A stretch of 64,000 nucleotides of DNA from positions 1 through 64,000 of the forward strand of contig MGPC01000005.1 in assembly GCA_001797315.1 (NCBI GenBank). Direction: 5' to 3'. The notes beneath the pieces are model-generated. The model worked only from the letters and a program-made list of their open reading frames with translations. It searched no databases and had not been told where the DNA came from. Shown here piece after piece: positions 1 to 64,000 of the stretch. This DNA is from Curvibacter sp. GWA2_64_110. Lineage in GTDB: Bacteria > Pseudomonadota > Gammaproteobacteria > Burkholderiales > Burkholderiaceae_C. The translations under genes were made by a program, and so were the position numbers. Within the stretch, counting starts at the first letter, position 1; every line of letters starts with the position of its first letter.

Positions 1-352
1 CAGCGTCGCCCGCGTGTTTCTGAAAAAAGGCACCGGCAAGATCACGGTCAACGGCAAAGACATCGAGAATTTCTTCGGTCGTCAAACCTCGATCATGATT
101 TGCAAGCAGCCCCTGATGCTGACCAACCACGCTGAAACCTTTGACATCATGGTCAATGTGGCAGGTGGTGGCGAGTCCGGCCAGGCCGGCGCAACCCGTC
201 ACGGCATTACCCGTGCCCTGATCGACTATGACGCATCGCTCAAGCCGGCGCTGAGCCAGGCTGGCTTTGTCACGCGCGATGCGCGTGAAGTCGAGCGTAA
301 GAAGGTCGGTCTGCACTCCGCACGCCGTCGCAAGCAGTTCAGCAAGCGTTAA
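1..352 (+). CDS. rpsI: 30S ribosomal protein S9, 3' part
   Basis: This is the C-terminal ~116 residues of ribosomal protein S9; the 5' end lies outside the window and the reading frame enters at base 2. S9 sits in the head of the small subunit, where its basic tail reaches the P-site tRNA. The frame shows the family core ([17 protein letters not shown]) and ends in the typical basic tail RRRKQFSKR. The usual partner rplM would be expected just upstream, outside the window. A strong hairpin terminator follows about 40 bases after the stop. Confidence 0.97.
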
Positions 353-394
353 TTTCACACGAAGTTTCGCATGCTGCAATTTGTTGCAGCTCAG

Positions 395-434
395 CGGCCG
401 CCAGAATGCAAATTCCGGCGGCCGTTGTGTTTTT
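395..434 (+). terminator. Rho-independent terminator after rpsI
   Basis: Perfect 8-bp stem CGGCCGCC (395-402) / GGCGGCCG (417-424) followed by TTGTGTTTTT. It separates the ribosomal operon from the next gene. Confidence 0.85.
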
Positions 435-456
435 GGACTGCTAGACTCCCCCTTCC

Positions 457-1185
457 ATGAGATTTCGCCTGCTCCACCGCCGCCTCACCATCAGTGCCCC
501 GCGCATGGCCGTCCGCAGTGCCCTGCCCTGGCCCTTTCGCTGGGCACTTGTCGCGATCGTGCTGGGTTTTTGTGCTGCCATAGGTCTCTGGGCGTTCGAG
601 TTCGGCAAGGACATCGCGGGCATTGACGGCGGACGCACCGAGGAGGTCGCGCAGTTGCGTGCCGAACTGGGCACGGCGCGCCAGCAACTGTCGGCCATGA
701 AGGACGAGCGCGACAAGGCGCAGTCGGTGGCCAACACCTCCAGCACCTTGCTGACGGCCGAGAAGGCCGCTCAGGAGCGCCTGAGCGCGCAGAATAAACA
801 GCTGGAGATCGAAAACCGTTCCCTGCGCGATGATCTGGGCTTCTTCGAAAAGCTGATCCCGACAGGCGGTGGCGAAAGTCTGGCCATTCGGGGCTTGCAG
901 GCCGAACTGCAGGATGGGCGTCAACTAAAATGGCAAGTCCTGGTGATCCAGCCGGTGAAGAACGCGCCTGAATTCAACGGGCGTCTTGAGTTGAGTTTCA
1001 CGGGGCTGCAAGGCGGCAAGCCGTGGTCGGCACCTCTGCCGAGTGGCCCCCAGTCTTTGAAGTTCCGCCAGTACGGTCGTGCCGAAGGGGTGTTTGAATT
1101 GCCGCCCCAGACCGTGGTCAAGGGTATTTCAGCCAAGGTCATGGATGGTGCGGTGACCAAGGCGGTGCAGTCGATCAAGTTGTAG
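457..1185 (+). CDS. Membrane-anchored coiled-coil protein (DUF6776-like)
   Basis: A 242-residue protein with a basic N terminus, one membrane segment at about residues 26-47 (WALVAIVLGFCAAIGLWAF), a coiled coil at about 60-130 rich in E, Q and R, and a C-terminal beta-rich domain. This layout fits the uncharacterised betaproteobacterial DUF6776 family that commonly precedes a bactofilin gene. The bactofilin gene follows after 21 bp, so the two are probably co-transcribed, and a role in envelope or cytoskeletal organisation is inferred from this alone. No clear ribosome-binding site precedes the ATG, and the start could lie at a later ATG. Confidence 0.75.
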   Translation: MRFRLLHRRLTISAPRMAVRSALPWPFRWALVAIVLGFCAAIGLWAFEFGKDIAGIDGGRTEEVAQLRAELGTARQQLSAMKDERDKAQSVANTSSTLLTAEKAAQERLSAQNKQLEIENRSLRDDLGFFEKLIPTGGGESLAIRGLQAELQDGRQLKWQVLVIQPVKNAPEFNGRLELSFTGLQGGKPWSAPLPSGPQSLKFRQYGRAEGVFELPPQTVVKGISAKVMDGAVTKAVQSIKL

Positions 1186-1206
1186 TCCATCATTGAGGAG
1201 CCAGAC

Positions 1207-1602
1207 ATGTTCAACAAGAAAAAACAGCCTCCCATCCGCAGCCTGATTGCCGAGGGCAGCCAGATTGACGGCACCCTGCGCTTTTCGGATGGCTTGCGTG
1301 TTGATGGCAAGGTCATCGGCGATGTGAGCGCCAACTCGGAGCAGTCCAGCATTCTGGTGATTTCGGAAACTGCGTCGGTCATCGGCGAAATCCATGCGGA
1401 CCACGTCATCATCAATGGCACGGTCAAGGGGCCGGTCTACGCCCGCCTGATGCTTGAACTGCAGCCCAAGGCCCATATCGAAGGTGATGTGCACTACAGC
1501 GCATTGGAGATGCACCAAGGGGCCATCATTGCCGGCCAGATGCGCCCGGTCGACATGGCCGAGGAAAAGCCCACACTGAAACTGGCGGCAAATAACCAGT
1601 AA
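1207..1602 (+). CDS. Bactofilin (polymer-forming cytoskeletal protein)
   Basis: A 131-residue bactofilin. These proteins form nucleotide-free filaments from a right-handed beta-helix and organise cell-wall enzymes or polar structures. The core at about 15-110 shows the family pattern of short hydrophobic strands separated by glycines (GSQIDGTLRFSDGLRVDGKV, then GEIHADHVIINGTVKGPVYA). Both ends are short and disordered, as usual. A GAGGAG ribosome-binding site lies 8 bases before the ATG. It sits directly behind the coiled-coil membrane protein, a conserved pairing in this group. Confidence 0.92.
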   Translation: MFNKKKQPPIRSLIAEGSQIDGTLRFSDGLRVDGKVIGDVSANSEQSSILVISETASVIGEIHADHVIINGTVKGPVYARLMLELQPKAHIEGDVHYSALEMHQGAIIAGQMRPVDMAEEKPTLKLAANNQ

Positions 1603-1661
1603 CTGAATTCCTGAGCGAAATTGTGTAGTATTCGCTCAATCCATCTTAATTGGAGTCATCC

Positions 1662-2027
1662 ATGAGCGCCGTTGCCGAAAACCTTCAAACCGAGATGCCC
1701 GCCCCGATTCTGTTCACCGACAGCGCTGCCGCCAAGGTGGCCGATCTGATTGCGGAAGAGGGCAACCCCGACCTCAAGCTGCGCGTCTTTGTGCAGGGTG
1801 GCGGCTGCTCGGGTTTCCAGTACGGTTTCACCTTTGATGAAGTGACCAACGAGGACGACACCACCATGACCAAGAATGGCGTGTCCCTGCTGATCGATGC
1901 CATGAGCTACCAGTATCTGGTGGGCGCCGAGATCGACTACAAGGAAGACCTGCAGGGCGCCCAGTTCGTCATCAAGAACCCGAACGCCACCACCACCTGC
2001 GGTTGCGGTTCTTCCTTCTCGACCTGA
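1662..2027 (+). CDS. erpA: Iron-sulfur cluster insertion protein ErpA
   Basis: A 121-residue A-type Fe-S carrier that delivers clusters to apo-enzymes. The three cluster-ligand cysteines are present: one in [11 protein letters not shown] and two in the C-terminal [12 protein letters not shown]. The start at 1662 is chosen because a GGAG motif lies just upstream at 1651-1654; an upstream TTG in the same frame would leave no ribosome-binding site. It is transcribed towards anmK, with which it shares a hairpin at the stop codons. Confidence 0.95.
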
Positions 2028-2034
2028 GCGTGAG

Positions 2035-2050
2035 CCCGGCTCAGGCCGGG
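2035..2050. terminator. Hairpin between convergent erpA and anmK
   Basis: Stem CCCGGC (2035-2040) / GCCGGG (2045-2050) with a TCAG loop, overlapping the anmK stop codon. There is no good T-run on either side, so it is at most a weak or RNA-processing terminator. Confidence 0.45.
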
Positions 2051-3150
2051 TAAATTGCTCCGAGCACACGGGCGCCTTGGGCGCCCGTGACGCTTTTCAG
2101 GCTCGCCGTCTGGCGCCGCACGGCCTTGCGTGCCAGCCAGGCAAAAGCGGCCGCCTCCACTTGCAGCGGTGGCAGGCCGGCCTGTTCCGAGGACAGCACC
2201 GTGAGGCTGGGTAGTTGCGCTTGCAGCCGGCGCATCAGGTGGCTGTTGAGCGCACCGCCGCCGCAGACGATCAGACGCTTGCTGCCTGTCCCATGGCGCA
2301 GCACGTCAGCCGCACAGGCGCAGGCGGTCAACTCTGTCAGCGTCGTCTGCACGTCGACGGGGGCGACAGATGCAAAGCCGGTCAGTCTGGCGGCCAGCCA
2401 GGGCGGGTTGAACAGATCGCGCCCTGTGCTCTTGGGCGGCGGCAAGGCGAAATAGGGTTCCTGCAGTAGCGCCTCCAGCAGCGGTGTGTGGACCTGGCCG
2501 CTGGCCGCCCAGTGTCCTTCCGCGTCAAAGGCCTGGCCGGTGTGTTGCCGGCACCAGGCATCCATCAGGGCATTGCCGGGGCCACAATCGAAACCTAGCA
2601 CGGCCTCGTCGCGCAGCACCGAGAGGTTGGCGATGCCGCCGATATTGAGCACCGCCACCGTCTGGCCGGCCTGGGCGAACATGGCCTGGTGGAAGGCCGG
2701 CACCAGTGGGGCACCCTGGCCCCCGGCCGCCACGTCGCGACTGCGGAAGTCAGCCACCACATCGATGCCGGTCAGCTCGGCCAGCAGTGCCGGGCTGTTG
2801 AGTTGCAGGGTGTAGCCGGTGGTATCGAATTCGCCGGGGCGGTGGCGCACGGTCTGGCCGTGTGCGCCGATGGCGGTGACGGCGGCGGGCTCAAGTGCGG
2901 CGCCTTGAAGCAACTCGGTCACCACCGCGGCATAGCGCCGGGCGAGTGCATTGCCGGCCAGGGCGGCACGGTGCAACTCGTTGATGCCACCGGGGGTGTT
3001 GAGTTGCAGCAGTTCAGCGGCCAGGGCTGGTGGGAATGGTTGATGCGCGTGGCGGATGACCCGGGTGTTTGCGTCTGTGCATTCGGCGATGACGCCGTCG
3101 ACCCCGTCGAGCGAGGTGCCGGACATCAGGCCAATATAGAGTTCAGGCAC
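2041..3150 (-). CDS. anmK: Anhydro-N-acetylmuramic acid kinase
   Basis: A 369-residue AnmK, which phosphorylates and opens 1,6-anhydro-MurNAc released from recycled peptidoglycan, giving MurNAc-6-phosphate. The N terminus carries the phosphate-binding signature YIGLMSGTSLDGVDGV; further family blocks are GAHGQTVRHRP, VVADFRSRDVAAGGQGAPLVP and NIGGIANLSVL followed by DCGPGNALMD. Its length matches the family. It lies 27 bp downstream of an M23 cell-wall peptidase on the same strand, so both genes probably serve cell-wall turnover in one operon. Confidence 0.95.
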   Translation of the reverse strand: MPELYIGLMSGTSLDGVDGVIAECTDANTRVIRHAHQPFPPALAAELLQLNTPGGINELHRAALAGNALARRYAAVVTELLQGAALEPAAVTAIGAHGQTVRHRPGEFDTTGYTLQLNSPALLAELTGIDVVADFRSRDVAAGGQGAPLVPAFHQAMFAQAGQTVAVLNIGGIANLSVLRDEAVLGFDCGPGNALMDAWCRQHTGQAFDAEGHWAASGQVHTPLLEALLQEPYFALPPPKSTGRDLFNPPWLAARLTGFASVAPVDVQTTLTELTACACAADVLRHGTGSKRLIVCGGGALNSHLMRRLQAQLPSLTVLSSEQAGLPPLQVEAAAFAWLARKAVRRQTASLKSVTGAQGARVLGAIYPA

Positions 3151-3177
3151 GCCGCATCACCCCGGGTGCGCAGGCAT

Positions 3178-4656
3178 TTATTGCGAGGCGCCCTGCTGCA
3201 GGGAAGCCGCCGCCAGGAGCTGCTGACGGACAGCGGTAGCCGAGCGCATGAACATGGGCTTGGCGGCCGCCGAGACAGGAATGGTTTCGCTCTGGCGCGC
3301 AATTGTGAGCGGATCCTGGTGGTTGCCATTGACGCGGAATTCGAAGTGCAGGTGCGGGCCGGTGGCCCACCCGGTCGCACCGGTCGCACCAATGTTCTGG
3401 CCTTGGTTGACCGCCTGGCCGCGTTTGACGCTGATGCGGCTCAGGTGCGCGTAGACCGTGGTGTGGTTGTTGCGGTGCTTGATGAACACCACATTGCCAA
3501 AACCGTTCTGCACGCCGGCAAATTCAACAATGCCGTCACCGACGCTGCGCACCGGTGTGCCGGTGGGGGCGGCATAGTCGACCCCCAGATGGGCACGCCA
3601 TTGCTTCAGGATGGGATGGAAACGCATCTTGAAGCCACTGGTCACGCGCGAGAATTCCAATGGCGAAGCCAGGTAGGCGCGGCGCAGGCTCTGGCCATCC
3701 AGGGTGTAGTAGCCACCCTTGGTCAGGCTGTGGGTGGCGCGACCCTGCTCCTGCGGGAGCGCCGCATGGGTGTCGGGTTCCTGGAACCACATGGCCTGGT
3801 AAGTTTTTCCGCTATTGACGAACTCGGCGCTCAGCACGCGGCCGGCGCGCAGCGGTTCGCCATCGCCTTCGAGCGTTTCATAGACCACGGAAAAACGATC
3901 GCCCTTGCGCAGCGAGCGATGGAAGTCGATGTCGCCCGAAAAGATTTCGGCCACCTGGATGGCAATGGCATCCGGAATGCGCGCGTCGTCGGTGGCAGCG
4001 AACAGCGAAGTGCGGATGACGCCGCTGGCGATGCGGGTCGAGGCGGTCAGCGGGGCGGTCTCGAGCTTCGAGACAAAAGTCGCACCCTGCTTTTCGATCA
4101 CCAGGCGCGTGAAACGGCCGTCGTCTTCCGGACTCCAGCGTGCGCTGAGCTTGAGCAGAGTGTTTGTATCGGTGGCTTCGGCGGTGACGCTGCGGCCGAT
4201 GCGGCCCAGCAGTGTTTTCTGGGCATTGGCATCGGCGCGCAAGAAGGCTGCGGCGGCCGGGTCGTTGATGCCCAGGCGCTTGAGCAGCGTGTCGGCGGTA
4301 TCGGTGGAGCGGGTCAGGTCGGAGCGGAACAGGCGGAAGCGGTGCAGGTCCAGCGCTTCGGTCTGGGGCTCCAGGGCAATGGGGGAGACGGTCTCGCGGA
4401 CCTCGCGCACCGGTAACTGCGCCACATCGGGACCCAGCGACACCACAGCAGAAGCCACGGCATAGGCGCCGCCGCCGCCAAGCAGCAAGGCGGCTGCTAC
4501 GGCGCCCATCACCCGCTTGGGGTGGTGTTCGACCCAGTGACCGGCAAAGGTCAAAAAGTCGCTTCCGGCGGTGATGAAACCGTTTTTCAATTGGCAACCC
4601 AACGATGGTGGTGCGGCTGGGGCATGGTGGCACCGCGGCCGGCGGGCATTGCGCAC
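3178..4656 (-). CDS. M23 family metallopeptidase (LytM-type)
   Basis: A peptidoglycan endopeptidase of up to 492 residues. It has a single N-terminal membrane segment (MGAVAAALLLGGGGAYAVA), a long periplasmic region with an OapA/Csd3-like portion, and a C-terminal M23 domain. The zinc ligands are visible in HLGVDY and in HLHFEF near the end, with the family block VYAHLSRISV between them. The first residues depend on a GTG start at 4656 and have little support; a TTG start just before KNGFITAG is an alternative. It is divergent from tyrS and sits upstream of anmK. Confidence 0.9.
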   Translation of the reverse strand: MRNARRPRCHHAPAAPPSLGCQLKNGFITAGSDFLTFAGHWVEHHPKRVMGAVAAALLLGGGGAYAVASAVVSLGPDVAQLPVREVRETVSPIALEPQTEALDLHRFRLFRSDLTRSTDTADTLLKRLGINDPAAAAFLRADANAQKTLLGRIGRSVTAEATDTNTLLKLSARWSPEDDGRFTRLVIEKQGATFVSKLETAPLTASTRIASGVIRTSLFAATDDARIPDAIAIQVAEIFSGDIDFHRSLRKGDRFSVVYETLEGDGEPLRAGRVLSAEFVNSGKTYQAMWFQEPDTHAALPQEQGRATHSLTKGGYYTLDGQSLRRAYLASPLEFSRVTSGFKMRFHPILKQWRAHLGVDYAAPTGTPVRSVGDGIVEFAGVQNGFGNVVFIKHRNNHTTVYAHLSRISVKRGQAVNQGQNIGATGATGWATGPHLHFEFRVNGNHQDPLTIARQSETIPVSAAAKPMFMRSATAVRQQLLAAASLQQGASQ

Positions 4657-4726
4657 TTAAAATCCAGCGCAATGGCAAGCGGCTAGTATAGCTGGCCTCG
4701 ACCCCCTGGTATCTGGAAAAACCCTT

Positions 4727-5965
4727 ATGAATCAAGCCTCCGCATCGAAATTTCCTGTAACCGAGCGTGTCCGGGAGGCGTTGGCCGTGACCTTGCGGGG
4801 CTGCGACGAGTTGATTCCCGAGGCCGACTGGGTGCAGAAGCTGGCGCGCGCCGAGGCTACCGGCCAGCCGCTGCGCATCAAGCTCGGCCTGGATCCGACT
4901 GCGCCCGACATCCATATCGGCCATACCGTGGTGCTCAACAAGATGCGCCAGTTGCAGGATCTGGGCCATCAGGTGATCTTCCTGATCGGCGACTTCACCA
5001 GCCTGATCGGCGACCCGTCGGGGCGCAACAGCACCCGTCCGCCGCTGACGCCCGAGCAGATCAAGGCCAATGCCGAAACCTACTACAAGCAGGCCAGTCT
5101 GGTGCTGGATCCGCAGAAGACCGAGATCCGCTACAACAGCGAATGGTGCCTGCCATTGGGATCCATGGGCATGATCCAGCTGGCGGCCAAGTACACCGTG
5201 GCGCGCATGATGGAGCGCAACGATTTCCACGACCGCTTCAAGGCTGGCAACCCGATCTCGGTGCACGAGTTCCTCTACCCGCTGATGCAGGGCTATGACA
5301 GCGTGGCGCTCAAGAGCGACCTGGAACTGGGCGGCACCGACCAGAAGTTCAACCTGCTGATGGGGCGCCACCTGCAGGTCGAATACGGCCAGGAGCCGCA
5401 GTGTATCCTGACCATGCCGCTGCTCGAAGGCCTGGACGGCGTGGAGAAGATGTCCAAGTCCAAGAACAACTACATCGGCATCGCCGAGGACGCCAACACC
5501 ATGTTCGCCAAGGTGCTGTCGATCTCGGATGAACTGATGTGGCGCTGGTACACCTTGCTGAGTTTTCGCAGCCTGGGCGACATCGAAAAGCTGCGGGACG
5601 AAGTGAGACAGGGGCGCAATCCGAAGGAGATCAAGGTGCTGCTGGCCAAGGAGATCACGGCGCGCTTCCACTCGGCGGCTGCGGCCGATGCGGCCGAGCA
5701 GGACTTCATCAACCGCAGCCGCGGCGGCGTGCCCGACGAGATCGAAGAGCAGACGGTCCAACTCGAAGCGGGCCCGATGGGGATCGGCGCACTGCTCAAG
5801 CAGACCGGGCTGGCGGCCTCCAGCGGCGAGGGCAACCGCCTGATCGATGGCGGCGGTGTGCGTGTGGACTCGGCCGTGATCAGCGACAAGGGGCTCAAGC
5901 TCGGTGCTGGCACCTACGTGCTGCAGGTCGGCAAGCGCAAGTTCAAGAAGGTGACGCTGGTCTAA
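4727..5965 (+). CDS. tyrS: Tyrosyl-tRNA synthetase
   Basis: A 412-residue class I aminoacyl-tRNA synthetase that charges tRNA-Tyr. The HIGH motif occurs in [20 protein letters not shown] and the KMSKS loop in [15 protein letters not shown]. The C terminus has an S4-like RNA-binding domain ([20 protein letters not shown]). The motif set and length fit the TyrRZ subgroup common in betaproteobacteria. It is divergent from the M23 gene, and about 70 bp between them must hold both promoters. A short GC hairpin followed by CTTTTTG lies at about 5977-5999 and may terminate it. Confidence 0.97.
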
Positions 5966-6024
5966 GCACTGACGGGACTCGGTAAAACCGGGCTTTTTGC
6001 GGCAAAACCAAGGGAAAACATTAA

Positions 6025-6040
6025 CCGACCGATCGGTCGG
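6025..6040. promoter_or_regulatory. Perfect 16-bp palindrome, probable TetR-type (PaaR-like) operator
   Basis: CCGACCGATCGGTCGG is a perfect palindrome, flanked symmetrically by AACAT and ATGTT. It lies 63 bp before paaG. TetR-family regulators of acyl-CoA catabolism in betaproteobacteria, including PaaR, are known to use ACCGACCG-type palindromes, so this is the likely control site of the paa genes. No regulator gene is in the window. Confidence 0.75.
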
Positions 6041-6103
6041 GAGATGTTAAATTGGCCAGACCAAGCCGGCTGACTTTCGTCATGCCAACCCGAGGGATGC
6101 CTG

Positions 6104-6910
6104 ATGTCCGAGCCTACCGCCGAGTTATCCGTTTTATATGCCGAGCAAGGGCCGGTGGCCGTTGCCACCCTGAACCGCCCGCAGGCGCTCAACAGCTTCA
6201 CGCGCCAGATGCACCGCGATCTGTGGGCCGCGCTGGACCGGGCCGAGGCCAATCCGGCCATTCGCGCGCTGGTCATCACGGGTGCCGGGCGTGGCTTTTG
6301 TGCCGGGGCTGACCTGTCGGAATTCGATTTCACGCCCGGGCCGGACCTGGTCGAGCGGGCCAACCCCGGCCCGGTGATCGACCAGGCTTTTAATCCCACG
6401 GTGCGGCGGCTGCAGCAACTGCGTATGCCGACCATTGCCGCCGTCAACGGCGTCGCTGCCGGGGCCGGTGCCTCGCTGGCCATGACCTGCGACATTGCGA
6501 TAGCGACGCCGCAGGCCAGCTTCATCCAGGCCTTCAGCAAGATTGGCCTCATTCCCGATGCCGGGGGCTCCTGGCTGCTGCCGCAGCGCCTGGGGATGGC
6601 GCGTGCCCTGGCTCTGGCCATGACCGGTGACAAGCTCACCGCGGTCCAGGCGCGCGACTGGGGCCTGATCTGGGATGTGAGCGACGACTGCGTGGCGGCG
6701 GCACTGGCCCTGGCCCAGCGTCTGGCGGTCATGCCGACCAAGGCGCTGGTGGCGACGCGTGAGTTGCTGCAGCGTGCCGGCAGCCGCACGCTGGACCAGC
6801 AGCTCGACGCCGAGCGCGACATGCAGTCGGCGCTGGGGCGCACGCATGACTACATCGAGGGTGTGCTGGCATTCCGCGAAAAGCGCACACCGCAGTTCAA
6901 GGGGGAGTGA
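6104..6910 (+). CDS. paaG: Phenylacetate pathway enoyl-CoA hydratase/isomerase PaaG
   Basis: A 268-residue crotonase-fold enzyme, assigned to PaaG, which converts ring-1,2-epoxyphenylacetyl-CoA to the oxepin-CoA. Crotonase features are present: ATLNRPQALNSF, the oxyanion-hole segment GAGRGFCAGADLSEF, and VAAGAGASLAMTCDIAIA followed by KIGLIPDAGGSWLLPQRLG, where the acidic residue sits as in PaaG. It is followed after 3 bp by paaI and then paaK, which supports the pathway assignment. The paaABCDE epoxidase genes are not in the window, so the pathway is split or only partly encoded here. Confidence 0.88.
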   Translation: MSEPTAELSVLYAEQGPVAVATLNRPQALNSFTRQMHRDLWAALDRAEANPAIRALVITGAGRGFCAGADLSEFDFTPGPDLVERANPGPVIDQAFNPTVRRLQQLRMPTIAAVNGVAAGAGASLAMTCDIAIATPQASFIQAFSKIGLIPDAGGSWLLPQRLGMARALALAMTGDKLTAVQARDWGLIWDVSDDCVAAALALAQRLAVMPTKALVATRELLQRAGSRTLDQQLDAERDMQSALGRTHDYIEGVLAFREKRTPQFKGE

Positions 6911-6913
6911 GGG

Positions 6914-7360
6914 ATGAGCGATGTGAAAAACGCCGAGGCACTGGCGCGCCGGGTCGGTGAGTCCATGTTCGCCGCCGACCGCGCCTCGCGCGAATTCATG
7001 CAGATGGAGCTGCTGTCGTGCGCGCCCGGCCGGGCCGTGATGCGCATGACGGTGCGCAAAGACATGCTCAACGGCCATGAGATCTGCCACGGCGGTCTGA
7101 TCTTCACGCTGGCCGATTCCACTTTTGCCTTCGCCTGCAACAGCTACAACAAGGTGGCGGTGGCGGCCGGCTGCAGCATCGAGTTCCTCAAGCCGGCGCA
7201 GCTGGCCGACGTGCTGACCTGCGAAGGCGTGGAACAGACGCTGCAGGGTCGGCACGGCATCTACGACATGCGGGTGAGCAACCAGCGTGGCGAGGTCGTT
7301 GCCGTGTTCCGCGGCAAGAGCGCCCAGATCCAGGGCACCATCATTCCGGAGGTCGCATGA
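6914..7360 (+). CDS. paaI: Phenylacetate-pathway acyl-CoA thioesterase PaaI
   Basis: A 148-residue hot-dog-fold thioesterase. PaaI hydrolyses hydroxyphenylacetyl-CoA and other dead-end CoA esters so that CoA is not trapped. The family signature GHEICHGGLIFTLADSTFAF contains the catalytic aspartate in LADS. It lies between paaG and paaK and overlaps paaK by four bases (ATGA), which indicates translational coupling. Confidence 0.92.
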   Translation: MSDVKNAEALARRVGESMFAADRASREFMQMELLSCAPGRAVMRMTVRKDMLNGHEICHGGLIFTLADSTFAFACNSYNKVAVAAGCSIEFLKPAQLADVLTCEGVEQTLQGRHGIYDMRVSNQRGEVVAVFRGKSAQIQGTIIPEVA

Positions 7361-8655
7361 GTCAGCGAGAGTTTGCCTGGGACCCGATCGAGACGGCCAG
7401 CATCGACGAGCTGCGCAGCCTGCAGCTCAAGCGGCTCCAATCCACGTTGCAGCACGCCTACCGCAATTCGCCGGTGTACCGCGCCAAGTTCGACGCGGCC
7501 GGTGTGCACCCGGATGATTGCCGCACGCTGGCCGATCTGGCGCGCTTTCCGTTCACCACCAAGAAAGACCTGCGCGACAGCTACCCCTTCGGCATGTTTG
7601 CCGTGCCGCGCGAGCAGTGCGTGCGCATCCATGCCTCCAGCGGCACCACCGGCAAGCCGACGGTAGTGGGCTACACCCGGAACGACATCGAGACCTGGGC
7701 CGGGCTGGTGGCGCGCAGCATCCGTGCCGCCGGCGCCCGGCCCGGCGACATGGTGCATGTGAGTTATGGCTACGGCCTGTTCACCGGCGGTCTCGGCGCC
7801 CACTATGGGGCGGAGAAGCTGGGGCTGACGGTGGTGCCCTTCGGCGGTGGGCAGACCGAACGGCAGGTGCAGCTGATCCAGGATTTCAAACCCGACATCA
7901 TCATGGTCACGCCCAGCTACATGCTGGCGATTGCCGAGGAGTTCGAGCGCCAGGGCCTCAATCCCGCTGAAGCCAGCCTGCGCATCGGCATTTTCGGCGC
8001 CGAACCCTGGACCAATGACATGCGCCGCGCCATCGAGCAGCGCATGGGGCTTGATGCTGTCGACATCTACGGGCTGAGTGAGGTGATCGGCCCCGGTGTG
8101 GCCAGCGAGTGCGTGCTGGCCAAGGACGGACCGACCATCTGGGAAGATCATTTCTATCCCGAGATCATCGACCCCGACACCGGTGAACTGTTGCCCGACG
8201 GCGAAGTCGGCGAACTGGTGTTCACCAGTCTCACCAAACAAGCTCTGCCGGTCATCCGCTACCGCACGCGCGATCTCACGCGCCTGCTGCCGGGCAGCAC
8301 GCGCACCATGCGCCGCATGGAAAAAATCACCGGTCGCAGCGACGACATGATGATCGTGCGTGGTGTCAATGTGTTCCCGACCCAGGTCGAGGAACTGATT
8401 CTGCGGCGCCCCGAACTGACACCGCATTACCAGTGCATCCTGCGGCGCAACGGGCCGATGGACGATCTGCTGGTGGTGGTGGAGACCCGGCCCGACGTGT
8501 CACCCGACAGCTTGGCGGCGCGGGCCGCGGCCAAGCAGCTGCAGCACGAGATCAAGGCCTATGTCGGCACCAGTGTCGAGATCGAGTTGCGGTCCGAGGG
8601 CGGCGTCGAGCGCAGCCTGGGCAAGGCCAAGCGCGTGCTGGACCAGCGGCACTGA
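7357..8655 (+). CDS. paaK: Phenylacetate-CoA ligase
   Basis: A 432-residue acyl-adenylate enzyme that activates phenylacetate with ATP and CoA, the first step of aerobic phenylacetate breakdown. The phosphate loop is HASSGTTGKPTVVGYT; later motifs are DIYGLSEVIGPG and YRTRDLTRLLPGSTRTMRRM, with a C-terminal swinging domain ending near LGKAKRVLDQRH. The start overlaps the paaI stop. Length and motifs fit PaaK closely. Confidence 0.96.
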   Translation: MSQREFAWDPIETASIDELRSLQLKRLQSTLQHAYRNSPVYRAKFDAAGVHPDDCRTLADLARFPFTTKKDLRDSYPFGMFAVPREQCVRIHASSGTTGKPTVVGYTRNDIETWAGLVARSIRAAGARPGDMVHVSYGYGLFTGGLGAHYGAEKLGLTVVPFGGGQTERQVQLIQDFKPDIIMVTPSYMLAIAEEFERQGLNPAEASLRIGIFGAEPWTNDMRRAIEQRMGLDAVDIYGLSEVIGPGVASECVLAKDGPTIWEDHFYPEIIDPDTGELLPDGEVGELVFTSLTKQALPVIRYRTRDLTRLLPGSTRTMRRMEKITGRSDDMMIVRGVNVFPTQVEELILRRPELTPHYQCILRRNGPMDDLLVVVETRPDVSPDSLAARAAAKQLQHEIKAYVGTSVEIELRSEGGVERSLGKAKRVLDQRH

Positions 8656-8688
8656 GTATGCCAACATGGCGTGTCACAAGGGGGCGGC

Positions 8689-9186
8689 ATGGATGCACAG
8701 GCGATTTATCGGAAGTCGGGCAAAGGGGCAGAGGCCATGGCGTCACGCACGCTGGCAGGCAAGCTGCGCACCTTGCTGATCCTGGTTGATGGCAAGAAAA
8801 CCATTGCGGACTTGCGCAAGCTGGCAGCCGGTCTGGGTGAGCCGGACCAGTTGCTGGCGCAGTTGAAAGCCGAAGGGTTCATTGAAGCCGTGCCGGGAGC
8901 GGTTCCGGTGCCGCCCGCTGTCCAGACGACTGCCGCCATGTCGACAGTTCCGGCAGCAGATGCTGGCAAGTCCCTGGGCAAGGTCAAGATGCTGGCGACG
9001 CATTTGCTGGTCGAGGCCCTGGGCCCGCTGGCCGAGGATGTGTGCCTGAAAATCGAAGCGGCGCGGGATGTGCCGCATTTCATCGGTGCGATGAAGCTGG
9101 CGTATGCCGTCGTGCGCGAGGTGCGCGGCCAGGGTGCTGCTGACCGTTTTGGCCAGGAGATTGAGAACCAGATGCCGCCGGTTTGA
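8689..9186 (+). CDS. Conserved hypothetical protein
   Basis: A 165-residue cytoplasmic protein that I do not recognise. Residues ~15-65 read like a small winged-helix domain (SGKGAEAMASRTLAGKLRTL, then ADLRKLAAGLG and LLAQLKAEGFIE). A proline/alanine-rich linker follows, then a helical C-terminal half. The start at 8689 is chosen because AAGGGGG lies 5 bases upstream; an upstream GTG in frame at 8671 lacks this. It follows paaK by 33 bp, so it may be co-transcribed with the paa genes, but nothing ties it to phenylacetate. A regulatory role is a guess. Confidence 0.6.
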   Translation: MDAQAIYRKSGKGAEAMASRTLAGKLRTLLILVDGKKTIADLRKLAAGLGEPDQLLAQLKAEGFIEAVPGAVPVPPAVQTTAAMSTVPAADAGKSLGKVKMLATHLLVEALGPLAEDVCLKIEAARDVPHFIGAMKLAYAVVREVRGQGAADRFGQEIENQMPPV

Positions 9187-9204
9187 GGCTCGGCCGCTTG
9201 CCGC

Positions 9205-10980
9205 TCAAGCGGCAAGCCAGGCCTCGACCAGCTGCTTGTCGCGCACCGATAGGCGCCAGGTGGTCATGCCGCGCGGCAGGTTCAGTGTGAGTTTCAGCAG
9301 GCGCTTGTCGCGCGCTACCAGAGCCTGGACCTTGGTGTATGCGCCGGCATAAAGCGGCAGGTCGTCGAGCTTGGTGAGGCGCCAGCCGCTGCGGGCCTGG
9401 CCGCTGCCGACTTCCACGCCCAGCCATTCGTCGCCGGCGGCCAGGCCGGCCCGCTCGGCAGCGCCACCGCGCAGCACGGTCTTGATCTGGATGGCGGCCC
9501 CCTCGGTTACGCGCAAGCCCAGTTGCTGTGCCAGCTGGGCCGGATCTTCCTGAATCGCTACACCGTGGCGTTCCAGCAGTTCCTTGAGCGGCAGCTCGGC
9601 CGTGCTGTGCACCCAGCGCTTGATCTCGCGGGCATAGGCGCGTCCCGTGATGTCCTGTAGCACCTGCAACAGGTCGTCCTCGTGCATCGGGCCGCCCTGG
9701 CAACGCAGCCACAGGGCACGCATCACCTCGTCAAGCGTATGCGGCCCTTCGGCGCGCAAGGTGAGATCCAGGCACAGCGCTACCAGCGCCCCCTTGCTGT
9801 AGTAGCTCACGGTGGCATTGGGCGTGTTTTCGTCCTGCCGGTAGTACTTGACCCAGGCATCGAAACTGGCCTGCGCCAACGACTGCACGGCGCGGCCGGG
9901 CGTCTGCATCACCTGGTTGATGGTCTTGTTCAGCAGCTTCAGATAAGCGGCGGCGTCGATCAGGCCGGCACGGTGCAGCAGCAGGTCGTCGTAGTAGCTG
10001 GTGAAACCCTCGAAGAACCAGAGCAGTTGGGTGTAGTTTTCCTGCGTGTAGTCATAGCGCACGAACTCGGCCGGGCGCAGGCGCTTGACGTTCCAGGTGT
10101 GGAAGTATTCGTGGCTGATCAGCCCTAGCAGGGTGGTGTAACCCTCGCCCGGTTTGGCGCCCAGGCGCGGCAGGTCGCGGCGGGCGCAGATCAAAGCGGT
10201 TGAATTGCGGTGCTCCAGGCCACCGTAGCCGTCGTCGGTGGCATTGAGCATGAACAGGTAGCTGCGGTGCGGTGCCTTGTGCCGCCGGCCTGCCCCCGTG
10301 CTGTGCCAGAGAAGGATTTCTGCTTCGCAGATCTTGCGTGTATCGGCCAGCAATCGCTCGCCGTCGAAACTCGGCGGCGCGCCGGCGACCACGAAGCGGT
10401 GCGGCACACCAGCGGCGGTGAACGTGCCGTTCCAGAACTCGCCCAGTTCTACCGGGCAATCCACCAGTTCGTCGTAATCAGCGGCACGGTAACTGCCGAA
10501 GCCGCGTCGGTTGATCTTTGCCGGGCTCAGGCCGGTGGCCACGGACCAGCGGGCAATGGACTTGCTGGCAACCAGTTCAAGCTCGTGGGCGGTTTCTTCC
10601 TGGCCCTCGACCCGCAGGCACAGGCTGGTGCCGTTGAAGAAGCCGCGTGTGGCATCGAGCCAGGCCGTGCGCACCGAGTTGTCGAAGGCGTAGACCTCGT
10701 AGCTCAGCACCAGCGGGCGCAGCGGCATGCAGTCGATCTGCCAACTGCATTTGTCGAGCTGCCGCAGGGCCAGGGCTTTGCCGTCTTGCCGTGCCTGCAG
10801 CCGCTGCAGGTTTTTCGAAAATTCACGCACCAGATAGCTGCCTGGGACCCACACCGGCAAGGAGACGCGTTGCTGCGCTTGCGGCTGCGCGATGATGAGC
10901 GTGACGCGAAACAGGTGGGCATGCAGATCGGCGACTTCTACCCGGTAGTGGATGGCGGCGGGGGCGACGTCTTTGGCCAT
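9205..10980 (-). CDS. M61 family glycyl aminopeptidase-like protease with PDZ domain
   Basis: A 591-residue M61 peptidase. An N-terminal beta domain precedes the gluzincin catalytic domain, whose zinc motif HEYFH is at residues 290-294 in the block LISHEYFHTWNVKRLRP. A PDZ-like domain lies near residues 490-560 (RGGAAERAGLAAGDEWLGVE). M61 enzymes cleave glycine-rich peptides. No signal peptide is visible, so it is predicted cytoplasmic. It lies 11 bp downstream of the dsbC-like gene and may belong to the ubiH-like/dsbC/M61 transcription unit. Confidence 0.93.
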   Translation of the reverse strand: MAKDVAPAAIHYRVEVADLHAHLFRVTLIIAQPQAQQRVSLPVWVPGSYLVREFSKNLQRLQARQDGKALALRQLDKCSWQIDCMPLRPLVLSYEVYAFDNSVRTAWLDATRGFFNGTSLCLRVEGQEETAHELELVASKSIARWSVATGLSPAKINRRGFGSYRAADYDELVDCPVELGEFWNGTFTAAGVPHRFVVAGAPPSFDGERLLADTRKICEAEILLWHSTGAGRRHKAPHRSYLFMLNATDDGYGGLEHRNSTALICARRDLPRLGAKPGEGYTTLLGLISHEYFHTWNVKRLRPAEFVRYDYTQENYTQLLWFFEGFTSYYDDLLLHRAGLIDAAAYLKLLNKTINQVMQTPGRAVQSLAQASFDAWVKYYRQDENTPNATVSYYSKGALVALCLDLTLRAEGPHTLDEVMRALWLRCQGGPMHEDDLLQVLQDITGRAYAREIKRWVHSTAELPLKELLERHGVAIQEDPAQLAQQLGLRVTEGAAIQIKTVLRGGAAERAGLAAGDEWLGVEVGSGQARSGWRLTKLDDLPLYAGAYTKVQALVARDKRLLKLTLNLPRGMTTWRLSVRDKQLVEAWLAA

Positions 10981-10991
10981 GAGGTGGCGGT

Positions 10992-11717
10992 TTAGCGGGT
11001 TTCGCTCAGGTACTTCTCGATCTGCTGGGCGTTGATGGCGCCCGGCACGCGCGAGCCGTCGGCAAAGATCAGGGTTGGCGTGCCGGTGATCTTGTGCTTG
11101 CGACCGAGCTCCAGATTGCGGGCAATGGCCGAGACATCGCAGCTGGCGGCGGGGAGCGGCTGGTCACGCAGCATGTAGTCCTGCCAGGCTTTGGCCTTGT
11201 CCTTGGCGCACCAGATGTTCTTCGATTTTTCCGCCGAGTCGGGACTGAGGATGGGGTAGAGGAAGGTGTAGACCGTGACGTTGGTCACCTTGTCCAGATC
11301 GCGTTCGAAGCGCTTGCAATAGCCGCAGTTCGGATCTTCAAACACGGCCACCTTGCGCTTGCCGTTGCCGCGTACCACGGTGAAGGCGTCTTTCAGCGGC
11401 AGGGTGTCAAAGTTGACAGCGGTCAGCTTGTCGATGCGTTCCTCGGTCAGGTTGCGGCGCTGGCGTGTGTCGATCAGATGGCCCTGGATCAGGTAGTTGG
11501 CATCGGCATCGGTGTAGAAGATGTCGGTGCCGTTGACACGAACTTCGTACAAACCATTCACCGGGGTCTTGCTGATTTCGTCGATCTTCTGCAGTTGCGG
11601 GATGCGTTCGGTCAGGTTCTTGCGGATCGTTGCCTCCTGGGCCTGGGCGGTGAGACCGGCCAGCACGCAGGCACTGATCAGCAGGGTTTTCAGAGCATTC
11701 ATCATCATCCGTTTCAT
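10992..11717 (-). CDS. dsbC: DsbC-like thiol:disulfide interchange protein
   Basis: About 241 residues with a signal peptide (MNALKTLLISACVLAGLTAQA), an N-terminal dimerisation domain with the DsbC-like blocks NGLYEVRVNGTDIFYTDADA and LIQGHLIDT, and a thioredoxin domain with active site CGYC in FEDPNCGYCKRFERDL. DsbC isomerises wrong disulfides in periplasmic proteins. The start is placed near 11717, which gives a normal signal peptide; the open frame extends to 11765, but that leader is not signal-like. It follows a UbiH-type monooxygenase gene closely. Confidence 0.92.
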   Translation of the reverse strand: MKRMMMNALKTLLISACVLAGLTAQAQEATIRKNLTERIPQLQKIDEISKTPVNGLYEVRVNGTDIFYTDADANYLIQGHLIDTRQRRNLTEERIDKLTAVNFDTLPLKDAFTVVRGNGKRKVAVFEDPNCGYCKRFERDLDKVTNVTVYTFLYPILSPDSAEKSKNIWCAKDKAKAWQDYMLRDQPLPAASCDVSAIARNLELGRKHKITGTPTLIFADGSRVPGAINAQQIEKYLSETR

Positions 11718-11734
11718 GCGACACGTCGCGTTGT

Positions 11735-12847
11735 TCAAAAATCCATGGCCTGCCGGGTCAGCCACTGCTTGAGCAGGCCGCTTCGTTCCACGGTGTTCAT
11801 GCCCCAGTTGCGCAGCGCACGCCAGGCTTCGCCTTCGCGGGCAAACAGCAACTGCAGCCCGTCCATGCCGGTATCCAGGGCCAGCATGCCGGCCTTGCGG
11901 GCACGCTCGTAGCGCCGCAGCAGCTTGGCATCATCGACGCCACGCCAGTAGTCTCGCTCGCGCAGCGTCTTGGCCAGTTCCGCCACATCGGCCAGCCCCA
12001 GGTTCAGACCCTGGCCGGCCAGCGGGTGCACGTTGTGGGCGGCATCGCCGGCCAGCACCCACGCGCCGCAGGCCGCCTGACCAGTCCATTGCCGCGCCTG
12101 CGCCTTTTGCAAGGGCCAGAGCCGGCGTTCGCTGATCAGCGTCAACTGGCCCAAGGCGTGCCCGCTGGCAGCTTCCAACTCGCGACAGAAATCGTCCGGG
12201 CTGGCGGCCTGCAGCCGGGTCGCGTGCTCGGGAGAGACAGACCAGACAATCGCAACGGAGTTCCCTTGTTCGCCGCCCATGGGCAGAAATGCCAGGATGT
12301 CGCCATGGGTGAACCACTGGCGTGCATTCTGGCCATGCGGTTTTTCGCACTGGATCCGGGCCGCCAGCGCGTGCTGGGCATAGGGGGTGACCTGGAAGTC
12401 AACGCCAAACTCGGCACGCGTGCTGCTGGCACGGCCTTCACAGACCACGGTGAGTTTGGCAGGCGCCGGGGCTGACAGCACTTCGATCTGCGGCTGAAAG
12501 CCGACGGCCTGCGCCAGCTGCGCCTCCAGCACCGGGACATCCACGATCCAGGTCAAGGCGGTGGCGCCGAGTTCGCTGGCGTCGAAATTGATCTCGCCGC
12601 CGCGGTCGCCCCAGATCTGCATGTGGGTGACCGGGGTGGCCGCCTGCGGCGCGGGCCAGCAGCGCAAGGTGTCGAGCAGCTCCTTGGAGGCTCGGTTCAG
12701 GGCGTAGGCACGCACATCGGCGGGGGCATCGGGCTGGGGCGAGGGTTCCACCAGGCCGACACGCAGGCGCTCGCGCGCCAGCAGCAGGGCCAGCGTGCGT
12801 CCCACAATGCCGCTGCCGCGTATACAAACATCCAGGGGAAGAGCCAT
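11735..12847 (-). CDS. FAD-dependent monooxygenase, UbiH/UbiF/COQ6 family
   Basis: A 370-residue flavoprotein hydroxylase of the ubiquinone-biosynthesis type. The N-terminal FAD-binding motif is IRGSGIVGRTLALLLAR; the second FAD motif is GDAAHNVHPLAGQGLNLGLAD. Such enzymes hydroxylate the ring of ubiquinone precursors. Betaproteobacteria carry several homologues with different regioselectivity, so I give no specific symbol. The start at MALPLDV (12847) puts the FAD motif at the usual distance from the N terminus; the frame is open upstream to 12913. Confidence 0.88.
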   Translation of the reverse strand: MALPLDVCIRGSGIVGRTLALLLARERLRVGLVEPSPQPDAPADVRAYALNRASKELLDTLRCWPAPQAATPVTHMQIWGDRGGEINFDASELGATALTWIVDVPVLEAQLAQAVGFQPQIEVLSAPAPAKLTVVCEGRASSTRAEFGVDFQVTPYAQHALAARIQCEKPHGQNARQWFTHGDILAFLPMGGEQGNSVAIVWSVSPEHATRLQAASPDDFCRELEAASGHALGQLTLISERRLWPLQKAQARQWTGQAACGAWVLAGDAAHNVHPLAGQGLNLGLADVAELAKTLRERDYWRGVDDAKLLRRYERARKAGMLALDTGMDGLQLLFAREGEAWRALRNWGMNTVERSGLLKQWLTRQAMDF

Positions 12848-12927
12848 GCGCAGCATTGTAGAAGGCAGGGCAGAATCGGTTCTGTCGGATGTCAATTCCA
12901 TTCCAATAACCATGGGGATCTTGCCAA

Positions 12928-13842
12928 GTGAGTGAATCGACTGTCAGCCCGGGTGATGTTCAGGCCCATATTGCGCAGCTGTTCGTGTACCCAATCAAAT
13001 CCTGCGCCGGCATTGCGTTGCAGGAGTCGGTATTGACCGAAACCGGCCTCGATCTGGACCGCGCCTGGATGGTGGTGGATGCGCAGGGCGGCTTCGTGTC
13101 GCAGCGCGAGCAGCCGCGCCTGGCCTTGGTGCAGCCGCAATTCAAGCGTGGCGGCTCGGAGCTGGCGCTGCGCGCGCCCGGCATGCTGGCGCTGCATCTG
13201 GCCGTCGACGCTGTGGAGCAGCCGACGCGGGTGCGCGTCTGGGACGACGAGATGCCCGCGTATGACATGGGCGACGTTGCCGCCCAGTGGTTCACCGACT
13301 TTCTGTCCTTGTCCGAGCAGGGCCTGCCCACGGCCCAGGCCGCCAAGTACCGGCTGGTACGTTTCGATCCGGAGCACCGGCGCCTCTCCAGCCTGAAGTG
13401 GACCGATGGTGTGGAAGCGCTGAACCAGTTCAGCGATGGTTTTCCGTTGCTGGTGCTGGGCCAGGCTTCGCTCGACGAGTTCAATGGCCGCCTGCAGGCC
13501 GCTGGCCATGCGCCGGTGGGGGTGGAGCGGTTCCGTCCCAACATCGTGCTGGCCGGACTGGAGGTGCATGACGAGGATCGGCTCGATACCCTGCACATCG
13601 TCACCGGTGAGGGTGAGGTGGTGTTCAAGCCGGTCAAGCCCTGTCCGCGCTGTCCGATTCCCAACATCGACCCGGCCACGGCACACAGCAGCCCGGAGGT
13701 CAGCGACACGCTGCAGGCTTACCGGCGGGATGCGCGGCTGAACGGGGCGGTGACCTTCGGCATGAATGCCATCGTGCTGGCGGGTGTGGATGCGGTGCTG
13801 CGTGTCGGACAGATGATGACGGCGGACTTCCGCTTCGACTGA
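12928..13842 (+). CDS. MOSC domain-containing protein (YcbX-like)
   Basis: A 304-residue protein with an N-terminal MOSC_N beta-barrel (AQLFVYPIKSCAGIALQE) and a C-terminal MOSC domain with the conserved cysteine region KPVKPCPRCPIPNIDP. MOSC proteins handle sulfur carried on molybdenum cofactor; YcbX-type members reduce N-hydroxylated bases with Moco. It starts with GTG and is divergent from the ubiH-like gene. No C-terminal ferredoxin domain is present, unlike E. coli YcbX. Confidence 0.9.
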   Translation: MSESTVSPGDVQAHIAQLFVYPIKSCAGIALQESVLTETGLDLDRAWMVVDAQGGFVSQREQPRLALVQPQFKRGGSELALRAPGMLALHLAVDAVEQPTRVRVWDDEMPAYDMGDVAAQWFTDFLSLSEQGLPTAQAAKYRLVRFDPEHRRLSSLKWTDGVEALNQFSDGFPLLVLGQASLDEFNGRLQAAGHAPVGVERFRPNIVLAGLEVHDEDRLDTLHIVTGEGEVVFKPVKPCPRCPIPNIDPATAHSSPEVSDTLQAYRRDARLNGAVTFGMNAIVLAGVDAVLRVGQMMTADFRFD

Positions 13843-13870
13843 AGTGCGGCCCGGCCGGGCATTGCGATCC

Positions 13871-14887
13871 CTATTCCGCCTTGATCTGGGCGTCGCGAAT
13901 GATGCGCGCCATGCTGGCTGACTCGGCGGCAATCAATTGTGCGAACTCGGTAGGGCTGGCCAGTTCCAGCACGCATTCCGCGGCCATCAGGCGCTCGCGC
14001 ATGGCCGGTGTGGACAGAATCGCGTTGATCTCGCCGTTCAAACGGTTGACGGCGGGGGCGGGTGTGCCCGCCGGCGCCAGGATGCCAAAGTGGGAACTCA
14101 GGTTGGCGGCCGGATATCCCAGTTCGGCCAGTGTCGGAACCGTGGGCAGGTTATTCAGCCTGGCGGGCGCGCCCACGGCCAATGGGCGCAGCTTGCCCGT
14201 CTTGATGTGCTGCAGGACGGCCGAAGAGGTGTTGACGGACAGCACTTCAAATTGACCGCTCAGCGCGTCGGTGATCTGTTGGCCGCCGCCCTTGTAGGGG
14301 ACGTGGGTGACGTCCACCTGGGCTGTTGCACGAATCTGCTCCAGCACGACATGGCCCAGCGAGGCCGGCCCGGAGGTGGCCCAGCGCATGGCGCCAGGTC
14401 GGGCGCGGGCTGTGGTCAGCAAGCTCTTGAGGTCGCCCTCTTTCAGCGCCGAGGTGGCGGCAATCAGGACGGGCGAATACATCACGCTGGCGACGGGCGC
14501 AATGTCCTTGACGGGGTCGAACGCTGATTTGCCGAGGTGTGGACTGAGCGTCAGCGGCGAGATGGCCGAGAACGCCAGCACATAGCCGTCAGGCGCCGAC
14601 TTGGCGACCAGGCCCACCCCCAAGGAGCCGCTTGCGCCGGCCTTGTTGTCCACCAAAATGGGAACGCCGAGCCGGGCCGCCAGTTGTTCTGCCAGGGCCC
14701 GGGCGATGACATCGCTGACGCCGCCAGGCGGGTAGGCCACGACGATCTTGATGGGCTTGGATGGCCAGATGGGAGCCGGTTGGGCCAGTACCCCGGGGAG
14801 GGTGAACAGGCCACCCGTCAGCGTCAAGAGTCTGCGGCGAGTGAGGGGCATGGAAGGGCTTTGCTGGTGGTTTGGGTGGGTTGTCAT
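13871..14887 (-). CDS. Bug-family (TctC-like) solute-binding protein
   Basis: A 338-residue extracytoplasmic binding protein of the tripartite tricarboxylate transporter type, expanded in Burkholderiales. The signal peptide is around PLTRRRLLTLTGGLFTLPGV, with a twin-arginine-like RRR. Family blocks are WPSKPIKIVVAYPPGGVSD, VDNKAGASGSLG and HVPYKGGGQQITDALSGQ. No tctA/tctB permease lies nearby, which is normal for orphan Bug proteins. The ligand cannot be read from the sequence. Its start region borders the integrase remnant on the left flank of the island. Confidence 0.93.
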   Translation of the reverse strand: MTTHPNHQQSPSMPLTRRRLLTLTGGLFTLPGVLAQPAPIWPSKPIKIVVAYPPGGVSDVIARALAEQLAARLGVPILVDNKAGASGSLGVGLVAKSAPDGYVLAFSAISPLTLSPHLGKSAFDPVKDIAPVASVMYSPVLIAATSALKEGDLKSLLTTARARPGAMRWATSGPASLGHVVLEQIRATAQVDVTHVPYKGGGQQITDALSGQFEVLSVNTSSAVLQHIKTGKLRPLAVGAPARLNNLPTVPTLAELGYPAANLSSHFGILAPAGTPAPAVNRLNGEINAILSTPAMRERLMAAECVLELASPTEFAQLIAAESASMARIIRDAQIKAE

Positions 14888-14931
14888 GCAATATCCACCC
14901 ATAGTCTATTGCGACTGCGAAACCGGTGGGC

Positions 14932-14988
14932 GCGCCCGCCGGTCGCGGCCGGGTGATGAAGCACGGATTCGCTGATTAGTACAATTGG
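14932..14988 (-). pseudogene. Remnant of an integrase 5' end
   Basis: Read on the minus strand, this stretch encodes [19 protein letters not shown], which lines up without gaps with residues 2-20 of the island integrase ([19 protein letters not shown]). In the first eight aligned codons the only three nucleotide differences are all at third codon positions, the mark of coding ancestry. The aligned start codon is AGG instead of GTG, and the frame stops soon after, so it is not functional. It suggests an earlier related element at the same site. Confidence 0.65.
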
Positions 14989-15145
14989 CCTAGTTTTCCG
15001 GGCCAATCGAGGACAGAGGTTGCAGAAATGCCTTGTCCTGGGCCTGGGTTGATCGAACCGGGGCGTCGTGCCCCAGACGCGGATCGGGCCACCTCGATCA
15101 CGCCCCCACCAGGTTCGATCGTTTAATGATTTCTAAGGAATTTCC
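14989..15145 (+). promoter_or_regulatory. Native-side ychF leader region
   Basis: 157 bases between the integrase remnant and the interrupted ychF start, with no gene. It contains two foldable segments. One is AGGACA (around 15012) with TGTCCT. The other is GATCGAACC (around 15050) with GGTTCGATC (around 15113), enclosing GGGGC/GCCCC. The last ~35 bases match the end of the leader before the full ychF copy (TGATTTC.AAGGAATTT..C). A TACAAT hexamer at 14980 is a possible -10 box, but it lies in integrase-derived sequence. Confidence 0.45.
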
Positions 15146-15262
15146 ATGAGCTTGAAGTGCGGCATCGTCGGCCTGCCCAATGTCGGTAAATCCACCCTGT
15201 TCAATGCCCTGACCAAGGCCGGCATTGCGGCGGAGAACTATCCCGTAGGCAGGAATTTCTGA
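15146..15262 (+). pseudogene. ychF: ychF 5' fragment displaced by the island
   Basis: The first 33 codons of ychF ([20 protein letters not shown] and onward to AENYP), including the P-loop, then a switch into unrelated island sequence (VGRNF) and a stop. Codons 1-33 encode exactly the same protein as the start of the complete ychF at 27679. Codons 2 and 3 use different synonymous codons (AGC TTG against TCT CTC); after that only codon 20 differs (AAT/AAC). It has its own SD (AAGGAA). The 38-residue product would be non-functional. Confidence 0.92.
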
Positions 15263-15355
15263 GATTGCCTTTGGCCACAAGGACTTCCGGGATTACCTAG
15301 ACGACCATTGGCAAAGCCAGGACAAAGACTCCAGCAGAACACCCGCGTTAGCGGC
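15263..15355 (+). other. Left island end, non-coding
   Basis: Just inside the left junction. It contains GGCA..TGCC and TTGGC-type short inverted repeats and two AAGGAC/AGGACAAAGAC motifs. These are possible integrase arm sites, but no reading frame or clear repeat family is visible. Confidence 0.3.
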
Positions 15356-15421
15356 ATGAGGCCATCATAGGATGGCCTTTTCTTTTTGTCGGCTATAAAA
15401 GCGTCTGGTTTGATCGGGAGG
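15356..15421 (+). repeat. 66-bp leader repeat, copy A
   Basis: Copy A of a leader found again at 17133-17198, the same length and about five sixths identical. In order it has an inverted repeat GGCCATC/GATGGCC, a T-rich stretch, GTCGGC followed by TATAAA (possible -10), and GGGAGG, the ribosome-binding site of the gene at 15427. The inverted repeat plus TTTTC could be an operator over the -35 region or a small attenuator. Confidence 0.75.
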
Positions 15422-15426
15422 ACGCC

Positions 15427-17097
15427 ATGGCGTATCAATCGAAAGACTTGAGAGATCAGCTCACTCCGATAGCAGCGAAGCTTCGTGAGGGGCGGTCCGT
15501 TATCCGACCAGTAAGTCAAGCTACTCTTCGTCTTAAGGCCATTCCTGGGCGAGATCGGTATGCTGAGACCGTGGACAACATCCTGCGCTGGATGAACAAG
15601 CGTGCGGGAAGAACACTTCCCGACACTGCGTGGCAGCGTCAGTCTTTTGAGTTGTCTGAAATTGGCGCTCAAAGAACGGCGGCAGTTGCGGTCAAAGAGC
15701 CGCGATACTGGGCCGCACGACTTGACGATGCAGACAAAACTGTGCCCATGCGGACTTGGGTTACAGAAATTGGGGTTGGGGTTGACGAAAGCGGTGATGT
15801 TCTCTTCGGTACGCGGCTTATCTGTGCAACGCGGGGGAGTGATGAGCCGTTTGACCGAACTGTTCCAGGGTTTGTCAAAGGCATCATCGCTTCAGGTTCT
15901 GTTGAACTCGAAGGCATTGCAATCTCGGATAAGCCAAGCCTGATTTCTTCGCAAGCTGAGGTGGATGGCCTAGTCTCGTTGTTGGAATCTCCAGGGCGTT
16001 CTTGCGATGTGATTGTTTTTTCCCTGCCGAAGGGGTCGTCTAACGTTGAAGATGCGGCTGCATCTGTCGCTGATGTGCACGTAAAGCTAAATGGCGTTGC
16101 GCACGTTTTTGTTCTCAGTGGAGAAGCGAGCTATTTTCTTACTGAGTCTGTCGGGCGAGAGCTGTCAGTCTTTCATCAAGGCGTGCGTACTTACCGTCCC
16201 GGCTTTATGGCATGGATAGCCGAGCCTAGTGATCATCCACTTGCATTGCCCACTCGTATCGCTGGGTGGAACGAAGAGGGGGCGAGGGCTTTCGAGAAAT
16301 GGCTGGTGAATAGTGCCTTGGCTTCCTCTGTCCGTGGGCGATTGCGAGAGGAGAGATTGCCGGCGTTCAATACAGTTCGCCAATTGGCTGCCCAAGCGGA
16401 GCGTGCCGAAGTGCGAGCGGCGGGGGGGGACGATGTCGATCTGCTCAATCTTTATGAACAGGACAATGACCAACTGCGTACTGAGTTGAAGGAGCAGCGC
16501 GAACAGTACGATGGTTTGTTGACTGCCGCAGAGGCGGAAAGGGATACTGCCATCCAGGCTGCAAACTCTGCGAAAGCTCAGGCGCTTGAACGCCTCCATC
16601 GTATTCGCACCTTGGAGCAGCGATTCATTGCGACGACTGGAGTTCGAGAGCCGGCCTTGCCAGACTCGTTGGACCTATTCGAGGACTGGTGTCGCGACAA
16701 CCTGAGCGGTTCAGTTGAACTCGTTGGCCGCGCGTTTCAGGGGGTGCGCAAATCTGACTACCACGACCCGCAGTTCATATATCGTTCTCTTCTCTTGTTG
16801 CGTGACTACTATGTGCCAATGCGGCGCGAGAGTTTGCCAGACAACAGAAAGGCATACGCCGACGCGTTGAATAGCCTGGAGCTGGAAGAGAGTTCAACGG
16901 GTGATGGCGTCAAGTACTCCGCGGATCTGTATTCAGTTCAGTACGGAGGGGCAAGAAGGTCCCTTGATCGACATCTGAAGGGGAGCAATTCGCGTGATCG
17001 TCGATACGGATTTCGACTGTACTTCTTTTGGAGTGACGAGGAGCAGGTTGCCGTCGTAGGCTGGTTGCCGTCGCATTTGGATAACCGCGCAAGCTAA
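15427..17097 (+). CDS. Large coiled-coil protein, predicted defence component
   Basis: A 556-residue protein with no function I can assign. The N-terminal ~300 residues look globular and mixed alpha/beta. A coiled coil spans about 340-400 (DNDQLRTELKEQREQYDGLL and on). The C-terminal ~160 residues form a compact domain ending in YGFRLYFFWSDEEQ and VVGWLPSHLDN. That ending resembles the C termini of uncharacterised proteins found beside nucleases in bacterial defence loci; this is recollection, not a search result. GGGAGG lies 5 bases before the ATG. The next gene, an HNH nuclease, has a copy of the same leader, which argues for joint control. No membrane segment or signal peptide is visible. 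Confidence 0.6.
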   Translation: MAYQSKDLRDQLTPIAAKLREGRSVIRPVSQATLRLKAIPGRDRYAETVDNILRWMNKRAGRTLPDTAWQRQSFELSEIGAQRTAAVAVKEPRYWAARLDDADKTVPMRTWVTEIGVGVDESGDVLFGTRLICATRGSDEPFDRTVPGFVKGIIASGSVELEGIAISDKPSLISSQAEVDGLVSLLESPGRSCDVIVFSLPKGSSNVEDAAASVADVHVKLNGVAHVFVLSGEASYFLTESVGRELSVFHQGVRTYRPGFMAWIAEPSDHPLALPTRIAGWNEEGARAFEKWLVNSALASSVRGRLREERLPAFNTVRQLAAQAERAEVRAAGGDDVDLLNLYEQDNDQLRTELKEQREQYDGLLTAAEAERDTAIQAANSAKAQALERLHRIRTLEQRFIATTGVREPALPDSLDLFEDWCRDNLSGSVELVGRAFQGVRKSDYHDPQFIYRSLLLLRDYYVPMRRESLPDNRKAYADALNSLELEESSTGDGVKYSADLYSVQYGGARRSLDRHLKGSNSRDRRYGFRLYFFWSDEEQVAVVGWLPSHLDNRAS

Positions 17098-17132
17098 ATA
17101 AGAGTGTCTGCGAGGCGCGTATAGCGAAGTAG

Positions 17133-17198
17133 ATGAGGCCGTCATACGATGGCCCTTTTCATTTGTCGGCTATAACAACGGCTGGTTTGACTGGGAGG
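17133..17198 (+). repeat. 66-bp leader repeat, copy B
   Basis: Copy B of the leader at 15356-15421. The inverted repeat is GGCCGTC/GATGGCC (one G-T pair), followed by CTTTTC, GTCGGC with TATAAC, and GGGAGG. It ends 9 bases before the ATG of the HNH nuclease gene. Conserved blocks are separated by point changes rather than random drift, which fits a functional element. Confidence 0.75.
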
Positions 17199-17207
17199 GC
17201 AAACCGG

Positions 17208-18338
17208 ATGAATGAAAAGAAGCAACAGGCGGCATACAAGGCCAAGCTGCCCGCTATGAGGGCGTGGCTGATCGACGCTGCGCGAAACAATCGCAAGGTG
17301 ACGTACGGTGAGGTTATGCAGGCGTTCGATGTGGACCGTTTCAGCTTGCGACACGCTATGGACTATCTGGGCCACGAGGCTCGCGACAAGCGGGAGCCGA
17401 TCCTCACAGCGGTGATTGTCAACAAAAAGTCAATGCGCTGTTCATCTGGTCTGGCGAAGGAGTTTCATGTTTCCGACGATGAGGCGGAGCGGAGTGAGCT
17501 TCATAAGTATTGGAACGCCAGGGTGTCAGATCGTGCCAGTGCTAGGGCTACGCTTCCAACCTTAAAGACGGGCAAGCCCGTCTACCCATTCCGCATTGGC
17601 GACCAGTACCATCGAAAAGATGTGTTCCGAGTTATTGGCTTGCCCGAGGAGCCGACCGGCGGTAACTGGTTCACGGGTTATACCGCTCACGGCGATGATT
17701 GGTTCATCTTCTGCGGTGTTGGCACAGGTGGCCGGACGGGACACGACTATGGCAACTACTTCGATGGCGACCGGCTGGTCTGGTTCGCCAAGACGAATAC
17801 CAACATTCATCAGGTGTCGATTCGGAAGCTGACTAATCCGATCGGGAACGTGTATGTCTTCTTCCGCGAAGAGGATCGTGATCCGTTCACCTTTGCGGGG
17901 TTGGGCAAGGCCGTTGAGGTGTTCGATCAGACGCCTGTCAAGGTCGTTTGGAGCTTTCATGGCGGCGATGGCACGCGCCTACCGACCCAGATGCCGGAGG
18001 AGGTTGACGAGGACGAGGTCAGTACTGTGCCAGAGGGTGCCCGGCGCACCGTCCAGGTCAACGTGTACGAGCGCGATCCGAACGCTCGGCGCAAGTGCAT
18101 CGCTAAGTGGGGCGTGAAGTGCAGCGTTTGCTCATTTGATTTTGGTGAGCGGTACGGCGAGCTGGGCGAGGGTTTCATTCACGTGCATCATCTCAAGCCG
18201 CTTGGCGAGATCGGTGAGCAGTACGAGTTGAATCCTGTGGTCGATCTCCGGCCTGTGTGTCCAAACTGCCATGCAATGCTCCACCGAAAGCGGCCCGCGC
18301 TCAGTATCGATGAATTAACCCAGTTGCTAAATGGTTAG
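17208..18338 (+). CDS. HNH endonuclease with DUF3427-like domain
   Basis: A 376-residue nuclease. An N-terminal helical part (~1-100; WLIDAARNNRKVTYGEVMQA) is followed by a middle beta-rich domain (~125-270; YPFRIGDQYHRKDVFRVIG and GVGTGGRTGHDYGNYFDG). This resembles DUF3427 modules seen in restriction-type helicases and nucleases. The C-terminal HNH domain has CSVC, HVHHLKPLGE, an Asn and CPNCHAMLH, giving both the catalytic His and structural zinc cysteines. The start at 17208 has GGGAGG upstream; the in-frame ATG at 17133 belongs to the leader. A modification-dependent restriction enzyme is the best guess; a homing or mobile-element nuclease is less likely. Confidence 0.8.
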   Translation: MNEKKQQAAYKAKLPAMRAWLIDAARNNRKVTYGEVMQAFDVDRFSLRHAMDYLGHEARDKREPILTAVIVNKKSMRCSSGLAKEFHVSDDEAERSELHKYWNARVSDRASARATLPTLKTGKPVYPFRIGDQYHRKDVFRVIGLPEEPTGGNWFTGYTAHGDDWFIFCGVGTGGRTGHDYGNYFDGDRLVWFAKTNTNIHQVSIRKLTNPIGNVYVFFREEDRDPFTFAGLGKAVEVFDQTPVKVVWSFHGGDGTRLPTQMPEEVDEDEVSTVPEGARRTVQVNVYERDPNARRKCIAKWGVKCSVCSFDFGERYGELGEGFIHVHHLKPLGEIGEQYELNPVVDLRPVCPNCHAMLHRKRPALSIDELTQLLNG

Positions 18339-18352
18339 AGGAGGAAATGCAC

Positions 18353-19078
18353 GTGAGTCAATTTGATGATGCAAGAGCATTGGTGGAACACAGTAAGCAA
18401 GAGCTGGAGAAGATTCGCTCGGCATATGCTGGATCTCTCAAGTCGCAGCAAATTTCTCCTGTTTTTTTGGTAGAGATCAAGAATCTAATGGAGAACTTGC
18501 GCTCGGCACTTGATTTCTCCGCGGTCGGTCTGTTCCAGAAATACGGAAACGGCAAGCCGAATGCCAAGATCTACTTTCCATACGCATCGCTGAATCAAGA
18601 TGCAACGAAGTTCCGGGCAGCAGGGCGGATAGAAGCTTGTATTCCTGGCATTACGGCATCTCGTCCGGATGTTGTTCTGGCTCTGGAGTCCGTCCAACAT
18701 TTCGCCGGTGCTGAGTGGAGCTGGATGCCGCACTTCATGGAGCTAAATAATGAAAACAAGCACCAGAGGCTGACGCCCCAGACCAGGCAGGAGTCGCGGC
18801 AGCTCAAACTATCATCAGATTCTGGCGCAGCAATCATTCTTGGCGATGGCGCTAGCATTCAAATTGGAGGCGGTGCATTCATCCAATTGGGTGACGCGCT
18901 CATTCCAGGTGGGCAGAGTATCAGTCCAACTAATCCAGGGCAGATCATCGGTGGCAATCAAGAGTTGACGGTCTGGGTCTCGTTCCATTTCTCTTCAAAC
19001 AATATGCCTGTCATGCCACTGCTTGAGCAGGCTACCGCTGGGGTTGAGAAGATTGTTCAGAGCCTTGCGGTGCTATGA
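18353..19078 (+). CDS. Unrecognised protein, third gene of predicted defence cluster
   Basis: About 241 residues. The N-terminal ~130 residues are helical, with a conserved-looking LMENLRSALDFSAVGLF followed by IYFPYA, reminiscent of HEPN-like or similar helical bundles, but without a clear RxxxxH ribonuclease motif. Residues ~155-205 are glycine-rich and beta-like (IILGDGASIQIGGGAFIQLG). The GTG at 18353 is preferred because AGGAGG sits 8 bases upstream; the ATG at 18347 is only 2 bases from it. It follows the HNH gene by 14 bp, so it is probably in the same transcript. Function unknown. Confidence 0.55.
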   Translation: MSQFDDARALVEHSKQELEKIRSAYAGSLKSQQISPVFLVEIKNLMENLRSALDFSAVGLFQKYGNGKPNAKIYFPYASLNQDATKFRAAGRIEACIPGITASRPDVVLALESVQHFAGAEWSWMPHFMELNNENKHQRLTPQTRQESRQLKLSSDSGAAIILGDGASIQIGGGAFIQLGDALIPGGQSISPTNPGQIIGGNQELTVWVSFHFSSNNMPVMPLLEQATAGVEKIVQSLAVL

Positions 19079-19087
19079 CGAAAAAGA

Positions 19088-19741
19088 TCAGCACATTCGC
19101 TGTACCTGCCCCAATGACCAAACTCCACCACGCGGCGCCGTGATCCCCAGGTCATTCAGCCGCTCAACAATGGCCCGTCGGCTCAGCCCCTGAGCTATGA
19201 GTCCATCCAAAACGGGCTTTAGCCGCTCGCGGAACGCCTTGGCGGCCTCCTGGCGCTCTTCTGTGTGCCGGCGCAGGTTGGTACGCCCGGTAGCTCCCAA
19301 AACCACGCCACGGGCCTTTGCAGCCGCCAGAGCCGCTTTGGTGCGTTCACTGATCTGATCGCGCTCCCACTCGCTCATGACCGCGTGCATCTGGATCATG
19401 ACCTTGTTCGCGTTGGGCATGTCGGCGGCGATGAAGTCCACGCCAGTCTCGATCAACCCACTGACAAAGTGAACGTTGCGGGCCAGACGGTCGAGCTTCG
19501 CGATCAACAGCGTCGCGCCTGACTTTCTGCACAGCTCAAGCGCTTTACGCAGCTCAGGACGCTTTTCCAGAGCGTTTGCACCCTTGCCCGTCTCGACCTC
19601 GACAAACTCGCCTATGGCCTTCCTATCGCGTCCTGAGAGGTATTGCGTGACTGCCTGCCGCTGGGCTTCGAGTCCCAAGCCGGAAGCTCCCTGTCGCTGA
19701 GTGCTGACGCGGTAGTAAGTGACGAATTGATCATGAGCCAT
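19088..19741 (-). CDS. Serine recombinase (resolvase/invertase family)
   Basis: A 217-residue small serine recombinase. The catalytic serine is in YYRVSTQRQG near residue 12; other family blocks are AKLDRLARNVHFVSGL, MPNANKVMIQMHAVMSEWER and the long E-helix. A C-terminal helix-turn-helix follows (LIAQGLSRRAIVERLNDLGI). Such enzymes resolve cointegrates or invert segments. The start at 19741 has AAGGAG upstream. It converges with the defence cluster, ending 9 bp from it. Its target site may lie in the non-coding stretch upstream. It is not the enzyme matching the ychF junctions, which fit the tyrosine integrase. Confidence 0.92.
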   Translation of the reverse strand: MAHDQFVTYYRVSTQRQGASGLGLEAQRQAVTQYLSGRDRKAIGEFVEVETGKGANALEKRPELRKALELCRKSGATLLIAKLDRLARNVHFVSGLIETGVDFIAADMPNANKVMIQMHAVMSEWERDQISERTKAALAAAKARGVVLGATGRTNLRRHTEERQEAAKAFRERLKPVLDGLIAQGLSRRAIVERLNDLGITAPRGGVWSLGQVQRMC

Positions 19742-19969
19742 GCTGAATCTCCTTGGTGTCCACATGAAAGGACGTCGGTCCTGTACGTGGACAAACGATA
19801 GGACGCCGGCAAGCTGGCGCCAAGGATGCCGGGCGTGGGCTGTTGTATCGGCGAGGAAGCTGGCAAAACGCTTGCAGCCGGGGTGGGGAAGCGCTACGGA
19901 CGGCAGTGCAAGAAAAATCCCCGTGAGCCGTCATCTGGTGCGGGTTTCAAGAGGATCTCCTGTTCCCTA

Positions 19970-19991
19970 TTTGTTCACTGTTTGTTCACCC
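19970..19991 (+). repeat. Tandem 11-bp direct repeat
   Basis: TTTGTTCACTG directly followed by TTTGTTCACCC. One helical turn apart, as expected for protein-binding sites; only two units are present, so calling it an iteron array would go too far. Confidence 0.5.
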
Positions 19992-20261
19992 TAAAACGGA
20001 GGTGTTGAACACTTATACGGGCGTGCCGGTGCCGCGTATGGTGGTGAAGAGACGCGGGGCTGGATTAAGCGAAGTCCTAGAAAATCCGAGGAGGGCTGGA
20101 GGTACTGCGTTCCTCGTTCCGGCCTGGGTTTGACGGAACCTTATACAAAGCCGGAGGCTGTGGACCTGAAGCAGACATTCTTGTTCTCTCCCGCTGGGTT
20201 TATTTCCTTGAATGAAGAAGACCCTCATTCCGGCGGCTAGGGAAAAAGACTTTGTATCTTG

Positions 20262-20326
20262 GCAGCGTCTCGCGCAGCGAGCGCTGCAGTCGCGCGTCAG
20301 CGCGACCAGAAAGTTACTTCTTTCTG
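20262..20326. other. Three consecutive hairpins
   Basis: GCAGCG/CGCTGC, GTCGCGC-GTCA-GCGCGAC and CAGAAAG-TTACTT-CTTTCTG stand head to tail without gaps between the last two. The stems are perfect. This may be an origin or recombination site, or the core of a structured RNA. Confidence 0.45.
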
Positions 20327-20477
20327 TTAAGAGATGTGAGTTATAGGTTATGTCTCGGAAAACATGTGAGGCTGGAAATTTTGCTAGATTTCATGCGGCT
20401 TCCGAGAGAGGATGTCCGCACGATGTACGCCGCCATGTCCGCGACGATGGCCGCAGACATGGCCTCCGACATCGATG

Positions 20478-22109
20478 TCAGGCTAATTTCGCAAGCTGCT
20501 TGTCGATCTTTTTCAACAAGTCACAAACAGTACGCTCGCTTAGGGCTGGAACCCCGCGGATCAGGCCAGCCAAGACTGCGATCTCCCGCCTTGTTGGTGA
20601 CGCAGATTTCAGCAGCTCGCGGGCCTTGGCGTGAGCTATGTACTTTTCCTTCTCGGATGCAACGCGTCTATCCCTCTCTGCCCACCGGTTGACTGCCAGC
20701 GTGACAGTTTCAAGGGGCGCAGGGACGCGCTTCCCGTCTACGCGAGAGTATCGAGTCAAATTTCCAAACAGCGTCTGCACAGACTCGCCGCACAATGCCC
20801 GCAGCTGAACCTGCAACGGGTGTGTAAGCCCCAAGATGGCTTCGGCGCGGTACTCGTTTGTGATGCTGCGGGTTGCGAACTCCTGGGCCAAAGCAAGCGG
20901 AAATTCCGAATCCTTCTTGAAGAGCGGCCGCCACTGCGCCTCGGCAGGCGAGATGCGGTACTGCCTGCAGTGCAGCCAGTGGCAGTCGATCACAACTCGA
21001 TCCTGTTGAATGAGTTCGTGCGCCGGTTGATGAAGAGAATTTTTCTTCGGAATAGAGATTTTGGAGCGGAAAGCCGGCGCCCAAAGTCCATGCACGTTCA
21101 ACGCCATGGAGGTTTCGCAATAGCGTTCTCGAATCCTCAAATAATCGTCAGGTTTTCGGTACTCTTGAGCCAGTGCCTCAAGCTCGGCCATCAGGTCTTC
21201 ATGGTTGATAAGCCTGGGGGCGCTTGGAGCGGCCACGACTGAGTCCGAAAGCTCAGGTTTGTTGGCGGGCGTTTCTTCAGCAGCGGCAGCTGATGCCGGC
21301 GAAGGCGGCACAGTTGAGGTCGTACCTTGGACTTTGTGAGTATTGGGCACCTGCGCCGTTGTGATCGCTGACGGCTGTGCAGTATCGGTTTTCGTGCTCG
21401 CCGCTATGACGCCACTATTGGACGTTGCGTGGAGTTTCAAGTGGTGACTGCGAGCGCATTCGGCCTTGAACTTTGAGTTCATCCACAGGGGAAAGCCATC
21501 GAGCTGGAACATCGTGTAATGCTCTATGGCGTCAGGTGGGCATGCTGGCAGGCGATACCAGTCCAAAGGCTGGGATTTGTAGGTTTCATCAAGCAATGCA
21601 TTAAACCGATGCATGAGCGCATCGCGCATAGCCAGCCATTCCGCTGGCCCTACTCCGTCACGCAAAGGAAGGATGACTCGCCAGCGAGGTGCGGTCGGGC
21701 TGTGGCGGTATGTCGAATGAACCAGTCCTCTTAGACCGCGAAGCCGCCGGCGAATCTTGTCGCTCGATGTGCCGTTCTCAAGATCAAACACGACGGCGTG
21801 CAGCAGAATATTGTCGATGTGCGAACTGACGATGCCATCGGTTCTTTTCGCCTTGACGGAGATAGGCCGCCAGTGACGTGCAGGAATTAACTCGCAATTG
21901 AAAATGTCTGCGTAGCGCTCGCAATAGGTTGTGAGCGACTCTTTCCCATGCCAGTGAGGCTTGTGGAAAGCGAGTACGAATCCCTCCCAGGGCGCGGAAA
22001 GGTGACCGGCAAGCTCTGCGGAGCCAGCTTCACGGTATTGCACCGGTATTGAGATTGACGAAGCCTGGTTGATTTCGGCTGCAGTTGGGATAGGTGTTGT
22101 CACGGTCAT
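20478..22109 (-). CDS. Primase-polymerase-like replication protein
   Basis: A 543-residue protein. The N-terminal third resembles bacterial prim-pol/plasmid replication domains: HAVVFDLENG (acidic motif), then STYRHSPTAPRWRVILPLRD and the LDWYRLPACPPDA block, where related proteins have a D..R...LP.CP motif. A low-complexity Ala/Thr/Pro linker spans ~225-300, and a helical C-terminal part follows, ending in a likely helix-turn-helix (SERTVCDLLKKIDKQLAKLA). AAGGAGG lies 5 bases before the ATG. It probably initiates replication of the excised island. No helicase domain is present, so host helicase would be needed. Assignment rests on motifs only. Confidence 0.6.
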   Translation of the reverse strand: MTVTTPIPTAAEINQASSISIPVQYREAGSAELAGHLSAPWEGFVLAFHKPHWHGKESLTTYCERYADIFNCELIPARHWRPISVKAKRTDGIVSSHIDNILLHAVVFDLENGTSSDKIRRRLRGLRGLVHSTYRHSPTAPRWRVILPLRDGVGPAEWLAMRDALMHRFNALLDETYKSQPLDWYRLPACPPDAIEHYTMFQLDGFPLWMNSKFKAECARSHHLKLHATSNSGVIAASTKTDTAQPSAITTAQVPNTHKVQGTTSTVPPSPASAAAAEETPANKPELSDSVVAAPSAPRLINHEDLMAELEALAQEYRKPDDYLRIRERYCETSMALNVHGLWAPAFRSKISIPKKNSLHQPAHELIQQDRVVIDCHWLHCRQYRISPAEAQWRPLFKKDSEFPLALAQEFATRSITNEYRAEAILGLTHPLQVQLRALCGESVQTLFGNLTRYSRVDGKRVPAPLETVTLAVNRWAERDRRVASEKEKYIAHAKARELLKSASPTRREIAVLAGLIRGVPALSERTVCDLLKKIDKQLAKLA

Positions 22110-22117
22110 TCATCCTC

Positions 22118-22135
22118 CTTGTTTGATCGAACAAG
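22118..22135. promoter_or_regulatory. 18-bp near-perfect palindrome at the rep start
   Basis: CTTGTTTGATCGAACAAG has one mismatched pair and abuts and partly overlaps the AAGGAGG ribosome-binding site of the replication gene on the minus strand. It is the likely operator for replication control; the XRE protein of the island is a candidate binder. Confidence 0.6.
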
Positions 22136-22283
22136 TTGGTGACGATAGAAACCGCACGTTGGCGAGACAATGGTTCTGGTTGGCAACATGCAAAGTGCAG
22201 CAAAAATCCCACAGACAGTTGACGCGCCAACGAGCGGGTGTTCTAGCGCAGCAATGCCTGTCAAAAAACTCATAAACGTAGTG

Positions 22284-22769
22284 ATGATGAGAAAAATCCT
22301 TGCAACGCTTTTGTTGTTCCTGGCGTCTTGGTGTCAGGCGGAAATCATTCACGGCGTGGTCATTGCAGTGGTGGATGGGGACACAATCACGGTTCTTGAC
22401 GCGGCGCATGTGCAGCATCGGATTCGACTAGCCGGTATCGATGCGCCAGAGAAACGCCAAGCCTATGGGCAGAGGTCGAAACAAAGCCTGAGTGAGTTGG
22501 TTTTCAACCATGCGGTTGAAGTACATACCTACAAGCGTGATCGTTACGGGCGCGAGATCGGCAAAGTGCTGCACAACGGGCAGGACGTGAACCTGGAGCA
22601 GATTCGTAGAGGCATGGCATGGTTCTATCGCCAGTACGAGCGAGAACTGACAAAAGAAGACCGGATGCTCTATGACGCGAGCGAAGCAAGCGCGAGGCTC
22701 GACCGGGTTGGGCTGTGGCGCGATGAGTTGCCCGCGCCGCCTTGGGAGTTTCGCCACTTGAAACAGTGA
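22284..22769 (+). CDS. Secreted thermonuclease-like (SNase) protein
   Basis: About 161 residues: a signal peptide (MRKILATLLLFLASWCQA) followed by a staphylococcal-nuclease domain. Core motifs are VVDGDTITVLDA, RIRLAGIDAPEKRQAYG (catalytic Arg and Glu), YKRDRYGREIG (second catalytic Arg) and GMAWFYRQY. It degrades DNA and RNA, here outside the cytoplasm. Several in-frame starts exist (22170, 22257, 22284, 22287); 22284/22287 gives a standard signal peptide but only a weak ribosome-binding site. It leads a run of small exported proteins. Confidence 0.88.
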   Translation: MMRKILATLLLFLASWCQAEIIHGVVIAVVDGDTITVLDAAHVQHRIRLAGIDAPEKRQAYGQRSKQSLSELVFNHAVEVHTYKRDRYGREIGKVLHNGQDVNLEQIRRGMAWFYRQYERELTKEDRMLYDASEASARLDRVGLWRDELPAPPWEFRHLKQ

Positions 22770-22839
22770 TCGGATGCTGCGCATAATAGCCTCCGCCACC
22801 CGCCGTGGGTGGCGTCAAACCACCATAGGGAGGCACGCG

Positions 22840-23061
22840 ATGAGAGTGTTTGGTGTTGTATTGATCTCTCTTGCCTTGGCGTTTGCTGGAGTCACCGCCG
22901 ATGCAAAAGGCAAATCCGGTGGTGGCAGCCGTCCGTACTACGGTGGCGGCAAGCACACGAGCAGTCATGACGGTTCGTATAAAGGCGGCTCAGGCAGTTC
23001 GCACAGGGGCGGCACCTATAAGAACGACAAGACAGGTGACCGCTATGGCCAGCACAAGTAG
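22840..23061 (+). CDS. Small secreted glycine-rich protein
   Basis: A 73-residue protein with a signal peptide (MRVFGVVLISLALAFAGVTADA) and a mature part rich in G, S, K, H and Y (KGGSGSSHRGGTYKNDKTGD, ending RYGQHK). Similar short GG..Y..P/D..T..RY..H tails occur in exported proteins found beside SNase genes on mobile elements. GGGAGG lies 7 bases before the ATG. A perfect hairpin CCACCC/GGGTGG lies at about 22797-22813 in the leader. Function unknown. Confidence 0.75.
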   Translation: MRVFGVVLISLALAFAGVTADAKGKSGGGSRPYYGGGKHTSSHDGSYKGGSGSSHRGGTYKNDKTGDRYGQHK

Positions 23062-23164
23062 TCGCACGCTTGGTGTCTCCGCGAGCATTAAAGGTACCCG
23101 GCTTCCGTTACTAGATTTTGTCCAAGGTTAGGTTCCTAGTTCGTGAGCGACTTGGGAGATGTAA

Positions 23165-23614
23165 ATGCGGACGCTCTTCTTCGTGCTACTTCTTCTCACT
23201 GGAACTGCCGGGATTCGCGCGGCGGACTATCCAACTATTCCCCTGGAAAGATTGTTATCCAAGCAGCAGCAGGATGATCTACAGATTGGGAGCATGACCT
23301 CAAGACAACGTGAGGCTCTGCGACGGACCATCATCGATGTCTATCGTGCTGGTCTAGGTAAAGGGATTGAGGCCTCGTCAAGAACAAGCGCCACACAGGG
23401 TGTTATCGAAAGCCAAATCGATGGCGACTTCGAGGGGTGGGATGGCGACACTGTCGTCAAGTTGACCAACGGCCAAATTTGGCAGCAAAGTGAATACCAC
23501 TATGAGTACCACTATGCCTTCATGCCTGAGGTTCTTATCTATCCTTCTGGGGGCGGCTACAAGATGAAGGTGGACGGTGCAGATGAAGCGGTGGCAGTGC
23601 GCCGTCTGAAGTAA
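23165..23614 (+). CDS. Exported conserved protein of the nuclease module
   Basis: 149 residues with a signal peptide (MRTLFFVLLLLTGTAGIRA) and a conserved-looking C-terminal domain (IESQIDGDFEGWDGDTVVKL, TNGQIWQQSEYHYEYHYAFM and YKMKVDGADEAVAVRRLK). I recognise the pattern from uncharacterised exported proteins on bacterial mobile elements but know no function. GGGAGATGTAA precedes the ATG. Its stop overlaps the next start by one base (TAATG), so the two are translationally coupled. Confidence 0.75.
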   Translation: MRTLFFVLLLLTGTAGIRAADYPTIPLERLLSKQQQDDLQIGSMTSRQREALRRTIIDVYRAGLGKGIEASSRTSATQGVIESQIDGDFEGWDGDTVVKLTNGQIWQQSEYHYEYHYAFMPEVLIYPSGGGYKMKVDGADEAVAVRRLK

Positions 23615-24042
23615 TGGATCTCGACGAGATTTGGCGCCAAGGACGTATTCCCGTCGTTTTTCGACGTGAACGGCCGCTCCCGCTGCTGATCAAGCTTCCT
23701 TATTCTTTAAGTAATAAAGAGTGGCTACGTGACGGTCAAGTGCGCAAGCCGTCGTGGGACGCGGCGTATAAATCATGGGAGGTGCCCCAGGCTTGGTTTG
23801 AGAGAGTAGTACGCCTATGCGTACGTCGGCATCGGTGGTGCTATGTCGTCCAACTTCACAGGGAGCGGCAGGTTTGCGCTCCTGCTTGCTGGAACGCGGA
23901 AGGTATGGATTGTGAATGTTCTTGCATGGGGGCAAATCACGGTGGTGGACAACCAGTAGGTCGCTGGTACGAGGTTGATGAAACCTTTGCCGTGTCCTGG
24001 GGCATTCAGCGTTATGCGGTTAGGCTTGTACGGGCGAAATAG
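23614..24042 (+). CDS. Cysteine-rich cytoplasmic protein, unknown function
   Basis: 142 residues without a signal peptide. The N-terminal half resembles small nucleic-acid or substrate-binding folds (PLLIKLPYSLSNKEWLRDG, WDAAYKSWEVPQAWFERVV). The C-terminal half has a cysteine cluster (CAPACWNAEGMDCECSCMGA) followed by NHGG, which could bind a metal. It starts one base inside the stop of the exported protein before it, so it is made with it. It may be an immunity or processing partner of the exported module; this is inference from position. Confidence 0.6.
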   Translation: MDLDEIWRQGRIPVVFRRERPLPLLIKLPYSLSNKEWLRDGQVRKPSWDAAYKSWEVPQAWFERVVRLCVRRHRWCYVVQLHRERQVCAPACWNAEGMDCECSCMGANHGGGQPVGRWYEVDETFAVSWGIQRYAVRLVRAK

Positions 24043-24157
24043 TCTCTGAGTTGGCTGTTCAGTTCTGCTATCACTGGCTGTCTTTGATGGGCCGCCGCTG
24101 GACGTCTAGCGTCATTTTCGCCAGACTCGAAGTCATCAAACTTGTACTTTTAGTGTC

Positions 24158-25204
24158 ATGCCCGTCGAACTAATGGATTTCAACCAGGCAATACGCCGAG
24201 CATCTGCCTCAGGTCATGTTCATGCGTTGCTTGGAAACGGCTTTAGCAGAGCCTGTCGTGACGGCATATTTTCTTATGGCGCCCTCTTTGATCGTGCAGA
24301 TTTCGCTGGTCTATCCCCTTACTGCAGAGCTTCTTTCGAGGCGCTCGGTACAACAGATTTCGAGGCGGTCATCAAGGCGTTGAAGCACGCATCTATTTTG
24401 CTTTCAACATACGAGCCAGAGGCGACTGACTTGGCGGCGATGATGCGTGACGATGCGGAGCGACTGCGCGAGGTCCTAGTCAAGGCAATAGCAGGAAGCC
24501 ATCCAAGTTGGCCTGGCGAAATTGAGCCTGCGGCGTATGCAGCTTGCAAAACGTTTCTGTCTAACTTTGAGCGTGTATATACGCTTAACTACGACCTCTT
24601 GTTGTATTGGGCTTTCATGCAGGACGCGATTGATCCTCCTCTTGAGTGTGACGACGGATTTCGCTACCCAGACGACGGGCCGCAAGAGTACGTGACGTGG
24701 GAAGTCGAAAATAGCTTTGATCAGAAAATTTACTATTTGCATGGAGCGCTGCATCTGTTTGACGCTGGCTCAGAACTCCAAAAATACACATGGCGAAATA
24801 CCGGCGTTCGTCTTACTGATCAGGTTCGGGACGCCTTGGCACACTCAAAATATCCATTATTCGTGTCCGAGGGGACATCCGCAGAGAAGTTGGAGCGCAT
24901 TAAGCATAGCGGTTACTTGCATCGCGGCCTTGCGAGCATGCCAAAAATCTCAGGCTCTTTGTTCGTCTATGGCCTTTCGTTCGCGGACAACGATGACCAT
25001 GTACTGCGCATGATTGAGGTCGGGAAGATTAGCAACTTGTATGTCAGCATTTTTGGTGAACCAAGTGATGCGCATAACGCTGCAATAGTCCGTCGGACCC
25101 AAAAATTAGTCGATGCTCGCCGAGCCAGAAATGTTGGGAGGCGACGACCGCAGGATCTTGATGTGCGCTTTTTCGACGCAACGTCCGCAAAGGTCTGGGG
25201 GTGA
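24158..25204 (+). CDS. DUF4917 family protein (SIR2-like), predicted defence NADase
   Basis: 348 residues matching the DUF4917 pattern, a branch of the SIR2-like fold: VHALLGNGFSRACRDGIFSY (nucleotide-binding GNGFS), VYTLNYDLLLYW, YYLHGALHLF, PLFVSEGTSAEKLERI and FVYGLSFADNDDHVLRMI. SIR2-like proteins in mobile islands often act in anti-phage defence by cleaving NAD. Visible signs of low G+C and a weak ribosome-binding site set it apart from the core genes. It stands alone, with no partner gene close enough to be coupled. An ATG five codons later is an alternative start. Confidence 0.8.
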   Translation: MPVELMDFNQAIRRASASGHVHALLGNGFSRACRDGIFSYGALFDRADFAGLSPYCRASFEALGTTDFEAVIKALKHASILLSTYEPEATDLAAMMRDDAERLREVLVKAIAGSHPSWPGEIEPAAYAACKTFLSNFERVYTLNYDLLLYWAFMQDAIDPPLECDDGFRYPDDGPQEYVTWEVENSFDQKIYYLHGALHLFDAGSELQKYTWRNTGVRLTDQVRDALAHSKYPLFVSEGTSAEKLERIKHSGYLHRGLASMPKISGSLFVYGLSFADNDDHVLRMIEVGKISNLYVSIFGEPSDAHNAAIVRRTQKLVDARRARNVGRRRPQDLDVRFFDATSAKVWG

Positions 25205-25225
25205 GTGCTGCATTGCCAATGCCTC

Positions 25226-25294
25226 ACCAAGGCGATCGGATTGACTGATGAAAGCCTCCCGTCAAAACCCTCGAAAAACCTGCCAGACGCCCGT
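25226..25294 (+). repeat. Direct repeat, left copy (about 69 bp)
   Basis: Matches 26297-26365 at equal length, most closely over the last ~37 bases (TCAAAACC.., then AACCTGCCAGACGCCCG). The two copies enclose the XRE regulator and a small exported protein. The right copy touches the integrase stop codon, so this copy marks either an older island end or a duplication made when the two-gene cassette came in. Confidence 0.65.
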
Positions 25295-25316
25295 TTAAAC
25301 GATCTAATGGGCTGTG

Positions 25317-25781
25317 CTATTTTCCCAAAGGTGCCCACCTGACTGCCGCAACGATGCTCCACTTACCGCTCGGGTTTGGCCGCCGCCACATCGCGTGGCC
25401 CATCTGACGCAGATATTCCAGCGCGTCCTCGAAGTCTTCGAAGGTCGCCTCGTCTTCCTTCTTGCCCACTGTGTACTTGCCTGCGTTCTTCAGTCCTGAG
25501 TGAAAGCAGGTGTTGTCTGCTGCGTAGGGTACGAACAGCTCTTGCCTGGGGGCCGGCTGCGGTGTGCTGGTCGTGAACAGATCGGCCACCACGACGCCCA
25601 GACCGTCAGCCAGCTTCTGGATCGCGTCGAGCGACGTATTGGCCCCGCCACGCTCAATCCGGCTCATGTATGAGCGGGCGAACCCGCAGCGGTCCGCCAG
25701 GTCTTCTTGCGACAGTTTGGCGATGGCTCGCAGTTCCTTGATTCGCTGACCGAACTGCTGACGAAGGTTTGACTTTTTCAC
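25317..25781 (-). CDS. XRE-family transcriptional regulator
   Basis: 154 residues. The N-terminal ~70 residues are a lambda-repressor-type helix-turn-helix (KLSQEDLADRCGFARSYMSR then IERGGANTSLDAIQKLADGL). The C-terminal half (LFVPYAADNTCFHSGLKNAG and TFEDFEDALEYLRQMGHAMW) looks like a small ligand or oligomerisation domain that recurs in similar regulators. It is divergent from the small exported protein gene, and 81 bp between them hold both promoters. It may control the island's replication or excision functions. Confidence 0.88.
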   Translation of the reverse strand: MKKSNLRQQFGQRIKELRAIAKLSQEDLADRCGFARSYMSRIERGGANTSLDAIQKLADGLGVVVADLFTTSTPQPAPRQELFVPYAADNTCFHSGLKNAGKYTVGKKEDEATFEDFEDALEYLRQMGHAMWRRPNPSGKWSIVAAVRWAPLGK

Positions 25782-25862
25782 GCCGCGAACTTTGCGGCGT
25801 TGTATATTGAAAGGCCACGCTCTAATCGTGGACGCACTAAACGTGACAATTAAGGAGAGAAA

Positions 25863-26252
25863 TTGAAGAACGAAGACTTTCAGGCAGGCATGAGTGCTGG
25901 CAGCAGGGGCGGAAACCAGACAGTCAAAGCCCTGAGCGTTATTGCTGCGATCGCTGTCACGACCTTTGCACTACCCGCGTTGGCTGGCAGGGACGAGGTC
26001 AACGTGGCGAAGGGTGTCATCATGGCGAATTACACCCTGGAGAAATGCAGGTCTATGCAGACCCCTGATGACGTAATCAAAGGCCAGGTGAAGGTCATGC
26101 GCCAGCAGGGAATATCCAGCAACGATATTCAGCAAGGCTTTCAGGAAGGCATGATGGAAGTCGAGATGAAATACCCCGGCAACAAGAAGCCGCCAAAGTC
26201 TGAGTGCGGTAAAGCGCAATACCTGTACGACCAGTTTCTGAAGTTTCTTTGA
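25863..26252 (+). CDS. Small exported protein, unknown function
   Basis: 129 residues from a TTG start with AAGGAG 5 bases upstream; an ATG at 25890 would give a 120-residue product with a more typical signal peptide (VKALSVIAAIAVTTFALPALA). The mature part has two cysteines and many charged residues (YTLEKCRSMQTPDDVIKGQV, ending KSECGKAQYLYDQFLKFL). I do not recognise the family. It is divergent from the XRE gene and shares its cassette between direct repeats. Confidence 0.6.
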   Translation: MKNEDFQAGMSAGSRGGNQTVKALSVIAAIAVTTFALPALAGRDEVNVAKGVIMANYTLEKCRSMQTPDDVIKGQVKVMRQQGISSNDIQQGFQEGMMEVEMKYPGNKKPPKSECGKAQYLYDQFLKFL

Positions 26253-26296
26253 CTTCGTGGTCCTGGCCTGGGGTGTGAAAATCTGGCCAGGACTTC

Positions 26297-26365
26297 GCCA
26301 AAGCCATCGGATCGCCCGACAGCTACCCGCCCATCAAAACCGCCGCAAAACCTGCCAGACGCCCG
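26297..26365 (+). repeat. Direct repeat, right copy (about 69 bp)
   Basis: Partner of 25226-25294. It ends one base before the integrase stop codon, and its last bases form the left arm of the hairpin at 26350-26384. Confidence 0.65.
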
Positions 26366-26384
26366 CCTATGCGGTCTGGCAGGT
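26350..26384 (-). terminator. Hairpin at the integrase 3' end
   Basis: Perfect 11-bp inverted repeat ACCTGCCAGAC (26350-26360) / GTCTGGCAGGT (26374-26384) spanning the integrase stop codon. No clear T-run follows, so it may stabilise the mRNA end or act as a protein site rather than a classic terminator. Confidence 0.5.
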
Positions 26385-27512
26385 ATCCGTGAGCAGCAGG
26401 CCCATCGCGGCCTGTATCTGCTCCAGTCCATCGCGCACATCCTCGACGCCAAAGCCCACGTAATGCCGGTGCAGAACATCGGTCTTGGGTGCGGTGTGGT
26501 TGAGGATTCTCCTCATCACGGCTGAACTCAAGCCGATCTTCTCGCCCACGGTCGCCACGAGTTTGCGCAGGTCGTGCAGCATGAACCTGGGTGAACCCGC
26601 CCGCATCGCCATATCGGACAGGTGTTCGGCACTGACGCCTGCGAACAGCTCGTCTTGATCATCAAGACCGTTACAGCGTCGCTCCAAAATCTCCCGCATC
26701 AGCGGTGTGATCGGCAAGGAGTGAGGCTTGCCGTTCTTGGTCTCAGGAATGCTCAAAACGCCCGCCATGAGGTCGATCTGCGCCCGACGTAGCTCCCTGC
26801 ACTCATTGCGTCTCAAGCCCGTGTAGAGCGTCAGGTACAGGAGGTCCCGCTGTTTCTCGCCCAGCTTGTCCACGGCCATCTTCCAGGCCGGCAGGTCAGT
26901 CTCTTGAAGCACCCGAGCGCGGGGCTGGGAACGGTCAGGCATTAATCCCGCCGCTGCCAGTTTGGCAAACGGGGCCTCAAGACTTAGCCCATGAACCGCG
27001 TTGAGGTACTTGACCAGGGCGCCCACGATCCCGCGCCCGACTTCAACCAGGGAGGCGCCTTTGGTTTGCGCGAAGGCATGGCAATGCTCGACAAACTCCC
27101 GACTCCCCAAGTCCTGAACAGAGCGGTCCAGCCAGTCGCCGAAGTGAGTCCTCATCATCGAGTCATAGCGCTTGCGGCTTGAGGGTTTGATGCCTTTGGC
27201 CTCGCAGTACGCAGCCAGAGCCTCCCGCATGGTCGGCAATGCCAGCGGAGCCGCTGCGCTTGGCATTCGACCCGCCCGGCACTCCCGTATGACCTCCAGC
27301 GCCCTTGATCTGGCCTCGTCCACGGTCATCAAAGGCCAGTAGCCCAGCATCATGCGGAACTGACGACCGCAGACGCTGGTGGCGATCAAGAAGGTGCGCT
27401 TGCGGGCATTCAGACGCACGCCAAAGCCGCAAAGAACCCGATCCCGCAGGATGCGCCCGTCTGTCGCGGTCGAGCGGCGAAGCAGGGATTCACTGATCAG
27501 TACAATCGGCAC
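26367..27512 (-). CDS. int: Tyrosine-type site-specific integrase
   Basis: 381 residues. The N terminus is an arm-binding domain of the DUF4102 type ([20 protein letters not shown] and [20 protein letters not shown]), followed by a core-binding SAM-like domain and the catalytic domain. Active-site blocks are [16 protein letters not shown] (Arg), [16 protein letters not shown] (HxxR) and [19 protein letters not shown] (His and catalytic Tyr). The GTG start has GGGGGAA upstream. Its first codons are antisense to the leader that drives the restored ychF. This enzyme is the natural candidate for insertion into ychF codons ~4-33. No excisionase gene is evident. Confidence 0.95.
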
Positions 27513-27678
27513 CAGTTTCCCCCAGGCAAAACGAGGACAAAAAATTGAGGAACTTGGGCATTTCTGGCCCGGTTCCTCGATAAGTCACGCCGGTTACGCA
27601 TGGCGTTTATCAGGTGCCTCGACGATGCCCACATTGGGTTCGATGGTGCAGAGGGGATTGATTTCAAAGGAATTTTTC
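27513..27678 (+). promoter_or_regulatory. Island-supplied ychF leader
   Basis: 166 bases between the integrase start and the restored ychF ATG. It replaces the native leader at 14989-15145 and is similar to it at both ends but not in the middle. It contains a strong hairpin GAGGAAC..GTTCCTC (about 27547-27577) with inner GGGC/GCCC, a smaller hairpin ACGCC/GGCGT, and the left arm of a long inverted repeat. AAGGAA is the ribosome-binding site. The promoter was not located with confidence. Confidence 0.5.
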
Positions 27679-27814
27679 ATGTCTCTCAAGTGCGGCATCG
27701 TCGGCCTGCCCAATGTCGGTAAATCCACCCTGTTCAACGCCCTGACCAAGGCCGGCATTGCGGCGGAGAACTATCCCTTCTGCACCATCGAACCCAATGT
27801 GGGCATCGTCGAGG
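27617..27814. repeat. 36-bp perfect inverted repeat across the ychF start
   Basis: Left arm 27617-27652 in the leader is the exact reverse complement of 27779-27814, which is ychF codons ~34-45; allowing 3 mismatches extends the arms to 45 bp (27613-27657 and 27774-27818). The 126 bases between the cores hold the ribosome-binding site, start codon and the duplicated codons 1-33. The right arm begins where the duplicated segment ends. In the mRNA the arms could pair into a long stem with the start site in the loop. Confidence 0.9.
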
Positions 27815-28773
27815 TGCCGGATCCGCGCCTGAACGAGTTGGCCAAGATCATCAACCCCGAGCGCATCGTGCCGGCCATCGTCGAGTTCGTCGACATTGCC
27901 GGCCTGGTGGCCGGTGCCAGCCAGGGTGAGGGCCTGGGCAACCAGTTCCTGGCGCACATCCGCGAGACGGACGCCATCGTCAACGTGGTGCGCTGCTTCG
28001 AGGACGACAACGTGATCCACGTGGCCGGCCGGGTCGACCCGATTGCCGACATCGAGGTGATCCAGACCGAGCTCTGCCTGGCCGACCTTGGCACGGTGGA
28101 CAAGTCGCTGGCGCGTTATACCAAGGTATCCAAGTCGGGCAACGACAAGGAAGCCGCCAAGCTGGTGCAGATCCTCACGCGCGTGCAGGCCGCGCTCAAC
28201 GAAGGCAAGCCGGCACGCACGCTGGAGTTCAGCAAGGAAGACCAGGCCCTGCTCAAGCCGCTGTGCCTGATCACGGCCAAACCGGCGATGTTCGTCGGCA
28301 ACGTGAGCGAGACCGGCTTTGAGAACAATCCGTTCCTGGATCGCTTGAAAGAATATGCTGCCACGCAGAATGCCCCGGTGGTGGCGATCTGCGCCAAGAT
28401 GGAGGCCGACATGGCCGACATGAGCGACGAAGACCGCGAGTTGTTCCTGTCCGAGATGGGGCAGGACGAACCGGGCCTGAACCGCCTGATCCGCGCCGCC
28501 TTCAAGCTGCTGGGCCTGCAGACCTACTTCACCGCCGGCGTGAAGGAAGTGCGTGCCTGGACCATCCACATCGGTGACACCGCGCCGCAGGCGGCCGGCG
28601 TGATCCACGGCGACTTCGAGCGTGGCTTCATCCGCGCCCAGACCATTGCTTTCGAGGACTTCATCGCCTGCAAGGGCGAGCAAGGTGCCAAGGATGCGGG
28701 CAAGATGCGCAGCGAAGGCAAGGAATACGTCGTCAAGGACGGCGATGTGATGAACTTCCTGTTCAACGTCTGA
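27679..28773 (+). CDS. ychF: Ribosome-associated ATPase YchF (OLA1 family), restored by the island
   Basis: 364 residues, the normal length for YchF. It belongs to the Obg GTPase class but prefers ATP and acts in stress and translation control. The P-loop is GLPNVGKST; the altered base-specificity motif is NVSE in [13 protein letters not shown]; the C-terminal TGS domain includes [14 protein letters not shown]. Codons 1-33 probably derive from the island and the rest from the host gene; the protein is uninterrupted and keeps all motifs. The reading frame is open far upstream, but the ATG at 27679 with AAGGAA fits the family start. Confidence 0.95.
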
Positions 28774-28782
28774 GCGCCGCGC

Positions 28783-29265
28783 TCAGAGCTTGAACCCGCC
28801 GGGGAATACCCACAGCAGCATCCCCGTCATCACAAGATAGCGCCCGAACTTGCCGATGGCCATGTAGAGCAGGCAGGACCAGAACGGCAGTTTGAGCCAG
28901 CCGGCCACCGCGCACAGCGGATCGCCGATGATGGGTAGCCAGCTCAGCAGGCAGGCTTTGGGGCCGATGCGCTCCAGCCAGTCCAGCGCTCGCAGGTGCG
29001 TGGCCGAATGGCGGTACTTGTCCACCAGGCGGTGCGAGCCCCAGCCCATGGCCCAGCTCACGGCGCCGCCCAATGTGTTGCCGGCGGTCGCCACCAGGAT
29101 CGCCGGCCAGAACAGTTCCGGATTGAGCTTGAGCAGACCGAACAGCGCCGGCTCCGAGCCCATGGGCAGCAGCGTGGCGGAGACAAACGCGATGACGAAC
29201 AAGGTGCTCAGCCCGTAGTTGGGCAGGGCCAGCAGTGTGAGCAGGTGATTGATCCAGAGGTCCAT
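28783..29265 (-). CDS. yqaA: YqaA/DedA-like membrane protein
   Basis: 160 residues of the small SNARE-associated (DedA-like) membrane family. Hydrophobic segments are visible at LSTLFVIAFVSATLLPMG, FWPAILVATAGNTLGGAVSW and in the C-terminal third. The family motif is in GPKACLLSWLPIIGDPLCAVAGW. DedA-type proteins support envelope integrity and lipid-carrier recycling. The start at 29265 (MDLWINHLL) avoids a non-conserved leader in the longer open frame. It converges with ychF, leaving a 9-bp gap. Confidence 0.9.
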   Translation of the reverse strand: MDLWINHLLTLLALPNYGLSTLFVIAFVSATLLPMGSEPALFGLLKLNPELFWPAILVATAGNTLGGAVSWAMGWGSHRLVDKYRHSATHLRALDWLERIGPKACLLSWLPIIGDPLCAVAGWLKLPFWSCLLYMAIGKFGRYLVMTGMLLWVFPGGFKL

Positions 29266-29355
29266 AACGCAGCCCAGTATAGGCAGGGTGTCACACGGTG
29301 TGGTGCCGCATTTCAATTGCTGAAATTTTGAGCAGCTAGAATACGCACCCCGGCT

Positions 29356-29383
29356 GCTGCCTCATTTTTCGGCAGCGTTTTTT
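29356..29383 (+). terminator. Terminator-like hairpin in the dusB leader
   Basis: GCTGCC (29356-29361) / GGCAGC (29371-29376) followed by GTTTTTT, ending 29 bases before the dusB ATG. Divergent transcription of the yqaA gene means no upstream plus-strand gene needs ending here, so it probably acts as an attenuator. TAGAAT at 29336 is a possible -10 box just before it. Confidence 0.6.
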
Positions 29384-29412
29384 ATTCCTGCCCCCATCTC
29401 CAACCTCACTGC

Positions 29413-30471
29413 ATGAACATCGGTTCTTTCGAATTGCCGAACACCCTGTTCGCGGCCCCGATGGCCGGGGTGACCGACCGGCCGTTCCGCCAGCTGTGCA
29501 AGGCGCTGGGCGCGGGTTATGCCGTGAGCGAGATGGTGACCTCGCGGCGCGATCTGTGGCACAGCCTCAAGACTTCGCGCCGTGCCAACCACGAGGGCGA
29601 GACCGGACCGATCGCGGTGCAGATCGCCGGTACCGACGCCGCCATGATGGCCGAGGCGGCTGCCTACAACATCGACCGTGGCGCGCAGATCATCGACATC
29701 AACATGGGCTGCCCGGCCAAGAAGGTCTGCAACAAGTGGGCCGGCTCGGCCCTGATGCAGGATGAGACGCTGGCACTGCAGATCATCGAGGCCGTGGTGG
29801 CCGCCTGTGCCCCGCACAACGTGCCGGTGACGCTGAAGATGCGCACCGGCTGGTGCCAGGCCCACAAGAATGCGGTGGTGCTGGCACGCGCGGCCGAAAG
29901 CGCCGGCGTGCAGATGGTCACGGTGCATGGCCGCACGCGCGAGCAGGGTTATGGCGGTTCAGCCGAGTACGACACCATTGCCGCCGTCAAGGCCGCGCTG
30001 CGGGTGCCGGTGGTGGCCAACGGCGATATCACCTCGCCGGAGAAAGCGCGCGAGGTGCTGCGCCTGACCGGTGCCGATGCGCTGATGATCGGCCGCGCGG
30101 CGCAGGGCCGGCCGTGGATCTTTCGCGAGATCGGCCACTTCCTGGCGACCGGCACGCATCTGGCGCCGCCGCTGGTGGCCGAGGTCAAGCGCCTGCTGCT
30201 GGAACACCTGCAGGACCATTACGCGCTGTACGGTGAATACACCGGTGTGCGCAGTGCGCGCAAGCACATCGGCTGGTATGTCAAGACGCTGCCGGGCGGC
30301 GCAGCCTTCCGCGCCCGCATGAACGCGCTGGAGGACTGCCGGGCACAGGTGCAGGCGGTATCGGATTATTTTGATGAACTGGGTGTTCACATGGACCGCA
30401 TGCCTGCGGCCGTGTCGGATGCCTTGACGGACCTGAACGAAGAACAAATACAAATGGAGTTGACCGCATGA
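29413..30471 (+). CDS. dusB: tRNA-dihydrouridine synthase B
   Basis: 352-residue flavin enzyme that reduces specific uridines in the tRNA D-loop. Family blocks are FAAPMAGVTDRPFRQLCKAL, INMGCPAKKVCNKWAGSALM (catalytic Cys), VTVHGRTREQGYGGSAEYD and VANGDITSPEKAREVL. It is followed by fis, the classic dusB-fis operon. A possible attenuator precedes it. Confidence 0.96.
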   Translation: MNIGSFELPNTLFAAPMAGVTDRPFRQLCKALGAGYAVSEMVTSRRDLWHSLKTSRRANHEGETGPIAVQIAGTDAAMMAEAAAYNIDRGAQIIDINMGCPAKKVCNKWAGSALMQDETLALQIIEAVVAACAPHNVPVTLKMRTGWCQAHKNAVVLARAAESAGVQMVTVHGRTREQGYGGSAEYDTIAAVKAALRVPVVANGDITSPEKAREVLRLTGADALMIGRAAQGRPWIFREIGHFLATGTHLAPPLVAEVKRLLLEHLQDHYALYGEYTGVRSARKHIGWYVKTLPGGAAFRARMNALEDCRAQVQAVSDYFDELGVHMDRMPAAVSDALTDLNEEQIQMELTA

Positions 30472-30526
30472 GCCATCGGGCCGCCCCCAGGGCGGATACC
30501 CGAGCGCGCAGCATGGAGGTGATTGA

Positions 30527-30763
30527 ATGAGCAAAAAACATATCGAAGAGTGCGTGCGCACCAGCCTGGAAGGTTATTTCAAGGATCTGCGCGGTACCGA
30601 GCCGGACGGCATGTACGACATGATGGTCCGCATCGTCGAGCGGCCGCTGTTGGAAGTCGTGATGCAGCAGGCGGAGCACAACCAGTCGCGTGCTGCGACC
30701 TGGCTGGGTTTGAACCGCAACACCCTGCGCAAGAAACTGGTCGAACACAAATTAATCAAGTAA
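30527..30763 (+). CDS. fis: Fis-family nucleoid/transcription factor
   Basis: 78 residues. The C-terminal helix-turn-helix is typical of Fis (QAEHNQSRAATWLGLNRNTL, then RKKLVEHKLIK); the N-terminal beta-hairpin arm is shorter than in enterobacteria, as usual in betaproteobacteria. Fis bends DNA and adjusts growth-rate-dependent promoters. It lies 55 bp after dusB and 10 bp before purH, which supports one transcript. Confidence 0.95.
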   Translation: MSKKHIEECVRTSLEGYFKDLRGTEPDGMYDMMVRIVERPLLEVVMQQAEHNQSRAATWLGLNRNTLRKKLVEHKLIK

Positions 30764-30773
30764 GTAAGCAACC

Positions 30774-32375
30774 ATGAACGCACTCCTTTCCGTATCCGAC
30801 AAGACCGGCATCGTCGACTTTGCCAAGGCGCTGCACGCGCTGGGCGTCAAGCTGATTTCCACCGGCGGCACCGCCAAGCTGCTGGCTGAACAAGGCCTGC
30901 CGGTGACCGAGGTGGCCGAAGTCACGGCCTTCCCCGAGATGCTGGACGGCCGCGTCAAGACCCTGCACCCCAAGGTGCACGGCGGCCTGCTGGCGCGCCG
31001 CGATGTGCCCGAGCACATGGCAGCCCTGAAGCAGCATGGCATCGACACCATCGACCTGCTGGTGGTCAACCTCTATCCGTTTGAAGCCACGGTGGCCAAG
31101 CCCGGCTGCACGCTGGAAGACGCGATCGAGAACATCGACATCGGCGGCCCGGCCATGGTGCGCAGCGCGGCCAAGAACTGGCAGGACGTCGGCGTGCTGA
31201 CCGACGCCTCGCAGTACCCGGCCGTGCTGGCCGAACTGAAAGCCGCTGGCAAGCTGTCGGACAAGCTGCGCTTTGCGCTGTCGGTGGCAGCGTTCAACCG
31301 CATTGCCAACTACGACGCGGCCATCAGCAACTACCTGTCCGCCATTGACTTCGAGGCGACGGTCCAAGCCGGCGCACCGGTGAGCTTGCCCTTCTCGGCC
31401 CAGGCCAACAGCAACCTGGTCAAGCTGCAGGACCTGCGCTACGGCGAGAACCCGCACCAGCAGGCCGCCTTCTACCGCGACCTCTATCCGGCGCCCGGTT
31501 CGCTGGTGACGGCCAAGCAGCTGCAGGGCAAGGAGCTGTCCTACAACAACATCGCCGACGGCGATGCGGCCTGGGAGTGCGTCAAGAGCTTTGACGTGCC
31601 GGCTTGCGTCATCGTCAAACACGCCAACCCCTGCGGCGTGGCGGTGGGCAAGGACGCGCTGGAGGCCTACAGCAAGGCCTTCCAGACCGACCCGACCTCC
31701 GCGTTCGGCGGCATCATCGCCTTCAACCGCCCGGTCGATGCCGCCGCGGCCCAGGCCGTGAGCAAGCAGTTTGTCGAGGTGCTGATGGCGCCGGCCTATA
31801 CGCCGGAAGCGCTGGAGATCTTCAAGGCCAAGGCCAATGTGCGCGTGCTCGAGATTTCGCTCGACGGCGTCAAGCGCGACGGCAAGACGCCGTGGGAGCG
31901 CGGCCTCAACTCGCACGACGTCAAGCGCGTCGGCTCCGGCCTGCTGATCCAGACCGCCGACAACTACGAACTGCAGCGCAGCGAGCTCAAGGTCGTCACC
32001 AAGCTGGCGCCGACGCCGCAGCAGCTCGACGACCTGCTGTTCGCCTGGAAGGTCGCCAAGTTCGTCAAGAGCAATGCCATCGTTTTCTGCAAGGACGGCA
32101 TGACCATGGGCGTCGGTGCCGGCCAGATGAGCCGCCTTGACTCGGCGCGCATCGCCAGCATCAAGGCACAGCACGCCAACCTGTCGCTGCAGGGCACGGC
32201 GGTGGCCAGCGATGCGTTCTTCCCGTTCCGCGACGGCCTGGACGTGGTGGTGGACGCCGGGGCGACCTGCGTCATCCACCCGGGCGGCTCGATGCGCGAC
32301 CAGGAAGTGATTGACGCCGCCAACGAGCGCGGCGTGGCCATGGTGTTCAGCGGCGTGCGTCACTTCCGCCACTGA
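30774..32375 (+). CDS. purH: Bifunctional AICAR transformylase/IMP cyclohydrolase
   Basis: 533 residues catalysing the last two steps of IMP synthesis. The N-terminal cyclohydrolase domain has [18 protein letters not shown] and [19 protein letters not shown]; the C-terminal transformylase has [16 protein letters not shown] and [14 protein letters not shown], with the catalytic KH in that block. The end [19 protein letters not shown] is typical. It is closely preceded by fis, a common arrangement in Burkholderiales. Confidence 0.97.
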
Positions 32376-32423
32376 GCTTTACAAGCAAATCGGCCTTCCG
32401 TCCTTGTGAAATGGGCGGGGGCA

Positions 32424-32440
32424 GCTATTGATTCAATAGC
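32424..32440. repeat. GCTAY-type short palindrome, copy 1
   Basis: GCTATTG-ATT-CAATAGC between the convergent purH and enoyl-CoA hydratase genes. Related palindromes sit at 33416 and 45466. The placement at gene ends suggests a bidirectional terminator or an interspersed repeat. Confidence 0.7.
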
Positions 32441-32454
32441 AAAAGCCGGGATGG

Positions 32455-33258
32455 TCAGCCCTTGGGCGAACCATTCCGGTCGGCTGGTGCAGGCCGCTTG
32501 TCGATGAAGGCCTGCACGCCGTCGAGTGCGCAGTCGTCCATCATGTTGCAGGCCATGGTCTGGCTGGCGGCCTGGTAGGCGGCTTCGATGCCGCATTCCA
32601 GCTGCCGGTAGAACAGTTCCTTGCCCATCGCCAGCGCCACGCGCGGCTTGCTGACGATGCTGGCCACCAGCCGCTCCACTTCGGCGTCGAGCTGCTCGGG
32701 CGCCGCCACCCGGTTCACCAGCCCTTTCTCGCGCGCCTGCTCGGCGCTGATGAACTCGCCCGTGACCAGCATCTCGAACGCCGCCTTGCGGCCCAGGTTG
32801 CGCGACAGCGCCACGCTGGGCGTGGCACAGAACAGGCCCAGGTTGACGCCGCTGACCGCAAAGCGCGCATCGCTGGCGGCCACCGCCAGGTCGCACATGG
32901 CGACCAGCTGGCAGCCGGCGGCGGTGGCGATGCCGTGCACGCGGGCGATCACCGGCACGCGCAGGCGCTGCAGGGCCAGCATCACCTGGCTGCAGTGCTT
33001 GAACAGGGTCTGGTAATAGGCCGGCGCGGGCGCGGCGCGCATTTCCTTCAGGTCATGGCCGGCGCAAAAGGCCCGGCCCGCCGCGGCGATGACCAGCACG
33101 CGTGCGCTGTCGTCCTGCGCAATGGCTTCGATGGCCTGCTGCAGGGCGGCCAGCATGTCCTCGGACAGGGCGTTGAAGGCCTGCGGCCGGTTCAGCGTCA
33201 GGGTGACGACGCCACGCGCATCGCGGGTGGAGAGGATCAGCGGTTCGGTAGGGGGCAT
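32455..33258 (-). CDS. Enoyl-CoA hydratase/isomerase family protein
   Basis: 267 residues, crotonase fold: VTLTLNRPQAFNALSEDML, AAGRAFCAGHDLKEMRA (oxyanion hole) and GIATAAGCQLVAMCDLAVA, then VSGVNLGLFCATPSVALSR. The position of the usual second catalytic Glu is occupied differently from classic hydratases, as in the ECHDC3-like group, so substrate and exact reaction are uncertain. The start at 33258 has AGGAG 10 bases upstream. It is convergent with purH and follows hemL on the same strand. Confidence 0.9.
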   Translation of the reverse strand: MPPTEPLILSTRDARGVVTLTLNRPQAFNALSEDMLAALQQAIEAIAQDDSARVLVIAAAGRAFCAGHDLKEMRAAPAPAYYQTLFKHCSQVMLALQRLRVPVIARVHGIATAAGCQLVAMCDLAVAASDARFAVSGVNLGLFCATPSVALSRNLGRKAAFEMLVTGEFISAEQAREKGLVNRVAAPEQLDAEVERLVASIVSKPRVALAMGKELFYRQLECGIEAAYQAASQTMACNMMDDCALDGVQAFIDKRPAPADRNGSPKG

Positions 33259-33415
33259 GGCAGCGGCACTCCTGGGTACGGGTGAATGCCAGGATTGTGC
33301 CGGCACATCGCGTGTCGTGGGATGCTGCTACCGGCCTTGGCCCGGTGCGGTGGCGGGCGGGGCTGGAAAATCAGAATGAAATCGGCTTCCGGCCCTTGTC
33401 ACTCATGCGCAATAA

Positions 33416-33432
33416 GCTACTGTTTTTGTAGC
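33416..33432. repeat. GCTAY-type short palindrome, copy 2
   Basis: GCTAC-TGTTTTT-GTAGC overlaps the hemL stop codon. Same pattern as copies at 32424 and 45466. Confidence 0.65.
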
Positions 33433-34730
33433 AATCCGAACGCTTCGCGTGCCGCCGCCACCGTCTGCGCGATGTCGTCCGCGCTGTGGGCGGCGCTGAC
33501 GAAGCCGGCCTCGTACAGCGCCGGGGCGATGTAGACGCCGCGGTCGAGCAGGCCATGGAACAGGGTGTTGAACTTGACGCCTTCGGTCTTCATGACCTGA
33601 CCGTAGTTCTGCGGCAGCGTGGGCAGCAGGAAGAAGCCGAACATGCCGCCTTCGCAGTCGGCGCTGAAGGGTACGCCTTCGGCAGCGGCCGCCGCCTTGA
33701 GGCCGTCCACCAGCGAACGGGTCTTGCCGGCCAGCGCGTCGAAGAAGCCGGGTTTACGGATCTCGCGCAGCGTGGCCAGGCCGCAGGCGGTGGCCACCGG
33801 GTTGCCCGACAAGGTACCGGCCTGGTAGACCGGACCGAGCGGCGCCATCTGCTCCATGAGGGCACGCGGGCCGCCGAAGGCCGCCAGCGGCATGCCGCCG
33901 CCGATCACCTTGCCCAGCACCGTGATGTCCGGCTTGAAGCCCGGGATGGCTTGGGCATAGACGCTTTGCGCACTGCCCAGCGCCACGCGGAAACCCGTCA
34001 TCACCTCGTCGAACACCAGCAGGGCACCGTGCTGGCTGCACAGCTCGCGGCAGCGTTGCATGAAGGGCACCGAGGCGCGCACGAAGTTCATGTTGCCGGC
34101 GATCGGCTCGATCATCAGGCAGGCCACGTCCTTGCCGTGCAGGGCGAAGGCTTCTTCCAGTTGCTGCACGTTGTTGTACTCCAGCACCAGCGTGTGCTGT
34201 ACCACCTCGGCCGGCACGCCGGCGCTGGTCGGGTTGCCGAAGGTGGCCAGACCCGAGCCGGCTTTCACCAGCAGCGCATCGGCATGGCCGTGGTAACAGC
34301 CCTCGAACTTGATGATCTTGCTGCGCCCGGTGGCGCCGCGCGCCAGGCGGATGGCGCTCATGCCGGCCTCGGTGCCGGAGCTGACCAGGCGCACCATCTC
34401 CATCGACGGCACTTCTTTCAGGATCTCCTCGGCCAGCTCGATCTCGCGTTCCGTCGGGGCGCCAAAGGAGAAGCCCTCCAGCACCGCTTTCTGCACCGCT
34501 TCGACCACGGCCGGGTGGCCGTGGCCCAGGATCATCGGTCCCCAGGAGCCGATGTAGTCGATGTAACGGCGATTGTTGGCATCCCAGAAATAGGCGCCTT
34601 GGGCGCGCTTGACGAAGCGCGGCGTGCCGCCGACGGCGCGGAAGGCGCGTACCGGCGAGTTCACGCCGCCGGGAATGACGCGCTTGGCGCGTTCGAACAG
34701 GGTGTCGTTGAGGTCAGTGCTGTGTGTCAT
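33417..34730 (-). CDS. hemL: Glutamate-1-semialdehyde 2,1-aminomutase
   Basis: 437-residue PLP enzyme that makes 5-aminolevulinate in the C5 heme pathway. Family blocks are [59 protein letters not shown], and the PLP lysine in [17 protein letters not shown]. The start at 34730 gives the standard N terminus; it overlaps the end of thiD by 17 bases. No clear ribosome-binding site is visible, so translation may be coupled to thiD. Confidence 0.96.
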
Positions 34731-35655
34731 GGGGAGGGAATTCAAAGCTGGAGGCGGGACCGGCCGATTCATCGTCGGCTTCATCCGCATCGGTGTCATC
34801 TGGCTGAGCCCAGAACAGCCGGTCGGGCACCACGTGGCCCATGCCGGGGCGGAAGCCGCTGTCCAGGCAATGGTCGAGGTAGCCCAGGGCTTCGGTGAAG
34901 GCCTCGCCCAGGTCGCAACCGCTGGCGATCAGGGCCGCCAGGGCGGCCGACAGCGTGTCGCCGGCGCCGGAGAACACGGCTTCGAAACGTTCGAATTTGA
35001 CGTTGCCGAGCACGGTCTGCGGCGAGGCCAGCACATTGTCGATGAACTGGTCGGGGGCCGGGATGCCGGTGACCAGGGTGTAGGAGACGCCGAATTCGGC
35101 GGCGGCACGGGCGATGTCGCGTGCGCTGGGCGCGCGCTCGGCGCTCCAGTCCGGCAGCAGCCAGCGCGACAGGGTGCTGTGGTTGCCCACCAGCACGGCG
35201 GTCTGCGGCAGCACCAGTTCCTGGAAGGCATCCAGGTACAGATCGATCTGGACTTCGCTCCACCACGACAGGTTGGGCATGTAGGCGATCAGCGGAATGT
35301 CCGGGTAATCCGATGCCGCCTCGGCGATCGCCGTCAGGTTTTCCGGCGTGCCGGCGAAGCCGACCTTGATGACCTGCACCGTCACGTCTTCCAACAGGGT
35401 GCGGGCCTGTTCGGCCACCACCTCTTCATCAAAGGCGAAGTGTTCGAAGATCTCGGCCGTGTCGCGCGCATAGGTGCCGGTGACCACCGGCAGTGCGTGC
35501 GCACCCACCGAGGCGATGGCCGTCACGTCGCTGGACAGGCCGCCGGCACCGCAGGGGTCGTTGGCATTGAAGACCAGCACGCACGCAGGGCGGGTTTCCT
35601 CGTGTTCGGTGTCGGTTGGGGGTGGGGTTTGCATGGGCTGGCCTGCAGTTGTCAT
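34714..35655 (-). CDS. thiD: Hydroxymethylpyrimidine/phosphomethylpyrimidine kinase
   Basis: 313 residues of the ThiD/PfkB-like kinase fold: [20 protein letters not shown] at the N terminus and [19 protein letters not shown] (anion hole and catalytic Asp) near the C terminus. It phosphorylates HMP and HMP-P for thiamine synthesis. The N-terminal motif reads NDPCGAGG where classic ThiD has SDSSGGAG, so it is a divergent betaproteobacterial form. The C-terminal tail is acidic and longer than usual ([12 protein letters not shown]). The start at 35655 is divergent from rubredoxin. Confidence 0.85.
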
Positions 35656-35748
35656 CAGGCAGAATATCGCATTTCGTGGCGTACAGGCCTCAATCGGCTG
35701 TATCGCCTCTATACAATGTTTGCATTCTATTCGAAGGCTCCGTAAGCT

Positions 35749-35922
35749 GTGAGTGAAACCAATACGTGGATGTGTCTGATTTGTGGCTGGATCTATGACG
35801 AGGCAACCGGCTGCCCGGAGCACGGCATCCCCCCCGGCACGAAATGGGCCGATGTGCCCATGAACTGGACTTGTCCTGAATGCGGGGCCCGCAAAGAAGA
35901 CTTCGAGATGGTCCAGATCTGA
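35749..35922 (+). CDS. Rubredoxin
   Basis: A 57-residue rubredoxin, a small cytoplasmic electron carrier with one Fe(Cys)4 site. The two ligand pairs are visible in MCLICGWIYDEATG and WTCPECGARKEDFEMV, with the aromatic core residues W, Y and F in place. The start is GTG at 35749 (MSETNTWMC). It sits between divergent thiD and pilG, the same neighbourhood as in many Burkholderiales. Confidence 0.96.
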   Translation: MSETNTWMCLICGWIYDEATGCPEHGIPPGTKWADVPMNWTCPECGARKEDFEMVQI

Positions 35923-35983
35923 AATATCTGTATCAAGATGTTTGCTGCAGAACCCGCCCATCACTGATCAGGAGCACCGTTCC

Positions 35984-36382
35984 GTGAGTACCCCAGAACC
36001 GGCCCTCAAGGTCCTTGTGATCGACGACAGCAACACCATCCGGCGCAGTGCGGAGATCTTCCTGAAGCAGGGCGGGCACGATGTGCTGCTGGCCGAAGAC
36101 GGGTTCGATGCCCTGGCCAAAGTGAACGACTACGAGCCGCATCTGATCTTCTGCGACATCCTGATGCCCCGGCTTGATGGCTACCAGACCTGTGCCATCA
36201 TCAAGCGCAACCCCAAGTTCGCCGCCGTGCCGGTGGTGATGCTGTCATCCAAGGATGGCGTGTTCGACAAGGCGCGTGGCCGCATGGTAGGGGCGCAGGA
36301 CTATCTGACCAAACCGTTCACCAAAGACCAGTTGTTGCAGGCTGTACAGCAGTTTGGCATAGTCACGCAAGGAGTAAATTGA
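35984..36382 (+). CDS. pilG: Type IV pilus response regulator PilG
   Basis: 132-residue stand-alone receiver domain. The acidic pocket is VLVIDDSNTIRRSAE, the phospho-acceptor aspartate is in LIFCDILMPRLDG and the lysine in YLTKPF. PilG is the CheY-like output of the Pil-Chp system that promotes pilus extension. The GTG start at 35984 is preceded by GGAG; the frame is open earlier, but that leader is not receiver-like. Its stop shares one base with the pilH start. Confidence 0.94.
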   Translation: MSTPEPALKVLVIDDSNTIRRSAEIFLKQGGHDVLLAEDGFDALAKVNDYEPHLIFCDILMPRLDGYQTCAIIKRNPKFAAVPVVMLSSKDGVFDKARGRMVGAQDYLTKPFTKDQLLQAVQQFGIVTQGVN

Positions 36383-36747
36383 TGCCGGTGAAAAAAGTTC
36401 TGATCGTTGACGATTCCAAGACCGAGCTGATGTTTCTGACGGATCTGCTGCAGAAAAACGGCATGACGGTCAAGACGGCCGACGGCGCTGAAGAGGCCTT
36501 GCGCCGCTTGGCGGAGGACAAGCCGGACCTGATCCTGATGGATGTGGTCATGCCGGGACAGAATGGTTTCCAGCTGACCCGTGCCATCAATCGTACGCCG
36601 GAGTACACCGACATCCCCATCATCATCTGCTCCAGCAAGAATCTGGAGACGGACCGGGTCTGGGGCCTGCGCCAAGGCGCGCGTGACTATGTGACCAAAC
36701 CGGTCGATGCGGCTGAACTGCTGGGCAAGATCAAGGCTTTGGGCTGA
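36382..36747 (+). CDS. pilH: Type IV pilus response regulator PilH
   Basis: 121-residue receiver domain: KVLIVDDSKTELMFLTDLLQ, the phospho-acceptor in LILMDVVMPGQNGFQLTRAI, YVTKPVDAAELLGKIKALG at the end. PilH is thought to act as the second CheY-like regulator, opposing or draining phosphate from PilG. AAGGAG lies 7 bases before the ATG; translation is coupled to pilG by a one-base overlap. Confidence 0.94.
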   Translation: MPVKKVLIVDDSKTELMFLTDLLQKNGMTVKTADGAEEALRRLAEDKPDLILMDVVMPGQNGFQLTRAINRTPEYTDIPIIICSSKNLETDRVWGLRQGARDYVTKPVDAAELLGKIKALG

Positions 36748-36759
36748 TCCACCGAACCC

Positions 36760-37290
36760 ATGGCCAATCGCGAAGCACTCCGGGAGCTCCAGACACGTCT
36801 TGCCAGCCGCCTGCAAACGGCCAAGGTCGAGGGGCTGTCCATTTCGTGGCTGGCGGTGCGTGCGGGCGGGCGCAATTACCTGTTTCCGCTGGCGCAGTCG
36901 GGTGAGATTTTTCCGCTGTCCGACATCCAGGTGGTGCCTTATGCGCACCCCTGGTTTTTGGGGGTGGTGAATTTGCGTGGTGGCCTGTACGGTGTGGTCG
37001 ATCTGACGGCCTTTGTCGGACAGGGGGCGGCGGCAGGGCGCTCCGAACCGCTGCCGGGGGAGGCCAGTGTCGTCACCTTCAATGCGGCACTGGAGGTGAA
37101 CAGCGCCTTGCTGGTCGATGGACTGGCCGGCCTGCGCCATGTGGAGACGTTTTCGGGGTCCGAGCCGCCGGCGGAGTCGGCGCCTGCGTATTTCGGGAAT
37201 CGGTATATGGATGCCAGTGGGGAGTCCTGGCAGGAGATCAATCTCCAGTTGCTGTCGCAGCTGCCTGAATTCCTGAGCATCAGTGCTTAA
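36760..37290 (+). CDS. pilI: CheW-like adaptor PilI
   Basis: 176-residue CheW-domain protein that couples the chemoreceptor PilJ to the kinase ChpA. CheW blocks are RNYLFPLAQSGEIFPL, VPYAHPWFLGVVNLRGGLYG and VVDLTAFVGQG. It is placed between pilH and pilJ with 12 and 21 bp gaps, as in the standard operon. Confidence 0.92.
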   Translation: MANREALRELQTRLASRLQTAKVEGLSISWLAVRAGGRNYLFPLAQSGEIFPLSDIQVVPYAHPWFLGVVNLRGGLYGVVDLTAFVGQGAAAGRSEPLPGEASVVTFNAALEVNSALLVDGLAGLRHVETFSGSEPPAESAPAYFGNRYMDASGESWQEINLQLLSQLPEFLSISA

Positions 37291-37311
37291 GTTACAACTT
37301 GGGGTTCCACC

Positions 37312-39588
37312 ATGTCTGTTGTCGATCAACTGAAAAATCTGTTTGCCAAAAAGAAGGCATCCGATTCCGAACAGGCTTCGAGCCTGAGTCTGGCCACCCC
37401 CGATGAGACAGTCGGCGGTGCTGCCAACACCGAGCCGATGACGGTCGGCACGCAAACCCAGGTGGTCGCAGAGGCCGGGACGGAGGTGAGCGCACCGGCC
37501 CAGCCGGAAGCGGACCTGAGCGACCTCATTTCGGTTCCCTTGCTGGGCCGACGCACGGTGGTGCAGCACCAGCGTTTGCTGGCCTTGCTGCTGGGGGTCT
37601 CGCTGGTGGCACTGGCTTCCGTGGCGTTTGTGGGCTTGAATGGCGCGGACAAGGTGGCCCAGCAGGTGAGCGCCACCGGCCAGTCCCTGATGCAGTCGCA
37701 GCGGCTGGCGAAGTCGGTGTCGCAGGCGCTGGTGGGCGTGCCGCAGGCATTCCCGGAAGTCGCCGAGAGCTCGAGTTTCCTGGCCAAAACCCTCAAGGGA
37801 CTCAAGAGCGGTGACGACGAACTCAGGCTGCAGCCGCTGGACGACGAATTGCAGCCGCAGCTCGACAAGACCCTGCCCTTGATGCTGAAGGCGGAAAAGA
37901 GTGCGGGTGTCATCATGAGCCAGCAGAAGATCCTGACCCAGGTCGGGGCGGCGCTGCGGCTGATCAACCGCCAGTCATCGGACCTGCTGGAAATTGCCGA
38001 GACGGTGTCTTCGCTCAAGCTGCAGCAGAATGCGCCAGCGACTGAAATCTCGGCGGCCGGCCAGCTGGTGATGCTGACCCAGCGCATCGGCAAGTCATCC
38101 AACGAGTTCCTGACGGCTGAAGGCGTGAGCCCGGAGGCGGTGTTCCTGCTGGGCAAGGACTTGAACTCGTTCAAGGAAATTGCGCAAGGTCTGCTCGATG
38201 GCAGCCCCGAGTTGCGTCTGAGCGCGACCAAGGATCCCCAGACGCGTGAGCAGCTCGGCGCCCTGATCAAGCTGTATGAGCAGACGCGCACCCAGGCCGG
38301 TGCCATTCTGGGCAATCTGCAGGGCCTGGTGTCGGCGCGCGAGGCGCAGGTCACCATCATTGCCGACAGCGAACCGATCCGGCGCGATCTGGAAGAGTTG
38401 CAGGCCCGTCTGGCAGCCAATACCGGTCTGGGTCCGGTGGCCCTGTTGTCACTGGGCGGCGCGGCCCTGTTCTCGCTGCTGTGTGCGGGCGGTCTGGCCT
38501 ATGTCCAGCTGCAGGACAGCCGCAAGCGCCAGGGGCTGGCCGAGGCGCAGCGGCTGGAAGCCGAACGTCAGGAGCAGGAAGCCAAGCGCGTGAACGACGC
38601 CAATCAGGCCGCCATTTTGCGATTGATGAACGAATTGCAGACGGTGGCCGAGGGCGACCTGACGCAGGAAGCGACGGTGACCGAGGACATCACGGGCGCC
38701 ATCGCCGACTCCGTGAACTACACGGTGGAGGAGTTGCGCCTGCTGGTGGGCAACGTGCAGAACACGGCGACCAAGGTGGCGCAGACGACGGCCGAGGTGG
38801 ACCAGACCTCGACCGAGCTGCTGGCGGCGTCCAACGAACAACTGCATGAAATTCGCGAAACCGGTCGTTCGGTGGTGGACATGGCGACCCGAATCAACGA
38901 GGTGTCGGTGCAGGCGCAGGAGTCGGCGGCAGTGGCCCGCCAGTCGCTGCAGGCGGCCGAATCCGGTCTGCAGGCCGTGCAGGACGCCATCGGCGGCATG
39001 AACTCGATCCGCGACCAGATCCAGGAAACCTCGAAGCGCATCAAGCGTCTGGGCGAGTCGTCGCAGGAGATTGGTGAAATCACCGAGCTGATTTCCGACA
39101 TTACCGAACAGACCAACGTGCTGGCCCTGAATGCCGCCATTCAAGCGGCCTCCGCGGGTGAAGCCGGGCGCGGTTTCTCGGTCGTGGCCGAGGAAGTGCA
39201 GCGTCTGGCTGAGCGCTCGGCCGATGCGACGCGCCAGATTGCGGCGCTGGTGAAAGCGATTCAGACCGACACCCAGGACGCGGTGGCCGCCATGGAGCGC
39301 TCTACCCAGGGTGTGGTCGAAGGGGCCAAACTGTCCGACAACGCCGGTACGGCGCTGACCGAGATCGACCGCGTGTCGCGCCGGCTGGCCGAACTGATTG
39401 AAGAGATTTCCGGTGCCGCCTCCAAGGAAGCCGGCCTGGCCAATGTGGTGGCCGACAACATCCAGCACATTTTTGCCGTGACGGAGCAGACCGGTGAAGG
39501 CACGCGCTCCACCGCCTCCCAGGTGCGCGAACTCTCGCGCATGGCCGAAGAGTTGCGCCAGTCGGTGGCACGCTTCAAGATCGCCTGA
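37312..39588 (+). CDS. pilJ: Type IV pilus chemoreceptor PilJ
   Basis: 758-residue methyl-accepting chemotaxis protein. A charged cytoplasmic N terminus of ~80 residues precedes the first membrane helix (LLALLLGVSLVALASVAFVG). A large periplasmic helical domain with two PilJ-type modules follows, then a second helix near 385 (VALLSLGGAALFSLLCAGGL). The signalling tip is ITEQTNVLALNAAIQAASAG then EAGRGFSVVAEEVQRLAERS. PilJ is thought to sense pilus retraction state or surface contact and signals through PilI and ChpA. Confidence 0.94.
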   Translation: MSVVDQLKNLFAKKKASDSEQASSLSLATPDETVGGAANTEPMTVGTQTQVVAEAGTEVSAPAQPEADLSDLISVPLLGRRTVVQHQRLLALLLGVSLVALASVAFVGLNGADKVAQQVSATGQSLMQSQRLAKSVSQALVGVPQAFPEVAESSSFLAKTLKGLKSGDDELRLQPLDDELQPQLDKTLPLMLKAEKSAGVIMSQQKILTQVGAALRLINRQSSDLLEIAETVSSLKLQQNAPATEISAAGQLVMLTQRIGKSSNEFLTAEGVSPEAVFLLGKDLNSFKEIAQGLLDGSPELRLSATKDPQTREQLGALIKLYEQTRTQAGAILGNLQGLVSAREAQVTIIADSEPIRRDLEELQARLAANTGLGPVALLSLGGAALFSLLCAGGLAYVQLQDSRKRQGLAEAQRLEAERQEQEAKRVNDANQAAILRLMNELQTVAEGDLTQEATVTEDITGAIADSVNYTVEELRLLVGNVQNTATKVAQTTAEVDQTSTELLAASNEQLHEIRETGRSVVDMATRINEVSVQAQESAAVARQSLQAAESGLQAVQDAIGGMNSIRDQIQETSKRIKRLGESSQEIGEITELISDITEQTNVLALNAAIQAASAGEAGRGFSVVAEEVQRLAERSADATRQIAALVKAIQTDTQDAVAAMERSTQGVVEGAKLSDNAGTALTEIDRVSRRLAELIEEISGAASKEAGLANVVADNIQHIFAVTEQTGEGTRSTASQVRELSRMAEELRQSVARFKIA

Positions 39589-39632
39589 CCCGGATCGTCC
39601 GCCCAACGTCATCCGCAGAAGCGAGCCCATCC

Positions 39633-42600
39633 ATGCAAGCGTACGCAGCCATCAACAGCGATCCCGAAGTGGCGGTCAACGATCTTGGGCCGCTGGCCTG
39701 GGTGCTGGACGAACTCCGCAAGTCGCTTGATGGCGCGACCAAGGCAATCCGCCGCTTTGTCCGTGATGCCGAGCTGGCACGCGGCTCCGAACTGGAGTCG
39801 CTGGATGCCAGCCAGTTGCGGATTGCACGCCAGCAGTTGCACCAGGCGGTGGGGGCGCTGGAAATGGTGGGGCTGGGAGCGCCTGCCAAGGTCTTGCGCG
39901 CCATGGAGGCACTGGCGCAGAAATTTGTGCAGCGTCCCGAGTTCTGCAGCGAAGAGGCCGCCACCAAGGTCGAACGCGCCAGTTTTGCCCTGATGGAACA
40001 TCTGGAGGGCGTGCTGCGCGGCAAGACGATCTCCGCGGTGGCGTTGTTTCCCCAGTACCGCGATGTGCTGCAGCTGGTGGGGGAGGATCGCATCCACCCT
40101 GCTGATCTGTGGGCGCCGGAATGGCGCTGGATCGATATGGCTTTGCCGGTGCAGCCCGAGCCGCTGGCTTATGCGCCCGCGGTCCGGATCCAGATGGATC
40201 CGGCGGTTCTCAGCATGGTCAAGACCGGCAGCGTCTCGTCGGCCAGGATTCTGCGTGATATCAGCCTGGGCCTGGCCGCTGGCGAACAGGTGGCCGAACC
40301 GCGGGTGTTCTGGAAGATCTGTGCGGCCTACTTCGAGGCCCTGGCCCAGAAGCTGTGCCCGGCCGATGTCTATGTCAAGCGGGCCGCCTCCCGCGTCCTG
40401 TTGCAGTACGCCAGTCTGGCGCGAGGCGAGCACACGGTGTCGGATCGCCTGGCGCAGGACCTGCTGTTTTTCTGCGCCCAATCCGTTCCGGCCTCGGAGG
40501 CAGATGCGCCGGTGCTGGCTGCGGTGCGGCAAGCCTATGGCCTGACACAAGAGCGCGCGGTCGACTACGAAACCGTGCTGTTCGGGCGCTTTGACCCGGC
40601 GTTGCTGGTGCAGGCCCGCAAACGCATCGCCACGGCTACCGAGACTTGGTCGACGCTGTCAGGCGGCGATACCAACCGGCTCAAGGTGGTGACCGAGCAG
40701 TTCAATCTGGTATGCGATTCCATCCTGAAGCTGCACCCGGAAAGCGGCGAGCTGGCGCGCTCCCTGATGCGGGCCGTCGAGAGCACGGTACGTTCCGGTG
40801 AGCCGCCCACGACGTCGGTGGCGATGGAAGTGGCCACGGCCATCCTGTACCTTAATGCCGCCTACGAAGACATGGATCCCAGCGACACCAGCATGGCCGA
40901 GCGCAGCCAGCGTCTGGCACGACGCCTGGAGCACGTGATGACCGGTGGCCAGCCGGAGCCGCTGGAGGGCTGGATGGAAGACCTCTACCGGCGCGTCAGC
41001 GACCGGCAGACCATGGGGGGCGTGGTCGATGAACTGCGCACCACATTGGCCGAGGTCGAGAACTCGCTCGACCAGTTCTTCCGAAAACCGCAGGACAAGC
41101 AGCCGCTGGCCGAGGTGCCGAGCCGGCTGGGCCAGATGCGCGGCGTGTTTTCCGTACTTGGTCTCGACCAGGCGGCGCTGGCGACGTTGCGCCTGCGTGA
41201 CAGCGTTGAACGGCTGCTGGTGGACGAGGTCGACGAAGCCACGGCGCGCACCGGTGTGTTCGAGAAACTGGGCAACAGCCTCGGCGCGCTCGGTTTTCTG
41301 ATCGACATGCTGAGCTACCAGCGAGCCTTGGCCAAGAAGCTGTTTGTCTACGATGAAGCGCTGGGTGAATTCGTCTCCCTGATGGGGCGCGAAAAGGAAA
41401 AGACGCCGGTTGTACCATCCGAGGCGCCCCCCGTGCCTGTGCAGGAGGCGGTGTTGCCTGCCGCCGAACTCCCCGAGGCCGCCGAGCGCTTGCAGGAGGT
41501 GGCTGCGCTGGTGTCGGAGCCCGTGGCACCTGTGGCCGAGCCGCAAGCGCAGCCGTCGGCGGACGAAGACGATGATGCAGAGTTGCGTGACATCTTCCTG
41601 GATGAGGCGCGTGAAGTGGTGCGCAACGGCCAGGATGCCTTGGCGGCCTTGGCTGGCGATCCGGCTGAGCTGGGGCAGCAGACCACGGTGCGCCGGGTGT
41701 TTCACACCCTCAAGGGCAGTTCTCGCATGGTCGGTCTGGATGAGTTCGGTGAAGCCGCCTGGGCCATGGAGCAACTGCTCAACAGCTGGCTGGCCGAACA
41801 GAAGCCCGCGAGCGCAGCCTTGTTGCAGCTCTCGGGCGAGGCCATGCAAGGCTTCGGCCGCTGGGTAGAGGACATCGCGCAGGACCATGATGCCGCCTGG
41901 AGTGCGGCGCCTTTCCGTCAGGCGGCGGATGGCCTGCGGCTGGCGGGCCAGCTTGTTCCGCTCGGCCTCCCCGGCGCGGCGCCGCAGGTGGCCTCGCAAG
42001 AACCCATGCCGGCCGAGCCCGAACTGGCGGTACAGACACCGCCAGCCGAGCCGCTGCCTGAGCTTGAACTGGGGCCGGATTTCGAGTTGGAGATTCCGCC
42101 GGTGTCTGACGCCGACACGACGCCCCGGGCGGGGGCGATGGTCGAGCCGCCGCTGGAGCTCGATGGCATCGACTTTGGCAGCTTGGCTGCTGTGTCGCTG
42201 CCGGCCGCTGCGGAGCCCGTATTTGAACCCGGCATTGCCGAATCCGACGAGGATGTCACCCGGCCTGGCACGCTTGAAACTGCACCGGCCATGCTGTCAG
42301 ATGTGGATGCCGAGCTGGCGCCCGTTGAGCTGTCGTTGGCCGAAATTGCGGATGATGAGGTGACCGAACTGGCCGAGATTGCGTTGCCGGAGTTGGTGCT
42401 GCCGCCACAGGAGCCGGTCGTTGACATGCCGAGCTCGTCAGTGGCTGATGAGGCAGCGGATGAGCAGGTCAAGGTCATCGGCTCTTTGCGCATCGGCATT
42501 CCGCTCTACAACGTCTATCTCAACGAGGCCGACGAATGGTCGCGTCGCTTGCAGACCGAGCTCAGCGAATGGGCGCTCGAATTGCATCGTCCGGTTTCCG

Positions 42601-45431
42601 ATTCCACGGTTGCGCTCGCCCATTCACTGGCGGGCAGTTCGGCCACGGTCGGCTTCCGCGCTCTGTCCGAAATTGCGCGTGCACTGGAGCAGGCCCTGCA
42701 GCATGTGCGACTGCAGGCCGGCGGGCAGGCCGAGCAGGCTGACATTTTTCTGGCGGCAGCCGAGGATATCCGGCACTTGCTGCATCAGTTCGCGGCCGGT
42801 TTCCTCAAGGAGCCGGATCCGCAGCTGCTCGATGCGCTGCGTGGCCTCCTGACGACCCCTTTTGCCGGCACAGGTGCCGTTGCCCTTACGGAACCTGCTC
42901 CGATTGAGCTCGACGTGCCCGATGTGGCGGTGGCGGAGACGATCGATGCCGAAGAGGATTTTTCGCTCGATTTCGTCTCGACCGCTCCCGCGTCCGAGCA
43001 GCAGCTTGAGGCTGCCCCAGCCAGGTCTTCTGTGCCGGCCCACGCCCATGTCGGCGCGGCACAGATCGTGGTGGAAGACCGTGTGGATGACATCGATGCG
43101 GTGGATGCCATCGATCTCGACCTGTTTCCGATCTTCGAGGAGGAGGCGGACGAGTTGCTGCCCCAGCTCAGCGGCGCTTTGCGCGAATGGGCAGCCCAGC
43201 CCGACAACAACGGTGCCCGTATGGAGGTGCTGCGGGTCCTGCATACGCTCAAGGGCAGCGCGCGTCTGGCCGGCGCCATGCGCCTGGGTGAAATGGCGCA
43301 CCGCATGGAGTCGGCCATCGAGCAGATGGCCGCCGATTTTGTCCAGACGTCGCAGATCGAGCCCTTGCTGACGCGTTTCGATGCGTTGCAGCAGGACTTT
43401 GATGCCTTGCGTGCCGGCAGCGTCCAGGCGCAAGGCGTGCCGGCGGTGGCGGCAGAGATGCCGCAAGCCCCCGCAGCGCTGGCCCCAACGGTTCCGCCGA
43501 TGAGCTTCGCTCCCTCGGCGCAGGTTCCGTCCCTGAGCAGTGCATTGGCGCCAAGCGTGCGGCATGGCACCGGTCAATCGGTGCGGGTGCGCTCACAGCT
43601 GCTCGACCGCCTGCTCAACCAGGCTGGCGAGGTGATGATCACGCGCTCCCGCCTCGACGTGCGTGTGGGCCAATTGCGCAGCTCGCTCGACGAGCTGACC
43701 GGCAATCTGGACCGGCTGCGCCAGCATCTGCGCGATATCGAGCTGCAGGCAGAAAGCCAGATGCAGTCCCGAATGGCCAAGGACACGGCGCAGGGCTTCG
43801 ATCCGCTGGAGTTCGACCGTTTCACGCGCGTGCAGGAACTCACACGCATGATGGCCGAGTCGGTCAATGACGTGGCGACCGTGCAGCGCAACCTGCTGCG
43901 CACGGTGGAAGGCACCGAGGATGATTCGGTCGCGCAGGCGCGCCAGGCGCGCGAACTGCAGCGCGATCTGTTGCGCACGCGCATGGTGGAGTTCGAGAGC
44001 ATTTCCGAACGCCTCTACGGCGTGGTGCGGCAAGCGGCCAAGGAGGCCAGCAAGCAGGTCAAGCTCGACATTACCGGCGGTTCGCTCGAGATGGACCGCG
44101 GCGTGCTCGAACGGATGGCGCCGGCTTTCGAGCACATGCTGCGCAATGCCGTGGCTCATGGCATCGAAGCACCGGCCCGACGTGAGTCGCTGGGCAAGTC
44201 GCCGGCCGGCACGATCACGATTGAGCTGCATCAGGAAGGCAACGACGTCTCGATCACCTTCCATGACGATGGCGCAGGGCTTGACCTGGCGCGCATTCGC
44301 GAGAAAGCCCAGTCTCATGGACTGGTTGCGCCCGGCGTGATGCTGTCGGATGCCGATGCCGCCAACCTCATCTTCACCCCGGGTTTCTCCACGGCCGCGC
44401 AGGTGACGGAACTGGCCGGCCGCGGTATCGGCATGGACGTGGTGCGGGCGGAAGTCTATGCCCTGGGCGGGCGGATCGAAACCGGCACCGAAGCGGGTCG
44501 GGGCACCCGCTTCAAGCTGGTGTTGCCGCTGACCACGGCGGTGACCCAGGTGGTCATGCTGCGCATGGGACATTTGACGGTGGGTGTGCCCGCCAATCTG
44601 ATCGAGATCGTGCGGCGCGTTTCCGTGCCTGAGCTGGATCAAGCCTACCAGAGCGGCAGTTTCGAGTATGCGGGTGAGGCGATGCCTTTCTTCTGGGCCG
44701 GAGCGTTGCTGCAATCCTCCGGACGCAGCCATGAGGCCCAGGGAAAGACCCTGCCGGTGGTGGTTTGCCGTAGTGCAGGCCAGCGTCTGGCCATCCACGT
44801 GGATGAAATCCTGGGCAACCAGGAGGTGGTGGTGAAGAACCTCGGGCCGCAACTCTCGCGGCTGCCGGGCTTGGCCGGCATGTCGGTGCTGGCTTCGGGC
44901 GCGGTGGTGCTGATCTACAACCCGGTGGCGCTGGGGGCGATCTACGGCGACCGGGCACGCGAACTGCAACTGGCTGCCCAAACGGGCGATGGCATCTTGT
45001 CGTCAGCCGGGGCAAATGAGGCCACGCCGGCGGCCAGGCTGGCGGCGAGCGAGTTGCCGCTGGTGCTGGTGGTGGATGATTCCATCACGGTGCGTCGTGT
45101 CACGCAGCGTCTGCTCAAGCGCGAAGGCTACCGTGTGGCCCTGGCATCCGACGGTTTGCAGGCGCTGGAGCGCTTGCAGGAGGAAAAGCCGACGGTGGTG
45201 CTGACAGACATCGAGATGCCGCGTATGGACGGCTTCGATCTGGTGCGCAATATCCGCATGGATGCCCGTCTGCGCGATCTGCCCATCATCATGATCACTT
45301 CGCGTATTGCGCAGAAGCACCGCGAACATGCCCGTGAACTGGGCGTCAACCATTACCTCGGCAAGCCCTATTCGGAAGACGAGCTGCTTAACCTGGTGCG
45401 GCATTACAGCGCGCAGCAGGTTGAGGCCTGA
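39633..45431 (+). CDS. chpA: Hybrid chemosensory kinase ChpA/PilL
   Basis: 1932-residue CheA-type kinase of the Pil-Chp system. Three Hpt domains carry their phospho-histidines at residues 691 (VFHTLKGSSRM), 997 (LAHSLAGSSATVGF) and 1204 (LHTLKGSARLAG). The N-terminal ~600 residues hold further Hpt-like helical bundles without such a motif. Acidic Pro/Ala-rich linkers separate the domains. Then come the dimer helix, the ATPase domain (HMLRNAVAHGIEAPARRESL; GRGIGMDVV), a CheW-like domain and a C-terminal receiver with acceptor Asp 1859 (VVLTDIEMPRMDG). It closes the pil operon after a 44-bp gap. Confidence 0.95.
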   Translation: MQAYAAINSDPEVAVNDLGPLAWVLDELRKSLDGATKAIRRFVRDAELARGSELESLDASQLRIARQQLHQAVGALEMVGLGAPAKVLRAMEALAQKFVQRPEFCSEEAATKVERASFALMEHLEGVLRGKTISAVALFPQYRDVLQLVGEDRIHPADLWAPEWRWIDMALPVQPEPLAYAPAVRIQMDPAVLSMVKTGSVSSARILRDISLGLAAGEQVAEPRVFWKICAAYFEALAQKLCPADVYVKRAASRVLLQYASLARGEHTVSDRLAQDLLFFCAQSVPASEADAPVLAAVRQAYGLTQERAVDYETVLFGRFDPALLVQARKRIATATETWSTLSGGDTNRLKVVTEQFNLVCDSILKLHPESGELARSLMRAVESTVRSGEPPTTSVAMEVATAILYLNAAYEDMDPSDTSMAERSQRLARRLEHVMTGGQPEPLEGWMEDLYRRVSDRQTMGGVVDELRTTLAEVENSLDQFFRKPQDKQPLAEVPSRLGQMRGVFSVLGLDQAALATLRLRDSVERLLVDEVDEATARTGVFEKLGNSLGALGFLIDMLSYQRALAKKLFVYDEALGEFVSLMGREKEKTPVVPSEAPPVPVQEAVLPAAELPEAAERLQEVAALVSEPVAPVAEPQAQPSADEDDDAELRDIFLDEAREVVRNGQDALAALAGDPAELGQQTTVRRVFHTLKGSSRMVGLDEFGEAAWAMEQLLNSWLAEQKPASAALLQLSGEAMQGFGRWVEDIAQDHDAAWSAAPFRQAADGLRLAGQLVPLGLPGAAPQVASQEPMPAEPELAVQTPPAEPLPELELGPDFELEIPPVSDADTTPRAGAMVEPPLELDGIDFGSLAAVSLPAAAEPVFEPGIAESDEDVTRPGTLETAPAMLSDVDAELAPVELSLAEIADDEVTELAEIALPELVLPPQEPVVDMPSSSVADEAADEQVKVIGSLRIGIPLYNVYLNEADEWSRRLQTELSEWALELHRPVSDSTVALAHSLAGSSATVGFRALSEIARALEQALQHVRLQAGGQAEQADIFLAAAEDIRHLLHQFAAGFLKEPDPQLLDALRGLLTTPFAGTGAVALTEPAPIELDVPDVAVAETIDAEEDFSLDFVSTAPASEQQLEAAPARSSVPAHAHVGAAQIVVEDRVDDIDAVDAIDLDLFPIFEEEADELLPQLSGALREWAAQPDNNGARMEVLRVLHTLKGSARLAGAMRLGEMAHRMESAIEQMAADFVQTSQIEPLLTRFDALQQDFDALRAGSVQAQGVPAVAAEMPQAPAALAPTVPPMSFAPSAQVPSLSSALAPSVRHGTGQSVRVRSQLLDRLLNQAGEVMITRSRLDVRVGQLRSSLDELTGNLDRLRQHLRDIELQAESQMQSRMAKDTAQGFDPLEFDRFTRVQELTRMMAESVNDVATVQRNLLRTVEGTEDDSVAQARQARELQRDLLRTRMVEFESISERLYGVVRQAAKEASKQVKLDITGGSLEMDRGVLERMAPAFEHMLRNAVAHGIEAPARRESLGKSPAGTITIELHQEGNDVSITFHDDGAGLDLARIREKAQSHGLVAPGVMLSDADAANLIFTPGFSTAAQVTELAGRGIGMDVVRAEVYALGGRIETGTEAGRGTRFKLVLPLTTAVTQVVMLRMGHLTVGVPANLIEIVRRVSVPELDQAYQSGSFEYAGEAMPFFWAGALLQSSGRSHEAQGKTLPVVVCRSAGQRLAIHVDEILGNQEVVVKNLGPQLSRLPGLAGMSVLASGAVVLIYNPVALGAIYGDRARELQLAAQTGDGILSSAGANEATPAARLAASELPLVLVVDDSITVRRVTQRLLKREGYRVALASDGLQALERLQEEKPTVVLTDIEMPRMDGFDLVRNIRMDARLRDLPIIMITSRIAQKHREHARELGVNHYLGKPYSEDELLNLVRHYSAQQVEA

Positions 45432-45465
45432 TTCGGGTCTTGTGTGGCATTGATGCTGCGCGAGC

Positions 45466-45484
45466 AGCTATCAAAACAATAGCT
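45466..45484. repeat. GCTAY-type short palindrome, copy 3
   Basis: AGCTAT-CAAAACA-ATAGCT between the convergent chpA and photolyase genes. Same family as the copies at 32424 and 33416. Confidence 0.7.
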
Positions 45485-45485
45485 T

Positions 45486-46955
45486 CTAGGGATTCTTCCT
45501 GACCACCGCGTAGCGTGCCAGGGTCTGGGCGCGTGCTGCATCGTGCATCACCAGCGGTGGCGGGTAGTTGCGCCCCAGCGCGATGCCGGCGGCACCGAGT
45601 TCCAGCGGACTGGCTTTCCACGGTGCATGCAGGGCGGCGGTGGGCAGGGCCGCCAGCTGCGGCAGATAGCGCCGGATGAATTTTCCGTCCGGGTCGAACT
45701 TCTCGCTCTGACTGACCGGGTTGAAGATGCGGAACCAGGGCTGCGCATCGCAGCCGCTGGAGGCTACCCACTGCCAGCCGCCGTTGTTGGCGGCCAGATC
45801 GAAGTCGTTGAGCTTCTCGGCGAAATACGTTTCACCCCAGCGCCAGTCGATGCCGAGGTCCTTGACCAGAAAGCTGCCAGCCACCATGCGCAGCCGGTTG
45901 TGCATGTAGCCGGTCTGGTTGAGTTGCAGCATGGCCGCATCGACCAGCGGGTAGCCGGTGCGCCCTTCGCACCAGGCCTGGAACAGTGCCTGGGCGTGCG
46001 GACCGCGCTCCCAGCGGATGGCGTCGTACTCGGGCTTGAAGGCGCCGGTGCAGACGTGCGGAAAATTGGCCAGGATCTGGAAATAGAACTCGCGCCATAC
46101 CAGCTCGCTCAGCCAGACGGCGGCACCGCGGCTGCCCGCCAGGCTGCGCTGCAGCGCCGTGGCAACCAGTTTGCGGATCGAGACCGTGCCGAAGCGCAGA
46201 TGCACGCTCAGGTAGCTCGGCCCCTTGACGGCGGGAAAGTCGCGCGTCTCGTGATACTGGTCCATGCGCTCGAAGAAATCCGCGAACAGTTCGTGGGCAC
46301 CGCTGGCGCCGGTGGGAATTCGAAGCGCTGCAAGATTGGTTCTCTCGAAGCCAAGGTCGTGAAGTTCCGGTACGGACGGGCTCGGCCCGGCCGGCCGTGC
46401 GGCCAGGGCCGAGGCCAGTGGCGCCGGATCCTGAATGTGTAGCGGGTGGGCATGCGCCTTGGTCAGCCAGGCGCGCTGGTAGGGGGTGAAGACGCCATAG
46501 GGCGTTCCGGTCTTGGTCAGGACTTCGCGACCTTCGAAGATGACGTGATCCTTGCAGGTGTGCAGGGCAATGCCGAGGTTGGCCAAGCGGCCGCGTACCC
46601 GGGCATCGCGTGCGATTGCCTGGGGTTCGTAGTCATGGGCGGCGAACACGGCCTGTACCTGCAGCGCCTGCGCCAGTGATGGCAGCACTTCGCTGGCAAC
46701 GCCGTGACGCACGATCAGGCCGGCCTCGGGCCTGGCCGCCAGTGAGCGCAGACTCGCATCAAGCTCCAGCAAGGAGGCGCGGATGAATTCAACGCGCCGG
46801 TCCGCCTTGGGCAGGGGGTCGAGGATGTCGCGGTCGAAAACGAAGACGCAGAAAACCTGCCGGCACTGCCGCAATGCCAGGCACAAGGCGGGGTTGTCGT
46901 CGGTGCGCAGATCGCGCCGGAACCAGACCAGGCCGGAATCGAACGGTTTTTGCAT
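45486..46955 (-). CDS. phrB: Deoxyribodipyrimidine photolyase
   Basis: 489 residues. The N-terminal antenna-binding domain begins LVWFRRDLRTDDNPALCLAL; the C-terminal FAD domain contains GRTGYPLVDAAMLQLNQTGY, MHNRLRMVAGSFLVKDLGID and SSGCDAQPWFRIFNPVSQSE. It repairs cyclobutane pyrimidine dimers using light. The start at 46955 (MQKPFDSG) is 21 bp from the divergent yqgE ATG; the frame is open further upstream only as antisense to yqgE. Confidence 0.96.
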   Translation of the reverse strand: MQKPFDSGLVWFRRDLRTDDNPALCLALRQCRQVFCVFVFDRDILDPLPKADRRVEFIRASLLELDASLRSLAARPEAGLIVRHGVASEVLPSLAQALQVQAVFAAHDYEPQAIARDARVRGRLANLGIALHTCKDHVIFEGREVLTKTGTPYGVFTPYQRAWLTKAHAHPLHIQDPAPLASALAARPAGPSPSVPELHDLGFERTNLAALRIPTGASGAHELFADFFERMDQYHETRDFPAVKGPSYLSVHLRFGTVSIRKLVATALQRSLAGSRGAAVWLSELVWREFYFQILANFPHVCTGAFKPEYDAIRWERGPHAQALFQAWCEGRTGYPLVDAAMLQLNQTGYMHNRLRMVAGSFLVKDLGIDWRWGETYFAEKLNDFDLAANNGGWQWVASSGCDAQPWFRIFNPVSQSEKFDPDGKFIRRYLPQLAALPTAALHAPWKASPLELGAAGIALGRNYPPPLVMHDAARAQTLARYAVVRKNP

Positions 46956-46976
46956 GATCACCGCTAAAATCAAAGA

Positions 46977-47576
46977 ATGTCCGATGATTCTGCACCCATC
47001 AACCTCACGAATCATTTCCTGATTGCGATGCCCGGACTGGCAGATGCGGCTTTCTCCAAAAGCGTGGTCTACCTCTGTGAGCACAGCGAACGCGGGGCGC
47101 TCGGACTGGTGATCAACAAGCCCAGTGACATCAAGTTGCAAAACCTGTTCGACAAGGTCGAGCTGCCGCTGGGCCGTGCCGACCTGAAGGACGAGCCGGT
47201 TTTCCAGGGCGGTCCGGTGCAGACCGAACGCGGGTTCGTGCTGCACGAAGCCATCCTGCCCGAGAAAACCGAGTCCGAGGACCCGGTCTATGCCTCCACC
47301 ATGGTCATTCCAGGTGGGCTGGAGATGACCACCTCGCGCGATGTGCTGGAGGCCCTGTCCACCGGCGGCGGGCCGCGCCGCGTGCTGGTGTCGCTGGGCT
47401 ACGCCGCCTGGGGCGAGGGCCAGCTGGAGTCGGAAATCGGCGAGAACAGCTGGCTGACGGTCGATGCCGACCTGGCCGTGATTTTCGACACGCCGGTGGC
47501 CCAGCGCTACGACAAGGCCCTGTCCCTCCTGGGCCTGCAGGCCTGGATGCTGTCACCTGAAGCGGGGCATGCATGA
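46977..47576 (+). CDS. yqgE: YqgE/AlgH family protein
   Basis: 199 residues of the UPF0301 family: LTNHFLIAMPGLADAAFSKS, YLCEHSERGALGLVINKPS and the C-terminal FLGYAAW-like block VSLGYAAWGEGQLESEIGE. Structures are known but the biochemical role is not settled. It overlaps ruvX by four bases and begins a five-gene run to pyrC'. Confidence 0.93.
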   Translation: MSDDSAPINLTNHFLIAMPGLADAAFSKSVVYLCEHSERGALGLVINKPSDIKLQNLFDKVELPLGRADLKDEPVFQGGPVQTERGFVLHEAILPEKTESEDPVYASTMVIPGGLEMTTSRDVLEALSTGGGPRRVLVSLGYAAWGEGQLESEIGENSWLTVDADLAVIFDTPVAQRYDKALSLLGLQAWMLSPEAGHA

Positions 47577-47995
47577 GCACGGCATCCGTGCCTGCCGTGT
47601 CCGTTCCTGCCGAGTTGCAAACCTTTCTGGCATTGGATTTCGGCCTCAAGCGCACGGGTGTGGCCGTGGGGACGCGCCTGTTGCGCAGCGCCCAGCCACA
47701 GCCAACCATCCAGGCCGAGGGTGATGCCCGCTTTGTCAAAATTGCCGAGCGACTGTGCGAGTGGCAGCCCGATGCCTTGGTGGTCGGCGTCCCTTTCCAT
47801 CCGGACGGGGCCGAGCACGACAATACGGTGCGCGCGCGACGTTTTGCGCGCCAGCTGCGCGGCCGTTTCGGTCTGCCGGTCTACGAGGTCGATGAGCGCT
47901 ACAGCACGACCGAGGCGCTGGCCGCAGGCGCCAAGGATGCCGATGCCGGCGCAGCCTGCATCATTCTGGAACAGTTTTTGAGGACGATGGCATGA
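47573..47995 (+). CDS. ruvX: Holliday-junction resolvase-like YqgF/RuvX
   Basis: 140 residues, RNase H-like fold: LALDFGLKRTGVAVG (first acidic residue), VVGVPFHPDGAEHDN and VDERYSTTEALA, with the C-terminal acidic DADAGAACIILEQFL. In bacteria YqgF is implicated in processing pre-16S rRNA. ATGA overlaps join it to yqgE upstream and pyrR downstream. Confidence 0.93.
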   Translation: MSTASVPAVSVPAELQTFLALDFGLKRTGVAVGTRLLRSAQPQPTIQAEGDARFVKIAERLCEWQPDALVVGVPFHPDGAEHDNTVRARRFARQLRGRFGLPVYEVDERYSTTEALAAGAKDADAGAACIILEQFLRTMA

Positions 47996-48489
47996 GCACA
48001 CTGGTATTGGATGCGGAGGCGCTGTACCGCGAACTGCTGCGCGGCGTGCGGGGGCTGTGCGATGGCCAGACCCGGCTGGTGGGTGTGACTTCCGGCGGTG
48101 CCTGGCTGGCCGAGCGGCTGCAGCGCGATCTGGACCTGCCGGGGGAGCCGGGCGTCATTTCTTCCGCCATGCACCGGGACGATTTTGCGCAGCGCGGCCT
48201 GGCGGCCGGCGGCCAGACCCTGCTGCCCTTCGATGTCAACGACGCGCAGATCCTGCTGCTCGACGACGTGCTCTACACCGGCCGCACCATCCGCGCCGTG
48301 ATCAACGAACTGTTCGACTACGGCCGGCCGGCCAACATCCGGCTGGCGGTGATGGTGGATCGCGGCGGGCGCGAGCTGCCAATTCAGCCGGACTATGCGG
48401 CGGCGCGGGTGACGCTGCCGGCTGGCCAGTTGCTAGCGCTGGCACGTAACGATCAAGGCCATTTCAGTTTCAAAGTGGAGGCCGCGTGA
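47992..48489 (+). CDS. pyrR: PyrR-type bifunctional regulator/uracil phosphoribosyltransferase
   Basis: 165 residues with the phosphoribosyltransferase motif [20 protein letters not shown] and a typical PyrR C terminus. In Gram-positive bacteria PyrR controls attenuation of pyr mRNA; in proteobacteria the regulatory role is less clear, and this copy may act mainly as a salvage enzyme. It overlaps ruvX by four bases. No obvious PyrR attenuator is seen in the 64 bp before pyrB. Confidence 0.92.
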
Positions 48490-48553
48490 CAGGCCATCCG
48501 CTTGCCCGCGACATGAACAGACCGTACTGACCGCCCAGCCCAAGACACGCACC

Positions 48554-49516
48554 ATGCTTTACAAACGCAATCCCCAACTCAACAAGAACGGTGAGCTGAT
48601 TCACCTGCTGTCGACCGAAGGACTGTCGAAGGACATCCTGACGCACATCCTCGACACGGCGGCCAACTTCGTCAGCGTCAGCGACCGCGAAGTCAAGAAG
48701 GTGCCGCTGCTGCGCGGCAAGAGCGTGTTCAACCTGTTCTTCGAGAACTCCACCCGCACGCGCACCACCTTCGAGATCGCCGCCAAGCGGCTCTCGGCCG
48801 ACGTGATCAATCTCGACATCGCGCGTTCCTCGGCGTCCAAGGGCGAGTCGCTGCTCGACACCATTGCCAACCTGAGCGCCATGGCGGCCGATCTCTTTGT
48901 CGTGCGCCACAGCGAATCCGGTGCGCCCTACCTGATTGCGCAGCACGTGGCGCCGCACGTGCACGTCATCAATGCCGGTGACGGCCGCCATGCGCATCCG
49001 ACGCAGGGCCTGCTGGACATGTACACCATCCGTCATTACAAGAAGGACTTTTCCAACCTGACGGTGGCCATCGTCGGCGATGTACTGCACTCGCGTGTGG
49101 CGCGCTCCGACATCCATGCGCTGACGACGCTCGGTTGCGCCGAGGTGCGCGTGGTGGGGCCGAAGACCCTGGTGCCGGCCAACATGGCGCCGATGGGTGT
49201 GCGCGTCTGCCACACGCTGGAAGAAGGCATCAAGGGCTGCGACGTCATCATCATGCTGCGGCTGCAGAACGAGCGCATGAGCGGCGCGCTGCTGCCTTCG
49301 TCGCAGGAGTTTTTCAAGAGCTATGGCCTGACGCCCGAGAAGCTGCAGCTGGCCAAACCCGATGCCATCGTGATGCACCCGGGGCCGATCAACCGCGGCG
49401 TCGAGATCGACTCGGCCGTGGTGGACGGCAAGCAGAGTGTGATCCTGCCGCAGGTGACCTTCGGCATTGCAGTGCGCATGGCGGTGATGAGCATCGTTGC
49501 CGGGAATGAGGCATGA
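48554..49516 (+). CDS. pyrB: Aspartate carbamoyltransferase catalytic subunit
   Basis: 320 residues catalysing the committed step of pyrimidine synthesis. Carbamoyl-phosphate loop: [20 protein letters not shown]; further blocks [34 protein letters not shown] and [14 protein letters not shown]. There is no pyrI regulatory gene; the inactive dihydroorotase homologue encoded next is the expected structural partner. Confidence 0.97.
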
Positions 49517-49519
49517 ACA

Positions 49520-49570
49520 CCCCCAGGCTGCGCGACATGGTGTGTCGCTGCGCCATTCCCCTCAAGGGGG
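49520..49570. repeat. REP-like palindrome between pyrB and pyrC'
   Basis: Starts CCCCCAGGCTGCGC and ends CCTCAAGGGGG, with an inner GCGAC/GTCGC hairpin. Elements of this look (CCCC.AGGCTGCGC ... AGGGGG) are frequent between genes in Comamonadaceae genomes, from general knowledge. The rest of the gap to pyrC' (49571-49666) shows no gene. Confidence 0.6.
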
Positions 49571-49666
49571 CAGCGTCAGTGGCCCGGCAGAGCCGGTTCC
49601 ACGACGCTCCCCGATTTGGTCTTGTGGTGCGCCAAGAGTTGTGCGCCGGGCTGTGGAGCTAAGAAG

Positions 49667-50959
49667 ATGAAAGTACTGATCAAAAGCGGCCGGGTGATCG
49701 ATCCCGCCAGCAACCGGGATGAAATCGCCGATGTGGCCATTGCGGCCGGTCGCATCATCGCCATCGGCAGCGCTCCGGCCGATTTCGTTCCCAATCGCAC
49801 GGTCGAGGCGGCAGGCTGCATCGTCGCTCCGGGTCTGATGGACCTGGCCTTGCGCCTGCGCGAGCCCGGGCACGAGCACGAGGGCATGCTGGAGTCCGAG
49901 ATGGAGGCCGCGGTCACCGGCGGCGTGACCAGCCTGGTCTGTCCGCCCGACACCGACCCGGTGCTCGACGAGCCGGGTCTGGTCGAGATGCTCAAGTACC
50001 GTGCCGAAAAACTGCATCAGGCACGCGTCTTTCCGCTTGGCGCGCTGACGCGCAACCTGCAGGGTGAAGTGCTGACCGAGATGGTGGAATTGACGGAGTC
50101 CGGCTGCGTGGCCTTCAGCCAGGCCGACGTACCGCTGGTGAATACCCAGGTGCTGCAGCGCGCCTTGCAGTACGCCAGCACCTTCGACTACGCCGTCTGG
50201 CTGCGGCCGCAGGACTACTACCTCGGCCAGGGCGTGGCGGCCAGCGGGGCGCTGGCAACGCGCATGGGCCTGTCGGGTGTGCCGGTGGCCGCGGAAGTCA
50301 TCGCCATGCAGACCATTTTCGAGCTCATGCGTGCCACCGGCGCGCGGGTGCATCTGTGCCGTATCAGCAGCGCCGCCGGTGTGGCGCTGGTGCGCCAGGC
50401 CAAGGATGAAGGCTTGCCGCTGACCTGCGATGTCAGCATCAACTCGCTGCATCTGACCGACACCGACATCGGCTACTTTGACAGCCGCATGCGCCTGAAC
50501 CCGCCGCTGCGCCAGCAGGCCGACCGCGAGGCCCTGCGCGAAGGCCTGGCCGACGGCACCATCGATGCGCTGGTGTCGGATCACACGCCGGTCGATGAGG
50601 ATGCCAAGGCGCTGCCGTTTGCCGAGAGCGAGCCCGGCGCCACCGGTGCCGAGCTGCTGCTCAGCCTCGCCCTGAAATGGGGGCAGGAAAGCGGCGTCGG
50701 CCTGACGCGCGCACTGGCCGTGCTGACCAGCGAGCCGGCGCGCGTGCTGGGCAATGCGCTGGGCACTTTGCAGATGAGCGCCGGCCAACTGGTGGTCGGC
50801 GGCGTGGCCGATGTCTGCGTCTTCGATTCGTTGACCGAGTGGGTGGTGCAGCCCGAGACGCTGCGCAGCCAAGGCAAGCACACGCCGTTCTCCGGTTACG
50901 AACTGCCGGGCCGGGTACGCTGCACCATCGTGGGTGGGCAGATTGCCTTCCAGGCCTGA
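49667..50959 (+). CDS. pyrC': Dihydroorotase homologue, probably inactive (PyrC')
   Basis: 430 residues of the class I dihydroorotase fold. The metal site is broken: where active enzymes read DLHVHLREPG, this one has DLALRLREPG, so both histidines of HxH are lost. The C-terminal SDHTPVDEDAK keeps its D and H. In Pseudomonas and relatives an inactive PyrC' forms the scaffold of the aspartate carbamoyltransferase dodecamer; its position right after pyrB fits that role. The start at 49667 has GGAG and AAGAAG upstream. A catalytic pyrC must exist elsewhere. Confidence 0.93.
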   Translation: MKVLIKSGRVIDPASNRDEIADVAIAAGRIIAIGSAPADFVPNRTVEAAGCIVAPGLMDLALRLREPGHEHEGMLESEMEAAVTGGVTSLVCPPDTDPVLDEPGLVEMLKYRAEKLHQARVFPLGALTRNLQGEVLTEMVELTESGCVAFSQADVPLVNTQVLQRALQYASTFDYAVWLRPQDYYLGQGVAASGALATRMGLSGVPVAAEVIAMQTIFELMRATGARVHLCRISSAAGVALVRQAKDEGLPLTCDVSINSLHLTDTDIGYFDSRMRLNPPLRQQADREALREGLADGTIDALVSDHTPVDEDAKALPFAESEPGATGAELLLSLALKWGQESGVGLTRALAVLTSEPARVLGNALGTLQMSAGQLVVGGVADVCVFDSLTEWVVQPETLRSQGKHTPFSGYELPGRVRCTIVGGQIAFQA

Positions 50960-51716
50960 GTCGCAAGTTTCCGCCTGGCGCGCCGCCTGGCGCTTGTGGC
51001 GCGCTGTGCCCCACATCCTGGCCGGGCTGCTGACCATCCTGTTCCGCTTCCCGCGTCTGTCGCAGGAACAAAGGGAAATCCGGGTTCAGGTCTGGTCGCG
51101 CGAGATGCTGGCGCGGCTGGGCGTCCGGCTGGTGGTGAAGGGGACGCCGTCAACCCGTGGGCCGGTGCTGCTGGTGGCCAATCACATCTCCTGGCTCGAT
51201 ATCACCTCCTTGCATGCGGCGCGCTACTGCCGTTTCGTTTCCAAGGCGGATGTGAAGGGTTGGCCGCTGATCGGCGCGCTGGCCTCCGGCGTCGGCACGC
51301 TGTTCATCGAGCGCGAATCGCGCCGCGATGCCATGCGTGTGGTGCACCACATGGCTGACAGCCTGCGCGCCGGGGATGTGGTGGCCGTGTTCCCGGAAGG
51401 CACCACCAGCGATGGCGTGCACCTGCTGCCTTTTCACGCCAATCTGCTGCAGGCGGCGATCACGGCAGAGGTGCCGGTGCAACCGGTGGCCCTGCAGTTC
51501 CTGGAGGCGCATACCGGGCAGCGCAGCCTGGCACCGTGCTACGTCGGCGACGACACCCTGCTCGGCTCGGTCTGGCGCACGGTACGCGCGCGCGGCATCA
51601 CGGTGCAGATGGTTTTCGGTGAGCCGCAAGTCGCCCTGGGGCGCGATCGCCGCACCTGGGCCGCGGATCTGCGCGCCACCATCGAGCAGTTGCGGCAGTT
51701 GTCGCCGCGCGTCTGA
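50934..51716 (+). CDS. 1-acyl-sn-glycerol-3-phosphate acyltransferase
   Basis: Up to 260 residues, PlsC-type. The catalytic NHISWLD (HX4D) lies in LLVANHISWLDITSLHA; the acceptor motif is FPEGTTSDGVHLLPFHANLL. A hydrophobic N-terminal segment (VPHILAGLLTILFRF) anchors it to the membrane. It makes phosphatidic acid from lyso-PA. The GTG start lies 26 bases inside pyrC', implying co-translation with the pyr operon; internal starts shortly after are possible. Confidence 0.92.
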   Translation: MGRLPSRPESQVSAWRAAWRLWRAVPHILAGLLTILFRFPRLSQEQREIRVQVWSREMLARLGVRLVVKGTPSTRGPVLLVANHISWLDITSLHAARYCRFVSKADVKGWPLIGALASGVGTLFIERESRRDAMRVVHHMADSLRAGDVVAVFPEGTTSDGVHLLPFHANLLQAAITAEVPVQPVALQFLEAHTGQRSLAPCYVGDDTLLGSVWRTVRARGITVQMVFGEPQVALGRDRRTWAADLRATIEQLRQLSPRV

Positions 51717-51719
51717 ATC

Positions 51720-52874
51720 TCAGCTTGTCTGTGCGATCGTGGCGGCGCAGTCGGGCTGCGTGCCGGCACTGACGCAGGGCATCTGGCACAGCTCGGTACC
51801 GCGCATGGTGCAGGCACGGTTGAAGGTCACGACATGGTCGACCTCGGGCCGGATGCCGATCCATTCGCCGATCTTGTGGTCGTGGTGGCTCGGCACGTGG
51901 GCCAGCACGGTCTGGCCGCTCTGCAACCGCAGCGTGTAAAGGAACTCCGAGCCGCGGAACGCCTTGCGCATGATCTCGGCCTTCACCGGCGCGGCGTCGT
52001 CGTGCACGATGTCGTCGGCACGCAGCAGCACATCACATTCGCCGGCAGCGAAGGCGCAGGGCAGCGGGCATTCGGCCACATCGGTCAGGTCGCCCAGCGG
52101 GGTCTGCACCACGATCTGCCGGTTGATTTCACGGATGGTGGCCGGGGCGAACACGCCGTGACCGATGAATTCGGCAACAAAGCGCGTGGCCGGGCGATGG
52201 TAGAGCGTGTAGGCATCATCCCACTGGTGCAGCTGCCCTTCGTGCATGACGCCGATGATGTCGCCGATGGCGAAGGCCTCCAACTGGTCATGCGTCACGA
52301 ACAGGGCCGTGGCCTGGGCCGCTTTCAGGATGCTGCGTACCTCATGCGCCAGGCGCTCGCGCAGATCGACATCCAGGTTGGAGAACGGCTCGTCCAGCAG
52401 CAGCAGCTGCGGGCGCGGCGCCAGCGCGCGCGCCAAGGCAACGCGTTGCTGCTGCCCGCCAGAGAGTTCATGGGGAAAACGAGTCTCGCTGCCCTCAAGT
52501 CCGACCAGCGCCAGCACCTCCTTGACGCGGGCGGCGCGTTCGGCCGCCGGCAACTGGTGGAGGCCGAAGGCCACGTTGCGGCCGACATCAAGGTGGGGAA
52601 ACAGCGCATAGTCCTGGAACACCATGCCAATCCGCCGGGCCTCCGGGGGCAGCTGGAAGGCGGGGCTGCTCACCACCTGGCCCGAAAGCCGGATGTCGCC
52701 GCCAGTGACCGGCTCCAGGCCGGCCACGGCACGCAGCAGCGTGGTCTTGCCGCAACCGGACGGGCCGATCAGCACGCCGATATCGCCGGCACGCAACCCC
52801 AGGGAGACGCCATTGACCGCCGGCTGGGCGCGGTCGGGGTAGCGGACCTGGAGCTGGGAGACCTCTAGAAACAT
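51720..52874 (-). CDS. fbpC: Iron(III)-type ABC transporter ATP-binding protein
   Basis: 384 residues. Walker A GPSGCGKTTLLRAVAGLEP, Q-loop MVFQDYALFPHLDVGRNV, signature ELSGGQQQRVALARAL, Walker B LLLLDEPFSNLD and the H-loop in FVTHDQLEAF are intact, followed by a C-terminal TOBE-like domain. It is divergent from an FbpB-like permease gene. The extreme C terminus has an unusual cysteine-containing tail (TELCQMPCVSAGTQPDC). No periplasmic binding protein gene is adjacent. Confidence 0.9.
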   Translation of the reverse strand: MFLEVSQLQVRYPDRAQPAVNGVSLGLRAGDIGVLIGPSGCGKTTLLRAVAGLEPVTGGDIRLSGQVVSSPAFQLPPEARRIGMVFQDYALFPHLDVGRNVAFGLHQLPAAERAARVKEVLALVGLEGSETRFPHELSGGQQQRVALARALAPRPQLLLLDEPFSNLDVDLRERLAHEVRSILKAAQATALFVTHDQLEAFAIGDIIGVMHEGQLHQWDDAYTLYHRPATRFVAEFIGHGVFAPATIREINRQIVVQTPLGDLTDVAECPLPCAFAAGECDVLLRADDIVHDDAAPVKAEIMRKAFRGSEFLYTLRLQSGQTVLAHVPSHHDHKIGEWIGIRPEVDHVVTFNRACTMRGTELCQMPCVSAGTQPDCAATIAQTS

Positions 52875-52888
52875 GGTTCCTCATTGTA

Positions 52889-52911
52889 GATGCTTACAAT
52901 TCTCATTTATC
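52889..52911. promoter_or_regulatory. Putative Fur box
   Basis: On the minus strand the 23 bases read as GATAAATGAGAATTG and on to TAAGCATC, close to the GATAATGATAATCATTATC consensus. It lies in the divergent gap between the ATPase and permease genes of an iron-type transporter, where a Fur site is expected. Confidence 0.6.
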
Positions 52912-52938
52912 CTGACCGAGCGCTCACCCCTTCTCTTC

Positions 52939-54561
52939 ATGCCGTCATACCGGCTTCGCCACCTCTTCCTGCTGCTGTTCACTGCCGTCCTGATGCTGCC
53001 TGTGCTGGCGGTATTGGCTTCCTGGGCGCCTTGGGGCGAGCATGGCACGCAGACGGCCCAGATTCTGGGCGAGATGGCGCGCACGGTCCTGCCCGACTAC
53101 ATTGCGACCACGTTCTGGCTGTGCCTGATGGTGGCGGCCGGCGTGATGGCGGTCGGGCTGTCGGCGGCGGCGGCGGTGACCCTGTTCGACTTTCCTGGGC
53201 GCCGTGTTTTCGAGTGGGCCTTGCTGCTGCCGCTGGCCATGCCGGCCTATGTGGTGGCCTATGCCTACACCGATTTTCTGCAGTTCAGCGGCCCTTTCCA
53301 GACCCTGCTGCGTGGGCTGACGGGGCAGGACGGCCGGGTCTTTCCGGAAATCCGCAACACGGCCGGTGCCGCCTGGGTGCTGACCTTTTCGCTCTATCCC
53401 TATGTCTACCTGCTGGCGCGTACCGCCTTGGGCGAGCGCGCCACGCACCTGATGGAAGCGGCTCGCCTGCTGGGCGCACCGCTGTCGCGCCGGATTCGCG
53501 AGATTGCCTTGCCGCTGGCCCGGCCGGCGGTGGCGGCCGGGGTGGCGCTGGCCCTGATGGAAACGCTGGCCGATTTCGGTGTCGCCAGTTATTTCGGCAT
53601 CCAGACCTTCACTGCCGGCATCTACAAGGCCTGGCTGGCCATGGACAACCGCATTGCGGCGGCGCAGCTCGCCACCATGCTGCTGCTGCTGGTCGTGCTG
53701 CTGCTGCAACTGGAACAGCGGTCGCAGCGACGCATGCGCTTTGCGACCCGCGGGGGGCGTACCGGCGGCGCCGAGGCGCGGCCGGTTCCGTTGAGCGGCG
53801 CTCGCAAGTGGCTGGCCTGGGGTGTGTGCGGCCTGCCGCTGCTCATGGGTTTTGTCGCGCCGGTGCTGTTCATGTTCCGCCCGCTGCTGGCGGAGTGGGC
53901 GGTCCTGCCCTGGGACCGCTTTGCAATCTGGGCGTTCAACAGCGTGCGCCTGGGACTGATCAGCGCCGTGCTGGCGGTCGCTCTGGCCTTGCTGCTGGCC
54001 TTCAGCTTGCGGCGCACGCCGGATCTCGTGACGCGCGCGGTGGTCTATCTGGCCGGGCTGGGTTATGCCGTACCGGGGGCGGTGATCGTGGTCGGCCTGT
54101 TGCTGCCGGTCGGCTGGGTGCAGGCGCTCTGGCCGCAAAGCAGTCTGGCGTATTACCTGACGGCGACTTCGCTCGGTCTGGTCTGGGCTTACCTGGTGCG
54201 CTTTTGCGCCGTGGCCCTGCAGTCGGTGCAAAGCGGCTATGCGCGCATTCCGGCCAGTCTCGATGATTCGGCACGCATGCTGGGCACCGGCGATCTGGGG
54301 TTGTTGCGCCGGGTGCACGGGCCCTTGCTGCGCCGCTCGGTGATTGCGGCCACGCTGCTGGTGTTTGTCGATGTCATGAAGGAACTGCCGGCCACACTGG
54401 TGTTACGGCCTTTTGACAGTGACACCCTGGCGGTGGTGGCCTACCAGCTGGCGCGCGACGAGCGGTTGGGTGAGGCGGCCCTGCCTTCGCTGGCCCTGGT
54501 GCTTGTCGGGCTCATTCCTGTGGTGCTGCTGAGCCGCACCTTGCGCCAGCGTAGCAGCTGA
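52939..54561 (+). CDS. fbpB: Iron(III)-type ABC transporter permease
   Basis: 540-residue fused permease with two membrane modules, each with an EAA-type loop: one around THLMEAARLLGAPLSRRIRE, the second around ASLDDSARMLGTGDLGLLRR. Hydrophobic segments are spread over the length, about six per half. This two-in-one layout is typical of FbpB/SfuB iron permeases. The start at 52939 (MPSYRLRHLF) has no clear ribosome-binding site. The transporter lacks a local substrate-binding protein. Confidence 0.9.
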   Translation: MPSYRLRHLFLLLFTAVLMLPVLAVLASWAPWGEHGTQTAQILGEMARTVLPDYIATTFWLCLMVAAGVMAVGLSAAAAVTLFDFPGRRVFEWALLLPLAMPAYVVAYAYTDFLQFSGPFQTLLRGLTGQDGRVFPEIRNTAGAAWVLTFSLYPYVYLLARTALGERATHLMEAARLLGAPLSRRIREIALPLARPAVAAGVALALMETLADFGVASYFGIQTFTAGIYKAWLAMDNRIAAAQLATMLLLLVVLLLQLEQRSQRRMRFATRGGRTGGAEARPVPLSGARKWLAWGVCGLPLLMGFVAPVLFMFRPLLAEWAVLPWDRFAIWAFNSVRLGLISAVLAVALALLLAFSLRRTPDLVTRAVVYLAGLGYAVPGAVIVVGLLLPVGWVQALWPQSSLAYYLTATSLGLVWAYLVRFCAVALQSVQSGYARIPASLDDSARMLGTGDLGLLRRVHGPLLRRSVIAATLLVFVDVMKELPATLVLRPFDSDTLAVVAYQLARDERLGEAALPSLALVLVGLIPVVLLSRTLRQRSS

Positions 54562-54587
54562 AGGAGTGTGTATAAAATGAGCATGGA

Positions 54588-54597
54588 CTTATATTGC
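54588..54597. promoter_or_regulatory. CTTATATTGC element upstream of the ArsR regulator
   Basis: Exact 10-mer CTTATATTGC, also present at 58396-58405 in front of the soxH-like gene. Here it lies 14 bp before the regulator's ATG and just after TATAAA. Proposed binding site of the ArsR protein. Confidence 0.5.
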
Positions 54598-54611
54598 GGA
54601 CCCTATCTGCC

Positions 54612-54959
54612 ATGACCAAGCGAACCATTCAAGCGACACCGGGAAGCGTGACCGAGCCTGATCAGGTGTTTGAGCTGGCTGCCGAGGTGTTTCGGGTGAT
54701 GTCGGCGCCGATGCGGCTGAAGATCATCAGCCATCTGTGCGATGGCGAACGCAATGTGAGCTACCTGCTCAGCAAGATCGACACCACGCAGCCGAACATG
54801 TCACAGCATCTCACCACGCTGTACCAGGCCGGCGTGCTTGGCAAGCGCCGTGAGGGCGTGCAGATCTACTACCGCATCATCGATGACCGGGTGGCCGCCT
54901 TGTGCCGCGCGGTGTGCACGCAGATCGCCACCGAGGCGAATTTCGAACCGACGGCCTGA
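54612..54959 (+). CDS. ArsR-family regulator, SoxR/BigR-like
   Basis: 115 residues with a winged helix-turn-helix: VFRVMSAPMRLKIISHLCDG, NVSYLLSKIDTTQPNMSQHL and REGVQIYYRIIDD. Two cysteines lie in the C-terminal helix (ALCRAVCTQI) and one in HLCDG; thiol pairs of this kind let SoxR/BigR/SqrR proteins sense sulfane sulfur, although the exact spacing here differs and needs checking. It heads a sulfur-oxidation region and most likely controls it. Confidence 0.8.
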   Translation: MTKRTIQATPGSVTEPDQVFELAAEVFRVMSAPMRLKIISHLCDGERNVSYLLSKIDTTQPNMSQHLTTLYQAGVLGKRREGVQIYYRIIDDRVAALCRAVCTQIATEANFEPTA

Positions 54960-54995
54960 GTCGGGCCGGAGCCGCAGGCCCCGGCCGCCCTCACG

Positions 54996-55433
54996 TCAGG
55001 GCTTGAGATAGACGTAACCTTCCAGTGCTTGCAGACGGGCTACTTCGGCCACGCCGGAGGGCACGATCTTGGTTTCCATCAGCAGGCGGTCCGGGTTGAT
55101 TTTGCGCGCCGACAGGGTGTTGTTGCAGACGCGGAACTCGATGCCCTTGCCGGCCAGGTCGCTCACCGTGCCGCTGAACTCGCGGCCCTGGGAATCCTTG
55201 GCATCCTGCAGCAGGAAGTTGATGCCCGGGCCGTGCGTGACCACCACGATCTTGGCTTTGGGGTCGGCATTCATGTGATTGCGGATGTTGTTCAGGATGG
55301 CCGGCACCGTGTTGACATCGGTGTTGATGTGATAGACCACCTTGACCTGCTGTGCGGTCTGCGCTTGGGCGGGGCCGATGAAGGCCAGGGTGGCTGCGAG
55401 GGCGAGCGCCAGTGTTGCGATGAATTTGTACAT
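54996..55433 (-). CDS. Exported DsrE-family protein
   Basis: 145 residues with a signal peptide (MYKFIATLALALAATLAFIG, cut near AQA) and a DsrE/DsrF-like fold (VKVVYHINTDVNTVPAIL, IVVVTHGPGINFLLQDA). The single cysteine, in GIEFRVCNNTLSARKI, is at the position that carries persulfide sulfur in DsrE-like proteins. It likely binds or passes sulfur in the periplasm. AGGAA lies 6 bases before the ATG at 55433. It follows the flavocytochrome genes on the same strand. Confidence 0.87.
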   Translation of the reverse strand: MYKFIATLALALAATLAFIGPAQAQTAQQVKVVYHINTDVNTVPAILNNIRNHMNADPKAKIVVVTHGPGINFLLQDAKDSQGREFSGTVSDLAGKGIEFRVCNNTLSARKINPDRLLMETKIVPSGVAEVARLQALEGYVYLKP

Positions 55434-55492
55434 GATCATTTCCTGATGTTGTCTGCCAAAAAAAGAAAGGCCGGAGGGCACCGCTCCCTGAC

Positions 55493-55517
55493 GAACTCCG
55501 GCGTGATGCCGGAGTTC
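55493..55517. terminator. Strong hairpin between fccB and the dsrE-like gene
   Basis: Perfect 10-bp stem GAACTCCGGC / GCCGGAGTTC with a 5-base loop. In the minus-strand mRNA a second GGGAGC..GCCCTCC hairpin follows, then a T-rich run, so the dsrE-like gene is probably transcribed at a lower level than fccAB. Confidence 0.65.
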
Positions 55518-55526
55518 TTGTGGGGC

Positions 55527-56816
55527 TTAAAGAAGTGTATCGGCCCAGATGTTCTGTGCCCAGTTCCAGGCGTAGATACCCTCAAGCTCGTTGGGGGCTG
55601 CCGACACACCGCCTGAGCCCGCCACGGTCTTGAAGGTTTTCTCTGCAGCGACATACTGGTGCACCGAAGCCACATGCACCACCAGCTTGTCGTTGACAAA
55701 GCTGTAGCAGGTGTTGGTCAGCAGCGGCTGCGGGTTGACGTCCATACCCGAGAGCTGGGCCACCACGGCGGCGGCCACCACCTTGCCATGCGAGTTGGCC
55801 ATGTGTCCGGATTTTGGCATCAGCGGCGCGGCCAGCACCGAATCGCCGATCACATGCACGTCCTTGGCGGCGGTGGACTCGAAGGTCAGGTAGTCCACAT
55901 TGCACCAGCGGTTGTTGACGTTGGCCAGGCCGGACTGCATGGCAATCGCGCCCGCGCTCATATTGGGCAGCACGTTGAGCACGTCGGCCTTGACGTCGTC
56001 GGAGGTTTCGAACTTGATGGTCTTGCTCCTGGCATCGACGGCGACCGCCTTGTGGTTGCCGCGGAACTCCAGCATGCCGGCGTAGTTCTCGGCCCAGAAC
56101 TTCTTGAACAGCGGACCCTTGGAGGTGACGTCCGGATTGGCGTCCAGGATCAGCACCTTGGACTTGGGCTTGGCCTTCTTGAAGTAGCTGGCGACCTGGC
56201 TGGCGCGCTCGTAGGGGCCGGGCGGGCAGCGGTAGGGTGCCAGCGGCACGGCAATGGCGTAGACGCCGCCGTCGGGCATGTCTTCGAGCTGGCGGCGCAG
56301 GGCCACCGTTTCCGGACCGGCTTTCCAGGCCTGCAGGATCTGGCCGGCGGCGCTGGCAGTTTGCAGGCCTTCGATGCTGCTCCACATCATGTCGATGCCG
56401 GGCGAGACGATCAGCTTGTCGTAGCCGATGGTGGCGCCGCCCGCCAGCGTGACGGTCTTCTTGGCGGCATCGATGCGGCTCACCATGTCACGTGCGTGAA
56501 TCACACCGTGTTTGCCGCGCAGATTGTCGTAGGGCGTGGTGATGTCGCCCATGGTCTTGGAGCCGCCGATCACCAGGTTGGAGACCGGGCAGGAGATGAA
56601 GTTTTCATTGGGCTCGACCAGCACCACGTCGATCTGGTAGTTGGAGAGCATGCGCACGTACTTGGCTGCCGTGGCGCCGCCATAGCCACCGCCGATGACC
56701 ACCACCTTGGCCTTGGCAGGCACGTTGCCGGTGGTGGCGCAACCGACCATCGAGAGGCTGCTGCCCAGGGTGCCGAGGGCCAGGGATGCCTGAACAAAGC
56801 TGCGTCGTTTCATCAT
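55527..56816 (-). CDS. fccB: Sulfide dehydrogenase flavoprotein subunit (FccB/SoxF)
   Basis: 429 residues. An N-terminal twin-arginine-like signal (MMKRRSFVQASLALGTLG) precedes the FAD motif VVVIGGGYGGATAAKYVRML. Redox cysteines are in NENFISCPVSNLV and PYRCPPGPYER. It oxidises sulfide in the periplasm and passes electrons to its cytochrome partner. The start at 56816 has AGGAG 6 bases upstream; 56822 is too close to it. It follows the cytochrome gene by 12 bp. Confidence 0.94.
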   Translation of the reverse strand: MMKRRSFVQASLALGTLGSSLSMVGCATTGNVPAKAKVVVIGGGYGGATAAKYVRMLSNYQIDVVLVEPNENFISCPVSNLVIGGSKTMGDITTPYDNLRGKHGVIHARDMVSRIDAAKKTVTLAGGATIGYDKLIVSPGIDMMWSSIEGLQTASAAGQILQAWKAGPETVALRRQLEDMPDGGVYAIAVPLAPYRCPPGPYERASQVASYFKKAKPKSKVLILDANPDVTSKGPLFKKFWAENYAGMLEFRGNHKAVAVDARSKTIKFETSDDVKADVLNVLPNMSAGAIAMQSGLANVNNRWCNVDYLTFESTAAKDVHVIGDSVLAAPLMPKSGHMANSHGKVVAAAVVAQLSGMDVNPQPLLTNTCYSFVNDKLVVHVASVHQYVAAEKTFKTVAGSGGVSAAPNELEGIYAWNWAQNIWADTLL

Positions 56817-56828
56817 GGCCATCTCCTG

Positions 56829-57155
56829 TTAGCGCTTGAGGGAAGAAAAATAAGTGGATACGGACTCGATCTGCTGGTTCGTCAGGCCCTTGGTGATCTG
56901 ATGCATCACGGTGGCCGGACGCGTACCTTCACGGAAGGCCTTCATCTGCGTCACCATGTAGTCGCGAGGCATGCCAGCCAGCGAAGGAATGGCCGAACCG
57001 TCAGTGGTTCGGCCTTCGGTGCCGTGGCAGTTGGCGCAGGTGGCGGCCAGCGCGCGCTGGTGCAGCTTGATCGTTTCCTGCGGCGTAGCGGCACCGGCGG
57101 CGGTGGCGGCAATGCCGGACAGCACAGCCACCACAAGCTGGGTCTTCAGACGCAT
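56829..57155 (-). CDS. Flavocytochrome c heme subunit (FccA/SoxE-like)
   Basis: 108 residues with a signal peptide (MRLKTQLVVAVLSGIAATAA) and one class I heme site, CANCH in ALAATCANCHGTEGRT; the distal Met is probably in PATVMHQITKGL. It is the electron acceptor of the flavoprotein encoded next. AAGGAG precedes the ATG at 57155. The single heme distinguishes it from the diheme FccA of purple sulfur bacteria. Confidence 0.92.
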   Translation of the reverse strand: MRLKTQLVVAVLSGIAATAAGAATPQETIKLHQRALAATCANCHGTEGRTTDGSAIPSLAGMPRDYMVTQMKAFREGTRPATVMHQITKGLTNQQIESVSTYFSSLKR

Positions 57156-57262
57156 GTGAGTCTCCTTCTTGAGGTTCATGAAATATCACTCGGGGCTAAT
57201 GTAATCAGGCGCCCGTTGCTTGTCCCGGGTATTTACCCTCAGGATATTAAAGGGCGCGGCTT

Positions 57263-58369
57263 TCAGGGCGCCTTCATATTGGCTTGCGTACCGGGCACGC
57301 GCTCGCCGGGCTGGTGCGCAGCGGTCTGGCTGTCAAGCAGTCGGTCGGTGATGCCGGCGCCAGCCCACATGCCGATCAGTGCCAGCCAGGCCGTCAGGGC
57401 GAAGATCGAGCCGCCGGTCATGCCGGCGCCGACAGCGCAGCCGCCGGCCAGCATGGAGCCGAAGCCCATGAACATGGCGCCGGCGATGTAGCGGCGCATG
57501 CTGTAGCCGTCCTTGAAACCTTCGAGTTGGAAGTCGCGCCCGATCCAGGCGCCGATGAAGGCGCCGGCAAACACGCCGGGCAGCAGTCCGAAATCGAAGC
57601 CGATGGCCGGTGCCGGCGACGACAGCACCCGCATCAGCCATTCAGCCGAGGGGCCGCTGAACGTCAGGCCCTGTACCTGCACCACCTGGAACGAGTTGGA
57701 CGAAATCAGGTAGGTGTACCACCAGCCAGCGGCCACCATCAGACCGGTGCCGATGCCGCCGACCCACTTCCAGAAACCCCAGCCGCTACGGACCGAGAAG
57801 AAGAGTGCAGCGGCGAACCATACCAAGCCGAAGGCCAATCCGCCCCAGTGGCCCAGGCCAGTGATGGCCAGCAGGTCGCGCGTCGGGCCGCCTTCGACCG
57901 TCCACCAGGCACTGATCGTGTTGCGTAAGGGGGCCAGCGAACCCGACAGTGCTGCCTGCGCCGTCACAGCGAAGATCAGGCCCGAGAGCAGGGCGCGCAG
58001 ATTGCCGTTGGCCGACAGGACCAGCAGACGACTGGCGCAACCGCGCGTCATGATCATGCCGGCGCCGAACAGCAGGCCTCCGATCAGGGCGCCCGACAGG
58101 CTGCCGCGCGAGGCGATCTGCCGTGCCGTGCCCACATCCAGAGAATGCAGCAGAATGAGCGCCTGCACGGCCACCACGGCGGTGGAAAAGGCCAGCAACC
58201 AGACCGAGAGCTTTTCGCCGAACTTGTGGTGCCAGAACTCGATCACGGCGGCGCGCAGGCAGAATTTGGAGCGTTGCGCGAAGAATCCGAACAGGGCGCC
58301 AATGCACAGTCCGCCGGTGGCGAGGATGGTGCTTTCACCATGCTGTTCAAGTAGGGTTGCCAGATTCAT
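57263..58369 (-). CDS. YeeE/YedE family transporter, full-length
   Basis: 368 residues with about ten membrane segments in two repeats. Conserved cysteines lie in FFAQRSKFCLRAAVIEFW, IMTRGCASRLLVLSANG and MLAGGCAVGAGMTGGS, the pattern by which TsuA-type thiosulfate transporters pass substrate. It likely moves thiosulfate or a related sulfur compound. It is divergent from the soxH-like gene with a shared control region, and precedes fccAB with a 107-bp gap. Confidence 0.92.
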   Translation of the reverse strand: MNLATLLEQHGESTILATGGLCIGALFGFFAQRSKFCLRAAVIEFWHHKFGEKLSVWLLAFSTAVVAVQALILLHSLDVGTARQIASRGSLSGALIGGLLFGAGMIMTRGCASRLLVLSANGNLRALLSGLIFAVTAQAALSGSLAPLRNTISAWWTVEGGPTRDLLAITGLGHWGGLAFGLVWFAAALFFSVRSGWGFWKWVGGIGTGLMVAAGWWYTYLISSNSFQVVQVQGLTFSGPSAEWLMRVLSSPAPAIGFDFGLLPGVFAGAFIGAWIGRDFQLEGFKDGYSMRRYIAGAMFMGFGSMLAGGCAVGAGMTGGSIFALTAWLALIGMWAGAGITDRLLDSQTAAHQPGERVPGTQANMKAP

Positions 58370-58395
58370 GGGCCTGTCCCATAATTTAGTATTTG

Positions 58396-58405
58396 CTTAT
58401 ATTGC
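58396..58405. promoter_or_regulatory. CTTATATTGC element between yeeE and soxH-like genes
   Basis: Second exact copy of the 10-mer at 54588. It lies in an A/T-rich gap of 132 bp between divergent genes, within ..TAGTATTTGCTTATATTGCA.., followed by TAGTAATTTT. Proposed operator of the ArsR regulator for both directions. Confidence 0.5.
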
Positions 58406-58501
58406 ATAGTAATTTTGATTATCCCTGCGCGTCTTGATCTGTCTCAAGTATTGGTGCAGAGATGGCGGGTCTGGCGTACTCGAAGTGGAGACAAAACAGT
58501 G

Positions 58502-59461
58502 ATGACGACAACAAAGACGACCTTCCTGTTCAGGGTGATGGCGTGTCTGGGACTGACCCTGATGGTGGCACTGACGCATGCCGAAGAGGCGTTGCCCATG
58601 GCGGCGCAGCAGGTATCGCCCTCGGCCTGGTATGTCGAAGGGGTGTCGGCCCTGGGCTCGCCGGCCAACCAGAACTTCATCTCCAATGCGGCCTTCGTCG
58701 TGACGCCGGCCGGCGTGGTGGTCATTGATGCCCTGGGCTCGCCGACGCTGGCTGCGCGGCTGGCAGCAGAGATCCGCAAGGTCACGCCCAGGCCCATCAC
58801 CCATGTGATCGTCACGCACTACCATGCCGACCATATCTACGGCTTGCAGGCCTTCAAGGCGCTGGGTGCGCACATCATTGCGCACCGCGCGGCCAAGGCG
58901 TACCTGAATTCTGAAACCGCCCGCCTGCGGCTGGAAGTGTCGCGCCAGGAACTGGCACCTTGGGTCAACAACGACACCCATCTGGTCGAGGCCGACGAGT
59001 GGATCGATGCCGAGAAGTCTCTGACGGTCGGCGGTGTGCAGTTCCAGATCAAGCCGGTCGGCCCCTCGCATACACCGGAGGACCTGGCGATTTATCTGCC
59101 GAGCGAGAAGGTGCTGTTTGCCGGCGACCTGGTATTTCGCAGTCGCATCCCCTACGTGGGCCAGGCCGACAGCCGGCACTGGATCGCGGCGCTGGACCGG
59201 CTGCTGGCGTTCGATGCCACGGTCATCGTGCCGGGGCATGGCCCACTTTCGCACGAGGCGCGCAAGGACATGCAATTGACCCGCGACTATCTGGCTTACC
59301 TGCGCGAAAGCATGGGCAAGGCGGCGCAGAACCTCGAACCTTTCGAGGAGGCCTACAAGAACACCGACTGGACCCAGTTCGAACACCTGCCGCTGTTTCG
59401 CGTGGCCAACCGCATGAACGCCTACAACACCTATCTGCTGCTCGAACAGGAAGCGCGTTGA
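58502..59461 (+). CDS. SoxH-like exported metallo-beta-lactamase-fold hydrolase
   Basis: 319 residues with a signal peptide (FRVMACLGLTLMVALTHA) and a metallo-beta-lactamase fold: VIVTHYHADHIYGLQAF (HxHxDH), later VGPSHTPEDLAIYL, LFAGDLVFRSRIPYVG and VIVPGHGPLS. SoxH proteins accompany sulfur-oxidation genes, with an unproven role, perhaps hydrolysis of a thiol adduct. The ATG at 58502 is weakly preceded by GGAG. It is coupled to the next gene by TGATG. Confidence 0.88.
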   Translation: MTTTKTTFLFRVMACLGLTLMVALTHAEEALPMAAQQVSPSAWYVEGVSALGSPANQNFISNAAFVVTPAGVVVIDALGSPTLAARLAAEIRKVTPRPITHVIVTHYHADHIYGLQAFKALGAHIIAHRAAKAYLNSETARLRLEVSRQELAPWVNNDTHLVEADEWIDAEKSLTVGGVQFQIKPVGPSHTPEDLAIYLPSEKVLFAGDLVFRSRIPYVGQADSRHWIAALDRLLAFDATVIVPGHGPLSHEARKDMQLTRDYLAYLRESMGKAAQNLEPFEEAYKNTDWTQFEHLPLFRVANRMNAYNTYLLLEQEAR

Positions 59462-59952
59462 TGAGGACCCAGCCTGAACCGGTGGGCTTCTGCCTGTCGC
59501 GGCGCGAACTGCTGCTGGCGGGTACGGCCTTGTGTGCCGGCAGCATGGCCCAAGCCACGCCAGCCACCTTGCCACTGGCCGTGTCCTTGCAAGACGAACT
59601 GGCGCGGGCGCTGAAAAAAGGCCAGCCGCTGGTGGTGATGGTCAGCCTCGAAGGCTGCCCCTTCTGCAAGGTGGCGCGCGAGAACTACCTGGGCCCGCTG
59701 CAGGAGCAGCAGGGACTGCCGGTGGTTCAGGTCGATATGCGCAGTCAGCGTCTTCTGAAGAACTTTCGCGGCGTCAGCTCCAGCCACGACGAGATGAGTC
59801 GCCAGTGGCGCATCCGTGTCGCGCCGACGGTGCTGTTTTTCGGGCGCGATGGCGTGGAAGTGGCCGAGCGGCTGGTCGGCGGCTACCTTCCCGACTTCTA
59901 TGGCGCCTACCTTGACGAGCGGCTGCAGCAGGCCCGAGCCATGCTGCGTTGA
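59461..59952 (+). CDS. SoxW-like exported thioredoxin
   Basis: 163 residues with a twin-arginine-like signal ([18 protein letters not shown]) and a thioredoxin fold with active site CPFC in [18 protein letters not shown]; the cis-proline is in [10 protein letters not shown]. SoxW-type thioredoxins keep periplasmic sulfur carriers reduced. Its start shares one base with the soxH-like stop. Confidence 0.88.
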
Positions 59953-60013
59953 AGTGAAACCTCATCCGGCTGCATGGTGCTGCCGTCAAGAACAAGAAGG
60001 AGCGAAGACCTTC

Positions 60014-61147
60014 ATGAACTACACGCAGAAGCTGACCTTGTCGATGATCGTGCCGACCGTGATGGTGGCCGGTGCCGGCTCCACCGTGGTGGCGGGTGCG
60101 CAATGGTTGCAAGGGCAGGCGCGCGCCGCGTCCGGCGAGTCCATGGCCGGCTACTTGCAGCTCGGCAGCGCCTTGACAGCGATATTGACCCTGGTCTGCG
60201 TGACGGTCTGCATCGGCTTCACCGTCTGGATCCGGCGCACCGCACGCGCCGTGCTCGGCGGCGAGCCCACGGAGGCGCAGCAGACCCTGGCCGAGCTGGC
60301 CAACGGCAATCTGGCACTCGACGTACAGCCGGCCCCTGACGGCAGCCTGCTGGATTCGTTGCAGCGCCTGAGCAGCGTGCTGCGTGCCATGCTGGGCGAC
60401 ATTCGTCATGCCACGCAAAACATGGCCATTGCTTCCAGCGAAATCGCCACCGGCAACCAGGATCTGAGTCAGCGCACCGAGCAGACCGCCAGCAACTTGC
60501 AACGCACCGCCTCCAGCATGGAGGTGCTCACCGGCACCGTTCGCCAGTCGGCCGATGCGGCGCGCCAGGCCTACCAGCTGGCGGCCACTGCCGCCGAAGT
60601 GGCCGCGCGCGGCGGCGAAGTGGTGGGCAAGGTCGTCACCACCATGGGCGACATCAACCACAGTTCGAAGAAGATCAGCGACATCATCGGCGTCATTGAC
60701 GGCATCGCCTTCCAGACCAACATCCTGGCGCTCAATGCGGCGGTGGAAGCGGCCCGCGCCGGCGAGCAGGGCCGTGGCTTTGCCGTGGTGGCCAGTGAAG
60801 TGCGCGCGCTGGCCGGGCGCAGCGCGGAGGCGGCCAAGGAAATCAAGGACCTGATCAGCGCCTCGGTGGACAAGGTGGATTCCGGCTCGCGCTTGGTGCA
60901 GGACGCGGGGAGCACGATGGAAGAGATCGTGAATTCGGTGCGGCGCGTGAGCGACATCATCGGCGAGATCACGGCGGCCTCAAGCGAGCAGAGCAGCGGC
61001 ATTGGCGAAGTGAACCGCGCCATTAACGTGCTCGACCAGATGACGCAGCAGAACGCAGCTTTGGTGGAGCAATCTGCCGCCGCCGCCGGCAGCCTGAAGG
61101 ATCAGGCGCACAAGCTGGAACAGGCCGTGCAGGCGTTCCGACTCTGA
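60014..61147 (+). CDS. Methyl-accepting chemotaxis protein with very short periplasmic loop
   Basis: 377 residues. Two membrane helices (around residues 10-30 and 49-72) enclose only about 20 periplasmic residues, too few for a ligand domain. A short HAMP-like part and a signalling domain with tip [20 protein letters not shown] then [20 protein letters not shown] follow. It probably reads redox or membrane state rather than a bound ligand. It sits in the sulfur cluster directly after the SoxW-like gene, so it may link motility to sulfur oxidation. Confidence 0.92.
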
Positions 61148-61157
61148 GGGCTCGTGC

Positions 61158-61179
61158 GGCGGCGGGTGCTGCCTTTTTT
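61158..61179 (+). terminator. Rho-independent terminator after the chemoreceptor
   Basis: GGCGGC / GCTGCC with loop GGGT (one G-T pair), followed by TTTTTT. It ends the soxH-soxW-mcp transcript. Confidence 0.8.
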
Positions 61180-61263
61180 CTGAATTGATCCTATACTTCA
61201 CCTTGATCACAAGCCCCCAGGGGTATATATCGAATGGCAAAAATTCCTGTTTCAGGAGGCAAA

Positions 61264-61797
61264 GTGGAAATCTCAAATTCATGTGAACTGCCGCAGCGGC
61301 CCTATTGGCCGGCTTGGCGGGCCGGGCTGGCGCTGGGTGTGGTGCTGTTGCTGACCTTTGTGCTGACTGGCCATGGTCTCGGTGCCACCGGTTTCACGAC
61401 GCGTCTGACGGCGTGGCTGGGCGATCTGGCGGCACCGCAATGGACGCTGGCCAACGACTACCTCGGCCCCATGATCGAAGACGGCTCGGTGCTGTCATCC
61501 TGGATCACCTGGCAGGTGATCGGGGTCTTTCTTGGCGCTTTGGTGTCGGCCTTCTTCGCTGGCCGCATGGCCTGGCGCATCGAAGGTGCCGCCAGCGCCG
61601 GCCGCATCGGTCGTCTGCTCAAAGCCCTGGCCGGCGGCATTCTGGCTGGCATCGGTGCGCGCATTGCTGCCGGCTGTACCAGCGGTGTCGGTCTGTCGGG
61701 CGCGGCGGTGCTGAGCGTGGCCGGCTTCGTTTTCCTTGGTGCATTCTTTGCCGCCGGGCTGGTGGCTGCGCGTCTGAGTGGTGGAGGTGTGAAATGA
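61264..61797 (+). CDS. YeeE/YedE transporter, N-terminal half
   Basis: 177 residues with about four membrane helices (GLALGVVLLLTFVLTGHGLG and others) and the sulfur-binding cysteine in IGARIAAGCTSGVGLSGAAV. It equals one half of a full YeeE/YedE protein, and the next gene encodes the other half. The GTG at 61264 has AGGAGG 4 bases upstream; the in-frame ATG at 61234 has no such site. Stop and next start overlap by four bases. Confidence 0.9.
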   Translation: MEISNSCELPQRPYWPAWRAGLALGVVLLLTFVLTGHGLGATGFTTRLTAWLGDLAAPQWTLANDYLGPMIEDGSVLSSWITWQVIGVFLGALVSAFFAGRMAWRIEGAASAGRIGRLLKALAGGILAGIGARIAAGCTSGVGLSGAAVLSVAGFVFLGAFFAAGLVAARLSGGGVK

Positions 61798-62372
61798 ATG
61801 CTCTGTTCGCTGCAGGCGGCCCGCTGATGGCCGTGCTGCTGGGTTTCGGTTTCGGCTTCGTGCTGGAGCGCGCCGGCTTCGGCAGCGGCTGCAAGCTCAC
61901 CGCGCAGTTCCGCCTGACCGACTGGTCGGTGTTCAAGGTCATGTTCAGTGCCATCGTCTTCACCGCGGTCGGCCTGTACGTGCTGGCGCAGATGGGCGTG
62001 GTCAATACGGAGTCGGTTTATGTGCCCATTCCCTACCTCTGGGCCATCGCCGTCGGCGGCGCGCTGATCGGTGCCGGCTTTGCCGTGGGCGGCTACTGCC
62101 CGGGCACCTCGGCCGTGGGGCTGATGACCGGTCGCCTTGATGCGTTGGTGTTCTTCGCCGGTCTGCTGGTCGGCACCTTCATCTTTGCCGGTTTCTTCCC
62201 GCAACTCGATGCACTCACCACCGCGGGTGAACTGACCAAAGGCGACCGTCTGCCCGAACTGCTGGGCGTGCCCGAATGGCTGGTGCTGGCGGCGCTGGTC
62301 GCTGCCGCAGTGGGGGTGTTCTTCCTCGGCGGCTGGTTCGAGCGCCGTGCCCGTGCGGCCGGCCAGGTCTGA
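61794..62372 (+). CDS. YeeE/YedE transporter, C-terminal half
   Basis: 192 residues with about five membrane helices and cysteines in RAGFGSGCKLTAQFRL and GAGFAVGGYCPGTSAVG. It pairs with the preceding half to form a two-subunit sulfur-compound transporter of the PmpAB type. The ATG overlaps the previous stop (ATGA), so both halves are made together. The window thus holds both a fused and a split version of this family. Confidence 0.92.
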   Translation: MNALFAAGGPLMAVLLGFGFGFVLERAGFGSGCKLTAQFRLTDWSVFKVMFSAIVFTAVGLYVLAQMGVVNTESVYVPIPYLWAIAVGGALIGAGFAVGGYCPGTSAVGLMTGRLDALVFFAGLLVGTFIFAGFFPQLDALTTAGELTKGDRLPELLGVPEWLVLAALVAAAVGVFFLGGWFERRARAAGQV

Positions 62373-62402
62373 CGCATTTCAATTTTTTGCAGGAGATTTT
62401 TC

Positions 62403-62708
62403 ATGAAACGTAGCCGCAACAACCTGGCCCCGCTGGTCTCGGCCTTGGCCATGACCCTGCTCACCGTGCCGGTCGCGACCGTGGCCCAGGCGGCGGATGC
62501 ACCGGCCAAGGCCGCAGCACCGTGCGCCGGCGGTAACCCGTGTGCCGGTTCGCGCCGTCGCAGCCGTGCCGATAACCCCTGTGCCGGCAACCCTTGCGCG
62601 GGCAAGAGCCGCAGCCGTGCCGACAACCCGTGCGCCGGCAACCCCTGTGCCGGCAAGTCCCGTCGCCGCAGCGGTGGCGACAATCCCTGCGCCGGCAAGA
62701 GCCGCTGA
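62403..62708 (+). CDS. Exported protein with NPCAG repeats
   Basis: 101 residues with a signal peptide (LAPLVSALAMTLLTVPVATV, cut near AQA). The mature part is almost only repeats: seven PCAG units, six of them NPCAG, arranged as NPCAGNPCAGKSR blocks separated by SRAD-type basic spacers. The evenly spaced cysteines suggest metal or persulfide binding. AGGAG lies upstream. It follows the split sulfur transporter and precedes the DUF6969-like gene and a rhodanese, so a link to sulfur handling is likely. The nucleotide repeats are similar too, so recent expansion is possible. Confidence 0.85.
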   Translation: MKRSRNNLAPLVSALAMTLLTVPVATVAQAADAPAKAAAPCAGGNPCAGSRRRSRADNPCAGNPCAGKSRSRADNPCAGNPCAGKSRRRSGGDNPCAGKSR

Positions 62709-62719
62709 TCACGACGGAC

Positions 62720-63373
62720 ATGGCTGCCTCTGCCGACCGGGAGGATGCTGCGCGCGACGCGCTCGCGCGCCAGCTGCGACTGGCACGCCAGGGGCGCTCC
62801 ATGCTCTACCCCTTCATCGGCCGCAGCCGGCGTTTCGAGATCTGGCAGCACTACCCGCACAACGACGCCGTGGATGAAACCGGTCGCTGGCAGTTCTATT
62901 TCCATGCGCATGATCGCGCTGAGAAAAACAGTGCACGTCATCCGCAGGAGCATGGCCATATCCACCTGTTTCGCCGCAGCCCGCAGGGGCTTCTCACGCA
63001 TCTGGCCGGACTCTCGCTTGACGCGCGCGGCCTGCCGTTGACCTGGTTTGCCACCAACCAGTGGGTCACCGGCGAACGCTGGCAGGCGGCCGAGTCGCTG
63101 GTACGTGGCTTGTCCGCATTCGAGTTGCGCTTGCGCGGCCCGTTGGCCGGCGCCGCCTTGTGGTTGGCCGACATGGTGCGTTTTTATGCCGTGCCGCTGC
63201 GCCAGATGCTGCAGCAGCGTGACGCAGCGCTGGCGCGCCATTGCATGCGCCACCGCATCGACCGGCAGCAGGCCTGGGCCGACCGCCGTGTCGCCGTCTG
63301 GAGTTCCGTTCCCGTTCACTGGCCGCAGGATGCTTTGCAGATGGCTGGCCAGCCATCCCGTTCCCGTTCGTAA
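62720..63373 (+). CDS. DUF6969-like protein
   Basis: 217 residues, cytoplasmic and rich in Arg, His and Trp. The N-terminal half (RRFEIWQHYPHNDAVDETGR, WQFYFHAHDRAE and HPQEHGHIHLFRR) has clustered histidines that could bind a metal; the C-terminal half is helical (LRQMLQQRDAALARHCMRHR). This resembles the uncharacterised DUF6969 family. It starts 11 bp after the NPCAG gene and may act on that protein; this is inference from position. The frame is open upstream through the previous gene, but the ATG at 62720 fits the spacing. Confidence 0.7.
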   Translation: MAASADREDAARDALARQLRLARQGRSMLYPFIGRSRRFEIWQHYPHNDAVDETGRWQFYFHAHDRAEKNSARHPQEHGHIHLFRRSPQGLLTHLAGLSLDARGLPLTWFATNQWVTGERWQAAESLVRGLSAFELRLRGPLAGAALWLADMVRFYAVPLRQMLQQRDAALARHCMRHRIDRQQAWADRRVAVWSSVPVHWPQDALQMAGQPSRSRS

Positions 63374-63385
63374 AAGGAGACCCTC

Positions 63386-64000
63386 ATGAAAACTCAAATC
63401 CGCTTTTTTGCAGGCGCTGCCCTGCTGGGCCTGGCTCAGTGGGCGCTGGCGCTCAACGTGCCCGGCCCCGTCGTCGACGGTGCGTGGCTGGCACAGAACC
63501 AGGGCGAGGTCACCATCCTCGACGTGCGCAACAACGCCAAGAGCTTCACCGCCACCCCCGAGTTCGAGACCGACAAGAAGACCGGCAAGAAATTCCTGGT
63601 TGAACTGGGCGGCCACATCGACGGCGCCGTGCTGGTGGACAACAAGAAAGTGCGTACCGAGCGCACGATCGACGGCCTCAAGCTCAAGGGCATGCTGCCC
63701 GAGCGCGCCGACTTCGAGAAGCTGGCACGCGGCTGGGGCGTGCAGGCCGGCCGTCCGGTCGTGATCGTCTACCCGGGCATGGAGACCATGGACTTCAACG
63801 ACGCCTCCCGCCTGTACTGGCAGTTCAAGGTCTACGGTGAAGACAACGTGGCGGTTCTCAACGGCGGCGCTGCCGGCTGGATCGCCGAAGGGCGCGCGGT
63901 GTCCTCCGCTGCAACCAAGCCTGCGGAGGGCAACTGGGCGGCCACGGCCGACCGTTCCGCCGAACTGGGTGCCACCACCGCTGACGTGGCCAAGGCACAA
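63386..64000 (+). CDS. Exported rhodanese-like sulfurtransferase, 5' part
   Basis: The first 205 residues of a secreted protein that continues beyond the window. It has a signal peptide (IRFFAGAALLGLAQWALA) and a rhodanese domain: VTILDVRNNAKSFTATPEFE, then VVIVYPGMETMDFNDASRLY and VAVLNGGAAGWIAEGR. The catalytic-loop cysteine is absent in this first domain (VYPGMETMD), as in the structural half of two-domain sulfurtransferases; an active second domain is expected downstream. AAAGGAGA lies 6 bases before the ATG. Confidence 0.9.
   Translation, partial: MKTQIRFFAGAALLGLAQWALALNVPGPVVDGAWLAQNQGEVTILDVRNNAKSFTATPEFETDKKTGKKFLVELGGHIDGAVLVDNKKVRTERTIDGLKLKGMLPERADFEKLARGWGVQAGRPVVIVYPGMETMDFNDASRLYWQFKVYGEDNVAVLNGGAAGWIAEGRAVSSAATKPAEGNWAATADRSAELGATTADVAKAQ

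Follow-up and report, generated by a model that had tools for sequence, protein, structure and literature searches.

An island in Curvibacter sp. GWA2_64_110 is inserted site-specifically within the coding sequence of ychF and supplies the gene with a new leader, start codon and codons 1–33; it belongs to a family of elements with a ychF-specific tyrosine integrase, in which the leader of the rebuilt gene is predicted to form a long stem that probably acts on the ychF mRNA. YchF is a ribosome-associated ATPase that is almost universal. If this reading is correct, islands of this kind repeatedly seize the promoter and start of a core gene and bring a host-matched antisense sequence with them, which would constitute lasting rewiring by mobile DNA. 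The window analyzed here is a stretch of 64,000 nucleotides, positions 1–64,000 of the forward strand of contig MGPC01000005.1 (GCA_001797315.1).

Duplicated 5′-end of ychF and the island between the copies

Codons 1–33 of ychF are present twice in the window with a spacing of 12,533 bp, at the coordinates at which a sequence-only reading of this DNA had placed them; that reading was also right that a foreign segment separates the copies, but its figure of ~12.3 kb is slightly too small.

15146–15262, + strand: ychF stub, consisting of codons 1–33 (15146–15244), five island codons and a stop codon
27679–27777, + strand: island-borne ychF codons 1–33
27679–28773, + strand: full ychF reading frame after integration, 364 aa

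Of the direct repeats listed for this region, the longest measures 111 nt with 91% identity, and the two copies of codons 1–33 agree at 93 of 99 nucleotides without any amino-acid change, so that they differ, as had been claimed, at synonymous sites only; codon 2, for instance, is TCT in the island-borne copy and AGC in the stub. The 38-codon stub previously described at the left copy is present, and the YchF C-terminal domain is found at a single place in the genome. The G+C content is 0.55 in the island interior versus 0.64–0.65 in the flanks. The rebuilt protein is 81–98% identical to that of 21 other members of the genus, whose genomes contain an uninterrupted ychF (the empty site). In the 22 genomes of the genus that contain a complete ychF, no island-less relative with a duplicated 5′-end was identified, the sole exception being G014, in which one second ychF 5′-end lies at a contig end. 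The following features were annotated between the two copies:

15245–15389, + strand: left island end, with CAGGACA (15317–15323) and a terminator-like hairpin (stem 15358–15379)
15427–17097, + strand: cargo, candidate defense protein HEC-07 (PADLOC PDLC04161, E 3.2e-200)
17133–18338, + strand: cargo, DUF3427/HNH nuclease-like protein (Pfam PF11907, 3.4e-07; HNH 4.6e-04, just under the cut-off)
19088–19765, − strand: serine resolvase (Pfam PF00239, 5.3e-28)
22170–22769, + strand: cargo, Staphylococcal-nuclease-fold protein (Pfam PF00565, 8.5e-25)
24158–25204, + strand: cargo, DUF4917/candidate defense protein PDC-S21 (Pfam PF16263, 4.3e-71; PADLOC PDLC04960, 6.1e-118)
25317–25781, − strand: Cro/C1-type regulator (Pfam HTH_31, 4.2e-14)
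26367–27512, − strand: ychF-specific tyrosine integrase (Pfam Phage_integrase PF00589, 3e-09; Pfam Arm-DNA-bind_3, 4.2e-06)

The integrase contains the stretches GLRRNE, HDLRK, NHT and RHYVG, which we take to carry the catalytic residues. No phage structural or packaging genes were identified among the island proteins compared with one or more of Pfam, NCBIfam and PHROGs. The sequence [CG]AGGACA is located exactly 73 nt beyond codon 33 in five of nine left ends, and a terminator scan returned one terminator versus 0.7 in shuffled sequences, which alone is not significant. The idea that the island captures the host's ychF promoter to express its cargo was set aside because of the terminator-like hairpin at the inner side of the left end, although only three of the nine left ends have this hairpin.

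Integrase subfamily, its target and known counterparts

When the subfamily was delimited at an integrase identity of at least 50% (19 loci), 17 loci were found to lie at ychF, either directly or no more than 2.4 kb away, and the remaining two are broken integrase fragments elsewhere; no integrase relatives consistently located at another target were seen in the subfamily, and none of the 17 placed loci is in dusA. In a phylogenetic tree, 11 of the ychF-located integrases fall in a single clade (support 100/99). Seven islands in different genera, ranging in size from 3.7 to 12.5 kb, have codons 1–33 at both ends, and the carriers of this arrangement include the single-contig genomes G390, G152 and G822. 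The genome containing the window is spread over 41 contigs, which would be compatible with a repeat generated by chance or by assembly duplication, or by homologous recombination without site specificity; the recurrence of the arrangement in seven loci excludes chance or assembly duplication, and the existence of a dedicated integrase clade likewise makes this type of explanation extremely improbable. At one subfamily locus (L069), no stub was seen within the ~15.7 kb of sequence examined. A more distant integrase (L053; 35–36% identity) is also located at ychF, and 27 loci with integrases of ~24–31% identity have no ychF within the ~1.5 kb examined. A search of viral contigs, plasmids and phages for subfamily integrases yielded only relatives of 23–27% identity; the integrases of Acinetobacter, Moraxella and Alteromonas phages fall in this range.

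That an element enters a protein gene at its 5′-end and replaces the promoter had been presented as unusual; such insertion is indeed rarer than insertion at 3′-ends, but it has already been described for dusA islands (PMC4482086, PMC8409611) and for SXT/R391 in prfC (PMC8409611). In the dusA islands, a tyrosine integrase directs insertion within a conserved housekeeping gene, at its 5′-end, the island provides a promoter together with some 35 new N-terminal residues, the cargo is varied, excision was demonstrated by PCR, and the rebuilt gene is expressed at a level lower than before (PMC4482086, PMC8409611). SXT/R391 is described there as inserting at the 5′-end of prfC with a new promoter and N-terminus (PMC8409611). 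Since these elements act alike, the principle of 5′-end replacement is already known, and the ychF island appears to fit the same class, as it supplies a start, first codons and a putative promoter. As far as the dusA islands are described in the available text, the ychF islands share with them a tyrosine integrase, new first codons and varied cargo, and differ in the target, in an N-terminus unchanged in six of seven pairs (with one difference in the seventh, whereas a dusA example kept 61%), and in the antisense copy in the leader, none being mentioned for dusA in those descriptions. SXT/R391, which resembles the ychF island in replacing promoter and N-terminus by 5′-end insertion, differs in its prfC target and in being a large conjugative element. 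We know of no antisense leader in SXT/R391. A pneumococcal prophage upstream of ychF, with its integrase beside the gene, changes the ychF promoter sequence and lowers ychF mRNA, as reported in the available parts of three studies (PMC6375853, PMC8637289, PMC10383233); according to the same parts it differs in belonging to Firmicutes and in using an upstream site of 14–26 bp without codon replacement, and no antisense arm is described in them. In the accessible literature on ychF/engD with integrases, no published Proteobacterial ychF island was found.

Island-borne 5′ module and scars of earlier islands

The 5′ module of the element consists of a promoter-like TACAAT, a leader, a ribosome-binding site, the start codon and 33 codons, in line with the earlier description of what the island provides. 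The features of the two leaders are as follows:

14918–15145, + strand: leader of the left stub, a scar left by an earlier island, with a relic of integrase codons, TACAAT and a decayed antisense arm
27501–27506, + strand: TACAAT, putative −10 element of a ychF promoter carried by the island
27522–27544, + strand: repeated CCAGGCAAAACGAGGACAAAAAA, proposed arm-type integrase sites
27609–27658, + strand: antisense arm, an inverted copy of ychF codons 32–48 (46 of 50 bases match 27773–27822)
27773–27822, + strand: pairing partner of the arm, mostly in the host-owned part of ychF

An island-type leader is retained in 10 of 130 ychF loci without an adjoining subfamily integrase; these were termed scars on the basis of a leader score of at least 38, a threshold set after the ranking had been seen, and four excluded loci scoring 22–26 (L013, L089, L135 and L016) may also be scars. 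Neither an integrase nor a stub was found within ~19 kb upstream of the six scars checked. Between positions −200 and −141, TACAAT is found in 13 of the 15 integrase-bearing loci, all scars and 6 of 120 other loci, and [CG]AGGACA in the leader of 10, 2 and 5 of these, respectively. TACAAT may thus act as part of a promoter, although its absence from two integrase-bearing loci counts against this reading, and no full match to a sigma-70 promoter was found in 27380–27700. Judged from the sequence, ychF is likely under island control, and the 5′ module persists after loss of the island, as indicated by TACAAT in 10/10 scars and the proposed integrase site in 2/10. The takeover of the ychF 5′-end would accordingly stay behind as a permanent scar, and scars would allow past visits of mobile elements to be counted at sites that now seem empty.

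The left copy had been regarded as the native start; its leader, however, is not simply native. Similarity extends ~230 bp 5′ of both starts (14918–15145 versus 27439–27678), with an alignment score of 57 versus a maximum of 15 among 300 shuffles, and the left leader retains a relic of the first codons of the integrase (62.5% over 24 aa). This leader type is common to the island-less genus members L010/L068, L014 and L015, and the stub leader aligns with that of G001 across 400 nt. The left leader is thus a scar that an earlier member of this island family left behind, which implies that ychF was occupied by islands at least twice.

Inverted copy in the leader and its interpretation

A clear inverted copy of codons ~35–50 was identified in all 15 integrase-bearing loci and in six scars, whereas the other 124 ychF loci show none, with at most 25 points each. 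The leader and codons 35–50 form a mean of 44.0 pairs versus 5.2 in 120 other loci; the distant L053 has no arm. In the window, the arm and its partner are predicted to fold at −139.7 kcal/mol (z −11.2) into a stem that lies around the ychF start codon. A native ychF regulatory hairpin was rejected because ychF genes without a sign of a past island lack the hairpin. For the ribosome-binding site and start, the predicted accessibility is no different from that in other ychF genes. The inverted copy, the oddest feature of the island, had been overlooked in the sequence-only reading.

The arms covary with the ychF genes of their hosts: they match their own hosts with a score of 1134 versus 892 ± 46 (0 of 20,000 permutations reach it), double-changed pair cells number 43 versus 16.7 ± 3.1 (0 of 500 shuffles) with 94.1% of cells paired, and 41 of 58 transition mismatches are of the type that keeps a G-U pair versus 48% in a host–host control (p about 0.001), the sequences being related and these p-values hence too good. 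No such G-U excess is seen in scars with local alignments (9 vs 8).

We read the inverted copy as a putative RNA element acting on ychF. The circular form would carry an attP with ychF codons 1–33 as its core; by eye, a 7.1 kb contig (L047) closes on itself via codons 1–33, although assembly collapse of identical repeats looks alike, and one locus joins an integrase, codons 1–33 and a left end. An exchange with the host gene, which most likely takes place near codons 32–34, would leave the first 33 host codons as the stub at the left end and rebuild ychF at the right end, where the promoter, leader, start and 33 codons of the island would be followed by the host sequence from codon 34 on. Integration alone would then place leader and gene on one transcript, in which a stem of 41–48 pairs around the ribosome-binding site and start may tune the ychF mRNA, e.g., as an RNase III target or a translation brake. 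The antisense arm would be a ready test case for integration-linked RNA control. An extension of this mechanism, which we consider unlikely, is that the island senses its own integration state through RNA: the leader, antisense to a part of ychF that the island does not own, would set ychF output by pairing in cis when integrated, while the excised transcript would pass codons 1–33 into the left-end terminator and yield a short RNA, whose free arm would act in trans to silence the host ychF once this is restored, and the cell would thereby feel excision or loss; the arm would evolve along with the ychF of each host.

The inverted copy might instead have no RNA function and result from template switching or conversion that repeatedly copies host codons 35–50, inverted, into the leader, a possibility that appears somewhat unlikely. 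Own-host tracking was not accepted as proof of RNA function, as DNA copying yields it too; because both give host tracking, the two are separated solely by the G-U excess, which is modest and is not predicted by copying. Most of the 95 arm–host mismatches (61) affect codon position 3, as in copies of the ychF gene, some arms are closer to other genera than to their own host (which ranks 112th of 145 for L081, 40th for L048 and 21st for L060), arm length is variable and reaches ~codon 68 in L082, and codons 1–33 look homogenized, the island copy being identical to the host copy in three of seven islands (best other genome, 84/93 to 96/99), all of which would suit copying. In L048 and L060, however, codons 1–33 are identical to the host copy in spite of the poor rank of the arm, so that a single copying process cannot explain both, and the presence of an arm in every integrase-bearing subfamily locus also argues against a by-product of copying. 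It is distinctly unlikely that the inverted copy serves the recombination machinery as a DNA site in attP/attR, e.g., as a second inverted core that flips the start and turns ychF off. The arm does have the proposed arm-type sites on one side and the core on the other, and some arms include a core-like CCCCTT next to codon 34; this stretch is nevertheless lacking in 6 of 15 arms (L048, L050, L061, L069, L070 and L072), and an inversion switch was rejected as the general function on this ground. No flipped locus was noticed among the full ychF loci, which were selected by an intact start, and in scars without an integrase the arm is still pairable.

The duplicated 5′ end of ychF and the anatomy of the islands

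The sequence-only reading described codons 1–33 of ychF as occurring twice, with only synonymous differences; both copies were found at the positions it gave, and they share 93 of 99 nucleotides and all amino acids. A 111-nt direct repeat (91% identity) takes in both copies, the distance between the two ychF starts is 12,533 bp, and the YchF C-terminal domain has one match in the genome. The G+C content is 0.55 in the island and 0.64–0.65 outside, and no tRNA genes were identified in the window. The relevant features are listed below.

15146–15244: ychF codons 1–33, left copy (stub)
26367–27512, minus strand: tyrosine integrase gene
27439–27678: island leader of ychF
27501–27506: TACAAT, proposed −10 element
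27609–27658: antisense arm, an inverted copy of ychF codons
27679–27777: ychF codons 1–33, right copy

The left and right ychF leaders are related over ~230 bp (score 57; best of 300 shuffles, 15), and the related stretch on the right overlaps the divergent integrase gene. Because of this relationship, and because the left leader retains a remnant of the start of the integrase gene (62.5% over 24 residues), the left leader is what an earlier island of the same family left behind. It is common to the island-less genus members L010/L068, L014 and L015, and the stub leaders of two other loci (L061 and L072) are, by eye, likewise similar to those of the scars, the ychF loci that keep an island-type leader without an adjacent related integrase. 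A 51-nt direct repeat (80%; 25255–25305 and 26327–26377) encloses a regulator and a small gene beside the integrase.

Both copies of codons 1–33 are visible at seven loci, where the islands measure 3.7 to 12.5 kb. In three pairs (L048, L060 and L062) the island and host copies have the same nucleotide sequence; the remaining four pairs show 3 to 10 differences each, and all seven together contain one amino-acid change. In the three identical pairs, the copies are closer to each other than to any other compared genome, and their identity suggests homogenisation or a very recent origin. As read by eye, the ends of the 7.1 kb contig L047 join through codons 1–33, and in L045 the integrase, leader and codons 1–33 are joined to left-end-like sequence in a tandem- or circle-like arrangement. 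Five of nine left ends carry the motif [CG]AGGACA at a distance of exactly 73 nt beyond codon 33, and the motif also occurs in the leaders of 10 of 15 integrase-bearing loci, compared with 5 of 120 other ychF leaders; we take it to be a putative arm-type site of the integrase, which itself shows a match to the arm-binding domain.

An integrase subfamily located at ychF

Searches with the integrase identified matches at E 1e-30 or better in 7 of 399 genomes of the family; a second draw from the family, which overlapped the first, gave 12 of 397, and the order gave 9 of 399 (window's genome counted in each). In the genus, 5 of 26 genomes match at E 0.001, the integrase being present in the window's genome only and the other four reaching at best 2.8e-9; six integrase loci came from named genomes, including Limnohabitans, Polaromonas and Rhodoferax. 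Pooling yielded 19 distinct loci at identities of at least 50%, several of them fragments, and the proposed check for related integrases next to ychF proved positive, with 17 of the 19 located at this gene. Fifteen of these adjoin a full ychF and two (L045 and L047) adjoin codons 1–33 only; in three of the fifteen, 1.0 kb (L082), 1.3 kb (L084) or 2.3 kb (L083) of cargo separates integrase and full ychF. The other two, in G329 and G252, are broken integrase fragments on stretches of 20 and 29 kb, respectively, that lack ychF.

In the tree, 11 full-length ychF-located integrases form one clade (support 100/99). A twelfth (L053/L071; 35–36% identity) sits on a very long branch in a weakly supported grouping and has no antisense arm, indicating that ychF targeting does not need the arm. 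The 27 more distant integrase loci (24–31%) have no ychF within ~1.5 kb.

Scars and the antisense arm

A survey was performed on 145 full ychF loci, comprising 22 from the genus, the integrase loci, and those of 110 of 169 family genomes with a match, which partly overlap the genus loci. Ten of the 130 loci that lack a neighbouring integrase of the subfamily have a clearly island-related leader (scores 38–106; shuffles at most 17); seven of these scars belong to the genus and three to other genera. Six of the ten were extended, and ~19 kb upstream of them showed neither an integrase nor a stub. TACAAT is present at −200 to −141 in 10/10 scars, 13/15 integrase-bearing loci and 6/120 others, a count not fully independent because the element falls within the stretch used to recognise scars, whereas [CG]AGGACA is retained in only 2/10 scars. 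This difference suggests that TACAAT works for ychF and that [CG]AGGACA formerly worked for the integrase; since a sigma-70 scan of 27380–27700 gave no promoter, we only infer the promoter role of TACAAT. Codon 2 of ychF is a second marker besides the leader: eight of the 145 loci have TCT there, namely the window, six genus members whose leaders are island-like, and one other. An island-less genus member, G014, carries a second ychF 5′ end (codons 1–36) at a contig end (L035/L066 1–109, L067), with an island-like GATCAGTACAAT near the start codon in both copies.

The leader from −70 to −21 is an inverted copy of ychF codons 32–48 (46/50 bases). All 15 integrase-bearing loci and six scars reach an inverted-match score of at least 40, and none of the other 124 surveyed loci exceeds 25 (single-locus shuffle maxima, 16–31); the longest arm (L082, 3725–3863) extends to about codon 68–71. 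The window's leader plus the first 52 codons is predicted to fold at −139.7 kcal/mol (z −11.2), compared with z 0.21 for one island-less relative, and the leader is expected to form 44.0 (41.3–48.0) pairs with codons 35–50 at integrase-bearing loci, 36.1 (18.0–41.4) in scars and 5.2 (0–20.2) in the 120 others. When the 15 integrase-bearing sequences are aligned, a stem of 42 pairs is 94.1% paired, and RNAalifold returned the same stem. Alignment cells with changes on both stem sides number 43 vs 16.7 ± 3.1 when shuffled (0/500), and 13 stem pairs show double-sided changes, a number reached by 12/500 shuffles.

Such an arm could be maintained by RNA pairing or arise by copying of DNA. The arms fit their own hosts (1134) better than permuted hosts (892 ± 46; 0/20,000), although the own host is not always the best fit, ranking 112 (L081), 40 (L048) and 21 (L060) of 145; this agrees with selection for pairing and with DNA copying as well. 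An excess of G-U-keeping mismatches is not predicted by DNA copying: integrase-bearing loci have 41 of these and 17 of the opposite transitions, the ten scars 40 and 23, while the share of G-U-keeping mismatches in host–host comparisons is 48% (with local alignments, 41 vs 20, and 9 vs 8 in six scars). As the sequences compared are related to each other, the excess lends modest support to RNA pairing.

Proposed mechanism, consequences and cargo

In the proposed mechanism, recombination would join codons 1–33 of the circle to the host gene, with the exchange probably close to codons 32–34, where identity stops in most pairs; host codons 1–33 would be left behind as the stub, and the island promoter, leader and codons would rebuild ychF. 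The second half of the predicted stem is host-owned, so that the stem exists only when the island is integrated. Long perfect RNA stems are in general RNase III substrates, and a first guess is therefore that ychF expression may be lower or conditional; the ribosome-binding site and start are predicted to be no more and no less accessible than in other ychF genes. In two published cases, expression after integration of a dusA island is below that before (PMC8409611), and a pneumococcal prophage next to ychF reduces ychF mRNA (PMC6375853). Replacement of a gene's 5′ end is already known from islands at dusA and prfC; a ychF-specific island family in Burkholderiales was not found in the open-licence literature searched, nor, among the titles listed, was target-gene antisense in an island leader.

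The window's island contains two candidate defence genes, HEC-07 and PDC-S21, together with a resolvase and nucleases. The terminator region of the left end is repeated at 83% identity on either side of the HEC-07 gene (15356–15421 and 17133–17198), as if this gene had been added as a module bringing its own left end. Six other islands hold 28 ORFs of at least 120 aa, of which 20 were scanned with PADLOC and 9 with Pfam; these include a type I restriction-modification set (L062), a dCTP-deaminase-like defence protein (L083) and a GmrSD-like protein (L047), and the ORFs scanned from L060 and L061 gave no PADLOC match. The short island L048 carries a catalase gene (9328–10335); as catalase and oxidative stress are both reported to be affected by YchF, the pairing may not be due to chance.
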